The position numbers and the translations under genes are program-made. From positions 1 to 40,695 of the IMG/VR virus record IMGVR_UViG_3300035701_000095: a stretch of 40,695 nucleotides of DNA. One strand, 5' to 3'. This document shows positions 1 through 40,695 of the stretch, piece by piece (positions within the stretch are counted from its first letter, which is position 1; each line of letters starts with the position of its first letter). The notes under the pieces were generated by a model. That model saw only the letters and a list, made by a program, of their open reading frames with translations. It searched no databases and had not been told where the DNA came from. Source of the stretch: a virus.

Positions 1-1
1 C

Positions 2-124
2 GACCAACTGAATACCAAAATCATTCCGATCCAGTACAGCACCGCGGTCATCACGGTGGGAAACATTATTTTACGGATGATAACCAAAGGCTCATTGGAA
101 AGCAAAGTGACATCAAAGGCATAA
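2..124 (+). CDS. C-terminal fragment of an unrecognised protein
   Basis: An open frame enters from the left edge and ends at TAA 122-124, giving about 40 residues that end in LESKVTSKA. The stop lies 4 nt before the start of the gp48-like tail gene, so the two are probably co-transcribed. The fragment is too short to assign; by position a tail or fibre protein is plausible, but this is only inference. Confidence 0.5.
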   Translation, partial: DQLNTKIIPIQYSTAVITVGNIILRMITKGSLESKVTSKA

Positions 125-128
125 AATT

Positions 129-734
129 ATGACAACAGGATGGGGATATGGGCCATGGGGCGGCGGCGGACTAAATCCGTGGGGTGGAACCGAAACCCGC
201 CTGCATTACTTCGCGCTCAAAAAGATATGGCCGATCAAAGACCTCGAGGGTTCGTTCGACGATGATCTGACCATCGACGGAACATATCTCGATGACGTTT
301 ACTATCAAGATGCCGATTTGCAGACGCAGATCTTCCCGGATACCGCTACGTCCGATTCCTTGGGTCTGCTTACCTCGTGGGAATGCGTGTTCCAACTGCC
401 CGGCACCGGTACCGACGCGCAAAGGCAAAGTGCCGTCGTGGATGCTTTATTGGCGGTTGTCAACAAGCAAGGACGGCTGAACAAACAATTTTACATTGAT
501 CTCGGAGCCATCAAGGGCTATACGGTGTTGATATATGAGAGCATCGGCGATATGTTTATCGTGGCGAGCACCAGTCCGCCGGCCACTCAATTACCTGCGC
601 CATTATATAACGCATCGCATATATGGATCTGGACAATGTATACGTACGGAATATTACCAGTGGATGAGCCCGCATGGGAGGCGCTGATAAATAAATACAA
701 ACCCGCGTTCACGCAAGTCCAGTTTGGATATTAA
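129..734 (+). CDS. Tail/baseplate protein, Mu gp48 / YmfQ (DUF2313) family
   Basis: 201 aa. Family members are baseplate-periphery proteins normally encoded directly after the gp47/J baseplate gene of Mu-like phages. The middle shows the family pattern: a stretch ending in LTSWECVFQLPG, then an Arg-led helix (DAQRQSAVVDALL) and a C-terminal part containing GYTVLIYES. The N-terminus is an unusual Trp/Gly-rich stretch (GWGYGPWGGGG). The start at 129 has a weak AAAGG upstream. The gene is out of its usual place: the gp46 and gp47 genes of this phage lie at 30525-32035, followed by fibres, so gp48 is separated from them. Family call is fairly secure; exact position in the baseplate is inferred from Mu. 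Confidence 0.75.
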   Translation: MTTGWGYGPWGGGGLNPWGGTETRLHYFALKKIWPIKDLEGSFDDDLTIDGTYLDDVYYQDADLQTQIFPDTATSDSLGLLTSWECVFQLPGTGTDAQRQSAVVDALLAVVNKQGRLNKQFYIDLGAIKGYTVLIYESIGDMFIVASTSPPATQLPAPLYNASHIWIWTMYTYGILPVDEPAWEALINKYKPAFTQVQFGY

Positions 735-745
735 GGAGCTTTACA

Positions 746-1390
746 ATGAGTAAAACGAATTTTTCTGACGGAAATTACCTTACGCCCGATTTTATGAACA
801 CGATTTATGGGCAAGGGATATCCGGAGGCCATGTACACGACGGCGCAAATGACGACGGTCACGCGTCGCAAATCGATCTGACCGCGGATGTGCAAGGCGT
901 TCTACCAGCCACAAACGGCGGAGCCGCGGCGGCAAGTACCGGGTTTTTCGTGGGGTGGTTGCATAGGAATTCGGGTGCGACAAGCCTGGCCGTGGATGCG
1001 ACATTCCAATATCGTATTGATTATCCCAGTGGACGAGCGACAATTTATTGGGACAATCTGATCGCGCCTGTCGCGTGGCGCCAAAACGATTTCGCGTATT
1101 ATGATGCAACATCCGGCGATGCCACGAATTTTACGATGCCAACGAAATTACGTCCTCTAATGAACGCGCAGAACCCGATTATCGGAACAGCCATGTGCGT
1201 AAAAGATGAAAGTGAAAGCAGTCCGCCATCAGGATCACAGGCATACACAAAGATGCTCGGAGTGCAAATATTTATCAATTCGCCCTACCAGATTTCATTT
1301 CTCAAGGACCGAGCACAGGTGTGGAATGTACAATCCGATAATACTGTACTCGGTGGTCAAGTGACATATTCGACCGGCTACACAAGTTAG
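746..1390 (+). CDS. Fibre-like structural protein of unknown function
   Basis: 214 aa. The N-terminal segment contains GGHVHDGANDDGHASQIDL, a His/Asp-rich pattern often seen near the start of phage tail-fibre or receptor-binding proteins. The rest looks beta-rich and has no motif I recognise. The start follows an AAGGAG ribosome binding site (733-738) and lies 11 nt after the gp48-like stop, so it belongs to the same transcript. In Mu-like phages the gene after gp48 is usually a fibre gene, which supports the call. It ends tail-to-tail with the minus-strand early operon, overlapping it by 4 nt. Confidence 0.55.
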   Translation: MSKTNFSDGNYLTPDFMNTIYGQGISGGHVHDGANDDGHASQIDLTADVQGVLPATNGGAAAASTGFFVGWLHRNSGATSLAVDATFQYRIDYPSGRATIYWDNLIAPVAWRQNDFAYYDATSGDATNFTMPTKLRPLMNAQNPIIGTAMCVKDESESSPPSGSQAYTKMLGVQIFINSPYQISFLKDRAQVWNVQSDNTVLGGQVTYSTGYTS

Positions 1391-1578
1391 CCGCGGCCAC
1401 GGATTTTCAAATGAGGCAGCTTGATCTCGTGCGGGAGCCAATCATGGGAGTTGATCGATCGCCGAGCGGTAATACTGCGATCGAAATCCATCGTAATATA
1501 AGTGTAGCAGGTCGTCGGCTGGCGTTCGGCAACCGCGATCGTTTCCTCCAGTAAATCAACATCAGCTCTTGACTGCAT
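1387..1578 (-). CDS. Small hypothetical protein, last gene of the leftward operon
   Basis: 63 aa with no recognised motif. It starts inside the 3' end of the upstream gene (17-nt overlap), as expected for translational coupling, with only a weak AGG just before the ATG. It ends by overlapping the convergent stop of the plus-strand fibre-like gene. It is counted as real because it continues a tightly packed operon and fills the space up to the convergent gene. Function unknown; I see no Cys clusters, signal peptide or membrane segment. Confidence 0.45.
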   Translation of the reverse strand: MQSRADVDLLEETIAVAERQPTTCYTYITMDFDRSITARRSINSHDWLPHEIKLPHLKIRGRG

Positions 1579-1741
1579 CCTGTTTTTCTTTCATCAATGC
1601 CAGAAAACTTTCCAGATTCCACCGGGCGTATTCGTATTTGAGTTCAAATACCCGGATATTTGCTCTTGCCCGCTCCAGTTCCCCCAACGCGATTTTCTCG
1701 GCGAAAGCCAGCGTCTCACGCTGTAAAAATTCTTCATTCAT
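1562..1741 (-). CDS. Small hypothetical helical protein
   Basis: 59 aa from the ATG at 1741 (MNEEFLQRE...). An ATG 12 nt upstream is also in frame, but the downstream one is preferred because GGAGG lies 5 nt before it and the ATG overlaps the previous gene's stop as TAATG. The protein is charged and probably all alpha-helical (LGELERARANIRVFELKYEYARW), possibly a short coiled coil. No family is recognised. It lies in the phage early operon downstream of replication genes. Confidence 0.55.
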   Translation of the reverse strand: MNEEFLQRETLAFAEKIALGELERARANIRVFELKYEYARWNLESFLALMKEKQDAVKS

Positions 1742-2058
1742 TAGGTCCTCCATCGAACTCGTAGGACATGATTCAGTGTTGCCGGATCCATGTCGATTCG
1801 GACATCAACGCTTTGATTCAAAATCCGTGATGCGACGGTGTGAATTAAAACAACATAAAAATCAAGGCGCTCAGCCGGCACGTATCGGCCAATTTCGGGC
1901 ATGGGCAAAGCAAATTCCTGTATCCGGCGCTCCTCCCGTAACGGCGATGACATTATGTAGTCAAATTCATGCCCTCGTTTAAAAGGTTTAGAAGCCACGG
2001 ACGTAGGCGGCGGTTTTTCCGGTGCCTGTTTGCGTAGGGCAATGGAGAACCTATCCAT
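1741..2058 (-). CDS. Hypothetical protein of the leftward early operon
   Basis: 105 aa (MDRFSIALRKQ... to ...LRVRWRT). It begins 8 nt inside the end of the zinc-ribbon gene and ends in a TAATG overlap with the next gene, so it is translationally coupled on both sides. No recognised catalytic motif. The residues PMPEIGRYVPAERLDFYVV suggest a small folded alpha/beta domain, but this is only an impression. Function unknown. Confidence 0.55.
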   Translation of the reverse strand: MDRFSIALRKQAPEKPPPTSVASKPFKRGHEFDYIMSSPLREERRIQEFALPMPEIGRYVPAERLDFYVVLIHTVASRILNQSVDVRIDMDPATLNHVLRVRWRT

Positions 2059-2806
2059 TTATCAAGGTCCGCGCTGCGTTGACCTGCTCGATCGTGATCC
2101 GTCTGCAGCGGATGAGGAGCTCGAGCACGGCAGTATCCGAGCTCTGCGCCTGTAAGATTACAGGCGCCGGAGTCTTGGGTCCCTGATCCGGCTTATTCTT
2201 ATTATGCGCTGATTCTGCAACGCATTCTTGACAATAGAGAGAATGTCCCCCTCGCGGCTGGAACGGTTTGCCGCACCTGGCGCATGGTTTTTCAGCGAGA
2301 TTTCTGGCCATTTTAGCCTCCATTTTTCTATCCAATTTTAAACATTCGTCACATTGCCGCTGATGAAATTGTACCGCCGTGAATTTGTTTTTACAAACGC
2401 AGCATATGCGTTCCTGAGTGATAAATCGCTTGCATTTTTTATATTTTATGTCCGCGTTAACTACTGATCGGCCGTGCCGGCCTACATGCCGTCCGCCGAG
2501 CGCAAGTGCAGCATCCTGCTGTGTAAGAATTTCTCCTGTTTTGAGATGCTTTTCACCGTCAAATAAATCATGGACCTCGCCGCCACGGATAAATTCGTCG
2601 GCCCGAATAGGGCTGACCGCGGATGAATCGCTGACCGCACGACAGTGCAAACACATTGACTCGGCGCTTGACGTAGTGGAAAACTCTTCTCCACACACGA
2701 CGCAGATCCTGTGATATTGAAGACCCATTGTTATTCTTTCTGATTCGTCAAGTGTCCCATAATCGTTTCCGATTTCGTTTAAAAAACTGATCGCTTCGTG
2801 CATCAT
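2051..2806 (-). CDS. Multi-zinc-ribbon protein, likely nucleic-acid or protein binding
   Basis: Up to 251 aa. Three Cys-pair modules can be seen: CVVCGEEF with a later CLHC, CCVCKNKF with CDEC, and CARCGKPF with CQEC. Each is CxxC-x(n)-CxxC, the layout of a treble-clef or zinc-ribbon finger. Each finger probably binds one zinc ion. The middle (DIKYKKCKRF) and C-terminal regions are basic, consistent with nucleic-acid binding. The start at 2806 overlaps the preceding stop as ATGA; a later ATG (MGLQYHRI) is an alternative. It lies in an early operon with ssDNA-binding protein and helicase. I do not recognise a named family, so the role is inferred. Confidence 0.65.
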   Translation of the reverse strand: MMHEAISFLNEIGNDYGTLDESERITMGLQYHRICVVCGEEFSTTSSAESMCLHCRAVSDSSAVSPIRADEFIRGGEVHDLFDGEKHLKTGEILTQQDAALALGGRHVGRHGRSVVNADIKYKKCKRFITQERICCVCKNKFTAVQFHQRQCDECLKLDRKMEAKMARNLAEKPCARCGKPFQPRGGHSLYCQECVAESAHNKNKPDQGPKTPAPVILQAQSSDTAVLELLIRCRRITIEQVNAARTLING

Positions 2807-3045
2807 TCGACGATCTCGTATTTTTTCTTCATCATGTCAATACGTTTGCATAACCGAATCGAGATCACGGTCAGCATGGAAAAATTATCGACTAACTCGA
2901 GAATGTTGGTGACGTTTTTGAGATCCACAGCAACCCGCCGATATGCGCGCAATTCGCCAGGAGTCATTGACCGCGTGAGCTCGTGAGCGATGGAGGTCTC
3001 GCAGGGCTCCAGAATTTTTCCGCTTTTTGGATCTATGGTACACAC
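2803..3045 (-). CDS. Small hypothetical protein
   Basis: 80 aa, starting with GTG at 3045, nine bases after a GAGGTG ribosome binding site. The N-terminus has MCTIDPKSGKILEPCE; the rest is predicted helical (LRAYRRVAVDLKNVTNILELV) with a basic C-terminus (KRIDMMKKKYEIVE). It overlaps the preceding RHH gene by about 13 nt and ends in an ATGA overlap with the zinc-ribbon gene. No family is recognised. Confidence 0.55.
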   Translation of the reverse strand: MCTIDPKSGKILEPCETSIAHELTRSMTPGELRAYRRVAVDLKNVTNILELVDNFSMLTVISIRLCKRIDMMKKKYEIVE

Positions 3046-3281
3046 GTTGAATCACACCTCGAGATAACTGTGCAAAGCCGGCCATTCATTATAAATTGAT
3101 TTGAGAGAAGTTTTTTCTTTTTAAACTTTTCTGGCGGTAACGCGTGATCCAGAAAATATTGCTCGAGAGCGTGACGCGCAGCATCAGACCAATTACACAT
3201 CCGGATATCCGATAGCGTCTCGAGCTGTTGAGCTATTGTAGCCGGAAGACGCATGGCATAAAGGTCCATAGGTTTTTTCAT
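3033..3281 (-). CDS. Ribbon-helix-helix (CopG/Arc-like) DNA-binding protein
   Basis: 82 aa from the ATG at 3281. The pattern YAMRLPATIAQQLETL followed by WSDAARHALEQYF matches an RHH fold: a short beta strand, then two helices with a Ser at the cap of the second. Such dimeric proteins usually repress transcription of nearby operons. An in-frame ATG at 3350 exists, but it would overlap the Cys-rich miniprotein, so the 3281 start is preferred; neither has a clear ribosome binding site. A basic stretch KFKKKK follows the fold. It is the second RHH protein in this operon. Confidence 0.6.
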   Translation of the reverse strand: MKKPMDLYAMRLPATIAQQLETLSDIRMCNWSDAARHALEQYFLDHALPPEKFKKKKLLSNQFIMNGRLCTVISRCDSTCVP

Positions 3282-3322
3282 ATAACAAATGTATAACAAA
3301 ACCAAAGAAAAAGCAATATCTT

Positions 3323-3499
3323 TTAATCCGGCATGGAAACTGTAAAGCAATCAAAACAAGTTGAACGCCCACAATCCATTTCCCATTGGGCCAAAACCGT
3401 GCCACAGGTATCGCAGCATTCCCCTTCTTCCTCCTCTGTTTCACAGCCGTCACAATAAGCGAGGCATGGGGGCTCCCGATCATCTCCTAAAGTACACAT
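3323..3499 (-). CDS. Cys-rich 58-aa miniprotein, probably zinc-binding
   Basis: A short gene, easily missed. The ATG at 3499 sits five bases after AGGAGG, and it overlaps the helicase stop as TAATG, so expression is coupled. The protein begins MCTLGDDREPPCLAYCDGCE, contains ten cysteines, three of them pairs spaced CxxC (CDGC, CDTC, CFDC), and has a central acidic run. This resembles a small double zinc-ribbon knuckle. It has no membrane segment or signal peptide. The strong ribosome binding site and intact frame make it a convincing gene; function unknown. Confidence 0.75.
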   Translation of the reverse strand: MCTLGDDREPPCLAYCDGCETEEEEGECCDTCGTVLAQWEMDCGRSTCFDCFTVSMPD

Positions 3500-4827
3500 T
3501 ATACCCTCCTTAAAAGTTTGAATAATAATTCTCGCTGACTCGTGTCTTTACCATGCAATCGGTCCATCACGTCACTGTCCACGGTGTTCTCGGCAAGAAT
3601 ATGATGAACAAAAACCGTTTCCGTTTGCCCCTGTCTGTGGATCCGTGCATTCGCTTGCTGATAAAGCTCGAGAGACCACGGGATACCAAACCATATGACA
3701 ATGTTTCCACCGCTCTGAAGATTCAATCCATGGCCACAGGAAGCTGCGTGAGCAACACCGAATTGAATTTTTCCCTGCATCCAGTCAGCAACGGATGATT
3801 CCGACTTGATCTCTCTGGCGCATTCCCAGCGTTCCAAGATGCGTTTAGCATCAAATTGGTATTGATAGTATACTAATATGTTTCGGCCGTTTGCGGCTTC
3901 CCAAAGGTCTTCCAGCGCGTCCAGCTTCGCGTCATGGATGATCTGATAATCACCTGTGCCATCGTAGATACAACCGTTGGCGATCTGCTGCAGCTTTCCA
4001 ATGGCCACCGCGGCATTAACGGCCAAGATGTCGTCGACACAATAATCCTTTAACATGGATTCGTATTCTTCCCGGGGGATTTCTACAAAATGATCGACGT
4101 CAATTCGTTCAGGAAGCTTCACTAGACCGCTTTCACAGGACACGGTAATGTCTGCGATCCTGCCGTAAATCTCTTCCGAAGCCCCTTCTTTTGGGAGCCA
4201 ATCCCATACGATCGCGGGATTATTTGGGTCCACTCGAATAGGATAAAACCATTTCTTATGGAATGGTGTTATTTTATTGAAAAGGCGGTAACCGCGGTCA
4301 AGCAAGTACATTGGCGCCCAGAGATCGCATAACCCATTAGGCGCAGGTGTACCGGTGAGACCGTATAAGCGTTTCACGCGTGGCAGAACCATTCGGAGAG
4401 CTTCAAAGCGTTTACTGCGGTGATTTTTGAAAGATGAGAGCTCATCGATCACTATACAATCGAAAGGCCAATTATCACCATAATAACCAACGAGCCAAGA
4501 AACATTTTCACGATTGATAACGTAAATGTCGGCGGCGACAAAGAGAGCCGCACACCGTTCGTCTGCATTTCCAAGAACGATAGAAAGGCGAAGATTTTGT
4601 ATGTGGTCCCATTTACGACATTCCGCTGCCCACGTATCTCGAGCGACACGAAGAGGTGCGATCACCAGACATTTATTCACTGCATGCCGGTCGTTGAAAA
4701 GCTCTTCCAGTGCTGTAAGGATGGCCACGGTCTTTCCCAAACCCATAGGAAGAAAAAGACCGTAGTAAGGGCGCCGGACAACGGAATCCGACGCCCATGT
4801 CTGAAATTCATGCGGAACGTACTGCAT
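3499..4827 (-). CDS. SNF2-family (superfamily 2) DNA helicase/translocase
   Basis: 442 aa, a compact SNF2-like ATPase as found in phage replication modules. Motifs in order: I/Walker A MGLGKT (28-33), Ia LVIAPLRVARDTW (about 54-66), II DELS (128-131, in place of the usual DEAH), III TGTPAPNG (158-165), V/VI region GLNLQSGG ... QQANARIHRQGQ (about 370-402). It is expected to use ATP to move on duplex DNA; in phages such genes sit beside a family A polymerase and a VapE primase, as here. It starts 2 nt after the ssDNA-binding protein gene, whose translation probably feeds it. Family assignment is firm; the precise role in replication or recombination is inferred. Confidence 0.9.
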   Translation of the reverse strand: MQYVPHEFQTWASDSVVRRPYYGLFLPMGLGKTVAILTALEELFNDRHAVNKCLVIAPLRVARDTWAAECRKWDHIQNLRLSIVLGNADERCAALFVAADIYVINRENVSWLVGYYGDNWPFDCIVIDELSSFKNHRSKRFEALRMVLPRVKRLYGLTGTPAPNGLCDLWAPMYLLDRGYRLFNKITPFHKKWFYPIRVDPNNPAIVWDWLPKEGASEEIYGRIADITVSCESGLVKLPERIDVDHFVEIPREEYESMLKDYCVDDILAVNAAVAIGKLQQIANGCIYDGTGDYQIIHDAKLDALEDLWEAANGRNILVYYQYQFDAKRILERWECAREIKSESSVADWMQGKIQFGVAHAASCGHGLNLQSGGNIVIWFGIPWSLELYQQANARIHRQGQTETVFVHHILAENTVDSDVMDRLHGKDTSQRELLFKLLRRV

Positions 4828-4829
4828 TT

Positions 4830-5369
4830 TTAGCAGTCGACTTCGGCATCCGAATATGTGTCGAAAGCATCTTTCGCGTCTTCACGTCCACCGAGATCCG
4901 GACCGTCCTTGACAAACTGGACGTTGTTCAAATAGGCGCCGACGCCTTTTGAAGTGGCCAGATTATAATGGGCGAATGCGATCTGGAACCGGCAGAAACA
5001 ACCTGCGTGGATAAGGCCTTTGTCGACAACATCCTGCAGACTGGCATCAACAAGACCCGGCTTGGTCTTACTTGAAGCGTTGATGACCCACATACCGACT
5101 GTCTCGGGACGCTGTTGTCCGTTTTTGTCGAGCATACCGTCGCCATCTTTGATTGGCTGCTTGAAACCGGGGGGTACTTTTCCGGTGGGCCAACCGACAG
5201 AAGTTTCGACCTTTACCGCGTTCACACACGCGTCATAGGTTTTTTTGTCGGTTTTGGGGCAGAGAATCGTGCCGCTGAACTTGGCTTCTTGGCCTTCTTG
5301 AACGGCGCGTGGGGTAAAAAGGTGTGGAAAACTGAGCCGGCATACACCGGTAACTACTTTGGTAGCCAT
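4830..5369 (-). CDS. Phage ssDNA-binding protein, DUF2815 family
   Basis: 179 aa. Family hallmarks: an N-terminal VTGVCRLSFPHLFTPRA, then FSGTILCPKTDKKT, the central PIKDGDGM ... WVINASSKTKPGLVD, and the C-terminal HAGCFCRFQIAFAHYN ... GVGAYLNNVQFVKDG and LGGR. DUF2815 proteins are OB-fold ssDNA-binding proteins of phage replication modules, comparable in role to T7 gp2.5. The acidic C-terminus (DAFDTYSDAEVDC) resembles the acidic tails that SSBs use to recruit partners. AGGAG lies seven bases before the ATG. It sits between an unknown 162-aa gene and the helicase. Confidence 0.88.
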   Translation of the reverse strand: MATKVVTGVCRLSFPHLFTPRAVQEGQEAKFSGTILCPKTDKKTYDACVNAVKVETSVGWPTGKVPPGFKQPIKDGDGMLDKNGQQRPETVGMWVINASSKTKPGLVDASLQDVVDKGLIHAGCFCRFQIAFAHYNLATSKGVGAYLNNVQFVKDGPDLGGREDAKDAFDTYSDAEVDC

Positions 5370-5371
5370 GG

Positions 5372-5860
5372 CTACACTCCTATCGTTAAAATGTTGATGG
5401 CGTTGATGACGGCGTCGTGTTGTGCTTGTGGCAGCAATGTCGACTTATCCTTCACCAGTAAAAGATAACGGTCTTGATCAGGCCGCTTCGTGATCGTGCT
5501 TACACCAATAAAATTCATTTCTTTGAGAACTTCGGAAATAAGCACGGTCTGATTTACCGTTTTGAACGGAACGGAAACTGTTTTCAGCTGTTCGTTTGTA
5601 TACGGCTTGCTACCGTTGAGATCCAATGGTCCTATCTTCGCGGGTGGCGGCGGATCATTCACAAGGCCCGCAGCTTTTGCCTTTTCAAAATTCTCCTTTC
5701 CGGTCACGCAAATAGCCTCCAGTTCAGCATCCGTAAGAGGCGCACGCGCAGGTTTTTCCACGATCTTCCCTATTGATTCCGAAATCAGTTCCAAGTAATC
5801 ACGGATATCCTTTAAATAATCCGTGGCCCGATTCAAATCACTTGCTACGTTCTGGTCCAT
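5372..5860 (-). CDS. Hypothetical protein encoded before the SSB gene
   Basis: 162 aa. The N-terminal about 40 residues look helical, possibly coiled coil (DLNRATDYLKDIRDYLELISESIGKIVE). A Pro-rich linker (NDPPPPAK) follows, then a C-terminal mixed alpha/beta part ending in NAINILTIGV. A strong GGGGAGG ribosome binding site precedes the ATG at 5860. It ends 2 nt before the SSB start. Position suggests a replication or recombination accessory protein, but I do not recognise the family. Confidence 0.65.
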   Translation of the reverse strand: MDQNVASDLNRATDYLKDIRDYLELISESIGKIVEKPARAPLTDAELEAICVTGKENFEKAKAAGLVNDPPPPAKIGPLDLNGSKPYTNEQLKTVSVPFKTVNQTVLISEVLKEMNFIGVSTITKRPDQDRYLLLVKDKSTLLPQAQHDAVINAINILTIGV

Positions 5861-5898
5861 TTTTTGTATTCACCTCCCCCCTAAAAATTAGAAGATTA

Positions 5899-6084
5899 TC
5901 ACTTTGTGCTTTTCTTGTAATCGTCGATAAACTGATTGAGGAGATCCCTGATCAAATCCGAAATCCGGATCTTTTCGGTTTCAGCGATTGATTCAAGACT
6001 TCTCATGGTCGACGCATACATTGTTATGGTATAAGGTACTTTGTTTTCAGTGAGCTTTTTAAGATGCGTAAGATTTATTGTCAT
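5899..6084 (-). CDS. Ribbon-helix-helix regulator, first gene of the leftward early operon
   Basis: 61 aa. VPYTITMYASTMRSLESIAETEKIRISDLIRDLLNQFIDDY fits an RHH domain: strand, first helix, then a Ser-capped second helix. AAGGAG lies eight bases before the ATG at 6084. It is the promoter-proximal gene and faces the divergent DNA polymerase gene across a short AT-rich spacer. Small RHH proteins in this position usually bind the shared promoter region and repress one or both arms, so autoregulation is likely (inference). Confidence 0.72.
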   Translation of the reverse strand: MTINLTHLKKLTENKVPYTITMYASTMRSLESIAETEKIRISDLIRDLLNQFIDDYKKSTK

Positions 6085-6110
6085 GGCAGCAACTCCTTTC
6101 TTCTCTTCTA

Positions 6111-6139
6111 AATTTAATATTCTTTTAATGCCGTGTCAA
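6111..6139 (-). promoter_or_regulatory. Promoter of the leftward early operon
   Basis: On the minus strand there is a perfect -35 TTGACA (6139-6134), a 17-bp spacer and -10 TAAATT (6116-6111, 4 of 6 matches). Transcription would start near 6104, about 20 nt before the RHH gene, leaving the ribosome binding site intact. The spacer is AT-rich and lies in the divergent region between the RHH and DNA polymerase genes. No comparably good plus-strand promoter is seen for the polymerase. Confidence 0.65.
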
Positions 6140-6214
6140 CAATTTTTTATTATTTTTTTCTTATACCGTATTAAAAGATTATTAATTATATTTAATGGTA
6201 GGAGGAGAAGTCAA

Positions 6215-8059
6215 ATGAAAAAAATATTCGTTGATCTTGAAACCTACAGCCCTGTTCCCCTTACAACCGCGGGAAGCTATCGCTACGCGGAAGAAGCGAA
6301 AATCCTGCTGTGTGGATGGGTGCAGGATGACGACCCTGCCATGCAGCAGACCGACACAGCCAACGGAGAGCCCCTACCTGAATCCTTTATCAAGGATCTT
6401 TTCGATCCTACCGTGATAAAGATCAGCCACAACGCACAGTTTGAAAAGAACATACTTTCCGCGGTATTGAAACGTCCGATGCCGGCGAGTCAATGGCAAT
6501 GTACCGCTGCGATGGCCGCGCATGCCGGTTTGCCGAGAAACCTTAATTCAGCTTGCACAGCAGCAGGCTTGCCGGGGAAGTTCGAACACGGGGCGCAATT
6601 CATGAGAAAGTTCTGCATTGCGGGAAAGCCCTGCGAAGGTGAGGATTGGTTTGCCTTTCGCCGCTACAATCTGGATGACGTCGACATTGAAAGAAAATTA
6701 TATCATTGGCTCGATTCCCATTACCCCATGCCGGAACTCGAATGGACATACTGGCGCATGGACCAAGAAATCAATGATCGGGGGTTCCGCGTAGATATTC
6801 CATTTGTAAACGCTGCATTGAAATGTCTTGAAATCGAACGCGAACAGTTGATCGCGGAAGCCATGAAAATCACAGGAATGGATAATCCAAACAGTGTGCA
6901 ACAGCTAAAACGATATCTCGGACTTTCCGGCGAAGATAGTCTGGACAAAACAATGGTGAAGAAGTTGCTGGAGACAGCAACAGGGGATAAAAAACGCGTG
7001 CTTGAAATCCGGCAGATCCTGGGTATGTCGTCAGTGAAAAAGTACGCTACTCTCTCGGAATGTGTTTCAAGCGACGGTCGGTGCCGTGGAGGTTTACTTT
7101 ATTACGGCGCACACACCGGAAGATGGACAGGCAAATTGTTTCAACCGCAAAATCTGCCTCGCATCAAAATGGAAGATATTCCCTTTGCAAAAAGCCTTGT
7201 TCTCGCAGAAGATCTTGATTCGTTGAAGATATTTTATGGTGGCGTAACATCGACGCTGTCCGGCCTTCTTCGTTCTACGATTATTGCTCCTGAAAATGGT
7301 TATCTTAGAGTGGATGACTATTCGGCAATTGAAGCAAGGATCACGGCATGGCTTGCAGGTGAATCGTGGATCCTCGAAACTTTTCGAAATAATCTACCTT
7401 ATTACGAAGTAACGGCGACAAAATTATTCCGTGTTCTTCTTGAAAACGTTACAGAAGAATTACGCCAGAAAGGGAAAATCGCGTCTTTGGCTTTACAATA
7501 TCAAGGTCATCTCGGTGCAATAAGGCAAATGGGTATACACCAAGAAGAAATGTCCGATGAAGAAGCTATAGACCTTGTAAATGCCTGGCGTGCGGCGTGC
7601 CCAAATATCGTCCGATACTGGGGAAAACTCGAAGAGGCGGCATTGAATGCCGTACGTAGAAAACAAACCGTTGCCTTGGGCGTATGCGAATTTTCGTTCG
7701 ACGGCAAAAATATGACAATAAAACTACCCTCAGGAAGAATTATGGTTTTTCGTAACGCCGCGATCTGTGAATCCGCGCATACAGGCATGCCAGCGATCGA
7801 TTGTGATGTGGAATACAAAGGAAAAATTGTGCGGAAACAGATGTATGGAGGAATGTATTGTGAAAACGTGACCCAAGGCATCGCCCGGGATCTACTTGCG
7901 GATTATATGCTCGCCTGTAAAGATTGGGTTGTGTTATCGGTCCATGACGAATTGGTTTTGGAAAACCACGGACAGGTTCCTTTGATCGCGCCGAAATGGG
8001 CCGAAGGAATACCTTTAGCTATAGCAGGGTTTGACTCACCGTTCTATAAGAAGGAGTAG
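6215..8059 (+). CDS. Family A (Pol I-like) DNA polymerase with 3'-5' exonuclease
   Basis: 614 aa from the ATG at 6215. The frame is open from 6041, but GGAGGAG at 6201-6207 fixes this start. Exonuclease motifs: Exo I FVDLETYS (D7, E9), Exo II SHNAQFEKNI, Exo III YNLDDVDIE. Polymerase motifs: A DDYSAIEAR (D368), B RQKGKIASLALQYQG, C VHDELV (H577, D578, E579). The protein copies phage DNA; the exonuclease should proofread. It is about the size of phage PolA proteins and lacks the 5'-nuclease domain of bacterial Pol I. The primase-helicase gene follows after 3 nt. It is transcribed divergently from the SSB/helicase operon, with which it forms one replication module. Confidence 0.93.
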   Translation: MKKIFVDLETYSPVPLTTAGSYRYAEEAKILLCGWVQDDDPAMQQTDTANGEPLPESFIKDLFDPTVIKISHNAQFEKNILSAVLKRPMPASQWQCTAAMAAHAGLPRNLNSACTAAGLPGKFEHGAQFMRKFCIAGKPCEGEDWFAFRRYNLDDVDIERKLYHWLDSHYPMPELEWTYWRMDQEINDRGFRVDIPFVNAALKCLEIEREQLIAEAMKITGMDNPNSVQQLKRYLGLSGEDSLDKTMVKKLLETATGDKKRVLEIRQILGMSSVKKYATLSECVSSDGRCRGGLLYYGAHTGRWTGKLFQPQNLPRIKMEDIPFAKSLVLAEDLDSLKIFYGGVTSTLSGLLRSTIIAPENGYLRVDDYSAIEARITAWLAGESWILETFRNNLPYYEVTATKLFRVLLENVTEELRQKGKIASLALQYQGHLGAIRQMGIHQEEMSDEEAIDLVNAWRAACPNIVRYWGKLEEAALNAVRRKQTVALGVCEFSFDGKNMTIKLPSGRIMVFRNAAICESAHTGMPAIDCDVEYKGKIVRKQMYGGMYCENVTQGIARDLLADYMLACKDWVVLSVHDELVLENHGQVPLIAPKWAEGIPLAIAGFDSPFYKKE

Positions 8060-8062
8060 TCA

Positions 8063-10297
8063 ATGATTGTTGCAACAGGAACAAATCGTTTCAGCACCAA
8101 CTGGGTTAATCGTGGATTCAGTTGGGAAGGTCTTATCGATTACATGCGGAAGAATATTGTACAAACCCCCGAGACCCTCGACGAATATGAAGGGCTGGAT
8201 AAGGACACACGAATAAATGTGAAGGATGTCGGCGGAATCCTCGCGGGTAAACTTGTGGACGGCGAAACCCAGAGAAAAGAAGATAACATGGATACCGCCG
8301 AAATCCTTGTGCTGGATGCTGACAAAAACGTCCCCCAAGACTTTATTCAACGCGTGGACACATTAGGATGGTCATATATCACATATACGACACGCTCCCA
8401 CACAACCGAAAAGCCCCGGTGGCGATTGATCCTGCCGCTATCACGGGCGGTAACGGCGGAAGAATATAAACCTATGGCTTGTCGTATTGTCGAAGATCTT
8501 GGCGTCGAAATCTGCGGGTGCAGCTTTCGACTCAATCAGTTGATGTATTTCGGTAGCTATAGCAAAAACGGAAATCCTCCGTTGTTCAGATCACGATCTG
8601 GAAAAGTTGTCGATGTTGAAGATGCTCTTACGCGGCCATACAATCCGGAATTGTTCGAGGGCCGCATTACCATGGGAAAAAAAGGAAAGCTCGGCGATCC
8701 GCGATTGCTATCCGGTATCGTTGGCGCCTTTTGCCGGTGTTACAGCATCACAGAGACCATCACAAAATTTTTACCGGATGTATATGAAGCCACGTCCGAT
8801 CCGTACCGGTGGGGCAAGATTGGAGGAACGTCCGCGGGCTTGGTGATCTATGATAATGATTCTTGGTGTTATTCGTTTCACAGCGAACACGATCCCGCGG
8901 CCGAAGGAGGTCACGAACATAATTCTTTTAATCTGGTAAAAGTCCACAAATGGGGCAACGATTTCGTTGCCTGCTGCAAGTGGATCCGGCAATCCCTTCC
9001 TAATGTTGTCGCCGAAGATGCCAAAGCCGCGTTTCAACACGTTGAAGAGGTTGTCCAGAAAGAAACAAAAAAACGCGGTGATTGGGTCAAAGCTTTTGAA
9101 CGTGGCGACGCAGCCGAAGTTCTACCATCACCTTTGAACGCGTTGCTTGCCTTAACGCACGATGAAGCCCTTTCCGGCGTGGCTTATAATGACCTGAAGG
9201 AAACCATCGCTGTAACGACAAAGTTGCCTTGGCGCCCTGTTATGGACGGCCAATGGCATGATCAGGATGATCGGCAACTGGACCTGTATCTGACGAAAGA
9301 ATACAATCAGTTCAAAGTACGCGATATCGATAACGCTTTCACGTCTGCCTACATGGGTCGTCGTTTCAACCCGTTGCAAGATCGGTTGAATTCATTACCG
9401 GTATGGGACAGCATAAACCGCGTTGAAACCCTGTTCTGTGATCTTTTTGGCGCAGAAAATACACCAATCAACCGTATAATGACTCGAAAATGGCTTGCCG
9501 CTGCATATCAGCGCGCATTTAATCCCGGTATCAAATTTGATTCTATGATCGTTCTTTCCGGCCCAACCAACATTCAAAAAAGTCGGTCCATCAAAACATT
9601 GGCGTTGGGTTTTTCTACTGATACCGTGTCAGTTGCCGATATGGAAGACGGTAAAAAAGCAAGCGAAAAAGTTGTGGGAATCTGGATTGCTGAGCTCGGC
9701 GAACTCGTCGGCATGAAAAAAGCTGATAAAGAAGCCCTGAAGCTTTATCTTTCAACCGAATGTGATCGATACCGAGCTGCATACGGACGTTATGTCATCG
9801 ATCGACCACGGTTGACCTGTTTTATAGGAACTGATAATACAGGACTGGTTTTGACCGATGCCACAGGTAATAGAAGATTCTGGCCGATAGAATGTGTAGA
9901 TTTCAAAAAGGAACTCACTGAAGCGGAGGCCTTGCAGGTATGGGCAGAAGTGAAAGCCAAGTTCTCAACTGAAAACCTTTATCTTTCACGCGAAGAAGAA
10001 ACAATCGCCAATGGTATACGTGAAAACTTTTTTGACGTCAATCCGTGGGAAATAACCATCAAAGAATGGCTTGTCGAAGACGCAAAATCCGGCATTGAGG
10101 CTGCTACCGTTAAAAATATATGGGTAGAATGCCTGCATAAAACTTTTGGCGATATTACCATGAAAGACAAAACCGTTATTTCTGATATCATGTTACGGTT
10201 GACTGGACATAAAGCTCATAATGTGCGAACAGGTAAACGCGAAGAAAATAAATCCGTGTATGGTTGGAGCACTGGTGAAGTGGTGAAGTCTTGGTGA
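8063..10297 (+). CDS. Primase-helicase: AEP-like N-terminus with VapE (SF3-like) helicase
   Basis: 744 aa. The N-terminal 200 residues look like an archaeo-eukaryotic primase: LVLDAD with the D-x-D metal ligands, then TTRSHTTEKPRWRLILPL with the His/Arg cluster and RLNQLMYFGS. The C-terminal half is a virulence-associated E ATPase: P-loop GPTNIQKS near residue 500, Walker B region IWIAELGEL, and the family signature FIGTDN ... DATGNRRFWPIE. The P-loop is off-consensus, with QKS where GKS is usual. It should synthesise primers and unwind the origin. AAGGAG at 8050-8055 fixes the start. Its last codons lie inside the GGTGAAGT repeats of the candidate origin, so the gene and its probable binding sites are physically joined. 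Confidence 0.88.
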   Translation: MIVATGTNRFSTNWVNRGFSWEGLIDYMRKNIVQTPETLDEYEGLDKDTRINVKDVGGILAGKLVDGETQRKEDNMDTAEILVLDADKNVPQDFIQRVDTLGWSYITYTTRSHTTEKPRWRLILPLSRAVTAEEYKPMACRIVEDLGVEICGCSFRLNQLMYFGSYSKNGNPPLFRSRSGKVVDVEDALTRPYNPELFEGRITMGKKGKLGDPRLLSGIVGAFCRCYSITETITKFLPDVYEATSDPYRWGKIGGTSAGLVIYDNDSWCYSFHSEHDPAAEGGHEHNSFNLVKVHKWGNDFVACCKWIRQSLPNVVAEDAKAAFQHVEEVVQKETKKRGDWVKAFERGDAAEVLPSPLNALLALTHDEALSGVAYNDLKETIAVTTKLPWRPVMDGQWHDQDDRQLDLYLTKEYNQFKVRDIDNAFTSAYMGRRFNPLQDRLNSLPVWDSINRVETLFCDLFGAENTPINRIMTRKWLAAAYQRAFNPGIKFDSMIVLSGPTNIQKSRSIKTLALGFSTDTVSVADMEDGKKASEKVVGIWIAELGELVGMKKADKEALKLYLSTECDRYRAAYGRYVIDRPRLTCFIGTDNTGLVLTDATGNRRFWPIECVDFKKELTEAEALQVWAEVKAKFSTENLYLSREEETIANGIRENFFDVNPWEITIKEWLVEDAKSGIEAATVKNIWVECLHKTFGDITMKDKTVISDIMLRLTGHKAHNVRTGKREENKSVYGWSTGEVVKSW

Positions 10298-10476
10298 AGT
10301 TCTGGTGAAGGACTTAAGTTGTTGATTTTTATGTTTGGTGAAGTGGTGAAGTAGATAATAATAAGAGTACGACATGATATATATAAAAAGGAAAGACGTA
10401 CCCCCGCGTAGTATGTAAGAAAATCGACTTCACCACTTCACCACTATGAAAAATGGTGAAGTGGTGAAGTTCACCA
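10273..10476 (+). repeat. Iteron array and large inverted repeat, candidate replication origin
   Basis: The octamer GGTGAAGT or a one-base variant occurs at 10274, 10282, 10293, 10304, 10337, 10345, 10455 and 10463, and inverted at 10427 and 10435. A 17-mer TGGTGAAGTGGTGAAGT occurs exactly at 10273-10289, 10336-10352 and 10454-10470, and its exact reverse complement at 10427-10443, making a 17-bp perfect stem with a 10-nt loop. The copies flank an AT-rich stretch at about 10353-10426. The array starts inside the VapE helicase gene, as in SaPI-type satellites whose iterons lie at the 3' end of rep. Origin function is inferred; the repeats are seen directly. Confidence 0.7.
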
Positions 10477-10507
10477 AATAAAACCTTCAATATATATCGG
10501 TAAAATA

Positions 10508-10558
10508 TCAAACGGAGAATCCCATTTGATAAGTTCAAACGGAGAATTCGGTTTGATA
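10508..10558 (+). promoter_or_regulatory. Two tandem 24-bp operator-like imperfect palindromes
   Basis: Two units share TCAAACGGAGAAT, four variable bases, then TTTGATA: 10508-10531 and 10535-10558, 27 bp apart. Each is an imperfect dyad (TCAAA...TTTGA). A further partial half-site, GGTTTGAAA, starts at 10566. They lie in the 330-bp non-coding stretch between the iterons and the next small gene, where a repressor (for example one of the RHH proteins) or a second initiator could bind. The rest of 10298-10628 holds the iterons and AT-rich DNA; I see no gene in it. Confidence 0.5.
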
Positions 10559-10628
10559 GGTATCCGGTTTGAAATCTTAATAATCTTCTAATACCGCTTT
10601 CTTTGGTAAAAAAAAGGGAGGCTGAAAA

Positions 10629-10796
10629 ATGACACCAAAACGGATGGCAAAAGCAATGGAAATCGCCGATCGGCTGCTTCTGGAGCTGCAGAAACGTAAC
10701 AAACGGGTCCGGTATTCACTCGATCTTACTGGTGATATTCCGGTGCTCACTCTGTCATGTCCAAAAATCCCGTTGCGCGGGAGGGGGCTAAAATGA
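10629..10796 (+). CDS. Small hypothetical protein preceding the sigma-like gene
   Basis: 55 aa, a short gene. A GGGAGG ribosome binding site lies eight bases before the ATG. The N-terminus is basic and amphipathic (MTPKRMAKAMEIADRLLLEL), followed by QKRNKRVRYSLDLTGDIPVL. It ends in an ATGA overlap with the sigma-like gene, so the two are translationally coupled. No family is recognised. The coupling suggests it works with, or tunes the amount of, the sigma-like protein. Confidence 0.6.
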   Translation: MTPKRMAKAMEIADRLLLELQKRNKRVRYSLDLTGDIPVLTLSCPKIPLRGRGLK

Positions 10797-11089
10797 TAGA
10801 ATCCACGGACCCCGGTGTGTTCTTTCGCTTGAATAGGGCAATCCTGATGAACCAGTTGCGCTCAATGGTCTGCGAGAACGACAGGGAGGACGTTCTGGAG
10901 GACTTTCTCCTGCAGATCCTACGTCGGGGCACTCTGGGCAAGTGGAGCCCTTGGAAGGGCTCCTTTAGCGCCTACATAAAGAAGCAGCTTATGTGGACGG
11001 TAACGGATTACTATAGGCGTCAGAAGCGGATCCATAAAAAGGAAATGCATTTGTCTGAGCTGATGGAAGATTGGGGACAGGAGGAATGA
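10793..11089 (+). CDS. Sigma-70 region 2-like protein, putative phage transcription factor
   Basis: 98 aa from the ATG at 10793 (MIESTDPGVFF). A GTG/ATG further upstream is in frame, but 10793 has GGAGG upstream and an ATGA overlap with the preceding gene. The segment DREDVLEDFLLQILRR followed by FSAYIKKQLMWTVTDYYRRQKRIHKKE resembles region 2 of ECF-type sigma factors: the acidic helix that contacts core polymerase, then the Arg-rich DNA-melting helix. Region 4 is missing, so -35 recognition would need a partner or another binding protein. It lies 70 nt before a promoter with a perfect TATAAT. A late-gene activator role is inferred; the fold assignment should be tested by profile search. Confidence 0.55.
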   Translation: MIESTDPGVFFRLNRAILMNQLRSMVCENDREDVLEDFLLQILRRGTLGKWSPWKGSFSAYIKKQLMWTVTDYYRRQKRIHKKEMHLSELMEDWGQEE

Positions 11090-11110
11090 GCAAATCCCGT
11101 GCCGTCTAAA

Positions 11111-11161
11111 TGCATTTGCACGTAAATAGTTGTGCATTTGCACCTCCGAAGTTTGTATAAT
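11111..11161 (+). promoter_or_regulatory. Promoter with perfect -10 and two upstream 11-bp direct repeats
   Basis: A perfect -10 TATAAT is at 11156-11161 with no good -35. Instead TGCATTTGCAC occurs at 11111-11121 and 11133-11143, 22 bp apart, i.e. two helical turns, and the second copy covers the -35 position. The second copy is also a dyad (GTGCA-TT-TGCAC). A related TGCATTTG is at 11046-11053 inside the preceding gene. This is the layout of an activator-dependent promoter. It would transcribe the small genes from 11210 onward. Confidence 0.6.
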
Positions 11162-11209
11162 AGTATGTGAGGAGCAATACAGTTTCTCGCAAAACCGAGG
11201 AGGCAGAGT

Positions 11210-11410
11210 ATGAGTATCTCAGTATCAATTGTCAAGATCTATGGTGAGGAGCATCTGGTGAGTCATTTGACGGGGGCACGGAAAACACTGATAGCGCATT
11301 GGTATTTGCGCGATAAGATGGGGCGCAGGGAAGCCGCGTGTTCGTGGCCGGTGATCCGCATCAAGCGTGGGCATTATCAGGCGGTAGATGGGAATGGGAA
11401 GGCTATATGA
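11210..11410 (+). CDS. Small hypothetical protein
   Basis: 66 aa. GAGGAGG lies six bases before the ATG, a strong ribosome binding site. The sequence is basic (KIYGEEHLVSHLTGARKTL, WPVIRIKRGHYQAV) with no motif I can name. It is the first gene after the repeat-flanked promoter and ends in an ATGA overlap with the next gene. Function unknown; a small regulator or host-takeover protein is possible from its place. Confidence 0.55.
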   Translation: MSISVSIVKIYGEEHLVSHLTGARKTLIAHWYLRDKMGRREAACSWPVIRIKRGHYQAVDGNGKAI

Positions 11411-11799
11411 CTAAACGGGCGAATGTAACAGTCACTCTTTTTCGGGATGATCACAAGCTCTTGCAATACTTCTGCAAGGAGCTCGGGTACAAATCATATG
11501 GCCTGCTCGGACTTGCTTTAAGAGAATGGGCGCGAAAGCAGGGATATGATCCGGATAAGATCGTGCAGGGCTTTCGGGCCCGGGGATATCATCTTGGTCA
11601 GAAACGGCGGCGGAAGGTGGATGAGCCTTATACAACACAAGTACAGGACATTACGCCACCACGGGTCAACCCAATCAAACGGCTGAGGAGTCCAAAGAGC
11701 CTCACAATATCCCCAAGTATTTTTCTGAAAATCACTGATAGATTTGCCAGGGATCAAGCCAGTCAGAAACGCCCAGAAACGGCGGCGGAAGGTGGATGA
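11407..11799 (+). CDS. Hypothetical DNA-binding-like protein with 3' end altered by a repeat insertion
   Basis: 130 aa from the ATG at 11407. The first 55 residues (MTKRANVTVTLFRDDHKLLQYF ... GLLGLALREWARKQG, quoted in parts) resemble an RHH or similar small DNA-binding fold, followed by basic GQKRRRKVDEP. From codon 87 onward the reading frame runs through a 109-bp segment lying between two 66-bp direct repeats, and stops in the second copy. Joining the two repeat copies would give a 99-aa protein ending QPDQVIVVYPEKA with a stop 1 nt before the next gene's ATG, the tight spacing seen elsewhere. The present C-terminus therefore looks secondary. Confidence 0.55.
   Translation: MTKRANVTVTLFRDDHKLLQYFCKELGYKSYGLLGLALREWARKQGYDPDKIVQGFRARGYHLGQKRRRKVDEPYTTQVQDITPPRVNPIKRLRSPKSLTISPSIFLKITDRFARDQASQKRPETAAEGG
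11599..11664 (+). repeat. 66-bp direct repeat, copy 1
   Basis: Identical to 11774-11839, by eye over all 66 bases. It encodes QKRRRKVDEPYTTQVQDITP and PR in the frame of the 11407 gene. The copies are 175 bp apart, which is not a multiple of three, so copy 2 is read in another frame. Confidence 0.9.
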
Positions 11800-11839
11800 G
11801 CCTTATACAACACAAGTACAGGACATTACGCCACCACGG
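11774..11839 (+). repeat. 66-bp direct repeat, copy 2
   Basis: Exact second copy of 11599-11664. It contains the present stop of the 11407 gene. Read in the frame used by copy 1, it continues into QPDQVIVVYPEKA and TAA at 11879-11881, directly before the next ATG at 11883. Recombination between the copies would delete 175 bp. Confidence 0.9.
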
Positions 11840-11882
11840 CAACCGGATCAGGTAATCGTCGTATATCCCGAGAAGGCCTAAT

Positions 11883-12104
11883 ATGAGTCTAATGCGAATG
11901 CCTGTGTGGATGGCAAAAGTGTTGGTAAGGGGTGGCGCGTGTGAAGTATGCGATCAGTCTAAAGCTCAATACTTTATCAAGAGCAGAACAATGGTGTACT
12001 ATGTCCGAGATATAAGTATTGATAAACGAATAGAGATAGCTCGTTTAGTATGTGCCGGGAAACGTGTAAGAAGCATTAAATCTGTCCCATGTGCCGATCG
12101 ATGA
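11883..12104 (+). CDS. Small hypothetical protein with a CxxC pair
   Basis: 73 aa. A modest AAGG precedes the ATG. It holds ACEVCDQSKAQYFIKS, one CxxC pair, and a second Cys pair far downstream, with a basic C-terminus (LVCAGKRVRSIKSVPCADR). Its last 29 nt overlap the convergent gpG-like gene. It is the last plus-strand gene before the minus-strand packaging cluster. The coding call is moderate because no family is recognised. Confidence 0.4.
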   Translation: MSLMRMPVWMAKVLVRGGACEVCDQSKAQYFIKSRTMVYYVRDISIDKRIEIARLVCAGKRVRSIKSVPCADR

Positions 12105-12462
12105 GTTCTTCGATGCGTCGCTCGTCCTCGCCTTGAAGTAAAAGGAATGGGCGAGCGACCATTTTTGATGTCCCCTGATCCAGATAACTCCCGTAGTATT
12201 CTCCTGCGTCAACTGTGATCTCGGTCCCGCTGATTGTCGGATAAATTGAATTATACAGCGTGTCGGTCTTACGCAGCAAGGGCCATGATCCGGTTGGCTC
12301 AACCCGAGGCGCCCAGGCGTTTGGTCGGCCTTCATCGAGGAAATTCTGATGCACGGAATCCACCATCAGTTGCGCGATGTCGGCCATGGGCAGCGTCGAC
12401 AGGTTGTGCGACATATGCTGCAGTGCGGGAGTGATGAAGTCTTGTATGTCAATTTGGATCAT
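12076..12462 (-). CDS. Virion morphogenesis protein, Mu gpG family (tail completion)
   Basis: 128 aa from the ATG at 12462. The C-terminal half fits the family: RKTDTLYNSIYPTISGTEI ... VDAGEYYGSYLDQGTSKMVARPFLLL, i.e. strand-rich core, Y-x-x-x-x-DQGT and the ARPF motif. Mu gpG and P2 gpS-type proteins act in head completion and head-tail joining. A GTG upstream at 12513 is in frame, but it lies inside the 45-aa gene; the 12462 start overlaps that gene's end by 14 nt and is translationally coupled. It is the last gene of the leftward packaging cluster. Confidence 0.78.
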   Translation of the reverse strand: MIQIDIQDFITPALQHMSHNLSTLPMADIAQLMVDSVHQNFLDEGRPNAWAPRVEPTGSWPLLRKTDTLYNSIYPTISGTEITVDAGEYYGSYLDQGTSKMVARPFLLLQGEDERRIEELIDRHMGQI

Positions 12463-12586
12463 GGGATTCTTGTTCTTTGGTTTGCTGTTCATAGGTGTCA
12501 ATTTCTGGTTCACTTAGGCCCAAGAGTTCTAAGCCTTTTCGAGTTAGTCGTAAAGATTTTCCATTTTCATCCAATACAATACTCAT
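12449..12586 (-). CDS. 45-aa hypothetical protein in the head cluster
   Basis: A short gene. AGGAG lies five bases before the ATG at 12586. It begins MSIVLDENGKSLRLTRKGLE and ends in an acidic, Gln-rich tail (ETYEQQ-like; IDTYEQQTKEQESHDPN). It starts just after the holin-like gene and overlaps the gpG-like start by 14 nt, so it likely couples translation of gpG. The sequence resembles the tiny linker genes found between Mu-like head genes, but I do not recognise a family. Confidence 0.6.
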   Translation of the reverse strand: MSIVLDENGKSLRLTRKGLELLGLSEPEIDTYEQQTKEQESHDPN

Positions 12587-12596
12587 TCATTCTCCT

Positions 12597-12824
12597 TTAA
12601 AGTTTAATTCCGAAAACATTTATGGCGACCAATGTTGTTCCAATCGTTATTGCGCCACCTGCGATCAGCCAGAATAATCGTTTCATCACGCCGACCGAAT
12701 TTTCTACCATGCGTAAACGCGTACACATTCCGGCAGCGCCATTGGTTTCATAGAGCGCGTGTTTGATGGCCGTGATATCCTCGTGCATTTCTTTAATTTC
12801 CTGCAGGATCAGTTCTTCATTCAT
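12597..12824 (-). CDS. Small membrane protein, XhlA-like holin candidate
   Basis: 75 aa. Residues about 1-47 are a charged helix with coiled-coil character (EELILQEIKEMHEDITAIKH), followed by KRLFWLIAGGAITIGTTLVA as one membrane span and a short tail. This soluble-helix-then-one-span layout is that of the haemolysin XhlA family, which acts with holins in phage lysis. GAGG precedes the ATG at 12824. Its place between portal and gpG genes is odd for a lysis gene, and no endolysin is seen nearby, so a structural or Rz-like role is an alternative. Confidence 0.5.
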   Translation of the reverse strand: MNEELILQEIKEMHEDITAIKHALYETNGAAGMCTRLRMVENSVGVMKRLFWLIAGGAITIGTTLVAINVFGIKL

Positions 12825-12827
12825 AGA

Positions 12828-14282
12828 TTACCTCTTTGTCAATCTGTTGAACGATTCCTTAGTCGAAGAATATGTCGGTTGATTTGTTGCCGTGTCTCGT
12901 GATTCATGTGTCATCATTGACACATCGTTGTCCATGGATTTGGTATCGGCGCCCGCAACGAACGGATGGTTGCCGCTGCTGTCCGTGCTCATCATCAGTC
13001 CCGCGTCAACGCTGCCCTGCGCTGGTCCAACGGTGAATTCGTCATCCGGGATCATATTGAAGCGGTTCTGGAAATAATTCGGTGTGAACTTGACGCCGCA
13101 CTGGGTCAGGTATTGCGCCATTTGTGCGTCATCCACGGTTGGTGCCGGCGTGTCGATCATTTTGAAAACGGGCCGGATATCGCTTGACGCATAGTTGAGC
13201 TCATAGATCCATGATATCAGTGTGTTGAATACGTTCTCGATGATTTGCTTATCGCCATTCACGATGTCGCCGCGGACGTGTTCATGTACTTTACCAAGTG
13301 CGAATGAGCCGGCCCCTGATGCAGGTGCTTTCGTTGTGAGAGTCTGGCCTAATATGCCTATGGCGATTTCTTCGTTCATATGCTCGACGAACTGGTTGAA
13401 GATATCACCGGATGCCGTTTTGTTGACGTCGACGGTTTCGATTTTGAACTCGGACGGGTAAGCGACGACGCCGTCTTGCACGGTCTTATCCAGCATGTCA
13501 AGCATCTCCATGACACGCGCAGCCTGCGTACCCAACGGATATTCGGCTTTGATCCAAGGCTGTCCGAACTTCTCTGCAAACTCGGTCCAAAAGCGCAATC
13601 CCGCATGGCGGAACTTGACAGGCCAGTATACCACGGATCCCAGTGGCCGGCCATAAGGCCTCTCATATGATGCGCGAAACCGTGCCATGATGAACTTGTA
13701 ATTCGGGATTGGTTCGCCGGTAACCATATTCCTCTTTGTAAGATAGCGCCCTTCGTTCAAATCAGAAAATCGAAACCAGTCACAGTCCTTTGGCGCAATC
13801 TCCTTTGGCAAGAGGTTGCCTCCGACTTTCTCCCATATAATTTCGATTGGCAGATAACCGAAGAACACGCTGTATAATATTTCGTGGAGAATTTCCATCA
13901 TGGGCATGCCGGTGAGTATTGCATTGATGGTTTGGTATTGCCGGACGGCGCAATTATTTCTGTCCAGAGTCCATTTGAGTGACAGAGTGCCAGCGAAGCG
14001 TGACTCCAGACAGCCGTTCACATGGCTATCCTCAAGCAGGTATTTGTATTCCGCGATATCCTTGTTGAGCTTTCGCAGGGTCTCGGAAGGGTTGGGCAGG
14101 AAGCCCAGCACACGGTAATATGACCATGCGGTTTCACGGATCGCGATTTCCTGTTTCAACATGGCTTTGCTGTTGACCTGCTCTGATAATAGTTGATCGG
14201 GCTCATAAAAATTCATTGAGCCGCCTGAGGCCAATGGCATCTTGACAAAGCGCTGTGGCCGGAACATTTTATTTCTTCCCAT
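12828..14282 (-). CDS. Portal protein, Mu gp29 (DUF935) family
   Basis: 484 aa, close to the usual size of about 500. Family features: the DIAEYKYLLEDSHVNGCLESR block near residue 75-95, LSLKWTLDR, HEILYSVFFGYLPIEIIWEK, the RFSDLNEGRYL region, and the FGQPWIKAEYPLG and GILGQTLTTKA motifs of DUF935. The protein forms the dodecameric ring at one head vertex through which DNA enters. It is encoded downstream of the large terminase, as expected. The last about 70 residues are Ser/Thr/Asp-rich and look disordered. Confidence 0.9.
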   Translation of the reverse strand: MGRNKMFRPQRFVKMPLASGGSMNFYEPDQLLSEQVNSKAMLKQEIAIRETAWSYYRVLGFLPNPSETLRKLNKDIAEYKYLLEDSHVNGCLESRFAGTLSLKWTLDRNNCAVRQYQTINAILTGMPMMEILHEILYSVFFGYLPIEIIWEKVGGNLLPKEIAPKDCDWFRFSDLNEGRYLTKRNMVTGEPIPNYKFIMARFRASYERPYGRPLGSVVYWPVKFRHAGLRFWTEFAEKFGQPWIKAEYPLGTQAARVMEMLDMLDKTVQDGVVAYPSEFKIETVDVNKTASGDIFNQFVEHMNEEIAIGILGQTLTTKAPASGAGSFALGKVHEHVRGDIVNGDKQIIENVFNTLISWIYELNYASSDIRPVFKMIDTPAPTVDDAQMAQYLTQCGVKFTPNYFQNRFNMIPDDEFTVGPAQGSVDAGLMMSTDSSGNHPFVAGADTKSMDNDVSMMTHESRDTATNQPTYSSTKESFNRLTKR

Positions 14283-14297
14283 AGTATTTACTCCTTT

Positions 14298-14622
14298 TTA
14301 TATACGCATTTGAAAAATAGAACCAGTATCGGATTCGTCGTTGCTGTACATATTTGTTTTTATGCACACTGCAACGACGGTCCCATCGTAGGCCAGCGTT
14401 TCACCAACTGCTGCGCTTTTGGATAGCCATACCACAGTGCCACTGCCATGCGCGTACACGGCAATGTCTCCTCGCGCGCAATCCAGTACCAATATACCCA
14501 CGGGAGATCCCGTGGTGGATAAACCGTTATCGTTGGCACATACAACAGATCCCGCGGAAATGTCAATGGCGGCGCGTAAGATAGTGTTAAATGTTTGTCT
14601 ATAAAAAAAACTCGGTTTTCAT
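14298..14622 (-). pseudogene. Capsid decoration-like gene broken at a T8 tract
   Basis: On the minus strand, ATG at 14622 reads MKTEFFL then TAG within 24 nt. Removing one T from the T8 run (14603-14610 on the plus strand, as A8) gives a continuous 107-aa frame: MKTEFFYRQTFNTILRAAID, then SAGSVVCANDNGL..., AVGETLAYDGTVVAV and ending SIFQMRI. This resembles the decoration-like domains at 17402 and 20716 in length and in its Gly-rich turns. GGTG lies upstream of the ATG. The break may be a real loss, a sequencing or assembly indel, or slippage on T8. If translated only from the GTG at 14501, a 67-aa fragment results. Confidence 0.6.
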
Positions 14623-14627
14623 ATTTT

Positions 14628-15977
14628 TCACCAGAAGTTGGTTGTGACTTTTTCAGACTTATTTGTTCTTGGGTTGAATGCTACATCATGGTATGATCCA
14701 ATGTCGGATTCGATGGGATCATGCACTACACGTTTACTTAGGATAGACCGGTAATTCTGTGCGACCAATGGCACTGAACCGCTCAGGTAGATCAGACCTT
14801 GTGTCGAGGAATCCACGATGTCGTCGTTTTCGCCTGCCGGGAAGAGCGAGTGCTGATCGATAAATTGTTTGTTCCATTTTCCTTTAAGTAATTGCACCCT
14901 TCCCCTTTCGACTAAAGGGGTTATGGAGATGGCCCGGGATACTTTATCCTTGTCGGATTTGAACGGGAATACCGGCAGTGTGGTCTTCTGGAACATTTGG
15001 ATCAGGCTACTGCCGGATGCTTTGTCCTCTATAACAATCATATCCGGAGTATATCGATCGTATATACTTTGGGTGCGATCGATCAGATCTGGGAAGTTCC
15101 AATGGCCCACATAACAATCCGCGCAGATGAATTTGTCTTCGATCGTTTGCAGCCAATAGGTGATGGCCGAATAGTCTGCGGTGTCGGTATCTTTGAATGC
15201 GGTATCCGCCGACAGGATTTTCCGTTTGATCTTAAAGGCCTCAGGTAGCGCTTCAATGAATACCCACCAAGCTTCTTTAAACAGTTCGTCCGTGCCGATG
15301 TTGACGAACTGCGCGTTGATTTCTTGTTCCCGGATGGCCGCGGGGATTTCCTCTTCGAGATGTTTGATGTCGTCGGCCTTCAGAAACGGGTTGGCATAGC
15401 TGGTAACCTGATATGATTTGTATTCGTCGCTTATTTCGCAGCCCTTTTTCCAGAATGTAAAGAATAAATGTTCGGTGCCCTTCTTGTTCAGCTTGCCTTT
15501 TGGTGTGCCGACCATTACGACTTTTTCACAATAGTCAAGTGTCATGGGCGCCAAGGTGTTATACCAGAGCGCGTCACCGGGGAGGAAGATGATGCCGGCT
15601 TCATTACAAATGATAATGTGGTACGCGAAGCCTTCGATGTTCTCCGGTCGCTCTGCCGAGCGCATGACCATCAGGCCCTGCAGCAGGTGCAGTTCTTTTT
15701 TCTGCTCATTCCATTTCCAGTATTGAGATTTAATCTGTGAAATAATTGGCAGGAAATACCGGTCCCAGTATGCGCTCAGGTTGGCTTGGATGGTGTCGAC
15801 CCATAATATGCTCTTGCCTTCGAGAAGCTTTTCGATCACGAAATTTACGGCGCCGGTTGTGCCCCCCGCCCGCCTGCCCTTGGCGAACAGGACGATCTTA
15901 TGCGGATCCTCGAAGACCGTTTCCTGGATTGGCGTAATGGTGAGCTGCAGTGGCTCCCCGGTTTTGGTGATCTCCAT
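14628..15977 (-). CDS. terL: Terminase large subunit
   Basis: 449 aa. ATPase domain: Walker A KGRRAGGTTG (33-42, an unusual but known terminase form), Walker B IIICNEA (121-127), and the coupling motif VGTPKG (156-161). Nuclease domain: LSADTAF (D258), IVIEDKASG (E317, D318) and NDDIVDS (D385/D386), the three acidic clusters of the RNase H-like fold. It pumps DNA into the prohead through the portal and cuts it. It starts directly after the small subunit stop (TAA then ATG). Both lie at the head of the minus-strand cluster, opposite to the rest of the virion genes. Confidence 0.92.
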   Translation of the reverse strand: MEITKTGEPLQLTITPIQETVFEDPHKIVLFAKGRRAGGTTGAVNFVIEKLLEGKSILWVDTIQANLSAYWDRYFLPIISQIKSQYWKWNEQKKELHLLQGLMVMRSAERPENIEGFAYHIIICNEAGIIFLPGDALWYNTLAPMTLDYCEKVVMVGTPKGKLNKKGTEHLFFTFWKKGCEISDEYKSYQVTSYANPFLKADDIKHLEEEIPAAIREQEINAQFVNIGTDELFKEAWWVFIEALPEAFKIKRKILSADTAFKDTDTADYSAITYWLQTIEDKFICADCYVGHWNFPDLIDRTQSIYDRYTPDMIVIEDKASGSSLIQMFQKTTLPVFPFKSDKDKVSRAISITPLVERGRVQLLKGKWNKQFIDQHSLFPAGENDDIVDSSTQGLIYLSGSVPLVAQNYRSILSKRVVHDPIESDIGSYHDVAFNPRTNKSEKVTTNFW

Positions 15978-16346
15978 TTACTCAGCAGCCTTGGTTCCGA
16001 CGATGTTTTTGACGATGTTGACCGCGATCTGCCCGGACACACCTACGCTACCGCCAAGGTTAAGAGAAGCTTCTTTTGGTTGCCATCTATCTGACAGCCT
16101 GTTCTCCAACCAATATTTTATGCAGGGCCAATCGCCAGACGCGATTCGGTCCTTCAATTTGCTCTCAACCTTGTCATCAAACGAGGCTTCCACGTCTTCA
16201 CATTGCTGTTTGAACCACGGATCATTGCGCCGCCATTGTCCGTAAGTTGTTCTGCTAATTGGAGTTCTGACGCATGCGTTAGAAATATTGCAGCATTCCT
16301 CGGCATAAAAACGTAGAAAGTTCTCTTTCTTGGGGTTAATTCGCAT
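15978..16346 (-). CDS. terS: Terminase small subunit (putative)
   Basis: 122 aa. The N-terminus has the helix-turn-helix-like pattern of small terminases: NFLRFYAEECCNISNACVRT ... ISRTTYGQWRRNDPWFKQ, followed by an acidic helix (DVEASFDDKVESKL). It would recognise the packaging site and bring in the large subunit. AGGAG lies upstream of the ATG at 16346, and the large subunit follows without a gap. The call rests on this pattern and on position. Confidence 0.78.
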   Translation of the reverse strand: MRINPKKENFLRFYAEECCNISNACVRTPISRTTYGQWRRNDPWFKQQCEDVEASFDDKVESKLKDRIASGDWPCIKYWLENRLSDRWQPKEASLNLGGSVGVSGQIAVNIVKNIVGTKAAE

Positions 16347-16395
16347 AAAATCTCCTATTTAAAGCTTTAAATAACACATAAATCTGTCTTATATA

Positions 16396-16451
16396 GGTAT
16401 AATACGCTCCCCATATTCAATTTTCAGCATATAGCGTATTATCCTTATAAT
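16396..16451. promoter_or_regulatory. Divergent late promoter region with an inverted repeat
   Basis: The 116-bp spacer between terS (minus) and the head gene at 16463 (plus) is AT-rich and holds two perfect TATAAT boxes on the plus strand (16398-16403, 16446-16451) and GATAAT on the minus strand (16443-16438). ATAATACGCT (16399-16408) and its exact reverse complement (16433-16442) form a dyad with 24 bp between. No good -35 is seen, as at 11156, which suggests activator-dependent late promoters driving both arms. Promoter activity is inferred. Confidence 0.5.
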
Positions 16452-16462
16452 AGGGGTATACT

Positions 16463-17401
16463 TTGCCATTCAAAACGGAACATTCGGTCCGAGTTAAGCA
16501 GCCGAAGGGGTATTCCAGGTACAGACGGAAGAATCTTACGAGAGGTGTTGACGCTATCCTTGGGTTTAAAAAGGGCGGTGGATCTGAGATTCAAGCCCTC
16601 CGTTTTGATAAAGAAAAGTTCACGCCTGAAGAAGCCGCGGCTTGGGCGAAGAAACATGGGCACACTGGATCACTGCATCCGGCCCAAAAGTCTGATAACA
16701 TGTCGGTAGCTGATGTGAGTGTACGCATGCCGGTCAAAAACATATCAGTGAAATACGGCAACCAACCCGGGGCCGTAGGGGAAGGCACGATGCCCGAGAT
16801 GGGGCAGGCTGGTCCCGGGCAAGGCATGGGTTACATTAAGTTTCCGCCTGACGCCGGTCCGAAGCATATCAGTCTGGAGCCTAATGCAGTTACCTACGGT
16901 GAGCTCCACAATCCACAACTCGACATTCCGGCCGGCACGGCCGTTGGTGTTGTCCGGTCAATGCCCAGACCAGTTGTTGCCGATCCTAAATCATCTCTCA
17001 CTGACATCGAAACCAAGCAGAAACAAGTTCCCACGAGCCAAGACATTCATACCCTTGAGTCGGTCGAAGAGCAGAAGGACCTTTCGGGAATCACCTACGG
17101 GACCGCCGCGTATCCATATGACGTGATCACGCGTAAGCCGATGTATGGGCTGCAGCGTTCGATACCAACATCGTATGCAGAGGCCGGTAGTTCCGGGTTG
17201 GACGAAGATCCGGAGTGGGACGATATCCTTGATTTGGTGACTGACAAAGACATTGATGGCGATGAATTTCTTATTGGCGCAAAGCACGAGCTCGAGCATA
17301 CCGATGATCGGAACAAAGCTGCGAAAGTCGCACTCGATCACCTGATAGAAATACCCGATTATTATTCTCGTTTGTTAAAGGCCTTTCCAGAGGAGAAATA
17401 A
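16463..17401 (+). CDS. Head-region protein with C-terminal DUF5661-like domain
   Basis: 312 aa starting at TTG 16463, six bases after AGGGG; no ATG fits. The N-terminal part has SEIQALRFDKEKFTPEEAAA and WAKKHGH, a motif seen in phage prohead or capsid-associated proteins. The middle is Gly/Pro-rich and probably flexible. The C-terminal 60 residues (FLIGAKHELEHTDDRNKAAK then ALDHLIEIPDYY) match DUF5661, a small helical domain of unknown function. The decoration gene follows with no gap. Likely a minor head or maturation protein. Confidence 0.6.
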   Translation: MPFKTEHSVRVKQPKGYSRYRRKNLTRGVDAILGFKKGGGSEIQALRFDKEKFTPEEAAAWAKKHGHTGSLHPAQKSDNMSVADVSVRMPVKNISVKYGNQPGAVGEGTMPEMGQAGPGQGMGYIKFPPDAGPKHISLEPNAVTYGELHNPQLDIPAGTAVGVVRSMPRPVVADPKSSLTDIETKQKQVPTSQDIHTLESVEEQKDLSGITYGTAAYPYDVITRKPMYGLQRSIPTSYAEAGSSGLDEDPEWDDILDLVTDKDIDGDEFLIGAKHELEHTDDRNKAAKVALDHLIEIPDYYSRLLKAFPEEK

Positions 17402-18178
17402 ATGGCGTCCCAAGAAATGTATTTTGCCGAAACTTTTCGCTCGAAGCAGGATCTCGCGGGTATTTCGCAGAGATTTGTGGTTATAGATTCGACGGGTCGC
17501 ATATCTCTGGCAACAGCTGGATCATATGCCGAAGGAATTCTCGAAAACACGCCGACACCTGGTGATATGCCGGGGGTCGTATCGTTTTTGGGCATCACGA
17601 AAATTACGGTTGATGGCGCTTACCCAATAGGAACTTTTATTGTGCCGACGACGAACGGCGTTGGTACGCAGGCCACATACATCACATATCCATATGTACG
17701 TGGCAAATTGCTCGAGGCTTCGGACGCGTCTGGCGACATTGTGACAATGCGCTTTATAGATGAGGTTGTGGGATCAGGGTTGACCGGTGTGATGGGACCA
17801 CAGGGATCCACGGGTGTGGGTTACACTGGAGTTGCAGGTGCCACAGGTCTACAGGGTGCTGTTGGGCAAACCGGAGCGTTTGGACAGACCGGATTGCAGG
17901 GTGCCATTGGTGGAACTGGAGTTGCAGGTCAGACTGGAGTTGCAGGTGCTGTTGGCGAAACCGGAGTTGCAGGTCAAACTGGAGTTGCAGGCGCTGTTGG
18001 CGGAACCGGAGTTGCAGGCGCTGTTGGAGGAACCGGAGTTGCTGGCGCTGTTGGGGGAACCGGAGTTGCTGGTCAGACCGGAATTCAGGGTGAGACTGGG
18101 TTGACAGGTAATACTGGAGTTCAAGGGGAGACCGGGTTGATGGGTAATACTGGAGTTCAAGGGGAGACTGGAATATAA
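17402..18178 (+). CDS. Capsid decoration-like protein with C-terminal collagen-like tail
   Basis: 258 aa. Residues 1-about 126 resemble the decoration-like protein at 20716: [20 protein letters not shown] here against [20 protein letters not shown] there, then YLGVTKLTVD / [10 protein letters not shown]. Residues about 128-258 are Gly-X-Y triplets ([16 protein letters not shown] and so on), Thr-rich at Y and without a C-terminal cap: the collagen run ends at the stop codon. The likely product is a capsid-surface protein carrying a collagen-like fibre. AGAGGAG lies six bases before the ATG. The DNA of the tail is a minisatellite, so length can change. Confidence 0.7.
17981..18175 (+). repeat. 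Minisatellite encoding the collagen-like tail of the decoration protein
   Basis: Three consecutive 27-bp units begin at GGAGTTGC (17981, 18008, 18035) and run to 18061, each encoding GVAGAVGGT-type triplets; related units start at 17918, 17936, 17963 and 18062. From about 18091 a 36-bp unit (starting GAGACTGGGTTGACAGG) is repeated to the stop. All periods are multiples of 9, so gain or loss of a unit keeps the frame. Confidence 0.8.
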
Positions 18179-18182
18179 CCCC

Positions 18183-20696
18183 ATGAAACAGCTGGTGTTT
18201 ATACGACATGGTGACACCGAGCTGAATGATGAACATAAGATTCGCGCTTGGACCGATGTTCCCCTGAATGTAAAGGGTCAGGAGCAAGCAAAAAAAGTCG
18301 GAGAAACGCTGAAACACAGCTCTATCGACTTGATATACAGTAGTGATCTGGATCGCGCACATAGCACGGCAGATGCAATAAATCTTGCAACTGAAACTCC
18401 GGTGGTAATAGATCCGGACATGCGGCCTTGGAATCTTGGAGTTTTTACCGGTCATCCGCAGGAAGAAGTGGCAAAACTGCTGCCGGCATTTTTGGATGAG
18501 CCCTTTAAAGATATAGATGGAGGAGAATCGTTTAATACATTCCGGAACCGCTTTCTCGGCAAGATTGATCAGCTGATGAACACGTATCCGGACAAAACGC
18601 TCGCGATAGTGGCCCATCACAGGAATGACCGGGCGTTGCGGGCGTGGGAAGCGGCGGGCTTTCCGAGTGATTTAAGTGTTGACCCGAAAGTGTTTCTTGA
18701 CAAAGGCATAGTTGAACCGGGGGACCATTACGTCATGACAATTGAAAAGAACAAGAATTTTACAGAAGATCATGCCGAGTACAAGGTTGAATCGGCAGAA
18801 CTGCTTGCCAAGAAACCACAAACCACGGTGGCCATGGGTGTGGGAATCGCGGCTGATCGGGCATTGACTGATCTGCCCCCGCACAACATTAAGCAGGATG
18901 TACGTGGCGAATTGATGATGAAGCGTGACGAGCCGATTTTTAACGAGACTGACGATGAGGATGACGACGAACTCAAGGACGGAGATTGGGTTTCCGCGTT
19001 TCGGTCCGGTTTGCATACCGATAGCGATGGTGTTGCCCATTTATGGGAAGTGCCGGATTTACAGATAATAGCGCAGCAATATAATAAAGCCGTTGAGCCG
19101 GGTAATCCCGAGCGGCATGTGGCGCCGGTTGTGCTTGGTCATCCGAAGGATGATTCGCCGGCGTACGGGTGGATCAGCAAAGCCAAAGCGGTCGGCGATA
19201 AACTGTATCTCAAACTTTCAGAGATGCAACCTGAATTCGTGGATGCTTTGAAACGAGGGCTTTACAAAACGAGATCAATATCTCTTTATCCGGATTTGAA
19301 CATCCGTCATATTGGATTTCTCGGCGGCTCGGTGCCGGCCGTGAAGGGTCTTGGTCCGTTCAAATTTGCGGAGACAAAAGAATATAAAACCTACGAATTT
19401 GAGGAGAAAACCATGGTCGATGTGAATGAGCTTAAACAGGAAAACACATTTTTCAAAAGGCTTTTCTCGCTTTTCAAGATCGATGTGGATAAGGTTCGAG
19501 ACTTCAAGGAAGGCACATCGAGCACCATTCAAACCGCGGATCAACCCGTACCCTATAAGACAATTGACAATAAATATCCACAAGGAGCGACCATGGCTGA
19601 ATCAATGATAAAGCCCGCCGATCATATGAAATATGCGAAGAGTTATCTCGATAAAATGAAATCGCATATGGATGCGGCAGGTGCGAACGAAGGCAAGCCC
19701 GACATCGGCACGGCCGTTGCCGGGGAAACGGGGCAGGACATTTCATCGCATAAAGAGTCCGCGACCGAATTTGGCCGGCTTGCGATGCATCACATGAGCC
19801 AGGCGTGCGAGCATATGTATGCCGTACTGGGCGGACAGGCCACGGCGTCCAGCAATGCGCCCATGGACCATAAAGAGTCCGAAGTAAAGCCCGAGGAGAA
19901 AAAGGTTGAGGAAAAGTCAGCAGAAAAGCCTGCAGATCATGCCGAGCCTATTCCTCCGTCCAGCAAAAGTATTGACGCGTTAACGCATAAAGAACTCCTG
20001 CACGCTGCTTCTCATTATATGGGATTGGCGCAGGGCAGTGGTACGGACCATTGCAAAATGTACGAACATTTATCAAAGGTGTTTGCACACCTGGAGAAGG
20101 CCATCGTGAGCGGAAATTTTGTTGAAACCAAACAGATCCCGATTTTGGACATTAAGGCCGACAAGGATAAGATCACGGAGCTTGAGAAAGAAATATCCAT
20201 GCTGAAGGAAGAATGCAAAAAGCTTCAGCTTGAAAACGAAAAATTACTGGCCGCGCAGGCCCAGAAACAGGAGCAACAGGCTATGGGTTCTTACAAAGAA
20301 TTTTGCGAATCGCTCGTCGCAGAAGGCCGTCTGCGTCCTGTCGATGTCGAGGCAACGGTCACCAATCTCAAGGCCCGGGAAGAGATGAGCAAAAAGGAAA
20401 CAGCCGATTTCTCGGAAGGCAAGACAACAGTCCAGCCGACACGGGATTTCGTCGAAGAATATAAGAATTACCTCAGTGCTATGCCGAAGGTGGTGGAGAT
20501 GTCCGAGTTGATCACGGGCAGAGCGCCAGTCACGCAGACACCGGTCGATCAGGCCGTTGACTTTGTGGAAGCAGAGATCAAGAAACTGCAGGCGGCGAAA
20601 CCCAATCTCCCCTATCACGAGGCTTTACAGATAGTCAATGAACAGGCTCCCGATAAAGTCCGGTCTTATGTTGAGGCCGGCTTTGAGAGCAAATAA
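18183..20696 (+). CDS. Histidine phosphatase-like / Mu gpI-like protease / scaffold fusion
   Basis: 837 aa in one open frame. Residues 1-190 are a histidine phosphatase-like domain: FIRHGDTE (R8, H9), SSDLDRAHSTADAI (R58), and VAHH (H145). The acidic residue normally seen as Arg-Glu before the loop LG is replaced by Pro (RPWNLG, 81-86), so it may be inactive or altered. About 255-400 match Mu gpI-type prohead protease: dG-x-AHLWEVPDLQIIAQQYN, VVLGHPKDDSPAYGW (320 His), and RSISLYP (about 364-370). From 411 on is a scaffold-like region with a coiled coil (ELEKEISMLKEECKKLQLEN). It overlies two strong internal starts. It lies just before decoration and major capsid genes, the gpI position. Confidence 0.8.
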   Translation: MKQLVFIRHGDTELNDEHKIRAWTDVPLNVKGQEQAKKVGETLKHSSIDLIYSSDLDRAHSTADAINLATETPVVIDPDMRPWNLGVFTGHPQEEVAKLLPAFLDEPFKDIDGGESFNTFRNRFLGKIDQLMNTYPDKTLAIVAHHRNDRALRAWEAAGFPSDLSVDPKVFLDKGIVEPGDHYVMTIEKNKNFTEDHAEYKVESAELLAKKPQTTVAMGVGIAADRALTDLPPHNIKQDVRGELMMKRDEPIFNETDDEDDDELKDGDWVSAFRSGLHTDSDGVAHLWEVPDLQIIAQQYNKAVEPGNPERHVAPVVLGHPKDDSPAYGWISKAKAVGDKLYLKLSEMQPEFVDALKRGLYKTRSISLYPDLNIRHIGFLGGSVPAVKGLGPFKFAETKEYKTYEFEEKTMVDVNELKQENTFFKRLFSLFKIDVDKVRDFKEGTSSTIQTADQPVPYKTIDNKYPQGATMAESMIKPADHMKYAKSYLDKMKSHMDAAGANEGKPDIGTAVAGETGQDISSHKESATEFGRLAMHHMSQACEHMYAVLGGQATASSNAPMDHKESEVKPEEKKVEEKSAEKPADHAEPIPPSSKSIDALTHKELLHAASHYMGLAQGSGTDHCKMYEHLSKVFAHLEKAIVSGNFVETKQIPILDIKADKDKITELEKEISMLKEECKKLQLENEKLLAAQAQKQEQQAMGSYKEFCESLVAEGRLRPVDVEATVTNLKAREEMSKKETADFSEGKTTVQPTRDFVEEYKNYLSAMPKVVEMSELITGRAPVTQTPVDQAVDFVEAEIKKLQAAKPNLPYHEALQIVNEQAPDKVRSYVEAGFESK
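19413..20696 (+). CDS. Internal in-frame start: putative scaffold protein (427 aa)
   Basis: The ATG at 19413 (residue 411 of the fusion, MVDVNELKQE) is preceded by GAGGAG with six bases between, a strong ribosome binding site inside a gene. In Mu (genes I and Z) and lambda (C and Nu3) the scaffold is made from such an internal start in the protease gene. The protein from here is highly charged, with the coiled coil at about residues 660-700 of the fusion, as expected for a scaffold. Assignment rests on this parallel. Confidence 0.6.
   Translation: MVDVNELKQENTFFKRLFSLFKIDVDKVRDFKEGTSSTIQTADQPVPYKTIDNKYPQGATMAESMIKPADHMKYAKSYLDKMKSHMDAAGANEGKPDIGTAVAGETGQDISSHKESATEFGRLAMHHMSQACEHMYAVLGGQATASSNAPMDHKESEVKPEEKKVEEKSAEKPADHAEPIPPSSKSIDALTHKELLHAASHYMGLAQGSGTDHCKMYEHLSKVFAHLEKAIVSGNFVETKQIPILDIKADKDKITELEKEISMLKEECKKLQLENEKLLAAQAQKQEQQAMGSYKEFCESLVAEGRLRPVDVEATVTNLKAREEMSKKETADFSEGKTTVQPTRDFVEEYKNYLSAMPKVVEMSELITGRAPVTQTPVDQAVDFVEAEIKKLQAAKPNLPYHEALQIVNEQAPDKVRSYVEAGFESK
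19593..20696 (+). CDS. Second internal in-frame start: shorter scaffold (367 aa)
   Basis: AAGGAG (19582-19587) lies five bases before the ATG at 19593 (residue 471 of the fusion, MAESMIKPADHMKYAKSYLD). This would give a nested product lacking the first 60 residues of the longer scaffold. It may be the main scaffold start, or both may be used at different rates. Confidence 0.5.
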   Translation: MAESMIKPADHMKYAKSYLDKMKSHMDAAGANEGKPDIGTAVAGETGQDISSHKESATEFGRLAMHHMSQACEHMYAVLGGQATASSNAPMDHKESEVKPEEKKVEEKSAEKPADHAEPIPPSSKSIDALTHKELLHAASHYMGLAQGSGTDHCKMYEHLSKVFAHLEKAIVSGNFVETKQIPILDIKADKDKITELEKEISMLKEECKKLQLENEKLLAAQAQKQEQQAMGSYKEFCESLVAEGRLRPVDVEATVTNLKAREEMSKKETADFSEGKTTVQPTRDFVEEYKNYLSAMPKVVEMSELITGRAPVTQTPVDQAVDFVEAEIKKLQAAKPNLPYHEALQIVNEQAPDKVRSYVEAGFESK

Positions 20697-20715
20697 CCTT
20701 TAAGGAGAATTACAC

Positions 20716-21096
20716 ATGGCTGCACAGCTAAATTATCAGGCAGAATCATATCCGAGTGCGATTGATCTGTCGTCGGTAACGACGCCGTTATTCATGTCGT
20801 TGGACAGCACGGGCCGTGCAACGATCTGCAGTGCGTCGTCATACGCCGAGGGCATTCTCGAGAATGCGCCCCCTATCGCAAATGTTGCAACGATCAGTTA
20901 TCTGGGTGTGACCAAGTTGACGGTCGACGCTGCGTATGCACGCGGTACGTTTTTGATGTCCGGCGCCACAGGGATCGGAACGCAAGGATCCACCGGGGTG
21001 GGCGGGTATTCGCCTTTTACGCGGGCGGTAACGCTTGAAGATAGTTCCGCATCCGGTAACATCATCACCGTGCGTCTTGTCGACAGCAACAGGTAA
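20716..21096 (+). CDS. Capsid decoration-like protein
   Basis: 126 aa, Gly/Ala/Thr-rich and probably all beta. It shares the layout and several stretches with the first half of the 17402 protein ([20 protein letters not shown], then YLGVTKLTVDAAYARGTFL). It ends with the common TLEDSSASGNIITVRLVD. In other phages small proteins of this kind trim the capsid surface as trimers and lie just before the major capsid gene. A good AAGGAG precedes the ATG. Only a single GTQGSTGVGG hints at the collagen repeat. Confidence 0.65.
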   Translation: MAAQLNYQAESYPSAIDLSSVTTPLFMSLDSTGRATICSASSYAEGILENAPPIANVATISYLGVTKLTVDAAYARGTFLMSGATGIGTQGSTGVGGYSPFTRAVTLEDSSASGNIITVRLVDSNR

Positions 21097-21166
21097 ACAA
21101 AACCAGGATTACCGGGTCGCTAATCACCGATAATCTTTCAATTCAGATTGGCACAGGAGTTTACAC

Positions 21167-22201
21167 ATGAGTTTTCCATCTTCTTCCAGTATTCTGATAC
21201 GCGGCGCGTTGCAGAATGTCAGTGTATTGTACAGGAACGCCTCGTACATCGCCGATAGTATCTTCCCGCTTATCAACGGTCTGAATTACCAGACCAAAGT
21301 TCTTAAGTACGTGAAACATCCTTGGTTCGAATTGACCGAGAATGGATATCGGGCGGAGAATGCAACGGCAAACCGCGTGGACATGAAAGTCACGACACAG
21401 AATCTTGACCCACGCGAAATCGCGTTCGGTTCGGTCGTGTCTGACGAATTGTTTTTCGCGTCGAACCAACCCGGAAACCTGCCGGTACAACCGATTTCGG
21501 ATGCCATCCTTCTTATCTCTGATAAGATTGATCGGTTCCGCGAGAAGCTTGTTGCCGATACGATTTTCGGAACCAGCGACAAGTATCCGTCAATCACATG
21601 GGCGGATGGTGCGGTGGGCGGAACAGCGCCGCATGGTGGAGCCGGTGCGTGGGCATCGGATACCACGGCGAATTCATTGATCTACGATGTGCTCAATGCG
21701 CAGACCACGATCCTGAAGTCAACCGGCATGCTGCCGAACGTCCTTGAAATGGACTTCAACACATACCAGGCGATCAAGATCAATGCGACCGCGCAAGGTG
21801 GAATCTTTGACAGGATCAAGTACACACAGACGGCCGGCCCGGCCCAGATGACGGAAGGGCTGCTTGCCAGTTTGCTGGGTCTTGATCAGGTTATCGTCGG
21901 TAAAGCAATTTACACGACGGAGAAAGAGACTGCGGCGGGAACAATGACGAGTCCCCAGTTTATTTGGGATCCGTCCTCGACTGGAAAAGCCCTGTTGTTC
22001 TACCGGCCCGCTGCGGCAGGACTCAAACAGGTGTCGCCAGGGTACCAATATCGCGTGGCCTATGACGGGGCGACATGGAGACGGTTAATAAGTTACCGGG
22101 AAGAGTGGCAGCACCACAGCGTTTACGAAGTGAGCGAGTGGGTCGATATAGCGCCAGTTTCGACTGACGTTGGCTACCTTTTCACACGGACGTACGCATA
22201 A
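21167..22201 (+). CDS. Major capsid protein
   Basis: 344 aa, a normal size for an HK97-fold capsid protein. It follows protease/scaffold and decoration genes and precedes gp36, the Mu gpT position. Features: an N-terminal arm, TTQNLDPREIAFGSVVSDEL, a long spine-helix-like ISDKIDRFREKLVADTIFG, the P-domain region with NVLEMDFNTYQAIK, and a C-terminal VAYDGATWRRLISYREEWQH. CAGGAG precedes the ATG. Call is supported by position and general pattern; the exact family was not identified. Confidence 0.8.
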   Translation: MSFPSSSSILIRGALQNVSVLYRNASYIADSIFPLINGLNYQTKVLKYVKHPWFELTENGYRAENATANRVDMKVTTQNLDPREIAFGSVVSDELFFASNQPGNLPVQPISDAILLISDKIDRFREKLVADTIFGTSDKYPSITWADGAVGGTAPHGGAGAWASDTTANSLIYDVLNAQTTILKSTGMLPNVLEMDFNTYQAIKINATAQGGIFDRIKYTQTAGPAQMTEGLLASLLGLDQVIVGKAIYTTEKETAAGTMTSPQFIWDPSSTGKALLFYRPAAAGLKQVSPGYQYRVAYDGATWRRLISYREEWQHHSVYEVSEWVDIAPVSTDVGYLFTRTYA

Positions 22202-22701
22202 TGGATTACTGCTCTGAAGTTGACCTGAAAAACTATTTGCCGTCTGTTTACATACAACAGTTAACGGATGACAATTTTCAGGATCATATTGACCACGAGA
22301 AAGCCGCTGATTGCATCAGACGTGCCGGCGACTTTATCGATGGTTATCTTCAGGGTAGATATCCTGTACCGGCAATTGACCCGACAACGGGGTCAGTGCC
22401 AAACCTGATCCGTGATTTATGTACCCGGATTGGGATTTATTACTTGTTCCTCCGGGGCCTGACACAAACGGTCCCGGAGGCTCTTAAAGTGGATTACGAC
22501 ATGTGCATCAGGACTCTGGTGGGCATGCAGCAGGGTAAGATTAATGCATTTACGAAGGGTTCCGAGCCGGGATTTTTTGCGACGAACAAAACAAGTGCCA
22601 GCAGGCAATTTACGACGACACCGGTTCTGCCCCCGGTGACGCCGTCGATGACATTACCAACATTAACCGGGCAGAATAACTGGGCGCAGTATCCAATATG
22701 A
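22201..22701 (+). CDS. Mu gp36-like head-tail protein (DUF1320)
   Basis: 166 aa. The family pattern is a helical N-terminal CSEVDLKNYLPSVYIQQLTD, then RAGDFIDGYLQGRYPVP, LIRDLCTRIGIYYLFLRG, and a C-terminal tail. It acts between capsid and tail in Mu-like phages. The ATG overlaps the capsid stop as TAATG. Confidence 0.85.
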   Translation: MDYCSEVDLKNYLPSVYIQQLTDDNFQDHIDHEKAADCIRRAGDFIDGYLQGRYPVPAIDPTTGSVPNLIRDLCTRIGIYYLFLRGLTQTVPEALKVDYDMCIRTLVGMQQGKINAFTKGSEPGFFATNKTSASRQFTTTPVLPPVTPSMTLPTLTGQNNWAQYPI

Positions 22702-23249
22702 TACCCGAATTGCGATCTGGGGTGGTTGATTTTCTTAAGGGTCAGGGTCTGGATGTCAAAGAGTTTGGTAGTAAAGACCTTAAGAATCGAGTTTTGAATG
22801 TCAAAAAGCCCGCGGTTAATGTGATTATAAACCGGGCGTCGGCGTCAAAAGTTACCGGTTCGATGGTTGAGACCAGATATAAATATGTAATGATTCTCAG
22901 CCTGATCATTGTGGTTGAATGGGTACCGTCTGATCCGGTTGGGGAAGCCCGGAGACGGGAAGGATCAGAAAGGATAATCGAGGCCATCGGGGACAGTCTT
23001 GTCGGGCAGAATTTCGGTTTGGCATTAGAGAATCCGTTGCTCCCGATGGGCTTTAACAATATAACGACCAGTGATTGGCAGAATGCCGGTTACATGGTTT
23101 TTCAGCAGGATTTCTGGTGCAGTTATCTTATCGCAAAGATTGATCCGGATGTCCCGTTGATTAAAAATGTTTTGCTGGAATACTTTCTGAAACCGCAGGA
23201 TCCAGCGGCAGAGCCACCTCAAGCGGAAGATTTGATTGTCGTTTCATAA
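22698..23249 (+). CDS. Mu gp37-like protein (DUF1834), tail terminator type
   Basis: 183 aa. VLNVKKPAVNVIINRASASK ... YVMILSLIIVVEWVPSDPVG fits the beta-sandwich of gp37/DUF1834; members lie between gp36 and sheath and act in tail ending and head-tail joining. The start overlaps the gp36 stop by 4 nt. The C-terminus is extended by an acidic, Pro-rich segment (PQDPAAEPPQAED). Confidence 0.78.
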   Translation: MIPELRSGVVDFLKGQGLDVKEFGSKDLKNRVLNVKKPAVNVIINRASASKVTGSMVETRYKYVMILSLIIVVEWVPSDPVGEARRREGSERIIEAIGDSLVGQNFGLALENPLLPMGFNNITTSDWQNAGYMVFQQDFWCSYLIAKIDPDVPLIKNVLLEYFLKPQDPAAEPPQAEDLIVVS

Positions 23250-23270
23250 AAGTAAACGAAGGAGACAAGC

Positions 23271-24740
23271 ATGAGTTCTCTCAACATTACAACTGACCAG
23301 ATCCCGAACACAAGGGTTCCGGGATTTTACGGCCAGGAAAATACGAATAACGCGTTGCCGGGGCTGACTCCGCTGACAGATACCCTTTGTTTGCTTGCTC
23401 AGCGGTTGTCTGGTGGTACGGTGGCCGAAAAAGTACCCACCAAGGTATTCAGCGATGCGGATGCCGCGCTGTACTTCGGTATCGGATCTATTGCTCACTT
23501 GGCGGCACGCGCTGCTTTGCTAAGCAATCCGTACATCAATTTGACCATCTGCGGCATTGACGATGCTAACGGATCGGCTCCGGCTGTTGGCTCACTGGCC
23601 ATCACGGGACCAGCGGTCACGGCGGGTCAGTTTGATCTGTGGATCGGTGATCAGCATGTGTCGATTGGAGTATCCGCTGCGGAAACAGCTCTTGATATTG
23701 CAGGGGCTCTGCAGACGGCGCTCAATTCGATCCAGCAGCTCTTACCGTTGACGTCGTCACCTTCCAGCGCGACACTCGATTTTACTGCGCGTAACGCAGG
23801 TAATCTGGGTAATCAGATTCCGATTTCGGTCAAGACGAATTCCGGCACGACATTCACGATTACGCCGATGCAGTCTGGTAGCGGGGATCCTGATGTGGGG
23901 GATTATAGCACGGTTGGAACAGTGTTGGCTGCGGTGGTTGGTGGGGCATACACGGTTTATATCAGCACTCTGCCGGATGCCTCCAATCTCGGCAAGATCA
24001 AAACCATGATCACGTATGCGTCCAACCCGGTTGAACAGATGGGTTGCATTGCAGTGCTCGGGTATACCGACATGGTCGGAAATTATGCGGCATGCGAAAC
24101 TTTAGGCGGAACAACTCTCAACAACGGCCGCATGTCACTTGCATACATTGATTATACATCAGATAATCTTGCAAAGACTGAGCCCTGGAAGATCGGTGCT
24201 GCTTATGCCGCTCAGTTGGCCAGCACACCGGATCCTGCGATTCCTTATGACGGCTTGGTGCTTGCATCGGTTGCGGCGCCTTCCGTTGTCGATCGGTTCG
24301 TGTTCACCGTCAAGGACGATTTGCTCCATAACGGTGTAGCGCCGTTGGCAGTGGTTCCCGGTGAGCAGGTTGGAATCGTTCGTGCGATCAGCACGTATAC
24401 GATCAACAGTCAATCCGTGCCTGACCCGACGTTGCTTGACATTAACACAATGCGGACTCTTGACTATGTAAGAACACAGGTCCGTACGCGCCTGACGAAT
24501 GTCTTTCAACGCTCGAAGTTGAATGCCCGGACGATGCGGCTCATGCGGTCCGAAGTTCTCGATGTTCTCACGATTCTGCAGTCCGCGGAAATCGTGCAGA
24601 ATGTGCAGAAGTATGCGGCCGGGGTTTTGGTCGAGCAGGACTTGACGGATGTCACAAGAGTTGATGTACAGATCCCGACAAATATTGTCAGCGGTCTCCA
24701 CGTTATCGGGGCCGTGTTTAATCTCATCTTAGGAGTGTAA
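23271..24740 (+). CDS. Contractile tail sheath protein (Mu gpL type)
   Basis: 489 aa. The start IPNTRVPGFYGQEN, the insertion rich in Gly/Thr/Ser around residues 90-210, LPDASNLGKIKTMITYAS and the conserved C-terminal RLTNVFQRSKLNARTMRLMR belong to the Mu gpL/sheath type. The presence of a sheath makes the virion a myovirus. GAAGGAG precedes the ATG. The tube gene follows 4 nt after its stop. Confidence 0.85.
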   Translation: MSSLNITTDQIPNTRVPGFYGQENTNNALPGLTPLTDTLCLLAQRLSGGTVAEKVPTKVFSDADAALYFGIGSIAHLAARAALLSNPYINLTICGIDDANGSAPAVGSLAITGPAVTAGQFDLWIGDQHVSIGVSAAETALDIAGALQTALNSIQQLLPLTSSPSSATLDFTARNAGNLGNQIPISVKTNSGTTFTITPMQSGSGDPDVGDYSTVGTVLAAVVGGAYTVYISTLPDASNLGKIKTMITYASNPVEQMGCIAVLGYTDMVGNYAACETLGGTTLNNGRMSLAYIDYTSDNLAKTEPWKIGAAYAAQLASTPDPAIPYDGLVLASVAAPSVVDRFVFTVKDDLLHNGVAPLAVVPGEQVGIVRAISTYTINSQSVPDPTLLDINTMRTLDYVRTQVRTRLTNVFQRSKLNARTMRLMRSEVLDVLTILQSAEIVQNVQKYAAGVLVEQDLTDVTRVDVQIPTNIVSGLHVIGAVFNLILGV

Positions 24741-24744
24741 TACC

Positions 24745-25167
24745 ATGGCACTTTACATTACCCGTGCGGCGGTATCTATCAATGGCCCCCAAGGCTCGAC
24801 GACGGTGACTGATTTCAAAGCGGTCACGGAAAAAGCTCGCACAATCCGGAAACCGGTTCACTTGATGTATAAGACTGGTGCTGCCGAGCTTACACAGAGA
24901 TACGGTGTGGAATTGGATTATGTTGTTCCCCGTGACTCTGCGGAATTCAATTTCGCGGAGGTGACCGGAGGAACACTTGTAATCGACTACACTGATCCCG
25001 AAGCCAGTGCTGTTGCACACCAAGTTACCTTTGGCGGTGTGCATTGCCACACTATTGGTGATGCGATGGTGGATGGCGAGGCCGAACTGGTCCGCAAGGT
25101 CGAATTCATTTGCGAAAGTAGAAATACGAATGACGGATCAACTCCGTCGCCTGAGCTGGGCATGTAA
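24745..25167 (+). CDS. Tail tube protein
   Basis: 140 aa, beta-rich, directly after the sheath, the Mu gpM position. TRAAVSINGPQGSTTVTDFK at the N-terminus and VRKVEFICESRN at the C-terminus fit small tube proteins. It polymerises into the inner tube. GGAG lies nine bases upstream of the ATG. The chaperone gene follows with no gap (TAA then ATG). Confidence 0.75.
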   Translation: MALYITRAAVSINGPQGSTTVTDFKAVTEKARTIRKPVHLMYKTGAAELTQRYGVELDYVVPRDSAEFNFAEVTGGTLVIDYTDPEASAVAHQVTFGGVHCHTIGDAMVDGEAELVRKVEFICESRNTNDGSTPSPELGM

Positions 25168-25683
25168 ATGAGTGATCTTCTCCAGAAATTGAAGCTGGGA
25201 ACCGATCATGTAAAGCTGCTCGATTTCCCTGGTACGCAGACGAAAGTGGCGCTGCGGGTCTTGTCACAACAGGACCTGCAACTTGCCGCTTTCGCTACGG
25301 AGCGGCTTTTCAAATCGGAGAAGATCGAATTGAACATGGCGTCGGCCAATGAATACGATCAGGAGAAGGCCACGCAGATTTTGTTTTTAGCACTGCGCGA
25401 TCCAGAACATTTGGACCAACCAGTTGCGACATCGATTACAGAATTCAGAAAGTTGCTTACCAAGGATGAGAAAGAGTTTCTGATCGATGAATACCTGACG
25501 TTCGAAAAAGATGTCAGTCCTTCACCGGAGACACTATCGGGCGATGAGTTCGATCGAGTGGTCTCTGATTTAAAAAAAAAGCCAGACTCGATTACTTCGA
25601 GCAATTTCAGTACAGCCATGCTGAAAAAGCTTATTACTACTTTGGCAAGCCAGCCTGCGCTCTTACCGCAGGACAATGGTTAG
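25168..25683 (+). CDS. Tail assembly chaperone (short form), with programmed frameshift
   Basis: 171 aa in frame 0. It lies between tube and tape measure, the position of the gpG/gpGT proteins that load on the tape measure. It is rich in charged helices (LRVLSQQDLQLAAFATERLF). It carries an A9 run at 25572-25580 where a -1 shift gives a longer product (see the 25168-25757 entry). The last 34 residues are thus replaced in the long form. Confidence 0.82.
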   Translation: MSDLLQKLKLGTDHVKLLDFPGTQTKVALRVLSQQDLQLAAFATERLFKSEKIELNMASANEYDQEKATQILFLALRDPEHLDQPVATSITEFRKLLTKDEKEFLIDEYLTFEKDVSPSPETLSGDEFDRVVSDLKKKPDSITSSNFSTAMLKKLITTLASQPALLPQDNG

Positions 25684-25757
25684 TATTGATTGAGCTCGAA
25701 GCAGCTATCCGAGACCGCGCTGAGAATCCCGATAAACAAATAATTGTGAGGACGTGA
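25168..25757 (+). CDS. Tail assembly chaperone, -1 frameshift long form (G-T like)
   Basis: The slippery heptamer A AAA AAA, reading TTA AAA AAA AAG in frame 0, lies at 25572-25578. In the -1 frame the reading stays open from there for 58 codons (starting ARLDYFEQFQYSHAEKAYYY, then FGKPACALTAGQWL...) and stops at TGA 25755-25757, which overlaps the tape-measure ATG. The long form would be about 195 aa. A frameshift joining two chaperone parts in this place is conserved across long-tailed phages; Mu itself uses a -2 shift. Confidence 0.78.
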
Positions 25758-27277
25758 TGGCCGAGCGTGAATATCAGCTGAATCTGAAATTGCTTACTGA
25801 GAACTTCAATCGAGGTATCATTCAGGCTGAATCACGTATTCGTGCTTTTACGAATAACGCGAAACGGGATTTTAATGCGCTCGGTAGAACTACAAAAACT
25901 CTGGTATCCGGGAAATGGTCAATGTTCGGTGGGGTAATTGCCGGCGCTGCTATTTATGAAACGATTAAGAAAGTCGGAGAATTTGACGATAAAGTGCGTC
26001 GGCTTGCCATTGATAGTGGGATGACTACAGCAGAGATGTTGGCCATGAAACAGCAGATCCTTGAGACCGGTATGCGTACTGGAGTGGCAACTGATGATCT
26101 CACATCCATGTCGTCTGCAGCATATAAGACCAGTAAAAACATCGGATTTGTCAAAGATGAGTTGGGATTCATGGCCAAAATTGCACAGGCCAGTGGAGCA
26201 TCTGGAGATGTCGTAGGTGCGGCCTTGGGTGAAATGCAGAGGGAATCAGGTCTTACAGGTAAAGCTTTCGAAGATATGGTCACTAAATTAGGGGCATTTG
26301 GGGCTACAAAAGGCGCTCGAATGAGCTTGGCGCAGTTTCTTCCGCATGCAGGGAGTCTTTTACAGTATGCAAAACTTCTTGCGAAAACAGGGGCTATAAA
26401 GGATATCGGTCGGGTAATGATCGAAGGAGAATTTACAGGTGCGCCGGCTGCGGTGGAAAAAGCGTATCGGACCATGTATGGCAAGGGTAAAAATTTAAAG
26501 TTGATGCATATGCTCGGGCTTAAACAAGGTGCGACTCTGGTTGACGCAGTTCAAGCTGTTTTCAAAAAGATCAAACCGGAAAAACAACAGGCGGCTTTCG
26601 CGATGTTGTTTGGTGCAAAATCGTATGCGGGTCTTGAGCCAATAATCACCAGTGTAAAAGAGCTCGCAGAAGCAGAAAAAGAAGCGGCGGGTATTGATTT
26701 CCTGGGCCGGGCGAACGAGCAATCCAAGTCTTTTTCTGCATCTATGAACCGACTTTCCGCAGCATTCATGACTATTGCAGATACTTCTTTGGCCCCTATT
26801 ATGGATGAATTATCCAAGAGCATAGCAAAAATAGATCCCGAAGCTATAAAAGCGTTTGCACAGGTTTTAGGAACTCTTGCTATTGCTGCTGTAAAAACTG
26901 CCGAAGCGATCGGGACTTTGGTGGGCTCTTTTACAAGTTATTTCGCATTAGAAGATGAAAAAAAAGCTCGAGAAGCTGCCGCAAAGACCGCGGAGATTGG
27001 TGGAAGAGGAAGTGTGATAGCACGAGCAACTGCATTAAAAAGGATGGGTAAAACGCAAGCAGCCGCAAGGGTGTTTGAAGTGGCATCAAAAACAGAGGCG
27101 GGAGAAGGACATCTCGCGTCAGCTGCCCAATTGCACAAGTTATCAGTAGCAACTGCCGCTATGCCTGAAACGCATGTCGTAGTTAATAATTATATCGACG
27201 GTAAAAAAATACCATCGGAAAAAACAGTAACCCATACAAAACGCGGTCCTCAAGGTAAAGTGACGCAACCAAAATGA
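25757..27277 (+). CDS. Tail tape measure protein
   Basis: 506 aa from the ATG at 25757, preceded by GAGG; a GTG one codon earlier is in frame. It is helical, with charged N-terminal helices (ESRIRAFTNNAKRDFNAL), two hydrophobic stretches (MFGGVIAGAAIY, about 57-68; FAQVLGTLAIAAVKTAEAIGT, quoted in part, near 370-390) and Ala/Lys-rich helices between. It sets tail length; at roughly 0.15 nm per residue the tail would be short, about 75 nm. Position after the chaperone is diagnostic. Confidence 0.85.
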   Translation: MAEREYQLNLKLLTENFNRGIIQAESRIRAFTNNAKRDFNALGRTTKTLVSGKWSMFGGVIAGAAIYETIKKVGEFDDKVRRLAIDSGMTTAEMLAMKQQILETGMRTGVATDDLTSMSSAAYKTSKNIGFVKDELGFMAKIAQASGASGDVVGAALGEMQRESGLTGKAFEDMVTKLGAFGATKGARMSLAQFLPHAGSLLQYAKLLAKTGAIKDIGRVMIEGEFTGAPAAVEKAYRTMYGKGKNLKLMHMLGLKQGATLVDAVQAVFKKIKPEKQQAAFAMLFGAKSYAGLEPIITSVKELAEAEKEAAGIDFLGRANEQSKSFSASMNRLSAAFMTIADTSLAPIMDELSKSIAKIDPEAIKAFAQVLGTLAIAAVKTAEAIGTLVGSFTSYFALEDEKKAREAAAKTAEIGGRGSVIARATALKRMGKTQAAARVFEVASKTEAGEGHLASAAQLHKLSVATAAMPETHVVVNNYIDGKKIPSEKTVTHTKRGPQGKVTQPK

Positions 27278-28599
27278 AATTATTCACCGCACGGCTTGAC
27301 GATTACTTTTTGAACATCCTTGATATCTCGGATACCGAGTCGATGTCTATTGCCGTCCATGAATTTGTTCAGACCGATGGTGCAATCCTCGATCAGCAAG
27401 GCCGGCATGCCCGGGAAGTTAAGTTCCGCGCATTTTTCTTTGCTCATGCCGTAAGACTCGGCGGGCAATATATCGATCCTACATACGGAAATCATTTCTC
27501 TTTTGTTGAGGGCATGTCGGATTCTTCGACATCCCATATACTTGTGCATCCTAAATATGGTCAGATCAGTGGTTATGTCCGATCGATGACCATTACCCAT
27601 GACGACACGCAGGACTATGTTGCCATTGATATTGATTTTGTTGAGAAAGATATTCAGACTTCCGGGTATATTGCCGATCAGAATGCCGTTGACCGGGCGA
27701 TGAATATTCAACAGGCGGATCTGCTGGATGCCCAACTTACCGCCATGAATAATGATTTGAACAGCATGGGCATGGGATCTATTCTTGGAAAGACAATCAA
27801 TGCGACTCAATCGCTTGTTGATCAGTTTAACACGGCCACCGCGGGCGTGCGCGATTTTCTCAAGAGCACGGATTCCTTTCTTAATCAAGTGGACCAGTTG
27901 GCGCACTTGGTCACGGAGCCTTTTACCACGGTAACCGGGGCTGTCGCTTTTGTCAATGATGTGCCTTCTCGTTTTATCGGGTCCATTAATTCTGCTTGCA
28001 ACCGGGTCATTGGGTCTTTTGTTGCTTTATCGAATAGCCCTGCAACCATGATGAACAACATTACAGTTAGTCTTTCCGGGTTTGTGTCCATCATCACAGG
28101 CGTCAATGCTTCTTTTTTCAAGACAAAATTTCTAACGCTTTGCGCGGGGTCCGTGGCATGGCAGACCGGACAGACATTTCAAGCTGACCAAAATAAGCGG
28201 GCGGTTCTTGCCATGCAGGAGACGAAGCCGACATTCGATCGCAAAGGCAACCGGATTGCCGCGATACAACCGATCGACGTGATGTCCGTGCAGGAGATTG
28301 AGGCCGTGCTTTATAATACCCGGCAATTAATACAGCAGGCCATCATCGCCAACCGGGAAATTCTCGGCGAAGATTCGCCGCAATTGAAACAGATGGCGGC
28401 AACGCTGGTCCAATTTACCAACAGTATCAAACTGATTTCGTTGAATCAGAAAACAGTTACGGTCAATAACATGCCGTTGCACGTTCTCCTGCAGCAGCTG
28501 GGGCTGTCGTATAACGCTGGTGACAGGATTTTAAAATTGAATCCACAGATCAGGTGCCCGAATTTCGTGGAGGGCGATGTGAGGGTGTATGTCTCTTGA
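27274..28599 (+). CDS. Mu gpN-like DNA circularisation / tail protein
   Basis: 441 aa. The N-terminal third fits the family: VHEFVQTDGAILDQQGRHAR, then FRAFFFAHAVRLGGQYIDPT and HILVHPKYGQISGYVRSMTI, where LVHP-x-x-G is the family core. Mu gpN is a tail/baseplate protein once named for DNA circularisation. It overlaps the tape measure stop by 4 nt. The remaining two thirds are helical with no motif I recognise. Confidence 0.82.
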   Translation: MKLFTARLDDYFLNILDISDTESMSIAVHEFVQTDGAILDQQGRHAREVKFRAFFFAHAVRLGGQYIDPTYGNHFSFVEGMSDSSTSHILVHPKYGQISGYVRSMTITHDDTQDYVAIDIDFVEKDIQTSGYIADQNAVDRAMNIQQADLLDAQLTAMNNDLNSMGMGSILGKTINATQSLVDQFNTATAGVRDFLKSTDSFLNQVDQLAHLVTEPFTTVTGAVAFVNDVPSRFIGSINSACNRVIGSFVALSNSPATMMNNITVSLSGFVSIITGVNASFFKTKFLTLCAGSVAWQTGQTFQADQNKRAVLAMQETKPTFDRKGNRIAAIQPIDVMSVQEIEAVLYNTRQLIQQAIIANREILGEDSPQLKQMAATLVQFTNSIKLISLNQKTVTVNNMPLHVLLQQLGLSYNAGDRILKLNPQIRCPNFVEGDVRVYVS

Positions 28600-29899
28600 C
28601 AAATTCACATTGCTCCTGGATAATATGCCGGTTAATGTCTCCAGTTACGACATCAACTATGACATGTTTCAGGGTGCGGGACAGTTCAGTGCGGACGTCG
28701 ATCATACTAAAATGATTGATATCACGCGGAAAGCTATTTCATTTGAGATTCGGATCGATGATATGCCGATGATGATTGGGTTTTTGGAGAAGGTCGGCCG
28801 GTCGTACAGCAAGGGACAATTATCCCAAACCGTCTCGGGCAGGGACATGATGCAGGTGCTCATTGACAATTATATCATGCAGCCACAGGTTTATCCAGGT
28901 AAACCAGAAAAAGTAAATTCTTTGCAAGAATTATTCGGCGATAGTTCAGCACAAAAAGCCATATCGATTACGGATTTGATAAATAATATCTGGTTGTCGT
29001 CGAAGACGATAAAAGGGACGGCGAGTGTCGATTTAGGGGGGAAAATAGGGGTGGTAGAAGCGGTGGAAGCTCTGAATCTTCCGGCTATCGATTTCCCGAA
29101 TTATGCTTCTAATGCCGCGGATCACAAATTGTTTGAGATAAAAAGGATCCGGACTGGCCATGGTCAGACGATGTTTGAATTCATGTCTCATTTGTTAAAC
29201 GGTCTTGGTCTTTATATGTATAATGTGCCGGGGACCAATAAGATCCTGATTCACGCGATACAGGCATCGGCGCCGGTAATTTCATATGATCGAGCATGTA
29301 TCAAGATCGATGATAAGCCATATGCTATCTCGAATGTTGCTGGCAGTCCGGGGAATAATGTCATTTCAGGTAAAATCGATATGGATTGCACTGAATATTA
29401 TAAATTCCTTCGGTTTGTTGGACAGTGTCAAAGCGAGGATGTGCTGGAGAGTGATTCCGGTCCCAGCTATCTGATTGTAGAACGAATTGAAAGTGGGGAT
29501 GTGTTTAAGGGATACACCGGAACAAAAAAATTCAAATGCACGACATTAAATTTGCTCGATAATAATGTGTGGCTCAAAGAACAAGATCGATTGATTAATA
29601 ATGAATTTATGCAACAAAACAAACGACTTTATGGGTTCCAATATACTCTTTCAGGGCATTCGCCGGACGGTCATACACCGTATTTTTTTAACCATGCCGC
29701 CGTGGTCAGCGATGATTATATGCATATGAACAACCAGACTTTGTTAACGCATGCCGTACAGTTCAAAGGCTCGAAAAGTGAGGGACAAACCACCGTATTA
29801 TCCTTATATAGTCCCTCGGAGATACCAAAAATGATTTCGTATTCGGATATTCCATTTTCTTTGGATAAATTTTTCGTACCGGTGCCTGAATGGAAATGA
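28589..29899 (+). CDS. Mu gpP-like baseplate hub protein
   Basis: 436 aa. Order after gpN and before the gp45 spike, and the segments FQGAGQFSADVD, LSQTVSGRDMMQVLIDN and GHGQTMFEFMSHLLNGLGLY fit the Mu gpP (gp44) hub, which joins tube and spike. The start overlaps the gpN end by 11 nt; GAGG is upstream. No lysozyme-type insertion is seen. Confidence 0.82.
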   Translation: MSLDKFTLLLDNMPVNVSSYDINYDMFQGAGQFSADVDHTKMIDITRKAISFEIRIDDMPMMIGFLEKVGRSYSKGQLSQTVSGRDMMQVLIDNYIMQPQVYPGKPEKVNSLQELFGDSSAQKAISITDLINNIWLSSKTIKGTASVDLGGKIGVVEAVEALNLPAIDFPNYASNAADHKLFEIKRIRTGHGQTMFEFMSHLLNGLGLYMYNVPGTNKILIHAIQASAPVISYDRACIKIDDKPYAISNVAGSPGNNVISGKIDMDCTEYYKFLRFVGQCQSEDVLESDSGPSYLIVERIESGDVFKGYTGTKKFKCTTLNLLDNNVWLKEQDRLINNEFMQQNKRLYGFQYTLSGHSPDGHTPYFFNHAAVVSDDYMHMNNQTLLTHAVQFKGSKSEGQTTVLSLYSPSEIPKMISYSDIPFSLDKFFVPVPEWK

Positions 29900-30528
29900 T
29901 TAGAGCAAAATTGAATACTATTACCAATGCTACGGGCACTTTTATGCAGCATAACAGTACGGGCCGGCCCGGAGAAGGTATAAGTGGCGTGATTATGCAG
30001 CATTACGGATTCCGATCCATTCCGCCGGCAGGGACGGATTTAGTGAATCTTCAGGACGATAACAATAATTATAGCGTGGCCGAAAATTATAAGAACGCGA
30101 ATTACGGTGGCATGGAGTCCGGTGACGTACTGTTGTATACAGCAGGCCAAAGTGTCCGGGTGAAATTGGATTCTGCAAACGGCGAAATCGAAATCACGGC
30201 AACAACGAAGACCAATGGACGGCAATTGTCAATAGTAATGATTGATCAAGGAATTACGGTGGCGACCCCGTATTGCTCGGTCACGCTTGACGAAACGAAT
30301 AGACAGGTAAATATACAGCACGGAAATTTTACGGTGGATGACCAGTCGGCGATACCCGGTACTCTGGCGCCCGTTGCGACTAAAGCTCTGGTGGATGCAT
30401 TGGAAATATTTATGACCGCGTGTGTCGCGGCAACCGATCCACACGTTGCGGAGATAAAAACCGCGGCAACCACGTTTATGGGCAATGTATTGACAACATA
30501 TACAACGCAGACTTTGAAGGCAAAATGA
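29890..30528 (+). CDS. Mu gp45-like baseplate spike protein
   Basis: 212 aa. Family pattern: MQHYGFRSIPPAGTDLVNLQ at about 37-56, then GGMESGDVLLYTAGQSVRVK, the OB-fold of gp45/gpV, followed by a beta-helix-like Thr/Asn-rich part and a C-terminal helix. Homotrimers form the membrane-piercing tip. An ATG at 29896, overlapping the gpP stop as ATGA, is an equally good start. I do not see a His-x-His metal site near the end, unlike the Mu spike apex. Confidence 0.8.
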   Translation: MEMIRAKLNTITNATGTFMQHNSTGRPGEGISGVIMQHYGFRSIPPAGTDLVNLQDDNNNYSVAENYKNANYGGMESGDVLLYTAGQSVRVKLDSANGEIEITATTKTNGRQLSIVMIDQGITVATPYCSVTLDETNRQVNIQHGNFTVDDQSAIPGTLAPVATKALVDALEIFMTACVAATDPHVAEIKTAATTFMGNVLTTYTTQTLKAK

Positions 30529-30905
30529 AATTTGCGATAACACAAGATCCTGAAACAGGGCTCGGCATGATGCAGCTTTCCGCGTCTACCGACATTCGCA
30601 CGGACATATACATGACGCTGAATACGCCGTACGGATCCTTTTTTCAGAATCGGGATTTCGGATTAAAAGGCATCACCAAGATTTCCGTGAGTAATATTCT
30701 CATTTTGAAGCAGAACATTGAGTCAGCATTAAAATGGATGGTTTTGACCGGGATCGCGACGAAAATCGATGTGATCGTCGAACCGGATTTGACGGATATC
30801 AATCGGCTCGATATCAAGGTCACGGCCACGCAGGCCAACGGATTTGTGGTGACCTATCAGCAATATTATGCGGTTGGCGGACCCAGTAAAGCAATAACAG
30901 TATAA
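30525..30905 (+). CDS. Mu gp46-like baseplate wedge protein (gp25/W type)
   Basis: 126 aa from the ATG at 30525 (an upstream in-frame ATG lies within gp45). TLNTPYGSFFQNRDFGLKGI fits gp46 family proteins, and the C-terminal LDIKVTATQANGFVVTYQQY is typical of this wedge type. It would join the hub to the wedge (gp47). It overlaps gp45 as ATGA. Confidence 0.82.
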   Translation: MKFAITQDPETGLGMMQLSASTDIRTDIYMTLNTPYGSFFQNRDFGLKGITKISVSNILILKQNIESALKWMVLTGIATKIDVIVEPDLTDINRLDIKVTATQANGFVVTYQQYYAVGGPSKAITV

Positions 30906-30916
30906 GGATAAAAATT

Positions 30917-32035
30917 ATGGCTTCTGAATTTCTGGTTGAATTTGATGATTTGATGGAACAAATATTGCTCGATTACAAAAATCTCGATCCATCTCCAGAT
31001 GTCAATGAGGGCTCCATCGTTTACATCAAAGCGGCATGTCTTGCCTCGATGTTGTGGGGCCTATATAGATTTCAGGATTACATTGCTAAACAAGAATTCC
31101 CGGATACGGCTGACACGGATAACTTGAACCATTGGGGCGCCATATACGGTATCGCCCGGAATTCCGGTGAAGCCGATAGCGCGTATGCCGCCCGGATCCT
31201 GCAATACCTGCAGTCTCCGCCCGCGGGTGGAACGGCCCTTGACTATAAAAACTGGTCTCTGTCGGTCACGACAACCATCAACGCGCAGGAAAATTTTCTG
31301 CCTGCTGCGGTTAATATCGGCACCAATCAGATCACGACCGCGGCTGAATGGGTGCAGGACAGCGCGACATTTCCGAACATCGTGACTTTCGCGACAAACG
31401 GAACGCTGCCGTCCGGACTTTCGGCTGGTACGCAATATTATGTCAATAATGTCGATGCCACGCATATTACGGTATCGACAACGCGGGGCGGATTGGCAAT
31501 ATCACTTCTTACGCAAGGGACAGGAACGCATACCATCGTGCCGGATACAACAGTCCTCTATCATGCGGAGTCGGTAAATGTGGTCACACCGCCTGCGGTG
31601 CTGCCCGGCACGGTGACTATTGTTGTTGCTCCGAACCGGACCGATGACAGTCTGGGATCCGCGGACGTAGCTACATTTTTGACGTCAGCCGGCATGACGA
31701 CATTGCTCAATGCGATTTACGCGTATATCGAAACAGTGCGGCCGGTGACGGCAGCTTCCACCTCCGTCGTTGCCACAAGCGGTTATTCTACTGCCATTGA
31801 TATAACCGTGACGCCGGCCACGCTTACCACAACGCAATTGTCAACCATGGTTTCGGATATCGCGGCGTTCATGAGCACGCTGGTGCCCGGACAGGTATTG
31901 TTTCATTCAAAATTGGAAGCAATTTGCGTAAACGACGGGGCCGAATCGGCTAATGTTACGACGCCGTCGGCAGATATTTATCCAACACAATTTCAGGTGG
32001 TCCTGCTGTCCGGGACACCGACTGTACACATTTAA
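30917..32035 (+). CDS. Baseplate J-like wedge protein (Mu gp47)
   Basis: 372 aa. Features of the J family: an N-terminal NEGSIVYIKAACLASMLWGL, TADTDNLNHWGAIYGIARNS, EADSAYAARILQYLQSPPAG near 80-110, and the C-terminal GQVLFHSKLEAICVNDGAES. In the middle (about 138-215) is an inserted Thr/Gly-rich beta segment with TLPSGLSAGTQYYVNNV, a repeat type seen in many phage tail proteins. AAGGA lies upstream. The gene after it should be gp48, but here it is a fibre gene. Confidence 0.85.
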   Translation: MASEFLVEFDDLMEQILLDYKNLDPSPDVNEGSIVYIKAACLASMLWGLYRFQDYIAKQEFPDTADTDNLNHWGAIYGIARNSGEADSAYAARILQYLQSPPAGGTALDYKNWSLSVTTTINAQENFLPAAVNIGTNQITTAAEWVQDSATFPNIVTFATNGTLPSGLSAGTQYYVNNVDATHITVSTTRGGLAISLLTQGTGTHTIVPDTTVLYHAESVNVVTPPAVLPGTVTIVVAPNRTDDSLGSADVATFLTSAGMTTLLNAIYAYIETVRPVTAASTSVVATSGYSTAIDITVTPATLTTTQLSTMVSDIAAFMSTLVPGQVLFHSKLEAICVNDGAESANVTTPSADIYPTQFQVVLLSGTPTVHI

Positions 32036-32044
32036 GGAGTCAGT

Positions 32045-32935
32045 ATGAGCTATTACAATAACGGTTATCAAAATCCGAACATAGGCCAAGATCCTTGGCC
32101 ATTTATCAATTCGACCATGGAATCAATCGAAAATAAGTTACCGCCATCGGACAGCTCGTATGTCGGGACGCAGCATTACCATAATACCGTGGACAGCGTG
32201 GCCGGGGCGCCGGTCATCTCGGTTGGCGGGGCGGGCGGTAAGCTCGTCAACATGCCCTTTCTGACGCCCAGTAAAGTGCTGGCGTTGGATTCCGGAAGAA
32301 ACATCATCACGACTGATGGGGTTCAGGGGGCTACCGGTGTCGCCGGTGGTGCCGGAAGTCAGGGGGCTACCGGTGTTGCAGGAGCAGTTGTCAGCGCCAA
32401 TTATGTACCGGTTGTCAATCCGGGTGGAACCGCATACATCGATTCTCCATTAACTGTGGGGGGGCCGGATACGTCGGTCAGTGGCGGTCTTGCTATGGGG
32501 GAAAATCAAATATTGAGTTTTGGCGTCCCCGCCCCGGGCTATCCAAACGCGTATATCCAATATAATAGTAACCAACTCGAGCTCCACGGCCGTGGTGGAT
32601 TGATGTTTCCAAATTATACAGGCGGCGGAACCGGAGGATATCTCCGAGTGGATGACGGCGCGATCGTTCACGACGACGGAATATTGACAAACGGGCTCCA
32701 CGGTTTCGTCTCGGTTGACGCGACTGCGGTCCGGCTGGGGGATTCGGTCCCAGGAATGTATCCGCTCGAAGTCAAAATGCCAACGTCCGACATTAAATTT
32801 TTGGACGCGAGCGGGTTTGACACAGGCGGCATGCCTGCGACTAACGCGGGAGGTTGGATTCGGATCCAGGTTCTTACGCCCAATTGTGGGTACGAACAAA
32901 TGTATATACCGCTGTATTACAACGTGACGCCGTGA
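32045..32935 (+). CDS. Tail fibre protein with a short collagen-like segment
   Basis: 296 aa. It starts right after the J-like wedge gene with a good AAGGAG. The N-terminal about 95 residues (YYNNGYQNPN ... HYHNTVDSVAGAP) would attach to the baseplate; then GVQGATGVAGGAGSQGATG is a short collagen-like stretch, followed by a beta-rich C-terminal domain with GLAMGENQILSFGVPAPGY. It looks like a fibre trunk and tip. Confidence 0.68.
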   Translation: MSYYNNGYQNPNIGQDPWPFINSTMESIENKLPPSDSSYVGTQHYHNTVDSVAGAPVISVGGAGGKLVNMPFLTPSKVLALDSGRNIITTDGVQGATGVAGGAGSQGATGVAGAVVSANYVPVVNPGGTAYIDSPLTVGGPDTSVSGGLAMGENQILSFGVPAPGYPNAYIQYNSNQLELHGRGGLMFPNYTGGGTGGYLRVDDGAIVHDDGILTNGLHGFVSVDATAVRLGDSVPGMYPLEVKMPTSDIKFLDASGFDTGGMPATNAGGWIRIQVLTPNCGYEQMYIPLYYNVTP

Positions 32936-33408
32936 TAACTGTTTGTCAATATCATGTTGGGCCGATAGGAGCGGCCCGTATGGCCTGTATCAATCAGCTC
33001 AGGACCAATTTACCGGTATGTGTTGGATATGAGCTCGTCACGGATACCGTGCTGGTCATCGATCACCATCCGGCATTGGTAGACAGTCAGAGCATCCGGC
33101 GCGACAGTGGGTTTGTCAGGTTGACATTATTGAGAGACGATCCTAACAGGCTTTGGATTGACACTGATGTCAAATTGATATCCTGGCCGGAAATTGAGGA
33201 AGGTATACCGCATATTTTTGCCGGCTCATGTCCGGCCGCGATACTGTATCTGGGAGGACTATTGAAAGAGCGCATTGACAAAATATTGAATGAATTTGCA
33301 AAAACGGATCTGATGTGTATACATCATTGGTTGTATGCATTAGATCCACATAAGATGATACCCGAGTCGTGTTTCGAGCATTTAAAATTGAGCAATTGTA
33401 AAGAATAA
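32932..33408 (+). CDS. Small glycosyltransferase-like protein
   Basis: 158 aa from GTG 32932, which overlaps the fibre stop as GTGA. The segment SIRRDSGFVRLTLLRDDPNR then LWIDTDVKLISWPE carries a DxD motif (DTD) after a Trp and preceded by an Asp/Arg helix, the layout of DxD-type sugar transferases such as family 32. Members bind nucleotide sugars through DxD and a metal ion. No signal peptide is present, so it would act in the cytoplasm on fibre proteins. It lies between two fibre genes with Thr-rich collagen. It is small for such an enzyme, and the call needs a profile or structure search. Confidence 0.4.
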   Translation: MITVCQYHVGPIGAARMACINQLRTNLPVCVGYELVTDTVLVIDHHPALVDSQSIRRDSGFVRLTLLRDDPNRLWIDTDVKLISWPEIEEGIPHIFAGSCPAAILYLGGLLKERIDKILNEFAKTDLMCIHHWLYALDPHKMIPESCFEHLKLSNCKE

Positions 33409-33410
33409 AA

Positions 33411-35903
33411 ATGAGCATAATTAATCCAGTAGTATATACGATTTTTGGCCAGCAGGTGCCGCGTGATCAGCTGCCGGAGATCTCTATTACCAGTGATTCT
33501 ATGGCGTACGGCACTGTCGTCATCAATTTGCCTCTCAACATAACGACGCTATCCGCACAGATTTATACCTTGGTGCCGCCGACCACTGCTGAAGATCGGT
33601 GGTCCCGGATCCAGCCGGAACTGTTGCAGACTTATCCGGATTTGCTGGCTTATAGCTCGGTGCAATTATCGGAAGGCGAATGGCAGATCAGTTGGCAGTT
33701 TGATCCTACAATACTATTTCCGTACATATCCAATGCATATTCTATCGAATTTTTCGTCAACTCGAGTAACGATGCTGCCGTGGCGCAAGTTTCCGCCAAG
33801 GTTATTATTCTTATTGAAAATCCTATAGATTATACTGGGATTACTGGCATAGGGCAAGGTAGCTTTTTCGGGATCACCGGAGCGCAGGGATATACCGGAT
33901 TTGGCGGCGCAACGGGCTTACAGGGCATTACAGGAGACCCGGGTGGGCCTCCAGGGGCAACCGGTGCTAGGGGATTGACCGGGATTGGTATTACGGGCCT
34001 GATGGGGTCTACCGGGCTTGTAGGAGCCGTGGGAGTCACTGGAAGCAAAGGCGCCACAGGCGTACAGGGGCAGGTCGGCGCTACAGGCGTTGGTCAGATT
34101 GGGATGCAAGGTTACACCGGTATAATTGGAAGTACTGGTATTCAGGGGAATCAAGGAAAAACAGGTACGCTTGGGAATACTGGAGCGGTAGGTACAACAG
34201 GATTGATCGGGGCCACCGGGATTCGCGGCCCAATCGGAGTGATTGGTCCGCAGGGGCAGCAGGGATTGACTGGTTTGATCGGGCCTATGGGAGAAACTGG
34301 CATTGAAGGGATCAATGGCGATGTCGGGCCGGCCGGATTTACCGGAGTTATGGGCCCCATAGGTCAGACTGGAGCTCGAGGGCCACAAGGATTTAAAGGT
34401 GACAAAGGAGAAACTGGGGTACAGGGTATCAAGGGTGTTACTGGAATCGCTGGTGGACCGACCGGTTTGCAAGGTCCTACGGGAGTACGTGGATCCACGG
34501 GTTTACAAGGTCCAACCGGGATCATAGGTCAAACTGGAGCGAAGGGTGTTACAGGGCTTCGTGGAGTTACTGGGGTTGCTAATTTTTTATCCCAAGATAC
34601 ATTTCCCGCTATCGGGATTGTGCCCGAACTTTTATGGGAGCAGAATGACAATGCATTATACGCGGCCACGGGGGAAACCGGGGCGGCATGGATACAAATT
34701 TCCGCGGGATCTTTACAAGGGGCAACCGGATACCAAGGGGCAACTGGAGTCCGGGGAGCGCAGGGGGATACGGGTTTATTTGGACCCGCGGGATTAACCG
34801 GGGCGCCGGGAGTTGCCGGTATTACCGGATATCAGGGTATAACGGGATCAACTTATGGAGCTACTGGATTAATAGGAAATACCGGGGGTCAAGGTATAAC
34901 GGGAACACAAGGTATTACAGGATTAGCAAACTTTTTGGATCTTGCGTCATATCCCGGAATCACGGTATCTCCAGTGCTACTTTGGAATGAAACCGATGAA
35001 ATATTACTGGCAGGCATAAGCGGAATCGCACACTACGTACAAATATCAGCCGGCTCTATGCAAGGGCAAACGGGATATGGAACAACTGGAGTTCAAGGGG
35101 AAATCGGGAATACGGGGGCGCTTGGAAATACCGGGGCCCTCGGAAATACCGGAAGTCAAGGGCAAACCGGAATAATCGGCAATACCGGAGCTCAAGGGGT
35201 TACTGGAACTATTGGGAATACCGGAGCCCTTGGAAATACCGGAGCACAAGGGCGAACAGGTTTACAAGGGAATACCGGAGTTCAAGGTAATACTGGACTT
35301 ATAGGTAATACCGGGGCCCTTGGAAATACCGGAGCACAGGGTCTGACTGGATTTCAAGGCAATACTGGAATAATCGGAAATACGGGAGCACTTGGGAATA
35401 CCGGAGCCCTTGGGAATACCGGAGCACAAGGTCGAACAGGTTTACAAGGGGCCACGGGTTTTCAAGGATTCACCGGGGCTCTTGGAAATACTGGAGCTCT
35501 TGGTAATACTGGAGCTAAAGGATCAACTGGTTTACAGGGGAGTATCGGAAATACAGGAGCTGCTGGGTCAGTGGCCGCGGAATATTCATGGACGATAACC
35601 AATCCATCCACCGGGATCATACCGGGGCCAAAAATTTATGCGGCTCAAACCGCGGTTAAAATAAGCTCGTATGTGACTGCGGCAACCAATGCGACCTTTA
35701 ATATTCAGGATCGCACGACAGCCCCGAATACGACCGGAACAAATTTATTGAGCTCAGATCAAACCGCGGTGGCCACGGGCACGGACGCAACGGTATTTGC
35801 AAGTGCGATTATAGCCCAAAATAGTTGGTTGGCCGTAAACATCAGTTCAGTTTCAGGAACGCCTGGGACATTGTCAGTAACATTAGCGACAACGACACCA
35901 TGA
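33411..35903 (+). CDS. Long collagen-like tail fibre protein
   Basis: 830 aa. Residues 1-about 138 form a beta-rich N-terminal domain for attachment (VYTIFGQQVPRDQLPE). Then Gly-X-Y triplets run to about 719 ([13 protein letters not shown] and so on), broken by two related 50-residue modules at about 388-438 (ANFLSQDTFPAIGIVPELLW) and 503-550 (ANFLDLASYPGITVSPVLLW), both ending in WIQISAGS or YVQISAGS. The C-terminal 111 residues (720-830, SVAAEYSWTITNP...) are a beta-rich tip. Thr and Gln dominate the Y position and Pro is rare. Probably a trimeric fibre. Confidence 0.75.
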   Translation: MSIINPVVYTIFGQQVPRDQLPEISITSDSMAYGTVVINLPLNITTLSAQIYTLVPPTTAEDRWSRIQPELLQTYPDLLAYSSVQLSEGEWQISWQFDPTILFPYISNAYSIEFFVNSSNDAAVAQVSAKVIILIENPIDYTGITGIGQGSFFGITGAQGYTGFGGATGLQGITGDPGGPPGATGARGLTGIGITGLMGSTGLVGAVGVTGSKGATGVQGQVGATGVGQIGMQGYTGIIGSTGIQGNQGKTGTLGNTGAVGTTGLIGATGIRGPIGVIGPQGQQGLTGLIGPMGETGIEGINGDVGPAGFTGVMGPIGQTGARGPQGFKGDKGETGVQGIKGVTGIAGGPTGLQGPTGVRGSTGLQGPTGIIGQTGAKGVTGLRGVTGVANFLSQDTFPAIGIVPELLWEQNDNALYAATGETGAAWIQISAGSLQGATGYQGATGVRGAQGDTGLFGPAGLTGAPGVAGITGYQGITGSTYGATGLIGNTGGQGITGTQGITGLANFLDLASYPGITVSPVLLWNETDEILLAGISGIAHYVQISAGSMQGQTGYGTTGVQGEIGNTGALGNTGALGNTGSQGQTGIIGNTGAQGVTGTIGNTGALGNTGAQGRTGLQGNTGVQGNTGLIGNTGALGNTGAQGLTGFQGNTGIIGNTGALGNTGALGNTGAQGRTGLQGATGFQGFTGALGNTGALGNTGAKGSTGLQGSIGNTGAAGSVAAEYSWTITNPSTGIIPGPKIYAAQTAVKISSYVTAATNATFNIQDRTTAPNTTGTNLLSSDQTAVATGTDATVFASAIIAQNSWLAVNISSVSGTPGTLSVTLATTTP

Positions 35904-36526
35904 CAACAAGTCAGACATATTCTTCCTCTGGGACATGGACCTGTCCGGCCGGTGTAAATGCGGTGAAGGTCGAATGCTGGGGGCTCGGGGGTAATGGCGC
36001 AGCCGGAGTACATCCATATGGCAGCATGTTGATTAGTGGTGGCGGGGGCGGTGGAGGGGCATACGCAAAAAGAAACAGTATAGTCGTCCATCAGGGCTCA
36101 AATTACAGTTTTACGGTTGGAGCACCCACTACTATAACAATAGGATCCGTTACCTGTACCGCTGATTATGGCCGTAATGCTTCAAATTTGACGAAGGGCG
36201 CCGGGGGACAAGCAGCAAATTCGGTTGGTGATACAATAACATCCGGAACTGATGGCGCAAATGGCGGCGCGGGAAATGGTCCGGGTACTCAGTATGGCGG
36301 ATTTGGCGGCAATTCTCCGAATGGTGGAGCTGGAGGAGCGGGTAATGCACCGTCCCATGCGGGATATCCGCCTGGTGGCGGTGGTGGCGGCGGGAATGCA
36401 TCAGAGGATATGGGCGGCGGTTATACATTGTATGCTGGGTCAAGTGGTGCAGCGGGACAAATAACTTTTACATGGACCGTCCCGATTAATGTTGTTAAAA
36501 ATATGGTGACCAAAACGAAGGCTTAA
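35900..36526 (+). CDS. Glycine-rich fibre/tip protein
   Basis: 208 aa from the ATG at 35900, which overlaps the preceding stop as ATGA. The N-terminal YSSSGTWTCPAGVNAVKVEC is the start of the common phage glycine-rich domain, followed by GGGGGGAYAKRNSIVVHQGS and long Gly runs (GGAGGAGNAPSHAG, PPGGGGGGG). Such domains form polyglycine sandwiches at fibre tips, as in phage S16 adhesins. It may be the adhesin for this fibre. Confidence 0.62.
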   Translation: MTTSQTYSSSGTWTCPAGVNAVKVECWGLGGNGAAGVHPYGSMLISGGGGGGGAYAKRNSIVVHQGSNYSFTVGAPTTITIGSVTCTADYGRNASNLTKGAGGQAANSVGDTITSGTDGANGGAGNGPGTQYGGFGGNSPNGGAGGAGNAPSHAGYPPGGGGGGGNASEDMGGGYTLYAGSSGAAGQITFTWTVPINVVKNMVTKTKA

Positions 36527-36527
36527 T

Positions 36528-37211
36528 ATGTCGTTTCCCACAAATCCAGTTGACAATCAGTCCTATACCAATGCGGTTGGAACCAATTACGCCTATTCCG
36601 CAAGCCGAGGCGTGTGGCTTATCCAATCTCAGATGATCACGGGGGCAACCGGGTTACAGGGCGAGACAGGGGTTCTTGGAAACACTGGAGCCCTTGGAAA
36701 TACCGGAGCCAAAGGATCAACTGGTTTACAAGGGATAACAGGTTTCCAGGGGGCCACAGGGATACAGGGACAAATAGGATCACTTGGTAACACAGGAGCT
36801 CTCGGAAACACCGGCCTTCAGGGAAGTCAAGGACAAACAGGAATACAAAGTGGATCGACAGGTGTTATGGGGATAATGATTTTTGGCGACGGTGTAGTGC
36901 CTGATACCGGGATTCGTGGCGAAATACAACTACCCTATAGTTGTAAATTTAATTCGTGGACAGTGACTGCCGACCAAACAGGCAATGCGTATATAGAGAC
37001 CTACATCATTCCCTATAACGGTTATCCCACCGGTAAATTAATGAGTCAGGGAGCAACGGGCCCTAATTTGGTCAACCTTATAAAAAATACCGGGACGACG
37101 GCCGGATGGAACAATCCAACCGGGGCTACCGGGGATTTGGTACAATTCAAACTGGTAAGTGACAGCGTGCTTACGAGAGCCAGTGTCAATTTGCAATTTA
37201 ACAGGTTGTAA
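36528..37211 (+). CDS. Short collagen-like tail fibre protein
   Basis: 227 aa. N-terminus MSFPTNPVDNQSYTNAVGTN, then YAYSASRGVWLI, shared with the 38023 protein; collagen triplets at about 39-110 ([20 protein letters not shown]); and a C-terminal beta-rich head of about 115 residues (MIFGDGVVPDTGIRGEIQLP). The head resembles that of 38023 in SWTVT / QWTVT and GDLVQFKL / GDIVKVSI. So it is a short version of that fibre. Confidence 0.72.
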   Translation: MSFPTNPVDNQSYTNAVGTNYAYSASRGVWLIQSQMITGATGLQGETGVLGNTGALGNTGAKGSTGLQGITGFQGATGIQGQIGSLGNTGALGNTGLQGSQGQTGIQSGSTGVMGIMIFGDGVVPDTGIRGEIQLPYSCKFNSWTVTADQTGNAYIETYIIPYNGYPTGKLMSQGATGPNLVNLIKNTGTTAGWNNPTGATGDLVQFKLVSDSVLTRASVNLQFNRL

Positions 37212-37213
37212 AA

Positions 37214-38011
37214 ATGTCTTATTATGATTTGACAATAGCAGTAACGAATGCTTCGATACCCACGGGGCCATCTTGGAATAATGGTCTTTGCATGAGCGAT
37301 GACGGAACAATTTTATGGGCTTTGGGGGCAAATTCGGGTGGTGTATTATGGTTTATAAATCAATATTTATTAGCGACGCCGTATGATATCCGTTCGGCCA
37401 CTTTGACTCAGTCATATAATAATCCTTTTGGAGGAAGTGGTCCTTATTATCTGTATGCTCGGACTCTTTATGTGTCGCCGGATGGGTCTAAATTTTACAT
37501 TGCTAATGCTGCCGATTTTACCGTGCACGAATTTAGTATACAAACACCATTTAATATATCGACATCTAAATGGGTGGTTGCGGTTGGGCCCTCACAAGGA
37601 CAAACGGCGATGGGTTTATTTTTCAAACATGACGGAACCAAACTGTATTGGCTATCCGGTCCGACGTTTAACAAAATTTATCAATATACTCTATCGATTC
37701 CGTGGGACATAACGACCATGGTTTATGATACATTAACTCTGGCGGGAACTTTTAATAATATCTACATCACCTTGGACGGTATTAAACTTTACGTAAATCC
37801 CGTGAATAATACTACGGTACAGTATACTATGTCAACTCCGTGGAACATTAGCACGGCCACGGCGGATGGTGTGTCGGCAAATACGGCTTATGCCACGACA
37901 TTTGCTTCCACCGGGATAAATATGTACAGCGGAGCTTTTACGGCTTCGGGGACCATTTATCAGTATACAAATCAATACTGTCCGCAATCAAGTTCTTTTT
38001 TGTTAATATAG
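37214..38011 (+). CDS. Beta-propeller-like fibre-associated protein
   Basis: 265 aa. Several blade-like repeats: NGLCMSDDGTILWALG, ARTLYVSPDGSKFYIANAA, MGLFFKHDGTKLYWLSGP and IYITLDGIKLYVNPVN, each followed by a segment of the type (Y/E)(T/S)x(S/Q)xPWxI(S/T)T. This is a pattern of phage-borne propellers that bind receptors or trim fibres. It lies between two paralogous collagen fibre genes. Confidence 0.65.
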   Translation: MSYYDLTIAVTNASIPTGPSWNNGLCMSDDGTILWALGANSGGVLWFINQYLLATPYDIRSATLTQSYNNPFGGSGPYYLYARTLYVSPDGSKFYIANAADFTVHEFSIQTPFNISTSKWVVAVGPSQGQTAMGLFFKHDGTKLYWLSGPTFNKIYQYTLSIPWDITTMVYDTLTLAGTFNNIYITLDGIKLYVNPVNNTTVQYTMSTPWNISTATADGVSANTAYATTFASTGINMYSGAFTASGTIYQYTNQYCPQSSSFLLI

Positions 38012-38022
38012 GGTAATAAATT

Positions 38023-40494
<2,472 letters not shown>

Positions 40495-40506
40495 GGGATT
40501 TGAAAG

Positions 40507-40695
40507 ATGGCAACGCTACCAAATGGCTGGGGTTATCGGGTGACAATGACAATTGCTAAAGGCCGCGTTGGCTCGACCGAGAGCAATTTCCCGGTACTTT
40601 TGTATTGGACCGGCACTGCATCGACATCCAATTTGCCGCTCGACATGTTCGACACCAATAATAGCTCTCGAGTGGCTCAGTCAACCGGCGCCGAT
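40507..40695 (+). CDS. N-terminal fragment of a DUF2341-like surface or fibre protein
   Basis: 63 aa up to the right edge. MATLPNGWGYRVTMTIAKGR, then NFPVLLYWTGTAS and DMFDTNNSSRVAQSTGAD, match the start of DUF2341, a beta-sandwich domain often found with lectin-like or LamG domains. AGGG lies upstream of the ATG. It follows the fibre cassette and would be another adhesion component. Confidence 0.6.
   Translation, partial: MATLPNGWGYRVTMTIAKGRVGSTESNFPVLLYWTGTASTSNLPLDMFDTNNSSRVAQSTGAD

Follow-up and report, generated by a model that had tools for sequence, protein, structure and literature searches.

A decoration-domain protein with a long collagen-like tail encoded in a phage head module: a candidate head fibre

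We studied a gene (17402-18178) in the 40,695-nucleotide window that makes up the whole of the analysed stretch of IMG/VR virus record IMGVR_UViG_3300035701_000095. Its product joins a domain resembling a phage decoration protein to a long Gly-X-Y tail, which raises the question of whether the phage would carry collagen-like fibres on its head and, if so, how they would be held there. We estimate a probability of about 0.85 that the product is a head-fibre protein, in which a homotrimeric capsid cement domain anchors and nucleates a collagen-like fibre beside an untailed cement paralogue.

The tailed gene and its untailed paralogue

The features of the gene and of its paralogue are the following:
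17402-18178, plus strand: collagen-tailed decoration ORF, with its ATG at 17402 and its stop ending at 18178 (258 aa)
17402..17767, plus strand: decoration/cement domain, residues 1-122, assigned by paralogy, phrog_673 and the AlphaFold2 (AF2) fold
17777..18175, plus strand: Gly-X-Y collagen-like tail, residues 126-258, with 43 full triplets, one interruption and no tip domain
17885..18168, plus strand: tandem DNA repeats coding for the tail, with periods 45, 27, 36 and 18
20716-21096, plus strand: untailed paralogue, 126 aa, a predicted capsid cement protein, directly 5' of the major capsid gene

The motif AGAGGAG stands 5' of the ATG at 17402. The first half of the protein matched the decoration-like protein encoded at 20716, as the initial annotation had noted: residues 1-121 were 44% identical to the 20716-21096 product over 125 columns (E 5e-33), and the Smith-Waterman score between the N-domain and this product was 249, against a mean of 32 and a maximum of 68 for shuffled sequences. 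A search of the phage's own genome found the domain at the 17402 and 20716 loci and nowhere else in the record.

The second half had been described as pure Gly-X-Y up to the stop, which is right save for one break. The tail consists of five triplets, a 'GV' with one residue missing (141-142), 38 triplets and a final 'GI' before the stop. Glycine occupied every third residue 40 successive times, the best among 20,000 residue shuffles being 14, and the Pfam Collagen model (PF01391) scored 56.9 bits on the protein versus a cut-off of 27.2. The tail contains a single proline and numerous Gly-Val-Ala and Gly-Ala-Val triplets, which makes the stability of a triple helix uncertain.

These same traits, the lone proline, the many Val and Ala residues and the internal interruption, together with a large change of tail length among relatives, would also fit a cement variant whose tail is a flexible, unfolded Gly-rich spacer, i.e., a disordered brush with no triple helix. 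We regard this explanation as unlikely: the run of 40 glycines goes far beyond the shuffles, the relatives described below keep a strict periodicity while their X and Y residues differ, Y positions are most often filled by Thr in six of the seven tails, and bacterial collagens need no hydroxyproline in order to fold.

The tandem repeat DNA that had been noticed under the tail was confirmed, in blocks at 17885-18018 (period 45), 17977-18069 (period 27, 93% matches) and 18054-18168 (period 36). At its 3' end the array had a DNA identity of 69-78% with those of the collagen genes in the tail region (35.1-39.1 kb), which is compatible with exchange with those genes or with common codon and repeat constraints. 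A frameshifted tip beyond the stop was excluded, since the next gene begins 4 bases later and therefore leaves no space for a missed tip. The lack of a tip domain thus holds for this protein and fails as a general trait, since short tips close the C-termini of the tailed proteins in three relatives (L026, L019 and L006).

Predicted fold and genomic setting of the N-terminal domain

An AF2 model of residues 1-126, computed as a monomer from an alignment of 19 relatives, reached a pLDDT of 88.3 and a pTM of 0.80; the 20716 product (pLDDT 88.7) gave the same list of structural matches. The best match was the HFTV1 capsid chain in 8qsy (VIA Z 15.8), followed by the Sf11 capsid chain (9ocb, Z 13.2) and the base of phi29 gp8.5 (6qyy, Z 13.1, 2.5 A across 109 residues). 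Lower matches were BB1 (Z 12.0), TW1, FCWL1, T1, XM1, Pam3 and E217, with P21 SHP and lambda gpD weak, and Foldseek gave E values of 3.6e-5 and 1.1e-4 between the model and the decoration fold of the gp8.5-base or CSP type. A tail-fibre attachment domain in the N-terminal half had been named as the result that would speak against a head fibre; instead, nearly all the top matches were capsid decoration proteins, the gp8.5 base among them, with unrelated entries from about Z 6. One tail appendage, phi29 gp12, was the exception, with the fold in its C-terminal part (Z 12.0); the fold alone is therefore no proof of a head location.

The HFTV1 capsid-stabilising protein (CSP, gp18) is a trimer placed on MCP trimers, with DALI likeness to 6QYY, TW1 and Pam3 (PMC12494034); the matched 8qsy chain is taken to be gp18 because these matches of its authors are the same set as ours. 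Phage phi29 gp8.5 is a homotrimer, whose base (residues 1-116) lies at quasi-three-fold positions and whose fibre comprises residues 117-280 (PMC6542822). Residues 8-124 of the model aligned with gp8.5 residues 3-118, and residue 126 is the first of the collagen; the alignment stops where the gp8.5 fibre begins, and therefore the collagen starts at the phi29 fibre start.

The phrog_673 profile (head and packaging) matched the 17402 protein at 5.5e-10 as well as 18 of the 19 relatives, and PF09956 (Phage_cement_2) matched seven of the 19 (best 9.5e-10), with the homologue in phage Kovu above the cut-off. In the Pfam search of the 17402 protein the N-domain reached no cement model, PF09956 included, and the profile of the gp8.5 family (PF11133) was matched by one relative at 0.0039 and not by this protein. 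The sole match in the PDB sequence search was 6qyy, below threshold (E 0.17 and 0.12), which was a lead until the fold comparison.

The genes that follow on the same strand are:
18183..20696, plus strand: head maturation protease with an N-terminal histidine-phosphatase domain (phrog_976, 2.2e-55; PF00300, 5.7e-37)
21167..22201, plus strand: major capsid protein, the likely binding surface (phrog_1005 major head protein, 4.9e-41)
from 22201, plus strand: Mu gp36-type adaptor

The plus-strand order is thus ORF 16463-17401, the tailed gene at 17402, the protease at 18183, the plain decoration gene at 20716, the capsid gene at 21167 and the adaptor at 22201, with the tailed gene inside the head module and two genes from the capsid gene. 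A homologue of the domain was found directly 5' of the major capsid gene in all five annotated phages (Kovu, ValentiniPuff, Sansa, CRP-6 and Ottawa), and it is annotated as a head fibre protein in Kovu and Ottawa; these matches are individually weak (E 8e-4 to about 3) and the position agrees in each.

Other traits of the genome were observed. The portal, the terminase and a small terminase-position ORF (12828-16346) are encoded on the minus strand and point away from the plus-strand protease, capsid and tail genes (16463-31000), an arrangement also present in relatives. The counterparts of 16463-17401 and 18183-20696 form one fused ORF in relatives L005, L006, L019, L021 and L023, and in this record the collagen-tailed gene splits them. 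The PF00300 domain (18183-18640) is fused N-terminally to a Mu-type protease; it is also found in L021 (2627-5449) and had no match in L005. A baseplate wedge gene (phrog_203) is located at 129-734, apart from the remaining baseplate genes at about 28.6-32.0 kb, and no exact terminal overlap was found in the record. The tail-fibre region contains three more collagen-like genes (33411-35903, 36528-37211 and 38023-40494) with other N-termini and with C-terminal non-collagen ends.

These three genes match tail-fibre families. Along with the likeness of their arrays to the 3' end of the 17402 array and the presence of the decoration fold in phi29 gp12, this would suit a fibre of the neck, tail or baseplate in which a borrowed domain of the decoration type serves as the anchor. 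Such a fibre is very unlikely in our view, given that the 17402 gene belongs to the head module, with the terminase/portal genes on one side and the capsid genes on the other, that its paralogue and the distant homologues of the domain are capsid-adjacent, and that in two relatives (L027 and L028, see below) the tail sits on the capsid-adjacent copy itself. Moreover, phi29 gp12 has the fold at its C-terminus and not as an N-terminal anchor, and the N-termini of the tail-region collagen-like genes showed no clear likeness to the 17402 domain, which also supports a head location. The initial claim that the collagen fibres belong to the head and not to the tail is therefore supported by the fold, by the capsid-adjacent paralogue and homologues, and by the tailed capsid-adjacent gene of L027 and L028.

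Tailed and plain copies in related phages

In the head module of six related IMG/VR phages, a decoration domain was followed by a collagen tail of 7 to 37 triplets. Both this record and L006 have a plain copy 5' of the capsid gene and a tailed copy 5' of the protease gene, and in L005, L019 and L026 the capsid gene lies between a plain copy on its 5' side and a tailed copy on its 3' side. A single copy was seen in L027 and L028, tailed and capsid-adjacent (5' of the capsid gene), and in L021 and L023, untailed, these counts covering genome fragments of the relatives, where a second copy elsewhere is possible; the fibre is therefore not obligatory in the group. L022 was left out of this comparison because its fragment ends just past the capsid gene.

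The tails contained 43 full triplets in this record, 37 in L026, 32 in L019, 22 in L006, 17 in both L027 and L028 (leaving out four extra triplets within a domain loop) and 7 in L005. Non-collagen tips of about 42, 34 and 18 residues were present in L026, L006 and L019, respectively, and there was none in this record, L005, L027 and L028.

Two further proteins of the relatives were observed. A decoration-domain protein in L014 (5631-6431) is extended at its C-terminus by about 140 non-collagen residues, so the domain carries other cargo too. L026 encodes another collagen-like protein (9545-10702, 385 aa) with an unrelated N-terminus, between gp37-like and tail sheath genes. As to the searches themselves, IMG/VR scans with the N-domain, either as a single protein or with two sequences, gave no matches, wider alignments being required; a scan with the capsid protein alone gave none either, and the collection of genomes by the capsid-protein profile added a single distant match, L025.

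In a tree of the domain, the tailed copies of this record, L019, L026 and L005 clustered (88/91), the tailed copy of L006 grouped with the plain copies of L006 and L023 (87/93), and L027 and L028 formed a branch of their own. One ancestral fusion for all the tailed copies was rejected by the AU test (p 0.007, or 0.010 without L027 and L028), a result to be read with its 123 columns, short domain, long branches and a group defined by the trait and not by the tree. The simplest reading of these sequences would be repeated gain, loss or exchange of a collagen tail on the decoration domain.

A duplicated cement gene in which a minisatellite has expanded, yielding a degenerate or neutral product that does not act as a fibre, could account for the repeat DNA, the tail of only seven triplets in L005 and the lack of a tailed copy in the L021 and L023 fragments, and is nonetheless highly improbable, as the frame and start signals are intact, seven phages have tailed copies, the clade of this record, L019, L005 and L026 is supported, and the repeated origin of the tail suggests selection.

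Proposed head fibre and comparison with known systems

According to the head-fibre reading, the N-domain, of the kind of the gp8.5 base and the HFTV1 CSP, would form a homotrimer and bind the capsid exterior at three-fold or quasi-three-fold sites. All three C-termini would emerge jointly from this base and coil into a triple helix of the collagen type, giving a shaft that could reach about 38 nm (at 0.286 nm for each of 133 residues), and the N-terminal trimer would supply the nucleation needed by a collagen that has no C-terminal trimerisation domain. The 20716 paralogue would be an ordinary cement protein, so the capsid probably mixes plain and fibre-bearing trimers. A more tentative extension, perhaps somewhat doubtful, is a two-component coat in which the plain and tailed cement versions share sites and their ratio sets the fibre density, the tail having been gained or lost several times; in L027 and L028 every trimer would then be fibred and the capsid fully hairy.

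The most likely role, judging by analogy, would be weak reversible adhesion to the host or to surface glycans, or the control of particle aggregation. Adhesion roles have been proposed for the phi29 head fibres, T4 Hoc and SPP1 gp12, and neither the phi29 head fibres nor Hoc affect capsid stability (PMC7602432). Glycosylation of the Thr residues at Y positions is a speculation. If the head-fibre reading is true, the range of phage head fibres widens to include a long collagen shaft on a capsid anchor of the gp8.5 type, and the relatives provide a natural series in which one anchor bears fibres of 7 to 43 triplets with varying tip and copy number, which makes head-fibre function testable. The base would also be a small and probably self-trimerising one for collagen display on a capsid.

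A fibre on the capsid (phi29 gp8.5) and collagen on the capsid (SPP1 gp12) are known already; the combination of this anchor with collagen, the pairing of a plain with a tailed paralogue and the tail-length series are new. A literature search that covered few subscription papers found no description of a gp8.5-type anchor with a long collagen shaft. Phage phi29 gp8.5 (PDB 6QYY, 6QVK) resembles the 17402 protein in its N-terminal beta-rich base of about 116 residues, matching the predicted fold, in a C-terminal fibre starting from the aligned position and in overall size (280 versus 258 aa). However, its fibre is a helix-turn-helix supercoil instead of Gly-X-Y, and the genome studied here also has an untailed paralogue; because PF11133 is unmatched and the fibre is not helical, the 17402 protein is not to be classed in the gp8.5 family. 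HFTV1 gp18 (8QSY) has the closest predicted fold, and its gene number is the one just before that of capsid protein gp19, in line with the place of 20716 before the capsid gene, but it belongs to an archaeal virus, has no fibre and is only 12% identical.

SPP1 gp12 is a capsid-bound, trimeric and non-essential protein with a collagen-like segment, encoded next to the capsid gene (PMC6316719); binding to the capsid is likewise predicted for the 17402 protein. It differs in being 64 aa long, with a helical C-terminal part, binding at hexamer centres and a much shorter collagen (PMC6316719, PMC5292684), whereas the anchor of the 17402 protein is, by AF2, a beta-rich domain of 122 aa. The PF09956 (formerly DUF2190) and phrog_673 families include the sequence relatives of the N-domain, with capsid-adjacent genes, but their members in the annotated phages examined are untailed and the 17402 protein falls below the Pfam threshold. 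Finally, the phage-derived collagen-like proteins of E. coli (EPcl), the subject of PMC3368898, share a Gly-X-Y shaft without hydroxyproline; these phage and prophage proteins are assigned to side tail fibres, unlike the 17402 protein, whose predicted anchor is a capsid domain.

Follow-up and report, generated by a model that had tools for sequence, protein, structure and literature searches.

A virus-enriched histidine phosphatase domain is fused to a Mu gpI-type head maturation protease and may be a passenger of the phage head

A single gene of an uncultured phage encodes a histidine phosphatase domain, a linker, a head maturation protease of the Mu gpI type and a scaffold (Table 1). The gene is one ORF of 837 codons, as the original prediction had stated from the letters of the DNA; it opens with ATG and is free of internal stops. 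The window, that is, the whole stretch analysed, is a 40,695-base IMG/VR record, a contig from an uncultured metagenome. The ORF is a genuine fusion. The phosphatase is read here, with a slight preference, as a passenger carried by the head protease, which would be packed in the capsid, most likely released with the DNA, and would act on a small phosphorylated molecule.

Table 1. Features of the window discussed in the text, sorted by position. Protease residue numbers are alignment columns (130, 175, 186) plus 190.
Feature	Position	Strand	Basis
Mu-type portal	12828..14282	-	PF06074 E=1.2e-80
Large terminase	14628..15977	-	PF17289, phrog_38
Upstream gene with N-terminal domain and DUF5661 (inside the protease ORF in L117)	16463..17401	+	BLASTP to L117; DUF5661 E=4.3e-11
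Collagen-repeat protein	17402..18178	+	Pfam Collagen E=1.7e-15; absent at the matching place in L117 and L173
Fusion gene, 837 aa: histidine phosphatase, linker, gpI-type head maturation protease, scaffold	18183..20696	+	
Histidine phosphatase domain, residues 1-190, 'RPW' type	18183..18752	+	Pfam PF00300, AlphaFold2, Foldseek PDB
Arg8-His9, RHG motif (R8 H9 G10); His9 is the predicted phospho-acceptor	18204..18209	+	Conservation, 69 relatives
Arg58, phosphate-pocket arginine	18354..18356	+	Invariant in 69 relatives
RPWNLG, residues 81-86; Pro82 at the general-acid Glu position of PhoE/PGM/CobC	18423..18440	+	PhoE alignment; subfamily signature
His145, second catalytic histidine (VAHH)	18615..18617	+	At least 90% conserved in 69 relatives
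Linker, residues 191-262	18753..18968	+	Mostly disordered by prediction (low pLDDT)
Mu gpI-type head maturation protease core, residues 262-424	18966..19454	+	phrog_976 and Foldseek PDB
His320, predicted catalytic	19140..19142	+	Invariant in 70 relatives
Ser365, predicted nucleophile	19275..19277	+	Invariant in 70 relatives
His376, predicted third triad member (assemblin-type Ser-His-His)	19308..19310	+	Invariant in 70 relatives
AAGGAG-N5-ATG: ribosome-binding site and start of the putative nested in-frame scaffold, ATG at residue 471	19582..19595	+	Mu gpI/gpZ style
Putative separate scaffold, Met471-Lys837, 367 aa, without phosphatase or protease	19593..20696	+	Nested start
phrog_673 head gene, 126 aa	20716..21096	+	PHROG match
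Major head protein	21167..22201	+	phrog_1005 E=4.9e-41

An independent contig, L117 (IMGVR 3300044470_000148), carries the fusion as well. Its ORF, 940 aa long, runs in one frame from an N-terminal domain through phosphatase, DUF5661, linker and protease to the scaffold. Linker motifs and the stretch YKTRSISLYPDLNIRHIGFLGG are common to L117 and the window; the protease cores are 65% identical, versus 45% for the phosphatases. The gene order round the fusion also agrees, terminase and portal being divergent from the protease. GC content is even across the phosphatase-protease junction of the window (48.1, 50.5 and 47.3%). A join of two separate genes at assembly, which the metagenomic origin of the contig brings to mind, is very unlikely because of the L117 fusion, the agreeing gene order and the even GC at the junction, and is given practically no weight. 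Met245/246 was considered as an alternative protease start that would leave out the phosphatase; no clear ribosome-binding site is found there and the Met is not kept in L117.

The predicted phosphatase identity of the first 190 residues is borne out by a strong match. Pfam His_Phos_1 matches residues 4-152 (E=5.7e-37; 127.7 bits, cut-off 21.7). The AlphaFold2 model of residues 1-200, built with 69 sequences in the alignment, has a mean pLDDT of 92.8 and a pTM of 0.89; its Foldseek matches in the PDB are phosphoglycerate mutases, PhoE, CobC and PspA at E about 1e-14 to 1e-13, the best TM (0.80) being to the phosphoserine phosphatase 4ij6. The RHG motif, the second pocket Arg, the second His and the fold of branch 1 of the histidine phosphatase superfamily are all present. 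The general-acid Glu of the L-[RN]-E motif, found in enzymes of the PhoE/CobC/dPGM type, is absent. In the alignment to Bacillus PhoE, MRPWNLG of the window protein stands over LREIHLG, and Pro82 replaces this Glu, as predicted. The domain is not placed among the PhoE/CobC/dPGM enzymes because of this Pro82. All NCBIfam equivalog cut-offs are missed; phrog_12933 is matched at E=3e-23.

From this one residue it had been proposed that the domain may bind rather than hydrolyse. Such a pseudo-phosphatase would bind a phosphorylated ligand (nucleotide, phosphoprotein or DNA end) and regulate or position the protease in head assembly without turnover. The replacement of Glu is common to the relatives found by the RPW pattern and extends to two relatives found by other motifs, L175 (RPLNAG) and L176 (RTWNIG). 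The phosphate pocket argues the other way: in 69 diverged relatives from viruses, whose selection did not depend on these residues, His9 and Arg58 are invariant and Arg8 and His145 at least 90% conserved, whereas a pure binder could do without the nucleophile. Asn15, Arg21, Asp55 and Glu115 are likewise at least 90% conserved. Phosphohistidine phosphatases of the SixA type are active without this Glu. The domain is moreover found on portals and as separate genes, a poor fit to a regulator of the protease. Asp55 and His146 are candidates for the residue that stands in for the acid. The conserved phosphate pocket fits a working enzyme at least as well as a binder; binding without turnover is considered unlikely, and with the usual general acid missing activity is not assured.

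Relatives were recovered by alignment of the protease core and by a DNA pattern for RPW[ND]xGx[FL][TSA]G in IMG/VR contigs; whole-protein scans of viral and genome contigs gave no relative, exact peptide patterns being too specific. The pattern matched 79 viral contigs, and in 77 of them a relative of the window domain is encoded. Only two relatives came out of 84,980 prokaryote genomes scanned by alignment. The 100% conservation of RPW is circular and is not used as evidence, because RPW stood in the search pattern. Judged from these sequences, Arg-Pro in place of Arg-Glu marks a virus-enriched subfamily and is not private to the window phage. A tblastn search of 50,697 phage records with the window domain and three diverse members returned distant histidine phosphatases only, with no subfamily member recognised, and no cultured phage with the RPW subfamily is present in the collection searched. 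Histidine phosphatases of GenBank phage records (Listeria cocktails, faecal contigs, PseuP_222) are, where read, ordinary enzymes without the RPW motif and are not shown as head-gene fusions. Short Cys-rich motifs (CSSCSMF...C, CGNCAMY...C), iron-sulfur or zinc-knuckle-like, precede the phosphatase in proteins, fused or stand-alone, of L098, L139, L157 and L161. A segment common to L176, a Thaumarchaeota MAG, and L115 (HLGFDRAGQALQAIREDVSRG / YLGFDRPGQALNALRDNLRQG) lies beside the phosphatase and is possibly an undescribed polyvalent-protein domain.

Many members of the subfamily are fused to head proteins. The phosphatase is C-terminal to a phrog_146 portal in L111, L153 and L113 (Phage_portal_3 in L111 and L153), to Phage_portal in L109 and to SU10_portal in L141; it is N-terminal to a portal-like piece in L137 and L097. 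It is N-terminal to an XkdF-type Peptidase_S78_2 protease in L107, L163, L130, L136, L142 and L098, and in L168 by PHROG. Some of these fusions are labelled 'DNA methyltransferase' (phrog_1530); the label falls on the S78_2 protease region and was set aside. The window and L117 carry it N-terminal to a gpI-type protease. The other fused members likewise match phrog_12933. Mapped on the 69-domain tree, fused and separate states change at least 10 times; the fusion counts are drawn from pattern-selected loci, and the contigs are fragments. Counted over 90 neighbours of stand-alone members, the most frequent families are head-tail adaptor, portal and terminase. The original prediction knew of no described phage head protease with such an arrangement. 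The arrangement is not unique to the window: L117 has it, the subfamily is also found on XkdF-type proteases and portals, and the fusion of Nudix to a capsid peptidase is a parallel (PMC9503650).

A placement of the domain inside the head, and not regulation of the protease, is taken as the common denominator of these fusions, because the C-termini of portals, like prohead protease-scaffolds, are on the inner side of the capsid. The phosphatase might also be active in the late-infected cell, before or without packaging; the fusion would then give late expression only, and the domain would be lost when the protease degrades itself. The late head-gene neighbourhoods of stand-alone members are consistent with this, as is the usual departure of prohead proteases from the mature head. 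Repeated fusion to portal C-termini, however, would put the domain permanently in the capsid, and co-expression needs no fusion; a purely late role is rather improbable.

The carrier of the window is a gpI-type protease with a scaffold, as predicted: PHROG 976 'head maturation protease' matches residues 262-424 (E=2.2e-55), and the model of the core has a pLDDT above 90. All top PDB matches of the core by Foldseek are herpesvirus assemblins, with a best E of only 4.5e-3 (probability 0.99, TM 0.27-0.36). The linker is conserved in L173, L117 and L179 (phmmer). The original prediction had the phosphatase possibly cleaved off during maturation; no site for a cut between it and the protease was identified. 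All seven members of the lineage that were examined have a ribosome-binding site and ATG 79-118 residues past the catalytic Ser motif; in the window, sites of the AAGGAG-N5-ATG type number 3, versus 0.37 expected. A nested scaffold is annotated in RcapMu and KS10. The conserved nested start predicts a separate scaffold without phosphatase. The phosphatase would be attached to the protease form alone, which is expected to be the less abundant one, the bulk of the scaffold coming from the nested start. The presence of the phosphatase in stoichiometric amounts, as proposed earlier, is for this reason unlikely.

The N-terminus of the protease varies within the lineage. Close relatives of the window protease are found at seven IMG/VR loci (60-75% identity). 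The phosphatase is present in L117 and absent in five further sister lineages. In L173 the protease ORF (821 aa) carries DUF5661 and no phosphatase; in L179 (L179:2820-5750, 977 aa) it carries a MuF-like domain (PF04233 E=3.6e-5, below the curated cut-off). The N-terminus of L182/L183 is the same N-terminal domain as in L117, that of L184 is the linker alone, and the L181 protease starts next to the core with almost nothing in front. Since the sister lineages carry MuF, DUF5661, another domain or almost nothing, the front end of the head protease is, on this comparison, a variable and exchangeable cargo slot in one lineage. Among 80 loci found by the protease core no N-terminal extension exceeds 91 residues and no phosphatase is nearby; these loci first suggested a fusion unique to the window, a view overturned by L117 and the lineage scan.

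The phosphatase precedes DUF5661 in L117 and follows it in the window, where the order is the gene with the N-terminal domain and DUF5661, the collagen-repeat gene and the phosphatase-protease. The product of the first of these genes is 51% identical to L117 over 98 aa and 55% over 44 aa (BLASTP). The shift in position corresponds to two insertions or to one insertion and a rearrangement, and the tree fits either; the window and L117 phosphatases as one clade are not rejected (AU p=0.34). This stretch of the window is rearranged, the phosphatase following a split of the ancestral N-terminal region and lying beside an inserted collagen-like gene. The domain could accordingly be a neutral passenger, a gene whose stop codon was lost beside the protease and whose product is trimmed off and has no role. 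The catalytic residues are nevertheless conserved, fusions of this kind have arisen many times over and L117 keeps the phosphatase at a different internal position, so that this explanation is highly improbable.

Other features of the window are as follows. The N-terminal half of the collagen-repeat protein resembles small head proteins of decoration type in L173, L173:11333-11803 for one, which suggests a head decoration protein with a collagen tail. The terminase/portal region (12828-16346) lies on the opposite strand from the protease, capsid and tail genes (16463-30000), unlike in the Mu-like phages examined; this arrangement is kept in L117 and L173. No Phage_Mu_F gene is found in the whole window; in the sister L179 the MuF-like domain is fused to the protease. 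Positions 6041-10297 and 3499-5369 encode a phage DNA polymerase, a primase-helicase, an SNF2-type helicase and an Enc34-like ssDNA-binding protein. These replication genes sit beside Mu-like head and contractile-tail genes, a mosaic of replication and structure modules. A small protein (10757-11089) has a weak match to sigma-70 region 2 (E=6e-4, below the cut-off); L173:1040-1492 looks similar.

In the preferred reading, that of a head-carried passenger, the head maturation protease is the carrier of a virus-specific histidine phosphatase. The full-length protein would be a minor prohead component, directed inside the prohead by its scaffold part. The protease would process the head and probably the linker too, and the phosphatase would end in the capsid interior. 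With the bulk of the scaffold made from the nested start, it would be a low-copy passenger. By analogy with other head-fused enzymes, it most likely enters the host together with the DNA, where it would remove phosphate from a small molecule, plausibly a nucleotide-type metabolite or a defence signal. A nucleotide-type substrate is a guess, suggested because Nudix and ADP-ribosyltransferase domains keep company with RPW members: NUDIX in L136 and L098, ART-PolyVal in L115 and ADP-ribosyltransferase in L148. The same company is that of virion-delivered effectors (PMC5512222, PMC9503650). More tentatively, RPW histidine phosphatases could be an unrecognised family of virion-packaged enzymes, carried by any inner head protein (portal C-terminus, XkdF-type or gpI-type protease) and removing phosphate, as infection begins, from a nucleotide signal or metabolite of the host, possibly against a defence system.

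Head-fused effectors are known with ADP-ribosyltransferase, Nudix, 2H and RNase domains. The RPW histidine phosphatases, nearly confined to viral contigs and repeatedly joined to inner head proteins of three kinds, would bring a further enzyme class into this arsenal, and the RPW fusions would point to a phosphorylated target in host cells. The exchangeable cargo slot at the protease N-terminus makes cargo delivery by a prohead protease directly testable. Nudix fused to MuF, portal and a capsid-processing serine peptidase has been proposed to travel in the head (PMC9503650), and virion delivery has likewise been proposed for other polyvalent proteins (PMC5512222). Histidine phosphatase and phosphoglycerate mutase are not mentioned in these two surveys of polyvalent domains. 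Among the open-access papers searched, none was found to pair 'histidine phosphatase' with 'prohead protease' or 'head maturation protease'.

Among known systems, phage Mu gpI/gpZ (phrog_976; RcapMu, KS10, B3, BcepMu) shares with the window the protease core, the invariant His-Ser-His, the nested in-frame scaffold start and the major head protein that follows. Mu-type gpI proteases start close to the core, whereas about 260 extra residues with the phosphatase stand in front in the window, and the strand opposition of terminase and portal to the protease is unlike this group. Branch 1 histidine phosphatases (PhoE, PspA, CobC, dPGM) share the fold and the catalytic motifs; the RPW subfamily differs by Pro for the general-acid Glu, by the conserved Arg21, by the GGES..F..R and HHR motifs and by its occurrence almost only in viral contigs. 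SixA phosphohistidine phosphatases are matched weakly (TIGR00249, 24.6 bits, cut-off 74.5). The family phrog_12933, matched by the window domain and other fused members, carries no annotation; its head fusions are described here. Polyvalent and head-fused effectors (PMC5512222; PMC9503650) have, like the window, an enzyme domain fused to a head protein in one ORF. L136 and L098, with Nudix and the RPW phosphatase on one protease, compare with the Nudix head fusions (PMC9503650); the window differs from these effectors in its carrier, a gpI-type protease.
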